Below are positions 1 to 35,306 of a stretch of DNA of 35,306 bases, in pieces. How positions within the stretch are numbered: position 1 is the stretch's first letter; each line of letters begins with the position of its first letter. The notes beneath the pieces are model-generated. The model was not told the DNA's origin. It searched no databases and worked only from the letters and a program-made list of their open reading frames with translations. Origin of the DNA: Bacillus sp. AFS055030 (GTDB taxonomy: Bacteria; Bacillota; Bacilli; Bacillales; Bacillaceae_G); contig NZ_NUGT01000030.1 in NCBI RefSeq assembly GCF_002574545.1, positions 1 to 35,306 on the forward strand. The letters run 5' to 3'. A program made the position numbers and the translations under genes.

Positions 1-6
1 ACTTAG

Positions 7-147
7 GTTGACATTTATAGTCAGGATAGCTATCAAAATCGAATTTTTATGCCCATTTTTATTGATGGTCGTTTGCAGGAACATATTCAACTCGTGTGGG
101 AACAAATTAACATAGAAAGTATTCATCAATTTCATCTTCATTTTTGA
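7..147 (+). pseudogene. C-terminal remnant of an unrecognised gene
   Basis: Reading frame 1 stays open from the stop at 4-6 to a TGA at 145-147. It gives a protein-like stretch containing YQNRIFMPIFIDGR and later IHQFHLHF. It has no start codon or ribosome binding site, and an in-frame TAG sits at its left edge, so it looks like the tail of a gene broken upstream or outside the window. It overlaps the 3' end of the minus-strand 498-aa gene by about 40 bases. I do not recognise the family, and chance openness cannot be excluded. Confidence 0.2.
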
Positions 148-1603
148 GAATAGTATTCTCTGGTACTCCTACTGACTTTGCAAAATTAATAGAAGAAACA
201 AATCTTAGTTGAAAATTGATATTGAAGTCAAACGAGTATTGCTGCAATTCCCCGAGATTATGATATTTATTCAAAAGCTCATCTAGTTTTACTTGGTATT
301 CTTTGCCCAATTTATCAACAAATGCATTAATTTTTTCTTGATAAAGATTAATCACTTCTATTTCGTGTTTGCTTAGGACCCTTTTTCCAAGACTTAGTGC
401 TGTGGTTGCAACGATTGAGCCAACCAAAGCACCAACAACTGGAATTGGTATAACTGCTTGTCCAATAGCAGCACCAATAGCAGCACCTGTTGCATCAATG
501 GCATTTAGTGTTACTAAATCAATAAATCCATCGCTATCAACATCACCTTTTCTATATTTGACAATAGCATTACTTAACCCAAAAGTACCTGAAGTAATTG
601 CACCAGCACTTGGTGCAGCAAGGTGACAAACATTGGTTAATCCATATATTGCATATCCAGAAATTCCGCCTTTAATAGCACCTTTAGCTGTACTGACTCC
701 ACACTCTTTCCAATCTTCAATATCAAAATCCCATACTTCTTTTCCATCTTTATGCTTTTGATAGACAAAGATCCCTAGATTGAACCCACCTTGTACTGCT
801 GCACCTATTCCAGCAACTTTAGATGCTTCTCTGAAACTTGGTTGTGCTTCTTGTTGGGCGCTTAATCTATCGTTATCCGCTTCCTTTTTAATATCAGATT
901 TTTGTTGAGCGGTTTGCTTATTTATGTCATTTACTTCCCCTGATAACGTTTGGTCAATTGTTCCTTTTTGAACATCTTTATATTCAAGAACTGATGATTC
1001 CAACCATTTATCATAAGAAACGCCACGCAGAGCACTCTCATCTTCAATAGCTTTTCTAATATTATTGATTTGGGAGTTAGACAAGATATTTCCATTAAAT
1101 TCTACAGATTTTGCTCCGCTCATAATTTTTTCTATGACTTCCACATGGTCTTTTGGAAAAATCATACTCATTTTATCATAATTGGATGCTTGCTTAATCT
1201 CTTCTAAGATATTGGCATAAAACTTCATTTGCACTTCTTTGCCTTTAAGTAGAATATCTGCAGGTCCATTATCATTTAATAGGACTACACTTTTCTGTAG
1301 TCCTTGATAAACATCTCTTGCATTTCTTATCCCCGTTTCAGCAAACTCTGAAATAAAACCATGTACTCCAGTATCTCCACCACGATTAATATTGATAAGA
1401 TTATCGATTTCTGTTTTCGCCCATTCTAGATTTGATAATGCATTTGCTGATTTAGTAGCTAAGTCTGATAATTTATCTGTTTCACTAGTAAGAATTGATT
1501 CTAATGTATTCTTCAGATCTGTTAATCTGATATTATTTAAATAATCTACATATGAAGCAATCCCTTGTTCAACATTATTATCAATAGACTGTTCACTAAG
1601 CAT
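107..1603 (-). CDS. Uncharacterised 498-aa protein with C-terminal hydrophobic glycine-rich segment
   Basis: Unknown function. Residues 1-250 are mostly charged and helical, with a WLESSVLEYKDVQKGTIDQT segment near 200-220 and a Gln/Lys-rich coiled-coil stretch at 225-257. Residues 260-345 alternate Gly/Ala-rich hydrophobic patches. DVDSDGFID at 354-362 fits an EF-hand/dockerin-type DxDxDG loop, although this may be coincidence. Residues 370-407 form a glycine-zipper-like hydrophobic run (GAAIGAAIGQAVIPIPVVG), followed by a helical tail. No signal peptide is evident. The start is supported by AAGGAG upstream. The ORF overlaps the preceding gene by 8 bases, so the two are translationally linked. 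The pattern resembles, from memory, a widespread uncharacterised Firmicutes family. A membrane-inserting effector or island-encoded defence protein is possible but unproven. Confidence 0.75.
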   Translation of the reverse strand: MLSEQSIDNNVEQGIASYVDYLNNIRLTDLKNTLESILTSETDKLSDLATKSANALSNLEWAKTEIDNLININRGGDTGVHGFISEFAETGIRNARDVYQGLQKSVVLLNDNGPADILLKGKEVQMKFYANILEEIKQASNYDKMSMIFPKDHVEVIEKIMSGAKSVEFNGNILSNSQINNIRKAIEDESALRGVSYDKWLESSVLEYKDVQKGTIDQTLSGEVNDINKQTAQQKSDIKKEADNDRLSAQQEAQPSFREASKVAGIGAAVQGGFNLGIFVYQKHKDGKEVWDFDIEDWKECGVSTAKGAIKGGISGYAIYGLTNVCHLAAPSAGAITSGTFGLSNAIVKYRKGDVDSDGFIDLVTLNAIDATGAAIGAAIGQAVIPIPVVGALVGSIVATTALSLGKRVLSKHEIEVINLYQEKINAFVDKLGKEYQVKLDELLNKYHNLGELQQYSFDFNINFQLRFVSSINFAKSVGVPENTILKNEDEIDEYFLC

Positions 1604-2456
1604 CTAATTTTAGCTCCTTATTGATTAGTTGTGCCAAAGTTAAGGTTGAATTCACAAGCAATCCAGCTTGTAGTTTTTCATCTTTGGAGAATTGACTATA
1701 ATCACTTCCAATCAAAGCTTTCTCTGCCTTAGATACTCCAGTAATTTGAGTGTTGGTAGTTTCCACCAATGCCTTGACTTCTGAGTTCATATTGTTAAAT
1801 TTTCTAATTATTTTCTCGAGATTTTCTCTCTCAGCAATTAGCTTATTCGCAGTTTTTTTGTTTTTATGACTGGCAAACAAGCCTGAACCAACCGAACCTG
1901 CAAGCATAACACCAGCAATTGTCCAACCTACTGGTCCTGCTAGAGCGAGCAATGCACTACCTGCACTCATTCCACCACCACCAGCTGCTAATGCACCACC
2001 ACCAAGCCATGCTAATGCAGCATTTGTCGCAGCGGCTCCTGATAAAGTAGAGATAGCAGTACCTGTTGATGCAACACCAAAAGTAGTGGCAATGCCCATT
2101 GCTGCTGTTGGACCCATTGTCGCTACAGCAACTCCAAGAGCGCTTAAAGTTGCACCCGCTCCAGAACCTCCAGCAGCTGCTTTTGCTTCAACTTCTGCCT
2201 TTTTAATTTCTTGCTGTTTTGTCTTAAAATTTTCCACTTCAATTTCAATGTTTTTAAGTGTTACTTTGAATTCCTTTGGAGTGTTTGATAATTTATTAAT
2301 TCGTTCTTCTATTAATTTAACAAGTTTTATAGCTTTTTCACGCTCTTTATAAAGAACATTCGTATTTTCACCTAAATCATTGGCGACTTTTTCATAACGT
2401 TCAACCGCTGCATTATAATTGTCGATTGCATTTTTTCTTAACTTTGCATTGAACAT
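1596..2456 (-). CDS. Uncharacterised 286-aa protein: coiled coil, Gly/Ala hydrophobic core, coiled coil
   Basis: Unknown function. Residues 1-92 are a charged, heptad-like helix. Residues 93-193 are extremely Gly/Ala/Ser-rich and hydrophobic (for example LGGGALAAGGGGMSAGSALL). Residues 195-240 return to charged helix, and the C-terminus is short and mixed. This helix, hydrophobic-hairpin, helix layout recalls alpha-pore-forming proteins and membrane-remodelling proteins, but no family motif is visible. I chose ATG at 2456 because GGGAAGG lies 8 bases upstream; an in-frame ATG 18 bases earlier overlaps that ribosome binding site. The gene sits 24 bases after the 83-aa gene and overlaps the 498-aa gene, so the three are probably one transcript. 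The Gly/Ala core is also visible as GC-richer, repetitive DNA around 1900-2180. Confidence 0.75.
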   Translation of the reverse strand: MFNAKLRKNAIDNYNAAVERYEKVANDLGENTNVLYKEREKAIKLVKLIEERINKLSNTPKEFKVTLKNIEIEVENFKTKQQEIKKAEVEAKAAAGGSGAGATLSALGVAVATMGPTAAMGIATTFGVASTGTAISTLSGAAATNAALAWLGGGALAAGGGGMSAGSALLALAGPVGWTIAGVMLAGSVGSGLFASHKNKKTANKLIAERENLEKIIRKFNNMNSEVKALVETTNTQITGVSKAEKALIGSDYSQFSKDEKLQAGLLVNSTLTLAQLINKELKLDA

Positions 2457-2480
2457 GTGATTACCTTCCCTCATAGTTTA

Positions 2481-2732
2481 TTACTGTAATAGAGTTTTTA
2501 TCTTCTTACTTGAGTCAAACTTAAGAACCTTATCTATACACCAAAATGTAGTTGCCCCTTTTATCAGCACAAAATCATTCTCCTCAAGATATTCTTTCAA
2601 TAAGCTAAACTGTTTACCTACTGGCACAGTCCCAGAAAGTATTTCAATAATGTGGAGTTGTGATTTAGCAATACTTTCTTTAGCGGTGAAGACTATATAA
2701 TCAACAGCATTTATTTTTATGATTTTCAACAC
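2481..2732 (-). CDS. Small 83-aa protein heading the island operon
   Basis: Unknown function. It is a soluble-looking 83-residue protein (MLKIIKINAVDYIVF at the start, WCIDKVLKFDSSKKIK near the end) with no membrane segment or recognisable motif. The start is GTG at 2732, or TTG immediately after; there is no in-frame ATG, and the ribosome binding site is weak (GAGTGGG). It lies just upstream of, and on the same strand as, the two larger proteins. A chaperone, immunity or regulatory partner would fit that position, but nothing in the sequence proves it. The DNA just upstream is degenerate, so an N-terminal truncation is possible. Confidence 0.5.
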   Translation of the reverse strand: MLKIIKINAVDYIVFTAKESIAKSQLHIIEILSGTVPVGKQFSLLKEYLEENDFVLIKGATTFWCIDKVLKFDSSKKIKTLLQ

Positions 2733-2766
2733 TGTTTAAACCCACTCATTGCCTGTCTTTATCTCA

Positions 2767-2918
2767 TCACCATATGGTGAAATAAATGCCTAATGCCTGC
2801 TCAAACTTGACACCGAGCAGATCAGCGATAGATTTCAACTCATCCAATGTTACCGCAAATGTTCATTAGAACACATACATGAAACACCGCTTTCTTCAAC
2901 AACGGTAAGAACTGCCAT
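2767..2918 (-). pseudogene. Frameshifted coding remnant
   Basis: On the minus strand an ATG at 2918 opens MAVLTVVEESGVSCMCSNEH and stops. A second frame then continues with VTLDELKSIADLLGVKFEQA and ends at 2767. The two pieces look like one helical protein interrupted by a frameshift. The family is not recognised. It lies directly upstream of the three-gene island operon, within decayed DNA. Confidence 0.3.
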
Positions 2919-2995
2919 TGCAACAGCTCCTAAAATAATGCACCCGTTAGTGAAAAATATATATCTCTTATACTACTTCATTCATTTCATGATTA

Positions 2996-3398
2996 TTAGT
3001 GTATAATCTGTTCAATACTTGTTATTTCTATTGTATTATTCATAGGATCTATAATAGGAAAACTCCAATACCCTTTCCATTTGTGCTCATTATAATATTT
3101 TGATCTGTTTACTTAATATGGTATGGACAACTTCATTGAAATCTTGTCTATCACATTCTAGAGACCAACCTATCCTTGGTTCTGTTCCACCTTTCCACCC
3201 TGGTTGAATGGAAAACCTGTTTGATAGTGGGTTAGTTTTCTTCATTGTAATCAATACTTAATATTGATCACCAATCTTATAAGCAATCGAATCTTTACAA
3301 TCCCATATGAGGTTTAACTGAAGTATATCTAAGTAAAACCCCTTCATTTTCTCCAAATCGTTACAAAATAAATATGTAAATCCCCATCGATTTACTAT
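2996..3398 (-). pseudogene. VOC-family (glyoxalase-like) pseudogene
   Basis: Minus-strand translation gives a clear VOC fold protein in pieces. It starts NRWGFTYLFCNDLEKMKGFY, continues to AYKIGDQ followed by an in-frame TAA, then LSNRFSIQPGWKGGTEPRIG, a one-base frameshift near 3100, and ends YWSFPIIDPMNNTIEIT. A good ribosome binding site (AGAGGGGG) precedes an ATA where the ATG would be, so the start codon is probably also lost. Three independent lesions make it non-functional. It differs in sequence from the intact VOC gene at 22.9-23.3 kb. Confidence 0.7.
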
Positions 3399-3692
3399 AT
3401 TAATACCCCCTCTTAAAAATTTGCTTCTTCGACTATACTGACCGTTACTTTAAGTGAAACTTTTCAAATCTAAGGTATCTTTATATAAAAATCATACCAG
3501 AAAATAGAAGCTTTTTGTTCTGAATTTACATAATTATGGATATCATTGCTGCGCAGTATGAGTCTACTGTACATTATTAACTGCCTATTAAATTATTTAA
3601 TGGTTTCACTGAAAACAATCTAAGGTATTCTCTTGTGTAAAAAATGTGTAAAATCATTTCAAAATCTACCTTTTCACTTGTTTTCTTCAAAA

Positions 3693-3737
3693 ACAAAAAA
3701 CACCCACAAACATTGATACATCAACATTTGCGAGTGT
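3693..3737 (-). terminator. Rho-independent terminator
   Basis: Arms at 3701-3717 and 3720-3736 pair over 17 positions on the minus-strand RNA, with four G:U wobbles. They are followed by TTTTTTGTTTTTG. On the plus strand the wobbles become A/C mismatches, so the minus orientation is functional. It ends a transcript coming from the tRNA-like scar side. Confidence 0.65.
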
Positions 3738-3773
3738 TCTATCGTTTCTTAATTTAACCCGTTTTTACCTAAA

Positions 3774-3803
3774 GATACCGGTGGTCGGGATCGAATTGGC
3801 GGT
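3774..3803 (-). other. Possible tRNA 3'-end remnant / attachment-site scar
   Basis: The minus strand reads AATTCGATCCCGACCACC, which resembles a tRNA T-loop (TTCGATC) and 3' acceptor strand. A terminator follows about 40 bases on. No 5' half of a tRNA is present, and the T-stem does not pair cleanly. An att-site remnant left by an integrated element would look like this, but the identification is weak. Confidence 0.25.
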
Positions 3804-3946
3804 CAAAACATTGATTTAATAAGGTTTTGTAAATTCATGAATAAAATTTGTGCAAATGAGAACGTATATTCCCTTTTAATCTTAACATTTACAATGCCAA
3901 TTTGATTTTAAAAGTAGAAATCAGAATAGAAAGGCAGACACATATT

Positions 3947-4408
3947 ATGCCGTATAAAAGAGGAGAGATAGGTACATTTCATTTAGGTAGAAACGGGTCG
4001 GGTCTAAAAATTATTAGCACAATGTTAGACATAAGTAAGATTCGGAAGTTTATGACCACGTTAACATTGATTTAGTAAGGCATGATCTATTTTTTTATTT
4101 CAATTATCACTTTAGAGATAAAGCTAACTACTACGTTGTAGAAAAGGAAGCAATAATTATTAATGATTTTTTAGAAGTTATTCCTAAAGAGACAGAACAG
4201 GGCATTTGCACATCTGAAAAGGCAAAAAATAAAAAGCAGTATCGGAAAATCCACTAAAAACTATCAAGTCCTATTGATGAGAACAAATGAGAGTAGATCC
4301 TTCAACCTACTAAAATTGGAACTTGGACCCGAGTTTCAAGCTAAAGTAGAGAATGATAGAGAAACGGAACTTTTATATAAACTACTAGACTGTTCTTCTA
4401 TTTATTAA
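3947..4408 (+). pseudogene. Unrecognised frameshifted gene
   Basis: An ATG at 3947 opens MPYKRGEIGTFHLGRNGSGL. The frame then shifts near 4045 to VYDHVNIDLVRHDLFFYFNY and runs through YYVVEKEAIIINDFLEVIPK. A stop and another shift lead to FNLLKLELGPEFQAKVEND, which ends at 4408. The pieces read as one soluble protein of about 150 aa with at least two lesions. The family is not recognised. Its charged, DNA-element-like composition and its setting suggest mobile-element cargo. Confidence 0.4.
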
Positions 4409-4499
4409 CCTAGCAAATCGTAATATAGGAATTTCTAAGAGGGAAATGCTTTCTATATAGTAATAGAGTCCCCACTGAATAAAGAAATTGAATATGCCA

Positions 4500-4787
4500 A
4501 AAAGGAAAATGCAAGTCTTTAGTGTCACTAGGCTTAGATGAAACTTAGCCCTTGCATCTGTTCAATGTCGTACGTTATTTAACTGGAAAATATCTTTTAA
4601 ATAAGCATTCACTCTCTCAACTGATGATTTATAAAGTTCCACTTTTTCGTGCCTCTCCCTGAAGCTACGTATTTTTTTATGTAGGTTCCTCTCTAATTTT
4701 ATAAACCTTTTGACAAATGAAATCCTGTGCTAAAGGACAATTGTCATATTCTTTAGGTCTCTTGTATTCTAGATATTTATTACCTAA
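4500..4787 (-). pseudogene. Transposase C-terminal remnant (DDE family, IS1182-like)
   Basis: Minus-strand frames together give CPLAQDFICQKVYKIREEPT, then KKYVASGRGTKKWNF, then HEKVELYKSSVERVNAYLKD, QLNNVR, a stop, and ARAKFHLSLVTL. The SSVERVNAYLK...QLNNVRxRT...AKxHxxLVTL order is what I know from the C-terminal domain of IS1182-type DDE transposases. At least two frameshifts and one stop are present, the N-terminal catalytic part is missing, and no terminal inverted repeats were found. It abuts the promoter region of the EIICB operon. Confidence 0.6.
4741..4770 (+). promoter_or_regulatory. Candidate promoter of the EIICB operon
   Basis: TTGTCA (4741-4746) and TATTCT (4765-4770), spaced 18 bases, are the best sigma-A-like pair before the EIICB gene. 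The palindrome at 4790-4807 would lie just downstream of the start point, where a repressor could block elongation. The match is moderate. Confidence 0.35.
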
Positions 4788-4789
4788 AA

Positions 4790-4807
4790 TTGTGTACAAA
4801 AACACAA
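4790..4807. promoter_or_regulatory. Palindromic operator candidate upstream of EIICB
   Basis: TTGTGT-N6-ACACAA inverted repeat. Its inner 16 bases match 12 of 16 positions of a palindrome upstream of mngA (14843-14858). This suggests one regulator for both operons, plausibly the RpiR protein encoded between them. Confidence 0.4.
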
Positions 4808-4921
4808 CTTTGAGTACAAATATAGCTTCTGTGTATCTGTATTGTAATGCTAGTAATCTATTGGAATCGCTTCCATTTCAATCTATACTCAAACTGCAAA
4901 CTAAATAAGGAGGAAGTTAAA

Positions 4922-6514
4922 ATGAAAGAATTTTTGCAAAAATTAGGAAAGTCGCTAATGATGCCTATTTCGGTTATTGCAGCCGCAGGTATCTTCTTAG
5001 GTCTCTCTGCTGTATTACAGAATCCAAATATTGTTGGGCAATCGTTTGTTGAAATGACAACAGTACAACAAGTTCTAGGGTTTATTCGTACATTAATCGG
5101 TACTTTATTTGGTAATTTGCCTATTTTATTTGCGATTTCAGTTGCGATCGGTATGGCTAAAGACGAAAAGGCAACCGCTGCATTTAGTACGGTTATTGGT
5201 TTTCTTCTTTTCCATGTAACGCTTAGCTATATGTTAGGTTTAGACGGTATTACAGCTGCAACAACAAATGTTGATTATTTAACAAAAGAAGTTGGAATGT
5301 CTACTCTTGAAGCAACAAAGATTTTTGCTACTTATGATACGGTACTAGGGATTTTCAGTTTCCGAATGAGTGTTTTTGGTGGTATTCTTGTTGGTTTATT
5401 TGTTTCGATGTTACACAATCGTTTTTATCAAATCGAATTACCTACAGCAATTAGTTTCTTTGGCGGACGTCGCTTTATTCCAATCATTACAGTTGTATTA
5501 GTTCCTTTCTTAGCTCTTGCAATGTTCTTTGCTTGGCCCTTCTTAAATAAAGGGATCGTTGGAATCGGTGAATTTATCACTGGTGCTGGTGCTTTCGGTC
5601 CATTTCTTTTCGGATTCTTAGAACGCTTATTGGTTCCGACTGGATTACATCACATTTTAAACCAGCTTACTCGTTTCACTCCAGTAGGCGGAGTTGCTAT
5701 GGTGGATGGACAACAGGTTTCTGGTGCCCTTAATATCTTCAATGCTGTTTTAGCACAAGCAACACCTGATATTGAAACGATGAAAGAAGCAACTCGTTTT
5801 CTAGCTCAAGGTAAGATTCCGTTCATGACATTTGGTTTACCAGCTGCATGTTTAGCTATGTACAGAGCAGCTAAACCACAACATAAAAAACGTGTTGCAG
5901 CATTATTATCTGCCGCAGCATTAGCAAGTTTCACAACTGGTATCACTGAGCCAATCGAATTCGCATTCTTATTTGTATCACCAATCTTATTTGTATTCCA
6001 TGCTTTCATGGCCGGCTTATCATTCATGCTTGCAGATCTCTTCAACATCGGAATTGGTAATGTACAAGGTGGGGTAATTGACCTTACTGTTTTTGGGATA
6101 CTTCAAGGATTGAAAACGAATTGGTGGATTACTGTTATGATCGGTACTTGCTATTCATTTGTGTATTACTTCGTATTTAAATGGGTGATCAACCGCTTTA
6201 ACGTGAAAACACCTGGTCGTGAAGATGAGAATGAAGCAGAGGGCAGTGATGTTGTCATTAACGATGAAGCAACAATCGGTGATGCAATTGTTTCTGCACT
6301 TGGCGGTAAAGAAAACATTAAAGAAGTTGAGAATTGCTTTACTCGTTTACGTCTTGTTCTTTACTCAGTTGATCGAATTGATGAAGCGGCCATTAAAGCA
6401 ACTGGCGCAGCTGGCATCGTAAGAATTAACGATACCAACCTACAGGTTATTTATGGCCCTAAAGTTGAAAGGATTGCATTAGAAGTAAAAAGAAGCTGTT
6501 CAATAGTGGCGTAA
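4922..6514 (+). CDS. PTS EIICB, alpha-glucoside type
   Basis: Imports and phosphorylates a sugar at the membrane. The EIIC domain covers about residues 1-425, with the substrate and phosphate-transfer loop GITEPIEF at 340-347 and LHHILNQL near 242. EIIB follows at about 450-520, with the phosphorylated cysteine Cys472 in ENCFTRLRL. There is no EIIA domain, so it must take phosphate from a separate glucose-type EIIA. Length (530 aa) and order fit the MalP/GlvC alpha-glucoside family. The start at 4922 has AAGGAGG 9 bases upstream; the longer ORF beginning at 4847 has no ribosome binding site. It is followed by a GH4 6-phospho-alpha-glucosidase and a glycerate kinase, so the imported sugar is probably an alpha-glucoside of glycerate rather than maltose. 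That last step is inference. Confidence 0.88.
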   Translation: MKEFLQKLGKSLMMPISVIAAAGIFLGLSAVLQNPNIVGQSFVEMTTVQQVLGFIRTLIGTLFGNLPILFAISVAIGMAKDEKATAAFSTVIGFLLFHVTLSYMLGLDGITAATTNVDYLTKEVGMSTLEATKIFATYDTVLGIFSFRMSVFGGILVGLFVSMLHNRFYQIELPTAISFFGGRRFIPIITVVLVPFLALAMFFAWPFLNKGIVGIGEFITGAGAFGPFLFGFLERLLVPTGLHHILNQLTRFTPVGGVAMVDGQQVSGALNIFNAVLAQATPDIETMKEATRFLAQGKIPFMTFGLPAACLAMYRAAKPQHKKRVAALLSAAALASFTTGITEPIEFAFLFVSPILFVFHAFMAGLSFMLADLFNIGIGNVQGGVIDLTVFGILQGLKTNWWITVMIGTCYSFVYYFVFKWVINRFNVKTPGREDENEAEGSDVVINDEATIGDAIVSALGGKENIKEVENCFTRLRLVLYSVDRIDEAAIKATGAAGIVRINDTNLQVIYGPKVERIALEVKRSCSIVA

Positions 6515-6561
6515 AAAGCAACTTAAATCCTGTTTCTTATCAATGTAATGCACATATAGAA

Positions 6562-6576
6562 ATGTAAACGTTTCAT
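6562..6576. promoter_or_regulatory. cre-like site
   Basis: ATGTAAACGTTTCAT resembles the CcpA cre palindrome but is one base short in the right arm. It lies 48 bases before the GH4 gene and just ahead of a TATAAT (about 6585-6590). It could mark catabolite control of an internal promoter. Confidence 0.4.
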
Positions 6577-6623
6577 ACAAAAAATATAATAAATAATATA
6601 AAATCCAAAGGAGTCGGTTCTTT

Positions 6624-7979
6624 ATGAAAAAAAATAATATCGTATTAGTTGGCGGAGGCTCTACTTGGACACCAGGAATTTTAAAGGCTCTAACAACTCA
6701 TTTAGATCAATTTGCTCTTAATCAAGTAGTTCTTTACGATGTTAATGCAGAACGTCAGGAAGTAATAGGACAATTCGGAGAGATCTTATTCAGTGAAGAA
6801 GCACCTGAAGTAAACTTTATTTATACAACAGAAAAAGATGTTGCTTATAAAGATGTTGATTTTGTTTTCTGTCAAATGCGTACTGGTGGTTATGCAATGC
6901 GTGAGAAGGACGAGAAAATTCCTCTTAGCTTTGGTGTTGTTGGTCAAGAAACATGCGGACCTGGTGGTTTTGCTTATGGTATGCGTTCAATTCGCGATAT
7001 GATTGAAATGGTACAAGATGTGCGTAAATATAGCCCTGATGCGTGGATTTTAAACTACACGAACCCAGCGGCTATTGTAGCACTAGCACTGGACAAGGTT
7101 TTCCCGGATGATAAGAGAATTTTAAACATCTGTGATCAACCAGTTAACTTATTACGTTCTTACGGCCGTTTAATTAACCATGAATATAATAAATTTGAGC
7201 CAACATACTTTGGACTTAACCACTTTGGCTGGTTTACTCATATTTATGATGAGAATGGTCATGATCTTGCACCTAAAATCAAAGAAACGATTTTAAATGG
7301 CGGCTTCCGTCCTGTTGATGCTGAACAACGCGACCAGTCTTGGTTAGATACTTATGCAATGGTAGAAAATATGCTGATTGATTTCCCAGAATATTTACCT
7401 AACACTTATTTACAGTACTATTTATATCCAGAATATAAAGCTTCTAAATTAGATCCGAACTTTACTCGTGCTAATGAGGTTATGGTTGGACGCGAAAAGA
7501 ACGTCTTTGCTGAATGCCGCAGTATCATCGAAAAAGGAACAGCAAAAGATTCACATGTTGTTCATAACGATGCTCATGGAGATATGATTGTTGAAGTTGC
7601 TTCCTCAATTACAAACAACTTGCGACAAACATATATCGTGATTGTTCCAAACAATGGGATTGTTGCAAACCTACCAGATGATGTAATGATTGAAGTTGCT
7701 GCTTCACTTGGAATTAATGGTCCAGCACCATATTCTGTAGGCCATGTTGATACATTCTATAAAGGTTTAATCGAAGGTCAACATGCTTTTGAAAAATTAA
7801 CAGTTGAAGCGTACCTTGAAGGTTCTTATACAAAAGCACTTCAAGCTTTAACGTTAAATAGAACAGTTGTTGACGCTAAGAAAGCTCGTAAAATTCTTGA
7901 TGCTCTTATTGAAGCGAACAAAGATTATTGGCCAGAATTAAAAAAACCAGAAATGAAAAAACAAACAATTTTAGTTTAA
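6624..7979 (+). CDS. 6-phospho-alpha-glucosidase, GH4 family
   Basis: Cytoplasmic hydrolase of 6-phospho-alpha-glucosides, NAD+- and Mn2+-dependent in this family. Seen: the N-terminal Rossmann motif VGGGSTWTPG (9-18), the family signature CGPGG (111-115), NYTNPAA (144-150), NICDQP with Cys170 and Asp171, and GLNHFGW with His200. Cys and His are the metal ligands, and Asp after Cys is typical of alpha- rather than beta-specific members (GlvA/MalA). Length 451 aa is normal. The ribosome binding site is AAAGGAG. It lies 109 bases after EIICB and 63 before glycerate kinase. By homology it splits the imported 6-phosphosugar to glucose-6-phosphate plus aglycone. The neighbouring kinase implies that the aglycone is glycerate. 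Maltose-6-phosphate remains the conventional alternative. Confidence 0.9.
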   Translation: MKKNNIVLVGGGSTWTPGILKALTTHLDQFALNQVVLYDVNAERQEVIGQFGEILFSEEAPEVNFIYTTEKDVAYKDVDFVFCQMRTGGYAMREKDEKIPLSFGVVGQETCGPGGFAYGMRSIRDMIEMVQDVRKYSPDAWILNYTNPAAIVALALDKVFPDDKRILNICDQPVNLLRSYGRLINHEYNKFEPTYFGLNHFGWFTHIYDENGHDLAPKIKETILNGGFRPVDAEQRDQSWLDTYAMVENMLIDFPEYLPNTYLQYYLYPEYKASKLDPNFTRANEVMVGREKNVFAECRSIIEKGTAKDSHVVHNDAHGDMIVEVASSITNNLRQTYIVIVPNNGIVANLPDDVMIEVAASLGINGPAPYSVGHVDTFYKGLIEGQHAFEKLTVEAYLEGSYTKALQALTLNRTVVDAKKARKILDALIEANKDYWPELKKPEMKKQTILV

Positions 7980-8042
7980 ATTCAATAAATTAAGGGGCTA
8001 TTAAATGATAGTTCCTTAATTTTGTTTAAGGAGTAGATGTAT

Positions 8043-9191
8043 ATGAATATTATTGTTGCAATCGATTCTTTTAAAGGGTCAATTACAAGTCTTGAAGCAA
8101 CTGAAGTTATAAAAAATGCACTTCCACAACATAACATTATTGGCATTCCTGTAGCAGATGGAGGTGAAGGAACCGTCACTGCTTTTGTTCAAGCATTAAA
8201 AGGTGAAATGATCACAGAAACTGTTCCTGGTCCTAAAGGTCAACCTATACAAGCTTCCTATGGATGGATCGATTCAGATCAAACAGCCATTATTGAAGTG
8301 GCTCAAGCCTCAGGAATTACTTTAATTGAATCCAGTGACCTTAACCCATATTGTAACTCTTCATTTGGTACAGGTGCACAAATAGTAAGTGCCTTAAATC
8401 GTGGAGCCAAGAAAATCATTATTGGGCTTGGGGGAAGTGCTACAATTGATTGTGGAAAAGGAATAATGGAAGCCCTCGGTGTCAAATTTTTAAATAAATA
8501 CGGTCATACAGTTCCAACGTTTCCACATTCTATTGATCAAGTTACAGAAATAGATACTAGCAAACTTGATCCACGCTTGGCTAACGTTGAATTTATCATC
8601 GCATCTGATGTAACGAATCCATTACTCGGAAAAAATGGTGCTACTTTCATTTTTGGTGCTCAAAAAGGGCTTCATACCTCCCAAATGAATGACTATGATG
8701 AGATGATTAAACGTTTTGCCGATACCATCAATCAATCATTAGCAACAAACTATATCGATCATCCTGGGGCAGGTGCCGCTGGCGGCATTGGTTTTATGCT
8801 TTATTCATTTTTAGGAGCTACTTATCAAAGTGGAATTGAACTACTTATGAAAGAATGCGATTTAGAAGCATCAATTGAAAAAGCCAATCTACTAATAACT
8901 GGTGAAGGACGATTCGATTCACAATCTCTTGCAGGAAAATTACCAATTGGCGTTAGCTTAATCGCAAAAAAACACAACGTTCCAACCATTGTGTTTGCTG
9001 GGAGTATTGAGGATGGTTTAACTGAATTAACCGACTATGGTATTATTGCAACCATACCAATTGTATCTAGTGTTATGACACTTGAGGATGCTATGACTAA
9101 CGCTTCTTCTTTGTTACACCTTGCAGTTAAACGTACTTTTAATCTAATTGATAACTTGTCTACAAGAGATACTTCTGCACATACTCAGTAA
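8043..9191 (+). CDS. Glycerate kinase (GlxK/GarK family)
   Basis: Phosphorylates D-glycerate to a phosphoglycerate, feeding glycolysis. Family marks are MNIIVAIDSFKGS at the N-terminus, VADGGEGT near 40, GLGGSATIDCGKG near 132-144, GAGAAGGIGF near 244, and GEGRFDSQSLAGK near 290. Length 382 aa is normal. ATG 8043 is preferred over ATG 8037 because AAGGAG ends 9 bases before it but only 3 before the earlier one. It is the last gene of the EIICB-GH4 operon. Its 3' end overlaps the convergent rpiR gene by 32 bases, so there is no terminator between them. A glycerate kinase is unexpected in a plain maltose operon but fits glycosylglycerate use, including glycerate released by the nearby MngB. Confidence 0.92.
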   Translation: MNIIVAIDSFKGSITSLEATEVIKNALPQHNIIGIPVADGGEGTVTAFVQALKGEMITETVPGPKGQPIQASYGWIDSDQTAIIEVAQASGITLIESSDLNPYCNSSFGTGAQIVSALNRGAKKIIIGLGGSATIDCGKGIMEALGVKFLNKYGHTVPTFPHSIDQVTEIDTSKLDPRLANVEFIIASDVTNPLLGKNGATFIFGAQKGLHTSQMNDYDEMIKRFADTINQSLATNYIDHPGAGAAGGIGFMLYSFLGATYQSGIELLMKECDLEASIEKANLLITGEGRFDSQSLAGKLPIGVSLIAKKHNVPTIVFAGSIEDGLTELTDYGIIATIPIVSSVMTLEDAMTNASSLLHLAVKRTFNLIDNLSTRDTSAHTQ

Positions 9192-9897
9192 AAATATAAT
9201 TTGTTAAATACGTAAAACTAAGTCTCTCAGATACATCTACCCCATCAATATATAATTCAGATGTCATACCATAAAATTGATAATCTGTTAATTTGGATAG
9301 TGGATTACTTGAGAAACCAGTAATACTAACTGTCGTTGCACCAGCTGCTTTTGCAATTGTTGTAGCATGTAGTGCCGTATCTGTTGAACCACTAACACTA
9401 ATGGCAAATACTAAATCATCTGACGTAAGCATTTTAGCATTATGTTTCATCACATGTGGATCAATAAAAGTATGTGTATTTTTACCAACAATTCGGAGTC
9501 TTTGATGTAAGTCTTCCGCAGCTATACGTGATAACCCTACAGAAAAAAATAAAATTTGGTTAGCACTATGAATCTTTTCAAGTACGATATTCAATACATC
9601 TTGATTAATCAATTGCTTAGTTTTAATAATTTGTTCATCTAAAGCTGTCATCTCCATCAGTGCTTTTTGTTGTGATGATGTTAAATACAAAGACTCTCTA
9701 AATTCCAAAAAACCAGAAAATCCAAGTTTTTTGCATAAACGAATAATAGAATTAGGTGCGGTAAAATTAGCTTCAGCAATTTGCCGTACTGTCATTTGTT
9801 TTAAATCCGCTTTATGTTCAAATAAATAACTAAGCAATTCTTCTTCATTTGAATTAAGTGTTGAACGGTTTTGTTTTATCAAATCAAAAAAATTCAT
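9160..9897 (-). CDS. RpiR-family phosphosugar-responsive regulator
   Basis: Transcription regulator with an N-terminal RpiR helix-turn-helix (about 20-75, TVRQIAEANFTAPNSIIRLC) and a C-terminal SIS sugar-phosphate-binding domain (about 100-235; ILFFSVGLSRIAAEDL and VFAISVSGSTDTALHA). Length 245 aa is typical. The ribosome binding site AAGGAG lies 6-7 bases before ATG. It lies between the EIICB-GH4-glycerate kinase operon and mngAB, which is where a shared regulator would sit. A phosphorylated sugar or phosphoglycoside made by the PTS would be the natural ligand. The related palindromes before EIICB and mngA are candidate binding sites. Its 3' end overlaps the glycerate kinase gene. Confidence 0.88.
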   Translation of the reverse strand: MNFFDLIKQNRSTLNSNEEELLSYLFEHKADLKQMTVRQIAEANFTAPNSIIRLCKKLGFSGFLEFRESLYLTSSQQKALMEMTALDEQIIKTKQLINQDVLNIVLEKIHSANQILFFSVGLSRIAAEDLHQRLRIVGKNTHTFIDPHVMKHNAKMLTSDDLVFAISVSGSTDTALHATTIAKAAGATTVSITGFSSNPLSKLTDYQFYGMTSELYIDGVDVSERLSFTYLTNYIFTEYVQKYLL

Positions 9898-9994
9898 GTC
9901 TTCTCCTTACTTTCTACTTATTTTCCCTTTTGCTCCACCACGGATTTTAATTCTATTTTCCTATCTAACTATATTGTAATAAAAAATACTTAAA

Positions 9995-10034
9995 AACAGT
10001 AGTAAATCTGAATTACTACTGTTATTTTTAATTC
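9995..10034. terminator. Hairpin, possible bidirectional terminator
   Basis: Perfect 10-bp arms AACAGTAGTA / TACTACTGTT (9995-10004, 10014-10023). On the plus strand TATTTTTAATT follows; on the minus strand TTTAAGTATTTTTT follows. On the plus strand it could end read-through from glycerate kinase across rpiR. It also lies in the rpiR promoter region and could instead be an operator. Confidence 0.45.
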
Positions 10035-10046
10035 AAAGTAGCAGTA

Positions 10047-10084
10047 AACATACAAAACACCGTTTATATATCTACAAACGGTGT
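10047..10084 (-). terminator. Terminator downstream of mngB
   Basis: Nine-base arms ACACCGTTT / AAACGGTGT (10057-10065, 10076-10084) with a TTTTGTATGTTT tail on the minus strand. It lies 87 bases after the mngB stop and before the rpiR promoter region. Confidence 0.55.
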
Positions 10085-10170
10085 AAAAATAATTTCTGAT
10101 TTAATTAAATGTAATAAAACTTGTGTCGGGTCAAAGTTTGAATGCCTTAGTAAAATGAATTTCATTTGTT

Positions 10171-12771
10171 TTAAAACAAAATCGATTTGACCTGATTTAC
10201 GCTCACATTTATTCCTACTTGCTGATCATTTACAGAAACTTCTTCATGCTCTTTTTCATTTAAATTAACAATGTATACCTGCCCAATTTCATCATTAAAT
10301 TCCAAAAAAGCATACTCCTCATTTTCCGCTGAATTATAAAAACGTACAACAAATTTATCTTCTTTCTCAGCCTTCTTCAACGTACTTAAAACAACATTTC
10401 CGGAACGCTCTTTAAAAAAGCTAAACTCTAAAGGTGTCCTCACACCAGACTCATTCAACTTCATAGCATCAAAAGGAATCTTATTATAACTAACAATCGG
10501 CGTTAAATACTCCTTAGCAATCCTCGCAACATCCTCTTCCTTATTATATGTCGCAATCGCAAACTCCAGCGACAAATTCCCAATCATCTGCGAATCCGGA
10601 GTAGCCAACTTAATCCCAGACGGTCGCCCTGGTCTACGAATCAACTCCTCTTTCCCAAGAAAACCAACACTTCTAAACAAAGTAATCGCGATTGTATCAA
10701 ACTTCTCACCAACAATCTCATACTCTCTCGTACTATTTGTTAAAACACTAACACCATATTCATCGTTCGATAAACCAACATAACTCAACATAGGATAAAT
10801 TGAATCTGGGCGTTCATCCCAATTTTCTTCCTCCCAATCATGAATTGCTGAATCAACAACGTCTCGTTTTATTGAACCAAATTGGTTATCCGATACTGAA
10901 AAAGCTGAAACAAGTCCTGTTGGAATTAACACTCTTAATCGATGATCCTTCGCTTGATTATTCAATTCAAATGTTATATCAAGTCTCGGTTTATGATTTG
11001 GAACATTCACTACAATATGAACATCAACAGTACTATCAACAATTTGTTCCTTCCGTTTTTCTAAGTTTGAGGGAACAGCTAACGTATATTTAATATCAAT
11101 CATTACCCCGAACCGGTTTTGCTGAATTTTAGTTTCGGCTTGAACAGAATCACTATAAATTAACTCTTCATTTAAAAGTGGAGAGTAGTCATATTCATCA
11201 CCATCATCCCCACCATTTTCCAAACGGAGAACATTATTAAAGCTTTTTTTAAATTGCTTATCAAAAATATTCAAAGTTCCATTTGAATTAACAGTAATCT
11301 CGTAATAATCTGTTTCAACTTTGCTTGTAGAATAAGTAATCTTTTTAATAATTTCATCACTTTCTTGTATAAAATACGTCTTATAACCCATCGATGGAAT
11401 CGTATCTTTTAACTGGATTGTATAGTCAATAAAAGGATCATAGTTTCCATAATGAACAATTTGTCGATCGATTAAGCCCGGATCAGTGACTTTGCTTTCG
11501 ATAATCTCAAAATCTATTTCATTCGATTCATGATCAACAAGTTTAAATGATTTTAACTTTGTCAGAACGCTTGTCGTCACAACTTCAGTTCGCTCATAAG
11601 GAAGTAAGTTAAAAAGTGTAATGCGATCATGTTCATTAGAAGGATCCATTGAATCAACAATTTTTCGTTTATAAAAATTGATTAGTTGATCCACTTTTTC
11701 TTCTGCCAAATAAAACCGGCTAAGAATTTCTCTGTGTACTTTATCCGAACAGCAACAGCCAATACTATCATGCGCATGATTTTTCATCATTTCTTTCCAT
11801 ATTAATTCAATCAAGCCGTGATGATACTCAAAACCCAATCGATAGGCGATTGATGCAAGTGGTTCTAAAATATTGGTGATTTTATTTTCAATTCTCGTAT
11901 TCGCTGCTTTAATATCCATTCTAGTCGAGTAAATACTACGATGAACACGCATGTACTTTCCATCTAAAAATTCACCTTTCAATATTTCAAGGTCTTTTTG
12001 TGCTTCTAGATTCTCAAAAATTTTTTCATATTTACTTAAGAAAAATTCACGTTCTGGATATAGTTTTTGTAGCTTTTCGATGATGGTAAATATATTTTTT
12101 TGAATAGGCATTTGATCATGTCCGTTTGGTAAGATAATATGATCAGTTGTTGCACCTCGATCAAGTACAGTAATATACTTATCTATTCTTTTTTGCAGTG
12201 CTTTCTCATTTTCAGGTAAATACTTTCCGATGGCATACCCTAAAGGAAATAATTGAACTAATACCTTTGAACCATCGTCTGTTTCCCAATAAAATTCTGT
12301 TTTGTCTGTACCATGACGTTCAGATGTCCCTCTCCAGAAGATTGAGTACTTAATATCAAATCCGTTTAAAATCATTGGCATTTGAGCTGATTGTCCGAAT
12401 GAGTCTGGGAGATAACCGATTTTCATCGGTACTCCAAATTCTTCGCAGTCCTTCATCCCGTATAATAAATTACGAACGATTGATTCACCTCCGACGATCA
12501 TTTCATCTGTTTGGGTATACCATGGTCCAATGATTAATCGACCTTCTTGAACTAGCTTTTTTACTCGCTCTTTATTTTCTGGTTTTACTGCGAAGTAATC
12601 TTCTAAAATCGCAGTTTGTCCATCTAGTACATAGTATGGATAGTCATGGTTTGTTTCTAACATTTTCATAATTTCTTCCATATTATTCACTAATAGAATT
12701 CTAGATTCTTCCGTTGTAAAATACCATTCTCTGTCCCAATGCATATGTGGGACGATATGAACTTTTTTCAT
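10171..12771 (-). CDS. mngB: GH38 alpha-mannosidase, 2-O-(6-phospho-mannosyl)-glycerate hydrolase type
   Basis: Cytoplasmic hydrolase expected to cleave the phosphorylated mannosylglycerate made by the adjacent PTS, giving mannose-6-phosphate and glycerate. GH38 marks are HMHWDREW at 9-16 (metal ligands His11, Asp13), GYLPDSFGQ with the predicted nucleophile Asp123, and KNHAHDSIGC near 330-339 with further metal-binding His. Length 866 aa fits MngB. The start ATG at 12771 follows a GGGGTG ribosome binding site. It lies 16 bases after mngA, so the two are co-transcribed. Pairing of GH38 with a fructose-type EIIABC is the known E. coli MngAB arrangement. Exact substrate is inferred from that pairing; other 6-phospho-alpha-mannosides are possible. 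Confidence 0.88.
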   Translation of the reverse strand: MKKVHIVPHMHWDREWYFTTEESRILLVNNMEEIMKMLETNHDYPYYVLDGQTAILEDYFAVKPENKERVKKLVQEGRLIIGPWYTQTDEMIVGGESIVRNLLYGMKDCEEFGVPMKIGYLPDSFGQSAQMPMILNGFDIKYSIFWRGTSERHGTDKTEFYWETDDGSKVLVQLFPLGYAIGKYLPENEKALQKRIDKYITVLDRGATTDHIILPNGHDQMPIQKNIFTIIEKLQKLYPEREFFLSKYEKIFENLEAQKDLEILKGEFLDGKYMRVHRSIYSTRMDIKAANTRIENKITNILEPLASIAYRLGFEYHHGLIELIWKEMMKNHAHDSIGCCCSDKVHREILSRFYLAEEKVDQLINFYKRKIVDSMDPSNEHDRITLFNLLPYERTEVVTTSVLTKLKSFKLVDHESNEIDFEIIESKVTDPGLIDRQIVHYGNYDPFIDYTIQLKDTIPSMGYKTYFIQESDEIIKKITYSTSKVETDYYEITVNSNGTLNIFDKQFKKSFNNVLRLENGGDDGDEYDYSPLLNEELIYSDSVQAETKIQQNRFGVMIDIKYTLAVPSNLEKRKEQIVDSTVDVHIVVNVPNHKPRLDITFELNNQAKDHRLRVLIPTGLVSAFSVSDNQFGSIKRDVVDSAIHDWEEENWDERPDSIYPMLSYVGLSNDEYGVSVLTNSTREYEIVGEKFDTIAITLFRSVGFLGKEELIRRPGRPSGIKLATPDSQMIGNLSLEFAIATYNKEEDVARIAKEYLTPIVSYNKIPFDAMKLNESGVRTPLEFSFFKERSGNVVLSTLKKAEKEDKFVVRFYNSAENEEYAFLEFNDEIGQVYIVNLNEKEHEEVSVNDQQVGINVSVNQVKSILF

Positions 12772-12787
12772 TTTGGTTTTTCACCCC

Positions 12788-14725
12788 TTACGCAACACTT
12801 TGTTGTGATGCCTTTACTTTTATTTCTTTAATGATTTTCTGTTTTCTTGTCATAATTAATAAAATTGTAGAGATAACTGCACCCACTAATGCTGCACCAA
12901 TCCATATACTTGCAGCTAATAGAGCTGGTTTTCCTTGAAGTAATGCTAATGAGAAAATCCCAGCACCTGGAACATTTAATCCAATATTAAAATAAGCAAC
13001 AATCGCTCCTGTTACTGCTGAACCAGCGATTAATGAAGGAATCACTCGAAGTGGATCATTAATCATAAATGGTATCGCACCTTCTGTTATTCCGGCTAAG
13101 CCAAGTAACCATGTTTGTTTACCAACTTCTTTTTCTTGTTCGGAAAATAGATGTTTTCCTATGATTGTTGCTCCAGTGACGGAGAATGCAGAGACCATTT
13201 TGACCGATGCAAATGCTGCGTAAGGTACAATATTTCCGCTCGCCATTGCGCCAATACAGAAAGTGTATGCAGCTTTGTTTACAGGCCCACCAAGGTCAAA
13301 TGAAACCATCGCTCCTAAAATTGCTCCCAAAATTATCGCGTTTGTCCCACTCATGCCATTTAGCCATTCAATTAGTCCTTCGTTTAAGAAAGCTAAAGGC
13401 TTACCAATAACAAATAGCATAATTGAACCAACCACTAGTGTTCCGACTACAGGATAAAACCAGAAACTAACAAATCCTGCGAAAGTCCCTTTTGGCTTGA
13501 CCTTTACTTTTAAATACTTTAAGAAATAACCTGCTAGTAATCCTCCTAGCATACCTCCTAAAAATCCACTGCCGATTAAATTCGCTGCGACCCCTGCTGC
13601 AAACCCTGGCCCTAATGCTGGTTTATCAGCAATCGAGTATGCCATATAAGCTGCTAAAAGTGGAATCATGATTTGTCCTAATAAAGTACCACCTAATTGA
13701 CGTAATAACCATAACCATGATCCTTCCGCTGCATATACATCTTGAAGTCCAAAAGCTTGCGCAATAAAGACAGCCGCCGCTAACGTCATACCTCCCGCTA
13801 CAATAATAGGGATGATGTGAGAAATTCCTGTTAAAAGAGAATCCTTGATTTCTGTTTTAAATGATTTGTTTTCTACTTCATGATGTTGTTCTTCTCTTTC
13901 GCCCATTTCTAATTTAGGTACACTTCCCACTTTTTGGAGTGCTTGTTCTAAAATTCCTTTTGCATTTCGAATTGGTGCAGCTACAGATGTTTTAACTTTT
14001 GGAAGATGTTTGAATCGCTCTTCATCTTTTACCGCAACATCCACCGCAAATACAATCGCATCTGCCTTTCTGATCAAATCAAACGTATGTCGGTCTTCAA
14101 CTCCATTGGCACCTTGTTTTTCAACAAATACATTTATGCCTAAATCATTCCCCGCTTTCACGAGTGCTTCCGCTGCCATATAGGTATGTGCAATGCCAGC
14201 TGGACAAGCTGTAATAGCTAATATTGTTTTATCGCCTTTTGGAGAGACTTTCAGATTAGTAGGTTGTAATGGTGCATCAAGAAGATTAAATAGTTCTTTA
14301 GTTGTTCTTGCATGTAGTAGATTATGTTTATATTCTTCGTCTGATAATCTCGTAACTAATTCTGCTAATAAAGTAAGATGTGTAGTGCCTTCCTCTTCTT
14401 TTGGAATAGCAAATAAAATGACTAATTCAACTTGATTATTTGGATCAATACTTTCCCAATTACTCATTGGTTTCTCAAGTGTAACAACCGCGAACGAAGA
14501 TTCTTTTACAGATGAGGATTTACCATGTGGAATGGCTAGACCACCTTCAAAACCAGTTGGAGATAAAGCTTCCCTTTCCATCACTGCATGAAAAAACTCT
14601 TCTTCAGAATGAATTTTTCCTTCTGCCGCTAACTCTTTAACTAAATAACTTATGATCTCTTCTTTCGATGAAAATGACTTTTTTGTACTGATTAAAGCTT
14701 CTGATGTTAACTTTTTTAACTGCAT
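12788..14725 (-). CDS. mngA: PTS EIIABC, fructose/mannosylglycerate family
   Basis: Membrane PTS permease with three domains in order. EIIA is about 1-150, with phospho-His67 in LAIPHGKS. EIIB is about 165-265, with Cys174 in ITACPAGIAHTYMAAEAL. EIIC is about 295-635, beginning near GISHIIPIIVAGG and with multiple membrane segments. The fused EIIA makes it independent of the shared glucose EIIA. Length 645 aa matches MngA-type proteins. I chose ATG 14725 because AAAGGGG lies 8 bases before it; the longer ORF (14743) starts upstream of that site. The downstream partner is the GH38 hydrolase, which supports mannosylglycerate as substrate over fructose. The leader contains an intrinsic-terminator hairpin and an upstream palindrome. 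Confidence 0.88.
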   Translation of the reverse strand: MQLKKLTSEALISTKKSFSSKEEIISYLVKELAAEGKIHSEEEFFHAVMEREALSPTGFEGGLAIPHGKSSSVKESSFAVVTLEKPMSNWESIDPNNQVELVILFAIPKEEEGTTHLTLLAELVTRLSDEEYKHNLLHARTTKELFNLLDAPLQPTNLKVSPKGDKTILAITACPAGIAHTYMAAEALVKAGNDLGINVFVEKQGANGVEDRHTFDLIRKADAIVFAVDVAVKDEERFKHLPKVKTSVAAPIRNAKGILEQALQKVGSVPKLEMGEREEQHHEVENKSFKTEIKDSLLTGISHIIPIIVAGGMTLAAAVFIAQAFGLQDVYAAEGSWLWLLRQLGGTLLGQIMIPLLAAYMAYSIADKPALGPGFAAGVAANLIGSGFLGGMLGGLLAGYFLKYLKVKVKPKGTFAGFVSFWFYPVVGTLVVGSIMLFVIGKPLAFLNEGLIEWLNGMSGTNAIILGAILGAMVSFDLGGPVNKAAYTFCIGAMASGNIVPYAAFASVKMVSAFSVTGATIIGKHLFSEQEKEVGKQTWLLGLAGITEGAIPFMINDPLRVIPSLIAGSAVTGAIVAYFNIGLNVPGAGIFSLALLQGKPALLAASIWIGAALVGAVISTILLIMTRKQKIIKEIKVKASQQSVA

Positions 14726-14775
14726 CTTTGTAACCCCTTTCATTTTTTAGTGGACTACTTTGACTTCATCATAGC

Positions 14776-14811
14776 AAAAAAAAAATAAGAAGCCGGAAAC
14801 TTCTTATTTTT
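14776..14811 (-). terminator. Terminator-like hairpin in the mngA leader (possible attenuator)
   Basis: Arms 14781-14792 and 14800-14811 form a 12-bp stem (AAATAAGAAG core) with loop CCGGAAA. On the minus strand a run of ten T follows. It lies 50 bases before the mngA start, downstream of the palindrome at 14843-14858. No good promoter fits between it and the gene. A close copy follows the second rpiR gene at 21052-21086. Confidence 0.6.
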
Positions 14812-14842
14812 ACACAGTATTTTCATATTTTTATATATTATG

Positions 14843-14858
14843 TGTGTATTTATACACA
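14843..14858. promoter_or_regulatory. Palindromic operator candidate upstream of mngA
   Basis: TGTGTAT-TT-ATACACA is a perfect inverted repeat. Twelve of 16 bases match the palindrome before EIICB (4791-4806). It probably overlaps the weak, AT-rich mngA promoter. RpiR (9160-9897) is the favoured binder, by position only. Confidence 0.45.
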
Positions 14859-14885
14859 TCTACGTAGTTAAAAAATGTAGTCGTA

Positions 14886-14920
14886 AAGGAAAATGCCATG
14901 AATTGATCACGGCATTTTTA
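14886..14920 (-). terminator. Terminator after the RocB-like gene
   Basis: AAAATGCCATGA / TCACGGCATTTT arms (14890-14901, 14907-14918), fully paired on the minus RNA with one G:U. It lies 10 bases past the stop codon. The T-tract outside the stem is short on the minus strand and longer on the plus strand. Confidence 0.6.
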
Positions 14921-14928
14921 GCATAAAT

Positions 14929-16566
14929 TTAGTCCTTTCTTAACAATTGATTAATTGTAAAAGTAAGCATCTCTCTTAACTCATCGAATGCATTATTTAC
15001 ATCTAACCGTTCCGTCCATTTATGTGCATCTTTACCTACAGGACCTAAGTTAAGCACAGGAATATTCAACTTCTCTAAATCATCTAAAGGAACACTATAT
15101 CCTTTTTCCCAAAGTGGCATATTTGAAATAAGGCTTCCTAGTTCTGAAGCTGGTTTTTCTAGTCCTACATAACTTAAGTCTGATAAACCGGCAAAATAAT
15201 TTTGTTTTTTAAGAACTAGATTATACTCATCTTTTGCATATTCAATAACCTGATCAACTACTGTTCGAATACGAGGATGATTTCGAGAACATACAGCTGG
15301 GTAATATGGTGGTGCAAAGAAAAGAACAATCATTGGAGATAGCTCTTTACAAAGAATGCTAAGCTCATCAACTAATTGAATCGATACGTCTCGATCATCT
15401 TTTTTCCCTCTATTACTCACAATATGTTGCTGGATTTGATCCACTTTTTCTTTACCATAGGTTTTGATTGCATAATTTAGTAATTCGTCAAAATTGAATA
15501 CATTTACATTAACTTTCTTTGCTGTAGAATTTTCTAATGTAGAAAAATGAGTTGCTCTTGTTTCATAGCCTTGCTCAATTTTTCGTGCAACTTTTTGAGC
15601 ACTCGTTTGTAGCTTTTTCGTAATCGCATCCATTGATTGTTCCATTATAAATAGGTTAAACAACGTGACTGCGCGATGTGGGATTTGTACATTATATTCT
15701 TTTTTCAAGTCTTTTTGAATGAGATTTGTAGGAGGAGGTGTGACCTCACCTTCAATGACTTCACAATAGTCTGTGTTTAATTCTAATTCACATGTTAGTT
15801 GAGAGGCCATATAATTCCCATTTAATCCAGAAAAAGGTTCACCAACATGGGTTTCCTTCCCGTAGCATAGGAAACCTGCTAAAACCTTGCCGATTGAGCC
15901 AGAATAAATATATGAATTTTCATCTCCTGGATATCTAGCAAACATAGGCTCCGAATTTAAACATGCTCTGTATTCAAGATCGTGTTTTTCTGCCATTTCT
16001 AGAAGTATTGGTGCAGCATTTCGCATTCCAACAGAGTTCACTTCTTCATCACAAACGGTTACTAGAAGTAAATTGCCATCAAATGCTCCAGAACATGCTT
16101 CTTCAATTAATGACATATGTAAGGTTAGACCACATTTCATATCCATTGTTCCTCTACCAAACAGCCATTCACCATTTTGCAAATCCTTTTGAACTTCTTC
16201 AGACATTTTTTCTTTATTATTATAAAATAATTCTGTTAATTTTTTAGGGTTAAAAGCAAATTCTTTCCAACTACCATAATCTTCTACATCGACTACATCA
16301 AAATGACTAACAAGGACGATTGTCTTTTTTTCATTCGTCCCTTTTTTTACAAGAGCTGTTACGAATTTACGATCATCTTCTGTTGTATGGAGTTTTAAAT
16401 ACTCTTGATGATCTTGAAAATAAGGAAGTTGACGGAGTTTTTTTTCAACATATTCCGCAATTTCAATTTCACCACTAGAATGTGTCACACTTGGGATCTC
16501 GACAAGTTCACAAAGTAAGTCGATTAATTGATTTTTTGTCTGCCAATTGTTCTCTATCGTTTTCAT
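14929..16566 (-). CDS. M20-family metallohydrolase, RocB-like
   Basis: Zinc-dependent amidohydrolase/peptidase. M20 marks are VLVSHFDVVD (His88, Asp90), LFGRGTMDMK with bridging Asp142, and CDEEVNSVG with Glu174/Glu175. A late His appears in GKDAHKWTERL, near residue 515. Length 545 aa and overall sequence fit RocB of Bacillus arginine-utilisation regulons, longer than ordinary M20 deacylases. The start at 16566 follows GGGGAG; the longer ORF (16599) has no such signal. It follows the gntR gene by 119 bases. Together with an aminotransferase and an MFS carrier it suggests deacylation of an N-acyl amino acid or a small peptide. The true substrate is unknown, and arginine context is absent here. 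Confidence 0.85.
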   Translation of the reverse strand: MKTIENNWQTKNQLIDLLCELVEIPSVTHSSGEIEIAEYVEKKLRQLPYFQDHQEYLKLHTTEDDRKFVTALVKKGTNEKKTIVLVSHFDVVDVEDYGSWKEFAFNPKKLTELFYNNKEKMSEEVQKDLQNGEWLFGRGTMDMKCGLTLHMSLIEEACSGAFDGNLLLVTVCDEEVNSVGMRNAAPILLEMAEKHDLEYRACLNSEPMFARYPGDENSYIYSGSIGKVLAGFLCYGKETHVGEPFSGLNGNYMASQLTCELELNTDYCEVIEGEVTPPPTNLIQKDLKKEYNVQIPHRAVTLFNLFIMEQSMDAITKKLQTSAQKVARKIEQGYETRATHFSTLENSTAKKVNVNVFNFDELLNYAIKTYGKEKVDQIQQHIVSNRGKKDDRDVSIQLVDELSILCKELSPMIVLFFAPPYYPAVCSRNHPRIRTVVDQVIEYAKDEYNLVLKKQNYFAGLSDLSYVGLEKPASELGSLISNMPLWEKGYSVPLDDLEKLNIPVLNLGPVGKDAHKWTERLDVNNAFDELREMLTFTINQLLRKD

Positions 16567-16685
16567 TAACAAATCTCCCCATCCATTTAGAATTAACAAT
16601 TTTGATAACGCGTTTGCATATACTTGTATTTAAATTTCTTTGGTAGGCATTGTATCTTGTTGTCAAGTTGCTCAAGTGGGAGCAT

Positions 16686-17339
16686 TTATTTTACAGGCTT
16701 TATTAAAAATCGTTTTGAAACATTTTTGATATGATTTAACATTAATTCTGATGCTTCAGTTGAATCTTTTCTTTCTAGGGCATCTAAAATTTGATAATGT
16801 TCTTTAACAGCTTCCGGTGCGCTAGATTGAATTGTATTTGTCAGGATTAAATATCTTTGTAAATTCGTACGAAGAGATGAAATAAACTCTTTTAATTTAT
16901 GGTTATTTGTAAATTCAGCAAGGTAACAATGAAACTGGGTATCTAAATTAATAAATTGACTATAATCTTTTTCATCGATACTTTCTTGCTGTTGATTGCA
17001 AATATCTTTTAAGAATGCTAATTGCTCACTATCAATGCTTTGACAAGCAAGTTTAGCTACTAAAGGCTCCAATGATTCTCTAACAACTTGGTACTCTTGT
17101 ACTTCTTCGACAGAGATCATTCGAACTCTTGTATGTTTGGCTGTTTCCATTTCCACTAAACCTTCATAAGCTAACTTTTTTAACGCTGTTCTAATTGGAG
17201 TTCGGCTTATTCCTAATTTTTCGGCAATTTGCTCTTCAATTAAGTATTCCAGTGGTTTTATTTCATTATTAATAATGGCATTTTTTATAACATCATACGC
17301 TTGATCAGATAAAGAACCAGCAGATTTTAATTTTTTCAT
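16686..17339 (-). CDS. GntR-family regulator, FCD (FadR-type) subgroup
   Basis: Transcription factor with a winged helix-turn-helix at about 8-75 (EEQIAEKLGISRTPIRTALK) and an all-helical FCD effector domain at 85-215, which usually binds a small carboxylate through metal-binding His residues. Length 217 aa is typical. The ribosome binding site GGGAGATAGGT precedes ATG 17339. It lies inside the MFS-aminotransferase-RocB cluster. A near-perfect 16-base-arm palindrome just upstream (17392-17427) sits right after a TATAAT, as expected for autoregulation. GTATAC-centred elements before rraA are further candidate sites. Confidence 0.88.
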   Translation of the reverse strand: MKKLKSAGSLSDQAYDVIKNAIINNEIKPLEYLIEEQIAEKLGISRTPIRTALKKLAYEGLVEMETAKHTRVRMISVEEVQEYQVVRESLEPLVAKLACQSIDSEQLAFLKDICNQQQESIDEKDYSQFINLDTQFHCYLAEFTNNHKLKEFISSLRTNLQRYLILTNTIQSSAPEAVKEHYQILDALERKDSTEASELMLNHIKNVSKRFLIKPVK

Positions 17340-17391
17340 ACCTATCTCCCTTTAGCATTAATCCATTTAAGATTCTCTTAAACAATAAGAG

Positions 17392-17432
17392 TCAAACTAT
17401 GATGTACAAAAGTACAACATAGTTTGATTATA
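17392..17432 (-). promoter_or_regulatory. gntR promoter -10 with long palindromic operator
   Basis: Minus-strand TATAAT at 17427-17432 is followed immediately by a palindrome with arms TCAAACTATGATGTAC and GTACAACATAGTTTGA (17392-17407, 17412-17427; 15 of 16 positions pair). There is no T-run, so an operator fits better than a terminator. The -35 is weak (TTTACA, 15-base spacing). Confidence 0.5.
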
Positions 17433-17516
17433 TCATGATGTAGGGAATGTAAATATCTTCTAAAGAATAATTAACTATCAAAAAAGAGCGTTATTCAATT
17501 CGATACTCACACTCTA

Positions 17517-18701
17517 CTATACTTCCTCTACTGCTTTCTTTCTATTAAAATTAGATTGCATAAATTGCTCCATTCTATCTAATGCTTTTTCGAGCATTTC
17601 CATCGAAGCAGCATACGAGATTCTTACATATCCTTCTCCATATTTAGAAAATCCATCACCCGGTACGACCGCTACTTTTGCTTCCTGTAATAATTTCAAC
17701 GCAAATTGAAATGATTTCATATTTGTATTTTTAATAGAAGGGAATACGTAAAAAGCACCTTCAGGTTTGATGACTTCAAATCCCATGTTCATTAATCTTT
17801 CACAAACATAATCTCTTCTTTGTCGATATTCCACAACCATTTGATTCGCGTCATTTATGCCATTTGTAAGTGCCTCAATTGCAGCATATTGACTAATCGT
17901 GCTAGCACAGACTGAGTTATAAAGATGTACTTTTAGCATTTGCTCAGAAATGTAGGCTGGAGCAAATGTGAAACCAATTCTCCACCCTGTCATTGAATGT
18001 GATTTAGCAAGACCATTAATCACAATTGTTTTTTCCCACATACCTGGTAGAGAAGCGATTGAATAGTGGTTTTTATCGTAAGTCAGTTCACTGTATATTT
18101 CATCTGAAACGACGAAAATATCCCTTTCTCTTAAAAGCAACGCTATTTTCTTAAGATCTTCATAATCTAGCACGCTACCTAAAGGATTAGATGGTGAGCA
18201 AAGAACTAAACAACGAGTCTTTTCTGTCATATGACGCTTGATCAATTCAGCATTAATCTTGAAGTTATTTTGAGTCACGTCTATATAGACAGGGATGGCT
18301 CCACACATTTCGATCAGTGGTTCATAGCCTGGGTAAATAGGAGCAGGGAGTAAGACCTCATCCCCTTCTCTCAAAATTGTACGAAAAGCTGAATCTAGTG
18401 CTTCTGTAGCGCCGTTTGTCACAATGATTTCTCTAGCAGCATCATAGGAAAGATTGTATTTTTTATACAGAAAATCGCTAGCTGCTTTCCTTAGGCTAAG
18501 TAATCCAGCATTTTCCGTATATGCTGTATAATTCTGTTTTATTGCTGAAATTCCAGCTTCTTTAATATGCTCAGGTGTAGGGAAATCAGGCTGGCCAAGT
18601 GTAAGATTAATCGCATCTGGATAATCAACAACCATGTTAAAAAATTTTCTAATCCCTGGAACCTGAAGTGCTGTTACGCTTTTATTTAGTAAATTTTCCA
18701 T
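17517..18701 (-). CDS. PLP-dependent aminotransferase, PatA-like
   Basis: Fold-type I aminotransferase in the cytoplasm. Seen: LTLGQPDFPTPEH (33-45), YTENAGLLSLRKA, CSPSNPLGS with Asn172, VVSDEIYSELTY with Asp200 and Tyr203, and the Schiff-base Lys233 in LAKSHSMTGWRIGF. Length 394 aa. It is closely PatA-like along its whole length; in B. subtilis PatA acts on N-acetyl-L,L-diaminopimelate. Here it sits in a catabolic-looking cluster rather than a dap operon, so it may be a paralog acting on an amino acid released by the M20 hydrolase. The ribosome binding site is AAGGTG. It lies 42 bases downstream of the MFS gene, in the same transcript. Confidence 0.88.
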   Translation of the reverse strand: MENLLNKSVTALQVPGIRKFFNMVVDYPDAINLTLGQPDFPTPEHIKEAGISAIKQNYTAYTENAGLLSLRKAASDFLYKKYNLSYDAAREIIVTNGATEALDSAFRTILREGDEVLLPAPIYPGYEPLIEMCGAIPVYIDVTQNNFKINAELIKRHMTEKTRCLVLCSPSNPLGSVLDYEDLKKIALLLRERDIFVVSDEIYSELTYDKNHYSIASLPGMWEKTIVINGLAKSHSMTGWRIGFTFAPAYISEQMLKVHLYNSVCASTISQYAAIEALTNGINDANQMVVEYRQRRDYVCERLMNMGFEVIKPEGAFYVFPSIKNTNMKSFQFALKLLQEAKVAVVPGDGFSKYGEGYVRISYAASMEMLEKALDRMEQFMQSNFNRKKAVEEV

Positions 18702-18743
18702 CGTTACACACCTTCTTTTCGATTTACAATCTTGAAATGATTC

Positions 18744-20057
18744 CTACTTAGTTTCTAACTTAACTAATGGTCGATCTGGCTTGATAAAGAACCATAAGAT
18801 TGCTGCAAATACAACAGGAATAATGTTGATTAATAAAGTGATATTCCATCCCATTTCTTGTGCAAACCATCCACAAATAATTGGAGATGTGATCCCCCCT
18901 ATTGCTCCCCAAGTATTCATCCAACCACTAACAGAACCTGAGAATTCTTGACCCATGTCATTCGCTATAGCCCATGAAGCAACGATTGGAAGTCCTAATG
19001 CACCAAGTGCTACTGTCAACCAAAGAACATTTGACCAAGGAGTAACCGAGTAAGCTGCAAGATATAGTCCTAAAATGAAAAAGGCGAATCCTAAAATGGC
19101 CATTCCTCCACGTGCAATCATACGAGAGTTTGTTTTTTGTAAAATTTTATCTGAAATAGCACCACCAATTAGAACAGAAAAACAAATTGCTAACCAAGGG
19201 AAACTTGCCGCTAATCCCATTTCTTTTAATGAAAAATTACGTGCCTCCATTAAATAAGTTGGCAACCATGTTAAAAAGAATGTATTCATATAAATTACAA
19301 CAAGGTATTGTACTCCTACAGCCCAAAATCGATAATTTTTTAAGTATTGTTTCCAAGGGGCTGTTTTTTTCTTACTGCTTGAAATACTACGGTTTTCAAT
19401 AATAAGTGCTTTTTCTCTTTCAGAAATCCATGGGTGCTCTTCTGGTTTATTTCGTCCAACAAAATACCATAGTAAAGCTACAACAACGCCAACTACACCA
19501 AATATGTAAAATACTCCGTGCCAACCAAACCATGCCATAATAGCAACTGATATCCCAGGCGCAATAACTGGACCAAAAAACGAACCAGCCAATAACGCAC
19601 TTGAAGCACGACCTTTTTCATGTTTTTGGAACCAATATGAATTGAAAACAGCATTTCCTGGATACATCGGTCCTTCACCAGCTCCAAAGAAAAATCTGAC
19701 GATGCACAGTACAACGTAGTTAACAGATGCAGCTGTTAAAGTTGTAAATAACGACCACCACGCAACCGCAATTGTCACGATATTCCTCGCGCCAAACCTT
19801 TCAGCTAACATCCCTCCAGGAATTTGTGAAAAACAATAGCCTAAATAAAAGAGAGAAGATAATAGTCCAAATTGAACTTTATCCAATCCTAAATCTTTCA
19901 TCATCGGCACAGCTACAATCGAAATATTAGAACGATCCATATACGCAATAAATCCTATAATGAAAAAAATAAAAGCAAGTCCCCAACGCAAACCTAATTT
20001 TTTTTCTTTTACAGTTGAAGTGTCTAATTGTTTGTCAACAGCTAATTTCCCCATCAT
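18744..20057 (-). CDS. MFS transporter, anion:cation symporter (ACS) family
   Basis: Twelve-segment inner-membrane carrier, likely importing an organic anion with protons. The N-terminus RWGLAFIFFIIGFIAYMDRS is the ACS signature region (YxDRxNxS). GGMLAERFGARN is the MFS loop 2-3 motif, and a large cytoplasmic loop follows segment six (around ISEREKALIIENRSISSSKK). Length 437 aa is normal. GGAGAGGGT precedes two adjacent ATGs; either could start translation. It lies 52 bases after rraA and 42 before the aminotransferase. Family members carry hexuronates, tartrate, galactonate or phthalate. The neighbours argue for an amino-acid-derived or acylated carboxylate here. Confidence 0.85.
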   Translation of the reverse strand: MMGKLAVDKQLDTSTVKEKKLGLRWGLAFIFFIIGFIAYMDRSNISIVAVPMMKDLGLDKVQFGLLSSLFYLGYCFSQIPGGMLAERFGARNIVTIAVAWWSLFTTLTAASVNYVVLCIVRFFFGAGEGPMYPGNAVFNSYWFQKHEKGRASSALLAGSFFGPVIAPGISVAIMAWFGWHGVFYIFGVVGVVVALLWYFVGRNKPEEHPWISEREKALIIENRSISSSKKKTAPWKQYLKNYRFWAVGVQYLVVIYMNTFFLTWLPTYLMEARNFSLKEMGLAASFPWLAICFSVLIGGAISDKILQKTNSRMIARGGMAILGFAFFILGLYLAAYSVTPWSNVLWLTVALGALGLPIVASWAIANDMGQEFSGSVSGWMNTWGAIGGITSPIICGWFAQEMGWNITLLINIIPVVFAAILWFFIKPDRPLVKLETK

Positions 20058-20109
20058 ACCCTCTCCTTTTTTGGATCTAATTAAGAAACAGTAGTCATTT
20101 TAAAACTAA

Positions 20110-20790
20110 TTAACTTTTACTCTTTTCTACCATCTTTTCCCATAAAGGATCGAAACGGCGTAAATAATTCTCTGCACCTAATTGTTCCAAATCTTGACGA
20201 CGTTGATTGTCTGCTGCCTGTTCTTTTTTGCCAATTTCGAGATAATCTAATGCTTGGTCTTTTGGTACTACTAGTAAACCATCATTACTACCGACAATAA
20301 TGTCCCCTGGATTAATAATGCAAGATTGAATACAAACTGGTATGTTCACATCGCCACCAATACTATAAACTTTAGTCGTTAAAGGTGAAATAGCGTATGA
20401 AAAGACCTTAAATTGTAAATCAATAATCATTTTTGTATCTGTCACTGGCCCATTAATGATCGCTGCAATAGCCCCTTTTTCCATAGCCAATTTCGTAGTA
20501 ATTTCTCCCCAACAAGCAAAACGTTCTTCTTCATTCATATCGATGACAACAACATCACCGGGCTTTACTAAATCTAATGCTTTGTTAATTAATAAACCAT
20601 CATTTGGAGGAATTCTTACAGTAATAGCTGGCCCTGCAAAAAAACCGTCAATCGGAAATAAAGGCTTAATTTTTCGTGCACTAATCAATTGAAAATTAAT
20701 ACTGTGTCCATAATCACTAGGTGAAATCGCTTCCAATTCTTTGATGACATTCGGATCTGGTCTATCAATCTCTGAAACAATTTTAATCAC
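20110..20790 (-). CDS. RraA-like protein (dimethylmenaquinone methyltransferase-like fold)
   Basis: Cytoplasmic protein of the RraA superfamily, which includes 4-hydroxy-4-methyl-2-oxoglutarate/4-carboxy-4-hydroxy-2-oxoadipate aldolases and non-catalytic relatives. Seen: FAGPAITVRI (51-60), VKPGDVVVIDMN (75-86), WGEITTKLAMEKG (94-106), INGPVTD (112-118) and GSNDGLLVVP near 176-185. The conserved Arg-Asp of aldolases (GxVRD) is here Thr117-Asp118, so aldolase activity is doubtful. Length 226 aa. The start is GTG at 20790, after AAGGGG. It is the first gene of the MFS-aminotransferase transcript and is preceded by a good promoter with repeated TATTTGTAT elements. Confidence 0.85.
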   Translation of the reverse strand: MIKIVSEIDRPDPNVIKELEAISPSDYGHSINFQLISARKIKPLFPIDGFFAGPAITVRIPPNDGLLINKALDLVKPGDVVVIDMNEEERFACWGEITTKLAMEKGAIAAIINGPVTDTKMIIDLQFKVFSYAISPLTTKVYSIGGDVNIPVCIQSCIINPGDIIVGSNDGLLVVPKDQALDYLEIGKKEQAADNQRRQDLEQLGAENYLRRFDPLWEKMVEKSKS

Positions 20791-21051
20791 TTAACTTTTA
20801 CCCCTTTCTTTCATTAGCTTTTAATAAGTAAATACACGTAAAACCTTAAAAAGAGATCTAATCTAGTGCCCCTTCCTTGGATTGTATACAAATACAAATA
20901 CCGGATACAAATACATTATAACCATGAAAAGAGATACGTGTAAATGAATATTTTGAATATTAAATAAATTAATCAAGATTCGACATATTTTTTATCGTTA
21001 TTTTTACCGAGATTAAAACATTTAGATTAACCTTATTAAAATAGTTAAATA
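20791..21051. other. Intergenic region between rraA and the second rpiR
   Basis: About 260 bases up to the terminator of the second rpiR gene. It carries the rraA promoter and operator block (20881-20944). The remainder is AT-rich with no ORF. Confidence 0.6.
20881..20944 (-). promoter_or_regulatory. rraA promoter with GntR-type operator repeats
   Basis: Minus strand: TTTACA (20939-20944), 18-base spacer, TATAAT (20915-20920). Directly downstream come tandem TATTTGTAT units and the palindrome TTGTATACAA (20882-20891). GTATAC matches the GntR/FadR core (GTM-KAC). The repressor would cover the transcription start. Spacing is one base over optimum. Confidence 0.6.
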
Positions 21052-21086
21052 TAAAAAAAATAAGAAGCGGGAAACTTCTTATTTTT
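21052..21086 (-). terminator. Terminator of the second rpiR gene
   Basis: A 12-bp stem (21056-21067 / 21075-21086), loop CGGGAAA, then a run of eight T on the minus strand. Its sequence is nearly the same as the hairpin in the mngA leader (14776-14811), including flanking ACTGTG. Confidence 0.75.
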
Positions 21087-21125
21087 ACACAGTTCCTAGT
21101 ATTTTTTTAGTTTACATACTATTCA

Positions 21126-21869
21126 TCAATTTAAGGCTTTCCAGTAAAATTCCGATAAGGCTCTAAGAACTAAAAGCAAAGGAGTTTTATCTGTCATATT
21201 GTATTCATTAATTTTTTTACTCGGCGAATAACAAAACAAGTTCACATCGGCAGTTTGTTGTAGTGTATTTTTACTAAAATGCGTAAGCGAAATTAATTTA
21301 ACTCCTTTTTGCTTCGCCAACTCAGCTACATCCAAAACTTGGGCCGTTTCTCCTGATAAAGAAATTAAAAAAAGTAAATTGTTCTCCCCTGGATCAAATT
21401 TAGACAGTTCATATAAGACATCATGACGATGGAAATAATACTCCGACTTTTTACCGACTACTTTCAAATTTTTAATCATCATCTCACAAAATGGCGCAGT
21501 ATCTCCTACACCAAAGAAAAGTACTCTACTTGCTTCATGGATCAATCTTGCCGTAATAGAAAGCGTATTTTGATCAATCAGACCAATTGTTTTCTGTATG
21601 TTGTATGTAAGGCTACCTTCCTCTTTAAACTGATCTTGCTGAATTACTTCTTCTTTTAAACTATTTTTCATCTGGGAATATCCATCAAAACCTAATTTTT
21701 TGGATAATCTCGTAATCGTATTTGGAACCGTAAATAGCTGAGCAGCTAAATTTTGAATTGAATAGCTAATAACTTCCTCTTTGTGATCAAGGATGAACTC
21801 AACTATTTGATCTTCCGTATCGTTTAGCTGATATTCATATTTTTGTATCCTTTCTTGGAATGTTAACAT
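21126..21869 (-). CDS. RpiR-family regulator, second copy
   Basis: Transcription regulator of 247 aa with an RpiR helix-turn-helix at about 20-75 (IQNLAAQLFTVPNTITRLSK) and a SIS domain at about 100-235 (VLFFGVGDTAPFCEMMIKNL and LLFLISLSGETAQVLDVAEL). It is distinct in sequence from the copy at 9.2-9.9 kb, sharing only the family pattern. The ribosome binding site is weak (AGGTG, 10 bases before ATG). It stands upstream of the rraA cluster on the same strand but is separated by a strong terminator. It could regulate that cluster, or its target may lie elsewhere; no phosphosugar gene is adjacent. Confidence 0.85.
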   Translation of the reverse strand: MLTFQERIQKYEYQLNDTEDQIVEFILDHKEEVISYSIQNLAAQLFTVPNTITRLSKKLGFDGYSQMKNSLKEEVIQQDQFKEEGSLTYNIQKTIGLIDQNTLSITARLIHEASRVLFFGVGDTAPFCEMMIKNLKVVGKKSEYYFHRHDVLYELSKFDPGENNLLFLISLSGETAQVLDVAELAKQKGVKLISLTHFSKNTLQQTADVNLFCYSPSKKINEYNMTDKTPLLLVLRALSEFYWKALN

Positions 21870-21896
21870 TTACATACACCTACTTTTTTTATTTAT

Positions 21897-21936
21897 GCAA
21901 AAAAAAGAGAACAACTCTAACACTGTTCTCTTTTTC
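21897..21936 (-). terminator. Terminator after the mreC-like gene
   Basis: AAAAAGAGAACA / TGTTCTCTTTTT stem (21902-21913, 21924-21935), followed on the minus strand by a T-rich tail. It starts 15 bases past the stop codon. Confidence 0.75.
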
Positions 21937-21950
21937 ATTGTTCATTCCTT

Positions 21951-22691
21951 TTATTTTTTTCCTAACAACAAAATAACGTACTCTAAATCGTTTAAATCAT
22001 ATAAAGGTTCAATATAAGCCGTCTGATTTAAGCCTAAATTATCATATTTAATTTCCTTTACTTTACCTATTTCAATACCTGGTAAATAGATTCCACCTAG
22101 ACCCGAGGTTACAATGATTTCATCAACCTTCAATTTATTATTTTCATTAAAAAGAGTCATTTCTAAATAGCCCGTTTTCTCATCTATTGCTTTAATCAGA
22201 CCTTGTAATTGAGGATTACTTTTTGGTTGGACTGAAATATATGTTTTATATTTCACTGCACTTAACAATTCTATAATTGAACTATTCTCGGAGACTTCGG
22301 TTACTTTACCTAATAGACCTTGTGCTGTCATTACATTTGTATTTATTTTCACACCATTATTAGAGCCTTTATTAATTTCAACAAAGCTGTCCCAAGTTTC
22401 AAAATTTCTTTTTGTAACGATTGCTACATCAGCTTTGTATTTTTGACTTTCTTTATGTAGTCTTTCTTTTAGCATGTTTAATTCTTTATTTTCATTCGTC
22501 AATTCTGTAATACTTGCTTTTAAAGATGTTTCATTGCTCATTTTATCTTTTAATTCATCATTTTCTTTTTTTAATTCGAGTAATTCTTTTATATTGTTCG
22601 TGTGACTGTTGAATGTGTTGGTTTTTGAGAATAGATAGCCACTTGTCATAAGAATGGCGATTAACACCGTAATAAAAAATATTTTTTTCAT
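21951..22691 (-). CDS. MreC-like cell-shape protein, orphan copy
   Basis: Predicted membrane-anchored, mostly extracytoplasmic scaffold protein. There is one membrane segment at 4-22 (IFFITVLIAILMTSGYL) and a Lys/Glu/Leu coiled coil at 32-86. The MreC beta domain follows from about 90 to the end (ETWDSFVEINKGSNNGVK, MTAQGLLGKVTEVSENSS, IIVTSGLGGIYLPGIEIGKV). Length 246 aa is a little shorter than usual MreC (about 270-290). Canonical mreC lies between mreB and mreD; here neither is present, and the gene stands alone between two terminators. It is probably a second, accessory MreC. The ribosome binding site is AAAGGAT. Confidence 0.85.
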   Translation of the reverse strand: MKKIFFITVLIAILMTSGYLFSKTNTFNSHTNNIKELLELKKENDELKDKMSNETSLKASITELTNENKELNMLKERLHKESQKYKADVAIVTKRNFETWDSFVEINKGSNNGVKINTNVMTAQGLLGKVTEVSENSSIIELLSAVKYKTYISVQPKSNPQLQGLIKAIDEKTGYLEMTLFNENNKLKVDEIIVTSGLGGIYLPGIEIGKVKEIKYDNLGLNQTAYIEPLYDLNDLEYVILLLGKK

Positions 22692-22823
22692 CGGTTTATC
22701 CTTTTCTTACTTGTTTTTATTTTTAGGATAACATGAAAAATATTCCAGAGAATTAGAGTAATGTGGCAATTTTGTGTTTAATAGATTCTCCGATGTCCAT
22801 TCAATTACTTTTATGAAGAAACG

Positions 22824-22857
22824 CAAAAAAAAGAGAACAACTTTAAATTGTTCTCTT
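22824..22857 (-). terminator. Terminator after the VOC gene
   Basis: AAGAGAACAA / TTGTTCTCTT perfect stem (22831-22840, 22848-22857), then TTTTTTGCG on the minus strand. It is very similar in stem sequence to the mreC-like terminator at 21897-21936. Confidence 0.75.
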
Positions 22858-22912
22858 CTTCGATATCAAGGATAAGTCAAACTGTTAAATTATTCATCGA
22901 ACCCATATATTA

Positions 22913-23308
22913 TTACTTAGCATTAGCATCAGGTTGATGAATTCCAAAAATATTTCCTTCAGTGTCAATGAAGTATCCTTGCCATGCCATTCCAGGCAAT
23001 GCATATTTAGGCATTGCTACTTTGCCACCGTTTTCAATAATTTTAGCTTCCGTTTCGTCGTAATTTCCTACTCCCATCGTACAGGCATATCCATTTAATG
23101 GCTGGTTTGCTTGAGGAGGAGGACTTTGGCGTTGCATTAGGGCACCATTAATTCCCATTTGGCCCTCATCGCCTGTCACTGCACCGAAATATGGCATTCC
23201 TGCATATTCACTCCAATCTTCAAACTTCCAATCAAATACTTCTCCATAAAACTTCTTTGCACGTTCCATGTTATCAACATGAATTTCGAAATGAATCAAT
23301 CTTCCCAT
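22913..23308 (-). CDS. VOC-family (glyoxalase/bleomycin-resistance fold) protein
   Basis: Small cytoplasmic protein of 131 aa with the paired beta-alpha-beta-beta-beta modules of the VOC superfamily. The first module begins LIHFEIHVDNMERAKKFYGE (4-23), and the second begins near CTMGVGNYDETEAKIIENGG and ends DTEGNIFGIHQPD. The pattern fits the PhnB/YdhR-like group of uncharacterised VOC proteins. His6 is present, but I cannot place a full metal-binding triad, so it may bind a ligand without catalysis. AGGAGG precedes the ATG. It is a single gene with its own terminator; the substrate cannot be told. Confidence 0.85.
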   Translation of the reverse strand: MGRLIHFEIHVDNMERAKKFYGEVFDWKFEDWSEYAGMPYFGAVTGDEGQMGINGALMQRQSPPPQANQPLNGYACTMGVGNYDETEAKIIENGGKVAMPKYALPGMAWQGYFIDTEGNIFGIHQPDANAK

Positions 23309-23417
23309 ATTTTCCTCCTATGTATTACAAGAATTTTCTTTAACTCATCTAGTATGTACACTTTAGTTGCCTATTTATAATTATATGGGCTATGGAAAAC
23401 TATTCAAATTAATACTT

Positions 23418-23825
23418 TTAGCAGTTATTCGACATCAAACTAACCAATTTTTCAACTGTAGGAATGTCAGCTGGAGCCCATTCAAGTTTTGTTAAATCCG
23501 AAATGTCTTTCCATTCTATCTTCGTATGCTCATTAGCTATTGGCGTACCGCTTATAATCTTAGCTTCATACGTTATCAAATTTACAATGATATTTGGATA
23601 CTCATGAATGACATCTTCAACTAATACATATACAGCTATTTCACAGCCTAATTCTTCCATAATTTCACGGATCAATGCCTCTTCAGGTTTCTCATTCTTC
23701 TCGATTTTTCCACCTGGAAACTCCCAGCAATTTGGCATGCTCATCTCAGGTGAACGTAAAGCACATAGTATTTGGTTTTGATCGTTTCGGATGACAGCTC
23801 CTACTACTTTAATTTGTTTTTTCAT
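23418..23825 (-). CDS. Nudix hydrolase, MutT-like (deoxy)nucleoside triphosphate pyrophosphohydrolase
   Basis: Probably removes oxidised or non-canonical nucleotides by hydrolysing NTP to NMP and pyrophosphate, using Mg2+. A full Nudix box is seen: Gly39, Glu45, Arg53-Glu54, Glu57-Glu58 and Gly60 in GGKIEKNEKPEEALIREIME. The upstream CWEFPGG is typical of the MutT subgroup. Length 135 aa is normal. The ribosome binding site AAGGA precedes ATG 23825. It is an apparently single gene on the same strand as the VOC gene. Specificity (8-oxo-dGTP, 5-methyl-dCTP or another) cannot be read from the sequence. Confidence 0.88.
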   Translation of the reverse strand: MKKQIKVVGAVIRNDQNQILCALRSPEMSMPNCWEFPGGKIEKNEKPEEALIREIMEELGCEIAVYVLVEDVIHEYPNIIVNLITYEAKIISGTPIANEHTKIEWKDISDLTKLEWAPADIPTVEKLVSLMSNNC

Positions 23826-24247
23826 TGATTTTTTTCCTTTTTATTCAATTATATATTTATTATTTGCTTAAGTTAAATAACAACAAATCAACATATCTAA
23901 TAAATTCAAATATAATTCATTATTTGTTCGTAAAAAGAGTATATTTCTCTGCTAACATGAAATTATCTTAATAAAAATCCGATGAAAAAATGATCATGAC
24001 AGTAACCTTTTTGCGATGTAGTTACAACCATATTAATTAAAGGAAAATGACAATGAAACCTCTAACACAAAATCAAAAATTATTTTTTTACTCTGGATAC
24101 CTACTATCATAATAGGAAACATTTTTTTAATTAAAGAAGGTAGTTTCAAACTTCAATATTGATTTATATAATACGATACTAGATTACTATTACCCAATAA
24201 AAATAAAATATGACGATTTTATGATTTATTCTCTTCCGTTTCCATCA
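23826..24247. other. Gene-poor interval with a decayed small ORF
   Basis: About 420 bases. On the plus strand, after AAAGGA, an ATG at about 24053 opens MKPLTQNQKLFF. A frameshift leads to WIPTIIIGNIFLIKEGSFKL and a stop, then another frame gives DLYNTILDYYYPIKIKYDDF. It looks like a broken small membrane-associated protein gene, family unknown. Nothing is seen in 23826-24050. Confidence 0.3.
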
Positions 24248-24277
24248 ATAAAAAACGCAACCCTTAAAAGGGATTGC
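24248..24277 (-). terminator. Terminator of the ABC-2 exporter operon
   Basis: GCAATCCCTTTTAAGGGTTGC hairpin on the minus strand, followed by GTTTTTTATT. It lies 12 bases past the last permease stop. Confidence 0.75.
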
Positions 24278-24288
24278 TCCTCTAAATT

Positions 24289-25071
24289 TCACGAACCGGT
24301 CGATCGATAATGTCTCACTCCAATTTGCCAAACTAGTAAACAAGGTATTATAAAAATGATACCCGCTATCGGTGATAACATATATAGATACGCTTTCCCA
24401 TCCGTTTTATCTAGAATATACATTAAAGGTAAATAATTGACACATCCGAAAGGAATAACAAATGTAAAGAATTTTGTGATCCATTTCTGATAAATATTTA
24501 ATGGATATTGCGCCATTTCTCTTCCGCCATCTGTGAAAATGTTAACCACTTCGAGACCTTGAATTGTCCAGAAACACATTGTGGCTGCAAGGATAAAGAT
24601 TCCGGTAAATATAAAAACCCCGCTGATAATCATTAATAAAAGCGTAATCACTTTCATACTGCTCCAATCGATCGAAAGACTACTAATCGCCCAGATCAAA
24701 ACAATTAAGCTCTGAATTAATCTACCAATTCTATTAAACTCAAATTTAGAGCCCATAACTTGAACAATTGTACTTCTTGGACGAACAAGTACTCGATCAA
24801 AGTTACCACTAACAATAAGGCTGGAGAAATTATCAAATCCTCGGGCAAAACATTCACTTAAAGCAAATGCCATGTGGATAATCGCAAAACAAAGCGCAAC
24901 CTCGTAGAAAGTCCATCCTTTAATTTGTCCAAAACGTTCAAACAAAAAATAAAGACCCGCAAACATCGAAAACGGGATTAAAAACTGACCAATCGTTAAA
25001 AGCCAAAAAGATGTGCGGTATTCCATTTGCGATTTAAAGAGAATAAGAAGATATTTAAAATATAGTCCCAT
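24289..25071 (-). CDS. ABC-2 type transporter permease (second permease)
   Basis: Integral membrane subunit of an ABC exporter. It has about six membrane segments over 260 aa (for example FWLLTIGQFLIPFSMFAGLY, TLLLMIISGVFIFTGIFILA, LSPIAGIIFIIPCLLVW). The motif region FDRVLVRPRSTIVQVMGSKF between early segments is typical of the DUF990-like ABC-2 group. I chose ATG 25071 because AGGAGG sits 7 bases upstream; the longer ORF (25131) overlaps the preceding permease and has no ribosome binding site. It starts 4 bases after the first permease ends, so it is translationally coupled. Substrate unknown; no biosynthetic genes are adjacent. Confidence 0.85.
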   Translation of the reverse strand: MGLYFKYLLILFKSQMEYRTSFWLLTIGQFLIPFSMFAGLYFLFERFGQIKGWTFYEVALCFAIIHMAFALSECFARGFDNFSSLIVSGNFDRVLVRPRSTIVQVMGSKFEFNRIGRLIQSLIVLIWAISSLSIDWSSMKVITLLLMIISGVFIFTGIFILAATMCFWTIQGLEVVNIFTDGGREMAQYPLNIYQKWITKFFTFVIPFGCVNYLPLMYILDKTDGKAYLYMLSPIAGIIFIIPCLLVWQIGVRHYRSTGS

Positions 25072-25075
25072 AGCA

Positions 25076-25879
25076 TCAACCTCCTTGGACCACGACTCTT
25101 CGTAAAGCTTTATTAAAAGCGATTCTTCCAAGCCAAATAAGTAAAACTAACCAAATAATTTGGATGACGATCCCAATCACTGCTTCAGTTTGAGGAATAT
25201 TTCCAGAATAAACCCTAAACGGGAAATCTGCTGTCCATCGAAACGGAAGGAAATAAGCAACGGTCTGAAGCCAATCTGGCATGAGTGGGATTGGAATTGT
25301 TAATCCAGAGAAAAATTCTCCAACAACCCCAAACAGTAGCAAGGAGCCAATAGGAGACATTGTCACAAATACCGAAATATAAATGAACATCGAAATTGAA
25401 ACAAGAAGAAGTAAGCCAAAAATTAGGGCAAGTAAAAATAACACAAAGGTAAAGACACTTGGTGGTAACGTCATTTTATAAGGTTGAGGTAAAAGAAAAG
25501 CAACTAAAAGGATTGGGAAACACCTTAGAATTGCACTCGACAAGCGTTGGGCTAAAAGTTTTGAATACCAAAATCCGTATAATTCGCATGGTCTGCAAAG
25601 TTCATATGCGATATTCCCAGTTGTAATTAAATCAAAAAGCTCATTATCACGGAACCAAAGCATGATGAATGCTAAAAAGGATTGTTGTAACCATAAATAT
25701 GTAATGATTTCTTTTAAAGAAAGTGGTTGAGATTGTACAGTTTGACTATAAAAAGCTTCAAAAATCATGATGTACATAAATCCCCAGAAAAACTGTGTTG
25801 CAACCCCAGCCAATGCTGCTGAACGATATTGCATTCCGTTCAATAATCGTAGTTTTAGTACAGATACATAAGGCTTCAT
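25076..25879 (-). CDS. ABC-2 type transporter permease (first permease)
   Basis: Integral membrane protein of 267 aa with about six hydrophobic segments (for example LAGVATQFFWGFMYIMIFEA, FVLFLLALIFGLLLLVSISM, IVIQIIWLVLLIWLGRIAF). It belongs to the same ABC-2 group as the next gene, and ITTGNIAYELCRPCELYGFW corresponds to the same inter-helix region. The two permeases probably form a heterodimer driven by the ATPase encoded upstream. Its ATG overlaps the ATPase stop by 4 bases. The ribosome binding site GGAG lies 8 bases upstream. Confidence 0.85.
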   Translation of the reverse strand: MKPYVSVLKLRLLNGMQYRSAALAGVATQFFWGFMYIMIFEAFYSQTVQSQPLSLKEIITYLWLQQSFLAFIMLWFRDNELFDLITTGNIAYELCRPCELYGFWYSKLLAQRLSSAILRCFPILLVAFLLPQPYKMTLPPSVFTFVLFLLALIFGLLLLVSISMFIYISVFVTMSPIGSLLLFGVVGEFFSGLTIPIPLMPDWLQTVAYFLPFRWTADFPFRVYSGNIPQTEAVIGIVIQIIWLVLLIWLGRIAFNKALRRVVVQGG

Positions 25880-26853
25880 ATTTGAAACTCCTTATAGAGA
25901 CCTACGATAATTTCTTCAATTGGTTGTGCTTCAATCGTCACATCGAGTAGATCAACTTTACTGGATAAACTGGAAATCACATCAGATATTTTTACTTGTT
26001 CAGTATCTAAACTTAATATTGCCCGTTTTGGGGACCATGAAATCATTGTAGTTCCAGGGATTTTAAATGGATTGTGGTCCTCTTGGTAATCTACTGTAAT
26101 CGTTTTATGCGTTCCAAAATGTTTTCGCAAATCATCCAAGTTCCCATCAAACAATAAGCTCCCTTTACCAATCAAAATAACCCGATCAGCTAAAGCTTCG
26201 ATATCATTCATATCATGCGTCGTAAGAATGACGGTAACGCCCTTTTCTTTATTGATCCTCTTAATAAACTCGCGTACAGCAATCTTTGAAACAGCATCAA
26301 GCCCTATTGTCGGTTCATCCAAAAATAAAATTTTAGGACTATGTAGCAATGATGCTGCGATCTCACAACGCATCCTCTGTCCTAAGCTTAATTGTCGTAC
26401 AGGTGAATGAATAAGACTTTGTAAATCAAGGGTTTCAATCAGTAAATCAAGATTATCTTGATATTCGTTTTGAGGAATTTTATAAATATCACGGAGAAGC
26501 TCAAACGAGTCTATGACGGGTACATCCCACCATAATTGAGACCGTTGCCCAAAAACAACACCGATTTGTTTAACATAGGAAGTTCTTTCCTTCCACGGGA
26601 TGTATCCCATTATGTTACACGTCCCTCGATCTGGAACTAATATTCCGCTCATGATTTTTATCGTCGTAGATTTCCCTGCACCGTTCGGACCGATATATCC
26701 GACGATTTCCCCCGGTTCAATAGAGAAGGAAATATCATTTAGCGCTTCAACAATCGTATGCTCTCGATAAAAAAGCCCCTTCACTGCCTGCCTAAGTCCT
26801 GAAGAACGCTTCGCAACCTTGAAAGATTTACTTAAACCATCTACTGTAATCAA
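25876..26853 (-). CDS. ABC transporter ATP-binding protein (ABC-2 exporter)
   Basis: ATPase subunit energising the two permeases that follow. Seen: Walker A GPNGAGKST (55-63), Q-loop region VFGQRSQLWWD, signature LSLGQRMRCE, Walker B ILFLDEPTIGLD and the switch His in LTTHDMND. The signature is LSLGQ rather than LSGGQ, common in this subgroup. A C-terminal extension of about 90 aa follows the nucleotide-binding domain, as in drug- and polysaccharide-type ABC-2 ATPases. The start is TTG at 26853, supported by AGGAGG 9 bases upstream. Length 325 aa. It is the first gene of a three-gene operon with 4-base overlap and 4-base spacing. Confidence 0.92.
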   Translation of the reverse strand: MITVDGLSKSFKVAKRSSGLRQAVKGLFYREHTIVEALNDISFSIEPGEIVGYIGPNGAGKSTTIKIMSGILVPDRGTCNIMGYIPWKERTSYVKQIGVVFGQRSQLWWDVPVIDSFELLRDIYKIPQNEYQDNLDLLIETLDLQSLIHSPVRQLSLGQRMRCEIAASLLHSPKILFLDEPTIGLDAVSKIAVREFIKRINKEKGVTVILTTHDMNDIEALADRVILIGKGSLLFDGNLDDLRKHFGTHKTITVDYQEDHNPFKIPGTTMISWSPKRAILSLDTEQVKISDVISSLSSKVDLLDVTIEAQPIEEIIVGLYKEFQI

Positions 26854-26972
26854 TTTTTTCGCCTCCTATCACTTTTTTAGACTGGAAGAAAAATACTATC
26901 ATCATACGATCAGCACGTCAATATTTTTTTCAGTTTATTCGGTAATTTTTGAAAATAAATGATTAAGGCAAC

Positions 26973-27009
26973 AAAAAAAGAATGAAATCAATTCATTTCA
27001 TCCTTTTTT
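26973..27009 (-). terminator. Terminator after the EIIBC gene
   Basis: GGATGAAAT / ATTTCATTC stem around 26980-27003, with T-runs on both sides, so it could work in either direction. It lies 55 bases past the EIIBC stop. Confidence 0.7.
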
Positions 27010-27064
27010 AGTCATCTAGACCCTATAAAAATAATTGGTCTGTACCAAACATGCTAAAGTTGGT

Positions 27065-28435
27065 TTACTTGAATTCAGCTGCCATTTCATCTTTAAATCC
27101 AAATAAGTAAGTAAAAATAAATCCAGCTACATAAGAGATAACCACTCCGGTTAAGTATAATAAAATCTGATTCGTATGAACTAAGAACGATAGTGGAAGG
27201 CCTGAAACACCGACTGCAATTGTAGCGATATGGAAGTGAGCCTGGAATGCACCACCGACTCCCGCCCCTAAACAGGCCGTTAAGAATGGACGTCCAAGCG
27301 GTAACGTTACACCAAAAATTAATGGTTCACCGATTCCAAGCATTCCTGATGGGAGTCCCCCACCAATCGCACGTTTTAAGCTTTTTTTCTTCGTTTTAAA
27401 GTAAATTGCAAACGCTGCTCCTACTTGACCCGCTCCACCCATCGCAAGAATTGGTAGTAATGGGTCATCTCCAATCGAGTTAATTAATTCAAGATGAACT
27501 GGCGTCAAACCTTGATGGAGCCCGGTAACGACTAGTGGCAGGAATGTTGCACCAAGCACAAATCCCGCTACAACTCCTCCATAATCAAGAACATTTAATA
27601 AACCTTTTGTGATCGCATCTGATACAAAACCGCCAACCGGCATAAATACTAGATAGGTCACGATTCCTGTAATTAATAATGCGATAGTCGGAGTAAGAAT
27701 AATATCTAAAGATTGCGGTACAAATTTTCTTACTTGCCTTTCAACTAAAGCGATGAAGATTGCTGCAAAAAGAACTCCAATTAACCCTCCACGTCCAGGA
27801 AGAAGATTGTTCCCAAACAAAGAAATATCAGCAACTGCAGGGTTGATGACAAGAATACCAGCGAGTGCGCCAAGTGCTGGTGATCCACCAAATTCTTTTG
27901 CTGCGTTTATTCCGACTAAGATTCCAAGATAAGCAAACAGCCCCGATCCGATCACGGTTAAAATAATGGCTAATTTCGAATCTGCTGCAAGCCATTCCGC
28001 TTGAACAATTGCTTTTGTAATACCGGTTATTAATCCTGAAGCAACAAGGGCAGGAATTAACGGAATAAAAATACTTGCGATTCTACGTAAAAACAGTTTA
28101 AACGGTTTTGCATTCCTTCGATCAATCTCTGATTTGTTTTTTGAAGCTACATCATTCAGATCAAAATCATCTGCAGCTGCAAGCAGTTTATCAAACTCTT
28201 CGGCAACTTTATTTACAACACCAGGTCCGAGTATGATTTGAATTGTTTCTTCTTCTACAACTCCTAAAACTCCTTCTGTCTTTTTGATCGCCTCAATGTC
28301 TACCTTTGAATGATCCTTTGAGGCTACTCGAAGTCTTGTCATACAATGAGTGGAAGCAGAGATATTCTCCACTCCTCCCAAATGCCCTAATAATTGTTCG
28401 GCCATTAATAAGTATTTGCTAATCCCCTTTGCCAT
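27065..28435 (-). CDS. PTS EIIBC, MurP/sucrose-like family, specificity unknown
   Basis: Membrane PTS permease. EIIB is at about 1-90, with phospho-Cys31 in STHCMTRLRV and GVVEEETIQIILGPG. EIIC is at about 105-450 and begins FLRRIASIFIPLIPALVASG, with the loop LGIGEPLIFGVTLPLGRPF holding the conserved Glu. Length 456 aa, order B then C, and no EIIA, so it relies on a separate glucose-type EIIA. The N-acetylmuramate (MurP) branch is the closest pattern I recall, but no MurQ etherase or glycosidase is adjacent, so the sugar cannot be named. The upstream IclR gene on the same strand is the probable regulator. GGAGA precedes ATG. Confidence 0.85.
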   Translation of the reverse strand: MAKGISKYLLMAEQLLGHLGGVENISASTHCMTRLRVASKDHSKVDIEAIKKTEGVLGVVEEETIQIILGPGVVNKVAEEFDKLLAAADDFDLNDVASKNKSEIDRRNAKPFKLFLRRIASIFIPLIPALVASGLITGITKAIVQAEWLAADSKLAIILTVIGSGLFAYLGILVGINAAKEFGGSPALGALAGILVINPAVADISLFGNNLLPGRGGLIGVLFAAIFIALVERQVRKFVPQSLDIILTPTIALLITGIVTYLVFMPVGGFVSDAITKGLLNVLDYGGVVAGFVLGATFLPLVVTGLHQGLTPVHLELINSIGDDPLLPILAMGGAGQVGAAFAIYFKTKKKSLKRAIGGGLPSGMLGIGEPLIFGVTLPLGRPFLTACLGAGVGGAFQAHFHIATIAVGVSGLPLSFLVHTNQILLYLTGVVISYVAGFIFTYLFGFKDEMAAEFK

Positions 28436-28764
28436 CTTTACATCTCCTTTTAAAGTAACAAGTTTATTAGTTTAAAAGATTATCTAACTCCTTTATGAAA
28501 ATAGTCGATGATATCAGATTGATAGTTTTTCAAATGGTTGATCCCCTCCCTTTTTTAAAGGAATCTACAGCTTTAAAAGAAACAATTATAGGTTATTTAC
28601 TATAAACATAATTTCAAATTTAATATTAAAGTTTTTGAAATTTCATTTAAATTTTACGCGAATGATTTCACTTTTATGACAAGGTATTGATAGGAAAAAA
28701 TAGTAAACGGAAGTATTATAATTTGAATGGTAGAGGGTGACTCCCTATTCTGTATAGTTTGATT
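28436..28764. promoter_or_regulatory. Leader/promoter region of EIIBC
   Basis: No ORF. AT-rich with repeated TTTCAAATTTAA / TTGAAATTTCATTTAAA elements around 28612-28655, including the perfect palindrome TGAAATTTCA. These are candidate IclR-type sites. No clean -10/-35 pair could be fixed. Confidence 0.35.
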
Positions 28765-28799
28765 AAAAAAATAGACGCATCCCTTTAGTGGAACGCGCC
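28765..28799 (-). terminator. Terminator after iclR-type gene
   Basis: GGCGCGTTCC / GGGATGCGTC stem on the minus strand (28774-28799, three G:U pairs), loop ACTAAA, then TATTTTTTT. It lies 10 bases past the stop codon. Confidence 0.7.
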
Positions 28800-28808
28800 A
28801 ATTATCAC

Positions 28809-29546
28809 TTAAATCTTCCCTATTTTCTTTGAGATTTCTTCCGCTGCTTTTGTGACTTCTTCGATCAAGAACGGAATACGTTCCTGAGTAAATCGAAATC
28901 CTGGTACATTCACGCTTAATGCAGCGAGTATTTTGTTGTTGTACCCAGTAATTGGAGCCGCAATCGCCGCTGTATCTTCTGTTTTTTCACTTTGACTTAT
29001 TGCATAGCCATTTTGTCTGATTTCAATGAGTTGTTGTTTTAAACTTGATACTGAATTAGGTGTCAGATTTAGTTGGTCTAGTACTTTTTGAATTTCATAC
29101 TCTTTCATATAAGCAAGAATGGTTTTGTTGGGAGCACCAATATGTAGTGGAATTCGGATACCAAGATTTTCAGCAATTCTAATTTTTAATGGACTGTCAA
29201 TTTTATCAATCACAATTCCATCTATACCACTTTCAATATTTAAATAGATGCTTTCCTCTACATGACTCGCCAAACGTTCCATTATTGGTCTTGCTACTAA
29301 TCTGAAATCCATTTTATCCAATTGACGGAGGCCAAGCTCCATCCATTTATACCCTAATTTATAATGCTTCGTTTCTGGAATTTGTACAACTAGTCCGTGT
29401 TTTATTAAAGAGTTTAGTAATCGGTGAAGCGTACCGAGAGATAGAGATGTTTTTTCCGCTAATTCGGTGATTTGCCAATTCATTTTGGATTCATCCGAAT
29501 TTAAGGTGTCAATAATAAGCATAGCTCGGTCAATAGATTGGACCAT
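28809..29546 (-). CDS. IclR-family regulator
   Basis: Transcription regulator of 245 aa. The N-terminal winged helix (about 5-65, ITELAEKTSLSLGTLHRLLN) is followed by an IclR effector domain (about 80-240; ESIYLNIESGIDGIVIDKID, GYAISQSEKTEDTAAIAAPI, AALSVNVPG). I prefer the second ATG (29546) because AGGAG is 8 bases away from it and only 2 from the first. It probably controls the EIIBC gene 373 bases downstream. The palindrome GGGAATATTCCC at 29604-29615 lies where an autoregulatory operator would be. Typical IclR ligands are small carboxylates or sugar derivatives; this one is unknown. Confidence 0.87.
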   Translation of the reverse strand: MVQSIDRAMLIIDTLNSDESKMNWQITELAEKTSLSLGTLHRLLNSLIKHGLVVQIPETKHYKLGYKWMELGLRQLDKMDFRLVARPIMERLASHVEESIYLNIESGIDGIVIDKIDSPLKIRIAENLGIRIPLHIGAPNKTILAYMKEYEIQKVLDQLNLTPNSVSSLKQQLIEIRQNGYAISQSEKTEDTAAIAAPITGYNNKILAALSVNVPGFRFTQERIPFLIEEVTKAAEEISKKIGKI

Positions 29547-29603
29547 GATCATAACTCCTATGACTCTTCACTTCTTATCTTGGGGAGTCTGTTCAAAAAG
29601 TCT

Positions 29604-29615
29604 GGGAATATTCCC
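29604..29615. promoter_or_regulatory. Palindrome upstream of iclR-type gene
   Basis: GGGAATATTCCC, a perfect 12-base palindrome 58 bases before the start codon. IclR proteins often bind short palindromes near their own promoters; assignment is by position only. Confidence 0.35.
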
Positions 29616-29786
29616 CGATCATTACGTGCTGGTAGTATACGAATGTTTTTTTAAAATTGCGTTGACTTGAGTATCTCAGCACTTCTTGTTTTCATTTCGA
29701 ACTTGCAAATGAATAATTGTGAGAGTAATTTTTTACATCTATCTTACAAATTTATCGCCTGTTTTTCCAAGGACTTTTAGATTAAT

Positions 29787-30488
29787 TTATAGCTTTATTG
29801 ATTCTAATGATGCATTAGACTTATTTTTTCTTATTTTTCGTTTTTTATTACGACTCACATCTAAAGAATCTTCAAGCTTTTTAACTCCATACGTAATAAT
29901 TAACACAAGTGCAAGATAATATAAACCGACTACAATATATGTATTCATTTGTTCAAAGTTAGAGGCAGCCTCACTTAGTCCTGCTCCCCATAAATCTTGC
30001 ATCCCTACATATGCTACAAGCGAAGAATCTTTTAATCCGATTATAAACTGATTTCCAAGAGCAGGAATCGCCATTTTAAATGCTTGAGGTAACACGATTC
30101 TTCTCATTGCTAATGGTTGGGACATCCCAAGAGAGCGCGCAGCTTCCATTTGGCCTTTGTCAATTGATTGAATGGAACCACGAAAGATTTCAGCAATATA
30201 TGCTCCACTATGCACACCTAAAGCTATTGCACCAGCCCAAAACTGCGAGAATGTAATAATACTAGAAAGTCCAAAGTATAAGATTGCGATTTGAACGATC
30301 AACGGTGTCCCACGAATGACTGTGACATAGAGATTAGCAATATAGTTAAGTACTTTAATCCGTGAGAGTCTGAAAAATGCAAAAATAAGACCTATTCCAC
30401 TTCCTAAAATAGTAGAGACGATTGTTAATTTTAACGTTAATAATGTCGCTTCTAAAAACACATGAAATGTATTTAAAAATATATGCAT
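29787..30488 (-). CDS. Polar amino acid ABC transporter permease
   Basis: HisM/GlnP-type membrane subunit of an importer, 233 aa with about five membrane segments. The EAA-loop motif EAARSLGMSQPLAMRRIVLP is seen, and VIRGTPLIVQIAILYFG is typical of amino-acid permeases. It ends with a Lys/Arg-rich tail (NKKRKIRKNKS). It lies 45 bases after the binding-protein gene and is the last gene of the ATPase, lipoprotein, permease operon. With a single permease gene it presumably homodimerises. Specificity (cystine, glutamine, arginine or other) is not decided by sequence. Confidence 0.9.
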   Translation of the reverse strand: MHIFLNTFHVFLEATLLTLKLTIVSTILGSGIGLIFAFFRLSRIKVLNYIANLYVTVIRGTPLIVQIAILYFGLSSIITFSQFWAGAIALGVHSGAYIAEIFRGSIQSIDKGQMEAARSLGMSQPLAMRRIVLPQAFKMAIPALGNQFIIGLKDSSLVAYVGMQDLWGAGLSEAASNFEQMNTYIVVGLYYLALVLIITYGVKKLEDSLDVSRNKKRKIRKNKSNASLESIKL

Positions 30489-30533
30489 GATACCTCACCC
30501 CTCTTCTTGTCCTATTAGGCTAGAATTCTATTA

Positions 30534-31316
30534 TTATTTTTCTTCAAGAATATTTCGGCCAAACCACTTTTCACTAATTTTTTCATAAGTTCCATCTTTA
30601 ATAATTTCATCTAAAGCCTTGTTAATTTTCTTCTGAAGTTCTTTATCCTCTTTCCTTACCGCAATTGCTTGGTTATCGTGAGTTAATGGAGTGCCTACAT
30701 CTTTAATCTTAGCTTTTCCTTCTTTAATGACCCTAAAGCCGACCATTTGATCTGTAATAACAGCATCTAGTCTACCAGTTGGAAGATCCATTATCGCCGT
30801 TAGGTCACTATCATAATCAACGACATTTTCTTTTCCAGTATATTTAATCGCTAAATCTTTATACGGGCTAGCTTTTACAACACCAATTTTCTTCCCTTTT
30901 AAATCCTCAGCAGATTTGATTTCTTTATTATTATCAGCGACAAAAATTTGAGAACCTGAAATATAATATGGATTACTGAAATCAACCACTTTTAATCGTT
31001 CTTCCGTAATCGTCATACTCCCTAAAATCGCATCATACTTATTAGACACTAAGCCTTGTACAATTGTTTCCCATGGGTTTGTTACTGGTACAGCCTTCAT
31101 TCCCATTTTTTCTGAAAGTGCTTTACCGATTTCAACATCAAATCCAGCAAGCTTGCCATCTTCTTTATAGTTAAATGGTTTATATAATCCACTCATTGCA
31201 TAATGAAATTCTTTTGAACTCGCTTCATTCCCGGTTTTATCTGCCCCACATGCACTTAGAAACATTGCCCCTGCTACCATTGAAGATAATAAAATACCAC
31301 GCCAATTCTTTTTCAT
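30534..31316 (-). CDS. Amino acid ABC transporter substrate-binding lipoprotein
   Basis: Extracytoplasmic lipid-anchored receptor, 260 aa. The signal peptide ends in lipobox LSAC with Cys23. The mature protein is an SBP family 3 fold: YKPFNYKEDGKLAGFDVEIG, ILGSMTITEERLKVVDFSNP (ligand site Arg), LKGKKIGVVKASPYKD, LPTGRLDAVITD and IIKDGTYEKISEKWFG. ATG 31316 is chosen, with GGAGG 8 bases upstream; the longer ORF (31334) starts ahead of that site. It lies 27 bases after the ATPase gene. The ligand is a polar amino acid; the type cannot be told. Confidence 0.9.
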   Translation of the reverse strand: MKKNWRGILLSSMVAGAMFLSACGADKTGNEASSKEFHYAMSGLYKPFNYKEDGKLAGFDVEIGKALSEKMGMKAVPVTNPWETIVQGLVSNKYDAILGSMTITEERLKVVDFSNPYYISGSQIFVADNNKEIKSAEDLKGKKIGVVKASPYKDLAIKYTGKENVVDYDSDLTAIMDLPTGRLDAVITDQMVGFRVIKEGKAKIKDVGTPLTHDNQAIAVRKEDKELQKKINKALDEIIKDGTYEKISEKWFGRNILEEK

Positions 31317-31343
31317 TACACAAACCTCCATCATTTTTTTAGA

Positions 31344-32066
31344 TTATAAAATACTATTAAGAAATTGTTTCGTCCTTTCATTTTGTGGATTTTCAAAAAA
31401 CTGTTTAGGTGTGCCTTCCTCTAAAATGAGACCTTCTTCCATGAATAAAACTCGATCCGCTACTCCTCTAGCAAAACCCATTTCATGCGTAACTACAACC
31501 ATTGTCATTCCTTCACTTGCTAGCTGTTTCATAACTTGAAGAACCTCTCCTACCAGTTCAGGATCTAAAGCTGAAGTAGGCTCATCAAAAAGCATCACCC
31601 TCGGGTTCATCGCCAGTGCACGTGCAATCGCAACCCTTTGTTTTTGTCCACCCGATAACATTTCTGGATATTCATCGGCCTTATCTGTCAGTCCAACTTT
31701 CTCCAATAAAACATAAGCAATCTCTTTTGCTTCACTCTTTTTCATTCCTTTAACATGAATAGGAGCTTCAATGATATTTTCTAAAACTGTTTTATGTGGA
31801 AAGAGATTAAAGTGTTGAAAAACCATACCAACCTCTGACCGAATTTTATTCAAATCTGTTTTACTAGGTTGAACCAAATCACCATCAAAATAAATTTCTC
31901 CTGTATCATTGATTTCTAAAAAGTTTAAACATCTTAAAAGAGTACTCTTTCCTGATCCACTTGCTCCTAATAAAACAACCACTTCTTTTTCATTAATCGT
32001 TAAATCAATTCCTTTTAATACTTGTAATGGCCCAAATGATTTACTTACACTTTTGATCTCAATCAT
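31344..32066 (-). CDS. Polar amino acid ABC transporter ATP-binding protein
   Basis: Cytoplasmic ATPase of the importer, 240 aa as usual for GlnQ/HisP-type. Walker [10 protein letters not shown] (34-42), Q-loop [12 protein letters not shown], signature [14 protein letters not shown], Walker [15 protein letters not shown] and the H-loop [10 protein letters not shown] are all intact. It is the first gene of the operon, with GGGAGG before ATG. A promoter with an overlapping palindrome (32141-32169) lies about 75 bases upstream, in the divergent region shared with the 460-aa permease gene. Confidence 0.93.
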
Positions 32067-32140
32067 AATGTTTCAACCCTCCCATCAAGTAAATAACAAC
32101 ACTTTTTCCACAATGCGGAAACTATTTCTATTTTATTAAC

Positions 32141-32169
32141 ATTATACACAATTCTGACTATTTAGTCAT
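32141..32169 (-). promoter_or_regulatory. Promoter of the amino acid ABC operon with palindrome over -35
   Basis: Minus strand: ATGACT (32164-32169), 17-base spacer, TATAAT (32141-32146). TGACTATTTAGTCA (32155-32168) is an inverted repeat overlapping the -35, which suggests repression. Confidence 0.5.
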
Positions 32170-32224
32170 TACATAATTTTCAGAAATCCGACAATAGGCC
32201 CATTTTTACAAATCTTTCCAATCA

Positions 32225-32236
32225 CCTAGAACTAGG
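32225..32236. promoter_or_regulatory. Palindrome upstream of the 460-aa permease
   Basis: CCTAGAACTAGG inverted repeat, 51 bases before the start codon. It may be an operator for the plus-strand gene; there is no further support. Confidence 0.2.
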
Positions 32237-32286
32237 CGAATGCATATATTGATATCCAATCTATGTATTGAAAGGGGGCTATTCTC

Positions 32287-33669
32287 ATGCATGTCGATTT
32301 AACAGCCATACATTGGCTTTATGTAGCATTTATAGGGTTAATTATTTTATTTCTAATTCTTAGACGTGACACAAGCCTAGTCTGTCTCGCAGGAATTTTC
32401 CTACTTGGCCTAGTAGCAACTGAGTCGCTTTCAAGTTCCGTCAGTATCTTGTTTTCAAGTTTCATATACGCCATAACTGAATTACTTTCTACTATTTTAG
32501 TCATCTCGATTATCGTTTCAATGAGTAAAGCTTTAACGGATAGCGGAGTGCATCAGGCACTCATCAGTCCATTTACAAAGGTGATGAGAAACGCCACACT
32601 AAGTTATTGGACCATTGGTATTGTCATGATGGTCGTCTCTTGGTTTTTCTGGCCGTCACCTGCAGTTGCCTTAATTGGTGCGGTTTTACTGCCAGTTGCT
32701 TTAAGAGTAGGGTTACCGGCTTTAGGTGTTGCGATGGCAATGAATTTATTTGGCCATGGGATTGCTTTATCTAGTGATTACGTAATCCAGGGTGCCCCAA
32801 AACTAACAGCCGACGCAGCTGGCATCCCAGTTTCAGATGTTTTACATGCAAGTATTCCACTTGTAATCGTAATGGGTGTAGTGACAACCGTCGTTGCTTT
32901 TTACTTCTTAAAACGTGATATGAAGAGAGGACTGTTAACAGTAGAAATCCCAGAAGTAGATATGAAAACTGAGGACTATTTACTTTCTTCAACACAACAA
33001 AAATGGATGGCCGCTCTAGTTTTCATTTTATTCGCAGTGGATATTTGGGCGATGGTTCATTTCAATCTACAAGGTGGAGACGCAACAGCGTTAATCGGGG
33101 GTACTTCCCTAATAATTCTTTCCATTCTATCTATGATAGGTCATAAGAACAAAGGATTTGAAGAAGTAACAAACTATTTAATTCATGGATTCAAATTCGG
33201 TTTTAAAGTATTCGGTCCGGTTATTCCAATTGCTGCTTTCTTCTATCTCGGAGATAGTGGATTCACGGCAATCATTGGAGATTACTTGCCAAAAGGATCA
33301 AATGGAATTGTAAACGATTTAGGTTTTGCTTTAGCACATGCAGTTCCTGTAAATCCTGGAGTTGCGGGTGTAACATTGACAACAGTTGGAGCAATTACTG
33401 GATTAGATGGATCTGGATTCTCCGGAATTTCGTTGGCCGGCTCAGTGGCTTCGTTATTTGCTACGGCAATAGGTCATGGAGTTGCAACATTAACTGCTAT
33501 GGGGCAAATTGCGGCAATTTGGGTCGGTGGCGGAACATTGATTCCTTGGGCGTTGATTCCTGCGGCAGCAATTTGTAATGTCAGTCCGTTTGAGTTAGCT
33601 AGACGGAATTTGGTGCCTGTTTTGATTGGGTTGGCTGTTACTACTGTTGTTGCTATATTTTTGATTTAG
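32287..33669 (+). CDS. Multi-pass permease, GntP/CitMHS-like (ion transporter superfamily)
   Basis: Integral membrane protein of 460 aa with roughly 11-12 hydrophobic segments and no soluble domain (starts HVDLTAIHWLYVAFIGLIIL). Repeated Gly/Pro-rich re-entrant-like stretches (WFFWPSPAVALIGAV, HAVPVNPGVAGVTLTTVGAI) fit transporters of the ion transporter superfamily that carry organic anions with H+ or Na+. The substrate is unknown. AAAGGGGG precedes ATG. It is a single gene with a strong terminator, divergent from the amino acid ABC operon. A degenerate second copy of its last 37 codons lies at 35080-35190. Confidence 0.75.
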   Translation: MHVDLTAIHWLYVAFIGLIILFLILRRDTSLVCLAGIFLLGLVATESLSSSVSILFSSFIYAITELLSTILVISIIVSMSKALTDSGVHQALISPFTKVMRNATLSYWTIGIVMMVVSWFFWPSPAVALIGAVLLPVALRVGLPALGVAMAMNLFGHGIALSSDYVIQGAPKLTADAAGIPVSDVLHASIPLVIVMGVVTTVVAFYFLKRDMKRGLLTVEIPEVDMKTEDYLLSSTQQKWMAALVFILFAVDIWAMVHFNLQGGDATALIGGTSLIILSILSMIGHKNKGFEEVTNYLIHGFKFGFKVFGPVIPIAAFFYLGDSGFTAIIGDYLPKGSNGIVNDLGFALAHAVPVNPGVAGVTLTTVGAITGLDGSGFSGISLAGSVASLFATAIGHGVATLTAMGQIAAIWVGGGTLIPWALIPAAAICNVSPFELARRNLVPVLIGLAVTTVVAIFLI

Positions 33670-33679
33670 TAATTAATTA

Positions 33680-33711
33680 GAAGGGCACATAAATATTATG
33701 CCCTTCTTTTT
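33680..33711 (+). terminator. Terminator after the 460-aa permease
   Basis: GAAGGGCAT / ATGCCCTTC stem (33680-33706) followed by TTTT, 11 bases past the stop codon. Confidence 0.85.
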
Positions 33712-34727
33712 AAATCAATTGCTTTTGTATTTCATCATAAAAATTTCCATTTTCAAGAATATTCCCCTGTACTTTTTGCTCAATTAGATATTCAAATGCC
33801 TTTACTTAACTCACTTTTATACATATTAGATAAATTATTTAATTCTTTATTTCGACCTAATTGTTAGACAAAGGATACGCTCTATTACAATTTCGCTATT
33901 CAATCTAATCAAGAAAGAATGAATCGATTTTCGTCATTCAAGAAACTCCATTTCAAAAGAATTATACGTCTATATAAAGGCATTCAATTTTACCGTTAAC
34001 TTCACATATTGTTCGATTATTCACATAATATACCTTTTGAAATCTGATATGCTTAAAGAAAATACTTTAAGGAGCTGGATGATCTGTAGATTCACCCATT
34101 ATAAAATTAGATCGATCAATAGTTTTGATTCTGTAGGTTCTTCTATCACTAGAAGAGCCTTTGTTTTTTCAGGAAATTTATACCAGATTTTTTAACAACA
34201 GTATGAGTGTAGCTTTTTTATCATTTCCATTTCTTTCACAAAAAATATAACTATTGTAAAATATTTCCCCTATTTAAATCTAATTAATAAATATAATCCA
34301 TGGAAAGAAATCGAAAGGTGTGATTGTATGAAAAAAACAAGATACTATATATATCCTTTATTCTCTTTTATTTACTCCTAACTTCATTTTCTATGGCTAT
34401 TCCTTTTTCAATTTTACTTCACCTCGAGCCAACAGCTTAAATTTTTAATATTCGTTCACATAAAATACTATAATTCCCCATCTTCTCTCCGAAATAATTA
34501 ATGAAAGACAAAATTTCAACGAATTTGGAGGAGATTAAGTTAGTAAAATATTGCAAACAAAAAACAAAATCACCTATTACTGATGATGCGTAATACTAAC
34601 AATGTTTTTCACCCAAAACAATCATTCACTATTTAAGATGAAGTTAATCAAACTAGTGAAATGACTAACACCCTAGATCTAGCCCTGGCGTAATTCTAAA
34701 TTAGACAGAAAAAACAGAAGAAATGAA
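33712..34727. other. Gene-poor decayed stretch
   Basis: About 1 kb with only fragments. On the minus strand a frameshifted tail reads LGRNKELNNLSNMYKSELSK, then FEYLIEQKVQGNILENG, ending at about 33714. On the plus strand a 38-codon ORF follows AAGGAG at about 34079. Another ATG at about 34328 opens MKKTRYYIY, which shifts frame to FILFYLLLTSFSMAIPFSIL. GGAGGAG at about 34528 precedes a short ORF without a start codon. None is recognisable. All look like leftovers of small genes. Confidence 0.4.
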
Positions 34728-34913
34728 GTGATCGTTTTGTTAAAAATAATTCATACTTTTCTTATTTTTTTTATGATTTATATAATATACTGGGCTAATA
34801 GCGGTAAACCAAAGTTTAGCACTATATGTTCTAAAATAACTATTAGAAAAGTAATTTTATTGTTAATTTTGTTTATAATCTTAATTAATCTTTCAATGTT
34901 TATCCTATTATAA
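34728..34913 (+). CDS. Possible small membrane protein (61 aa)
   Basis: GTG-started ORF with two hydrophobic segments (TFLIFFMIYIIYWA at 10-23 and VILLLILFIILINLSMFILL at the end) separated by a charged loop (NSGKPKFSTICSKITIRK). The upstream GAAG is a weak ribosome binding site. A hairpin with a T-run follows 11 bases after the stop, which favours a real gene. No family is recognised, and AT-rich DNA can produce such ORFs by chance. Confidence 0.35.
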   Translation: MIVLLKIIHTFLIFFMIYIIYWANSGKPKFSTICSKITIRKVILLLILFIILINLSMFILL

Positions 34914-34923
34914 ATAAAATTGT

Positions 34924-34956
34924 AAAAAACACATGAATTAAAATGTGCTTTTTTAA
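34924..34956 (+). terminator. Short terminator-like hairpin
   Basis: CACAT / ATGTG stem inside an A-run and a run of six T. It is weak in pairing but well placed after the small ORF. Confidence 0.4.
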
Positions 34957-35079
34957 ATGAAATGAATAAAATTATATCTTTTTTGTTTAATAGATTAATT
35001 CTCGCTAATAATATAGTAAGACTTACTTTATGACTATCTAATAGGGACAGCCATTATCCCCCAAATATAGTCTCTCTTG

Positions 35080-35190
35080 ACTGCTATTTGTTATGTTAGT
35101 CCGTTTGAGTTGGCTAAAAGTAATTTGGTGATTATTTTGATTGGGTTGGCTGTTCCTACTGTTGTGGCGATTCTATTAATTTATATCTAA
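35080..35190 (+). pseudogene. Degenerate second copy of the 460-aa permease gene 3' end
   Basis: An in-frame stretch encodes TAICYVSPFELAKSNLVIIL and continues to a stop at 35188-35190. It parallels the last residues of the permease (AAICNVSPFELARRNLVPVL). DNA similarity is high, including the identical run TTTTGATTGGGTTGGCTGTT. No upstream part of the gene is found between the two copies, so only the tail survives. Partial duplication or a decayed paralog are both possible. Confidence 0.65.
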
Positions 35191-35306
35191 ATAATACTTT
35201 CTCTTAAACCTCTGTTCAATGAAGAGTTTTTACTGAAATAGCCACCATCGTAACTAAATTAATCTAAAAAAACCAGTAATGCAAAATAGAGTGAACCCTC
35301 TAAGTG

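Follow-up and report, generated by a model that had tools for sequence, protein, structure and literature searches.

The stretch from 4.9 to 14.7 kb of the window (the whole 35,306-nucleotide piece of DNA that was analysed, from Bacillus sp. AFS055030) is likely a module with two arms that scavenge glycosylglycerate osmolytes, the substrate of the second arm being, as we infer, glucosylglycerate. In the first arm MngA would import 2-O-alpha-mannosyl-D-glycerate as its 6-phosphate and MngB would release mannose-6-phosphate and D-glycerate. In the second arm an EIICB permease, presumably phosphorylated by an EIIA-Glc encoded elsewhere, would import 2-O-alpha-glucosyl-D-glycerate as the 6-phosphate, and an NAD- and Mn-dependent enzyme of family GH4 would split the 6-phospho-glucosylglycerate into glucose-6-phosphate and D-glycerate. 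A glycerate kinase would convert the D-glycerate of both arms to phosphoglycerate, with a regiochemistry that is predicted, and two RpiR/SIS regulators reading near-identical operators would control the arms. The module probably allows this bacterium to feed on two compounds that other organisms produce to protect themselves against salt. The elements identified are:

4922 to 6514, forward strand: EIICB PTS permease, glc/malX superfamily, no fused EIIA (Pfam and NCBIfam)
6624 to 7979, forward strand: GH4 6-phospho-alpha-glucosidase of a distinct clade (family search, PDB matches, clade tree)
about 8043 to 9191, forward strand: type-II glycerate kinase (PF02595, TIGR00045)
9160 to 9897, reverse strand: RpiR1, an RpiR/SIS regulator whose gene converges on that of the kinase
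10057 to 10084, reverse strand: terminator-like stem-loop 3' of mngB
10171 to 12771, reverse strand: MngB, GH38 2-O-(6-phospho-mannosyl)-D-glycerate hydrolase (NCBIfam, above cut-off)
12788 to 14725, reverse strand: MngA, mannosylglycerate EIIABC, fructose superfamily (NCBIfam, above cut-off)
21126 to 21869, reverse strand: RpiR2, an RpiR/SIS regulator, ortholog of the regulator upstream of mngA in relatives

The EIICB, GH4 and kinase genes lie on the same strand, about 109 and 63 bp apart, and a ribosome-binding site is found directly upstream of EIICB. The reading frame of the kinase was listed from 8037, the ATG at 8043 being better spaced, and the tail of this gene is overlapped by the 3' end of the convergent RpiR1 gene. 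Open reading frames and families agree with the preliminary description, where EIICB, GH4 and glycerate kinase shared an operon next to an RpiR regulator and a GH38/EIIABC pair. RpiR2 is located beyond the coordinates of that description and is absent from its list. Stem-loops of the terminator-like type number 13 in the region, against a mean of 6.6 in shuffles.

The mannosylglycerate arm is a known route. In E. coli, 2-O-mannosylglycerate enters through MngA as the 6-phosphate, from which MngB releases mannose-6-phosphate and glycerate. The window proteins are 55% (MngA) and 52% (MngB) identical to these, with scores of 985 bits to the mannosylglycerate PTS model (cut-off 763) and 1260 bits to the mannosylglycerate hydrolase model (cut-off 1138); both are above the curated NCBIfam cut-offs, and the two form a true MngA/MngB pair. 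The scheme proposed for the second arm is that of the E. coli mng system, PTS import as the 6-phosphate followed by intracellular splitting to hexose-6-phosphate and glycerate, but a glc-family EIICB would take the place of the fru-family EIIABC and a redox GH4 that of the GH38, and the arm brings its own glycerate kinase.

The kinase belongs to type II (GarK/GlxK family), with 427 bits to PF02595 and 404 bits to TIGR00045 (cut-off 168). Its recurrent linkage with the GH4/EIICB pair, set beforehand as a test of the proposed route, was found: a kinase is present at 7 kb or less from GH4 in 25 of 81 loci of the window's GH4 clade and in none of the 73 GH4 loci outside it (Fisher p 1.4e-8). The window is not counted and five loci fetched twice were removed; the loci from public genomes were the best 80 of the scan rather than randomly sampled, and the 73 controls all belong to a single order. 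Neighbour genes were counted by tblastn, including five loci without drawn gene context. The order search alone gave 3 of 6 clade loci against 0 of 73, and in two GH4 control groups (the GlvA-like one included) neither kinase nor GH38 was linked (0/71). The linked loci show several gene orders and belong to Bacillota, Vibrio and one Fusobacteriia MAG; RpiR1 orthologs hold the same place in L039, L070 and L071. With at least 12 changes on the GH4 tree the kinase trait is not one inherited block, although it remains clustered: the minimum over 200 label shuffles was 18 changes and the mean 22. Close relatives with window-type EIICB, GH4 and RpiR but lacking the kinase include Amphibacillus cookii (L096), Alkalibacterium pelagium (L083) and Marinilactibacillus (L088, L090 and L113).

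A kinase serving the mannosylglycerate arm only, with EIICB and GH4 importing an ordinary alpha-glucoside (maltose, trehalose or a sucrose isomer), is unlikely. Such a function would fit the kinase that two of the 20 Bacillales mng loci (L228 and L230) have near MngB, and the 6-phospho-alpha-glucosidases such as GlvA, whose substrate we take to be maltose-6-phosphate, in agreement with the title of PDB entry 1u8x. It would also fit the 56 of 81 clade loci without a kinase within 7 kb, including enterobacterial, lactobacillal and coriobacterial ones, so that other glucosides are possible there. In the window, however, the kinase gene is in line with GH4 and on the opposite strand from mngAB, the order EIICB-GH4-GK-RpiR recurs in two Amphibacillus loci and in Streptohalobacillus, and a near copy of the mng operator is located in the EIICB promoter. 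Furthermore, the linked kinase is the only PF02595 match in genomes G201, G106 and G230 and no MngB match was found in any of the three; the kinase there is therefore not serving mannosylglycerate through MngB.

The sites upstream of both operons, with no strand assigned, are:

14843 to 14858: mng operator TGTGTATAAATACACA, upstream of mngA
4791 to 4806: palindrome TGTGTACAAAAACACA resembling the operator, 5' of the EIICB operon
4862 to 4875: cre-like catabolite site TGGAATCGCTTCCA, 0 mismatches to TGNAANCGNTNNCA, which we take to be the cre consensus

Of 20 Bacillales loci, 19 have the mng operator upstream of mngA with no more than 2 mismatches, and 14 have it without any. The EIICB palindrome differs from it by 2 mismatches and recurs unchanged in front of the orthologous EIICB of L079. 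Since a 14/16 match is not rare (a rough estimate, in AT-rich sequence), the likeness of the two window sites was rejected as significant alone and the comparison relied on motifs derived from other genomes. Four of 12 foreign EIICB promoters contain the operator at 2 mismatches or fewer. A symmetrised motif taken solely from four foreign EIICB promoters scored 19.5 at the window EIICB site, 17.9 at the mngA site and 10.6 at the next, while with the same motif not symmetrised the mngA site was third in the window. The whole genome contains 7 distinct sites with no more than 2 mismatches to the mng operator, that of the EIICB promoter included.

In all 20 relatives retrieved, the RpiR2 ortholog immediately precedes mngA; in the window an insert has split the two, with five genes between. 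RpiR1 as the sole regulator of both operons was rejected because the mngA site goes with RpiR2 in these 20 relatives, and two regulators with like operators fit better. RpiR2 is the best match to RpiR1 among the 8 other RpiR proteins of the genome (115 bits, the next 90), with only 31% identity. Which regulator binds which site is a prediction, and so are the ligands of both. For the use of mannosylglycerate by Bacillales the comparison offers a regulator and an operator as candidates.

An MngB-like GH38, 31-36% identical to E. coli MngB, was identified in 11 clade loci, 8 of them also with the kinase; the two of these 11 that were scanned gave 800 and 595 bits, below the NCBIfam cut-off of 1138. 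The trait shows 5 changes on the GH4 tree, and the permeases of the 11 loci form one clade with no GH38-free member in a tree of 76 permeases (L043, L102, L105, L106, L124 and L134 not included). Because of these joined operons and the near-identical operators the GH4 operon is tied to mannosylglycerate, and together with the kinase linkage they support the earlier proposal of an EIICB/GH4 route whose substrate would be glucosylglycerate. A larger glycoside (mannosylglucosylglycerate or glucosylglucosylglycerate) as substrate of the second arm is hardly probable. Alkalibacterium and Halolactibacillus contain GH38, one permease, GH4 and kinase in a single operon, as mannosyl-glucosyl-glycerate would need; yet a single PTS phosphorylation followed by GH38 cleavage would leave glucosylglycerate without the 6-phosphate that this GH4 group needs, and the GH4 operon of the window has no GH38 of its own.

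The best PDB match of the window GH4 is 6vc6, a 6-phospho-alpha-glucosidase from gut microorganisms (587 bits, 58% identity), which is located inside the window's clade in the tree; GlvA (1u8x) gave 450 bits. The predicted model of the window enzyme matches the GH4 fold of both structures, with a TM of 0.95 to 6vc6. The GlvA/MalA and AglB-type operons have a GH4 of the same family with an adjoining EIICB and often an RpiR neighbour, as in the window, the window enzyme sharing 47% identity with GlvA and likewise with the Klebsiella enzyme. Common to all are C170, D171, H200 and Y262, present in 82 of 82 clade rows; they include the Cys and His metal ligands and the base Tyr of GH4 enzymes, whose NYxNP and alpha-group CDxP motifs the window enzyme also has. 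The clade signature is W15, Q172, N175, Q235, R236, Y244 and N315, found in 82 of 82 clade rows and each below 15% in either of two control groups of 35 and 36 rows; Q172, N175, Q235, R236, Y244 and N315 distinguish the window enzyme from the GlvA/MalA and AglB-type ones. 6vc6 has Q172, N175, Q235, R236 and Y244 but Y15 and S315. Kinase-free clade loci also carry the signature, which therefore marks the clade and is no proof of glycerate binding.

This retention would also suit a GH4 clade of general 6-phospho-alpha-glucosidases whose substrate is set by the permease, the kinase being kept only for glycerate-glycoside substrates, as would the fact that GH38 linkage follows the permease and that the kinase is found in 2 of 20 against 23 of 56 rows by permease group (window included). 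Such a general enzyme is nevertheless improbable, as the residues beside the catalytic acid are clade-specific, with a new invariant Arg236 (82/82), and differ from those of the GlvA-like group.

The permease matches PTS_EIIC (240 bits) and PTS_EIIB. It is thus an EIICB as first described, but the alpha-glucoside type is not supported: model TIGR02005 gave 276 bits (cut-off 607), and the MalX (493 bits, cut-off 632) and glucose (422 bits) models scored higher, both also below cut-off. Permease specificity is therefore unreadable from the family name, which was rejected as a source for the substrate of the second arm. Two EIIA-Glc domains are encoded elsewhere in the genome.

Cyanobacteria are among the bacteria that produce glucosylglycerate in response to salt or nitrogen stress. 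To our knowledge its degraders are hydrolases or phosphorylases acting on the free solute. The solute is the one proposed for the second arm, but it is unphosphorylated, as described for the hydrolase in PMC11009771 and for the phosphorylase in a title of its reference list, and no PTS takes part. The literature searched, some of it in partial text, contained neither a PTS/GH4 route for glucosylglycerate nor a contrary biochemical result, and the route appears to be undescribed. The chances are about even that it represents a widespread new PTS pathway, formed by permease, specialised GH4 with Arg236 as candidate carboxylate site, and kinase. The kinase would be linked in Bacillota, Vibrio and the Fusobacteriia MAG and encoded elsewhere in Enterobacterales; one permease lineage would have merged with the MngB-like GH38, so that a single transporter would supply glycolysis with both glucosyl- and mannosylglycerate, and the two arms of the window would share one operator code. 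If true, this would explain glucosylglycerate harvest by fermenting and facultative bacteria, assign a role to a GH4 clade whose annotation goes no further than 6-phospho-alpha-glucosidase (the 6vc6 structure included) and provide a set of marker genes with which to follow osmolyte turnover.

The regulators of the window are of the RpiR type whereas that of E. coli mng is a GntR protein (MngR). Beside the unit, a GntR protein 30-36% identical to MngR was identified in 25 of 80 loci, an identity close to the level among distant family members.

The preliminary description had placed an EIICB permease, a GH4 enzyme and a glycerate kinase in one operon beside an RpiR regulator and a GH38/EIIABC pair, and open reading frames and family searches find this correct. 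The best reading of the GH4 arm is a probable glucosylglycerate route; a PTS permease with a phospho-glycosidase is of a kind already known, and this would be a variant of it with glucosylglycerate as the predicted substrate.

Features of the window (genes from 4922 to 14725 by open reading frames and family searches)
4791, operator-like TGTGTACAAAAACACA upstream of the EIICB operon
4862, cre-like site, perfect match
4922-6514, + strand, EIICB
6624-7979, + strand, GH4
about 8043-9191, + strand, type-II glycerate kinase
9160-9897, - strand, RpiR regulator (RpiR1)
10171-12771, - strand, MngB
12788-14725, - strand, MngA
14778-14835, conserved inverted repeat (mngA promoters of loci L226-L240 and L244 compared)
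14929-20790, - strand, M20 peptidase, GntR/FCD regulator, aminotransferase, MFS transporter and RraA-like protein
21126-21869, RpiR2, the window ortholog of the mng-locus RpiR

MngA and MngB both exceed their NCBIfam cut-offs and share 55% and 52% identity with the E. coli proteins; EIICB passes no specific NCBIfam permease model. The genome (4.39 Mb in 91 contigs, the window being C32) contains six GH4 matches, two PF02595 glycerate kinases and two EIIA-Glc domains, either of which could be the phosphate donor for EIICB.

The search of the order (397 genomes) gave six GH4 relatives at 65-80% identity, and the best 80 of 526 relatives were used from the public-genome scan. With the public part so composed, a kinase lies within 7 kb of the GH4 in 28 of the 86 fetched loci of this clade. 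The linkage of the kinase to this GH4/EIICB pair, on which the earlier proposal depended, recurs: it is seen in 25/81 loci, after removal of five fetched twice and with the window excluded (public part, best 80 of 526), versus 0/73 in three more distant GH4 groups (0/35, 0/36 and 0/2; Fisher p 1.4e-8), these controls being drawn from one order alone (35/39, 36/37 and 2/36 of such places in the order search, hand count) and a few of them, like some clade loci, ending early at contig ends. Within that order the comparison is 3/6 vs 0/73 (p 2.5e-4, own arithmetic). The adjoining kinase is the sole PF02595 match of each of the three genomes, where MngB had no match; the other three have a single PF02595 match located away from the GH4. 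The kinase trait requires at least 12 changes on the GH4 tree (at least 18 in 200 label shuffles), and gene orders differ: EIICB-GH4-GK, GH4-EIICB-GK, and RpiR-GK divergent from GH4. The clade GH4 was found in none of 11 same-genus genomes searched (best identity 49%), which may mean that the window's lineage acquired the EIICB-GH4-GK-RpiR block recently.

Against the glucosylglycerate reading, 56 of the 81 clade loci (public part, best 80 of 526) have no kinase within 7 kb, including five close relatives with window-type permease and regulator (L083, L088, L090, L096 and L113). By permease group, kinase rows number 2/20 in one (Lactobacillales, Coriobacteriia, some Clostridia and Bacillaceae) and 23/56, window included, in the other; L043 has a kinase but is absent from the permease tree. 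Kinase-poor loci may act on other glucosides. In Clostridium paraputrificum (L141:8382-9113), GH4 and glycerate kinase flank a ChbG/YdjC-like deacetylase, which scores 206 bits against a cut-off of 227; a protein that by its first residues appears similar takes that position in Maledivibacter (L133:8337-9122). This hints at an acetylated substrate.

The closest solved structures to the window GH4 are 6-phospho-alpha-glucosidases. Its AlphaFold model (mean pLDDT 89) gives TM 0.95 with 6vc6, which falls inside the clade on the tree, and 0.92 with GlvA. Catalytic positions are conserved in 82/82 clade rows, as is each of a set near them, W15, Q172, N175, Q235, R236, Y244 and N315, each with a frequency under 15% in both control groups, of 35 and 36 rows. 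Q172 directly follows Asp171, which aligns with Asp172, the catalytic acid of GlvA, and Arg236 is a candidate partner for the glycerate carboxylate. 6vc6 shares Q172, N175, Q235, R236 and Y244 but has Y15 and S315 in the two other positions.

An RpiR protein is directly upstream of mngA in all 20 fetched Bacillales mng loci (20 of 28 places at 61% identity or more, window's excluded, hand count), and the palindrome TGTGTATAAATACACA precedes mngA exactly in 14 and within two mismatches in 19. Seven distinct sites within two mismatches, the EIICB site included, occur in the whole genome (three for the reversed control pattern), and, given about 6 background sites, one would land by chance in the 400 bp ahead of EIICB with a probability close to 5e-4 (own arithmetic). 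Ahead of orthologous EIICB genes in other genera, the motif is exact in Streptohalobacillus and has at most two mismatches at 4 of the 12 loci compared; a motif built from four foreign EIICB sites alone places the mngA site second among window sites if symmetrised and third otherwise. RpiR1 and RpiR2 share 31% identity, RpiR2 scoring highest to RpiR1 among the genome's other RpiR proteins. Further one-mismatch TGTGTAYAAAWACACA copies lie at C19:23439, C66:70819 and C88:40832; the first has another RpiR gene (C19:22791) some 450 bases away. Between the mng operator and the mngA start, most of the 20 loci carry an inverted repeat, AATAAGAAG...CTTCTTATT, then a T-run, which could be a second operator or attenuator. 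A GntR protein with 30-36% identity to E. coli MngR adjoins the unit in 25/80 loci (Vibrionaceae, enterobacteria, Fusobacteriota); the top NCBIfam model of three of four scanned, all below cut-off, is PRK09764 (MngR), and so low an identity is weak evidence.

GH38 proteins with 31-36% identity to E. coli MngB occur in 11 clade loci (Alkalibacterium, Halolactibacillus, Youngiibacter, Cetobacterium, Helcococcus), eight also with the kinase, seven of the eight being ordered RpiR-GH38-EIICB-GH4-GK. On the model for mannosylglycerate hydrolase the two scanned reach 800 and 595 bits, short of its 1138 cut-off, and no other NCBIfam model matches them. All 11 permeases group in a single clade that has no GH38-free member (76 clade permeases, six clade loci left out), against five changes of the GH38 trait on the GH4 tree; GH38 thus travels with the permease, as expected if one permease imported both solutes.

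No PTS or GH4 glucosylglycerate route appears, by titles and abstract openings, among the literature matches listed, and no full-text pairing of 'glycerate kinase' with '6-phospho-alpha-glucosidase' was found; the route is provisionally undescribed, subscription journals being mostly outside the literature covered. A 2024 review on how glucosylglycerate is synthesised (PMC11009771) contains neither 'PTS' nor 'GH4', and one of its passages gives mycobacterial hydrolases as degraders. MngA and MngB are described in passages of PMC8490865 and PMC2815779.

The glycerate kinase can serve the MngB arm too, because one is near mngB in 2/20 mng loci (L228:4533-5654, L230:11823-12950); both are closer to the window genome's other kinase than to the GH4-linked one. 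The MngB match is in two pieces at G128:C1:2321623-2324216 and limited to the last third at G207:C66:151282, possibly through decay or assembly errors. Finally, RpiR2 and mngA, contiguous in the same-genus loci L226 and L227, are separated in the window by the five genes at 14929-20790, and the insert is edged on both sides by a repeated piece of the mngA promoter, about 57 bp long (14778-14835 and 21053-21109).
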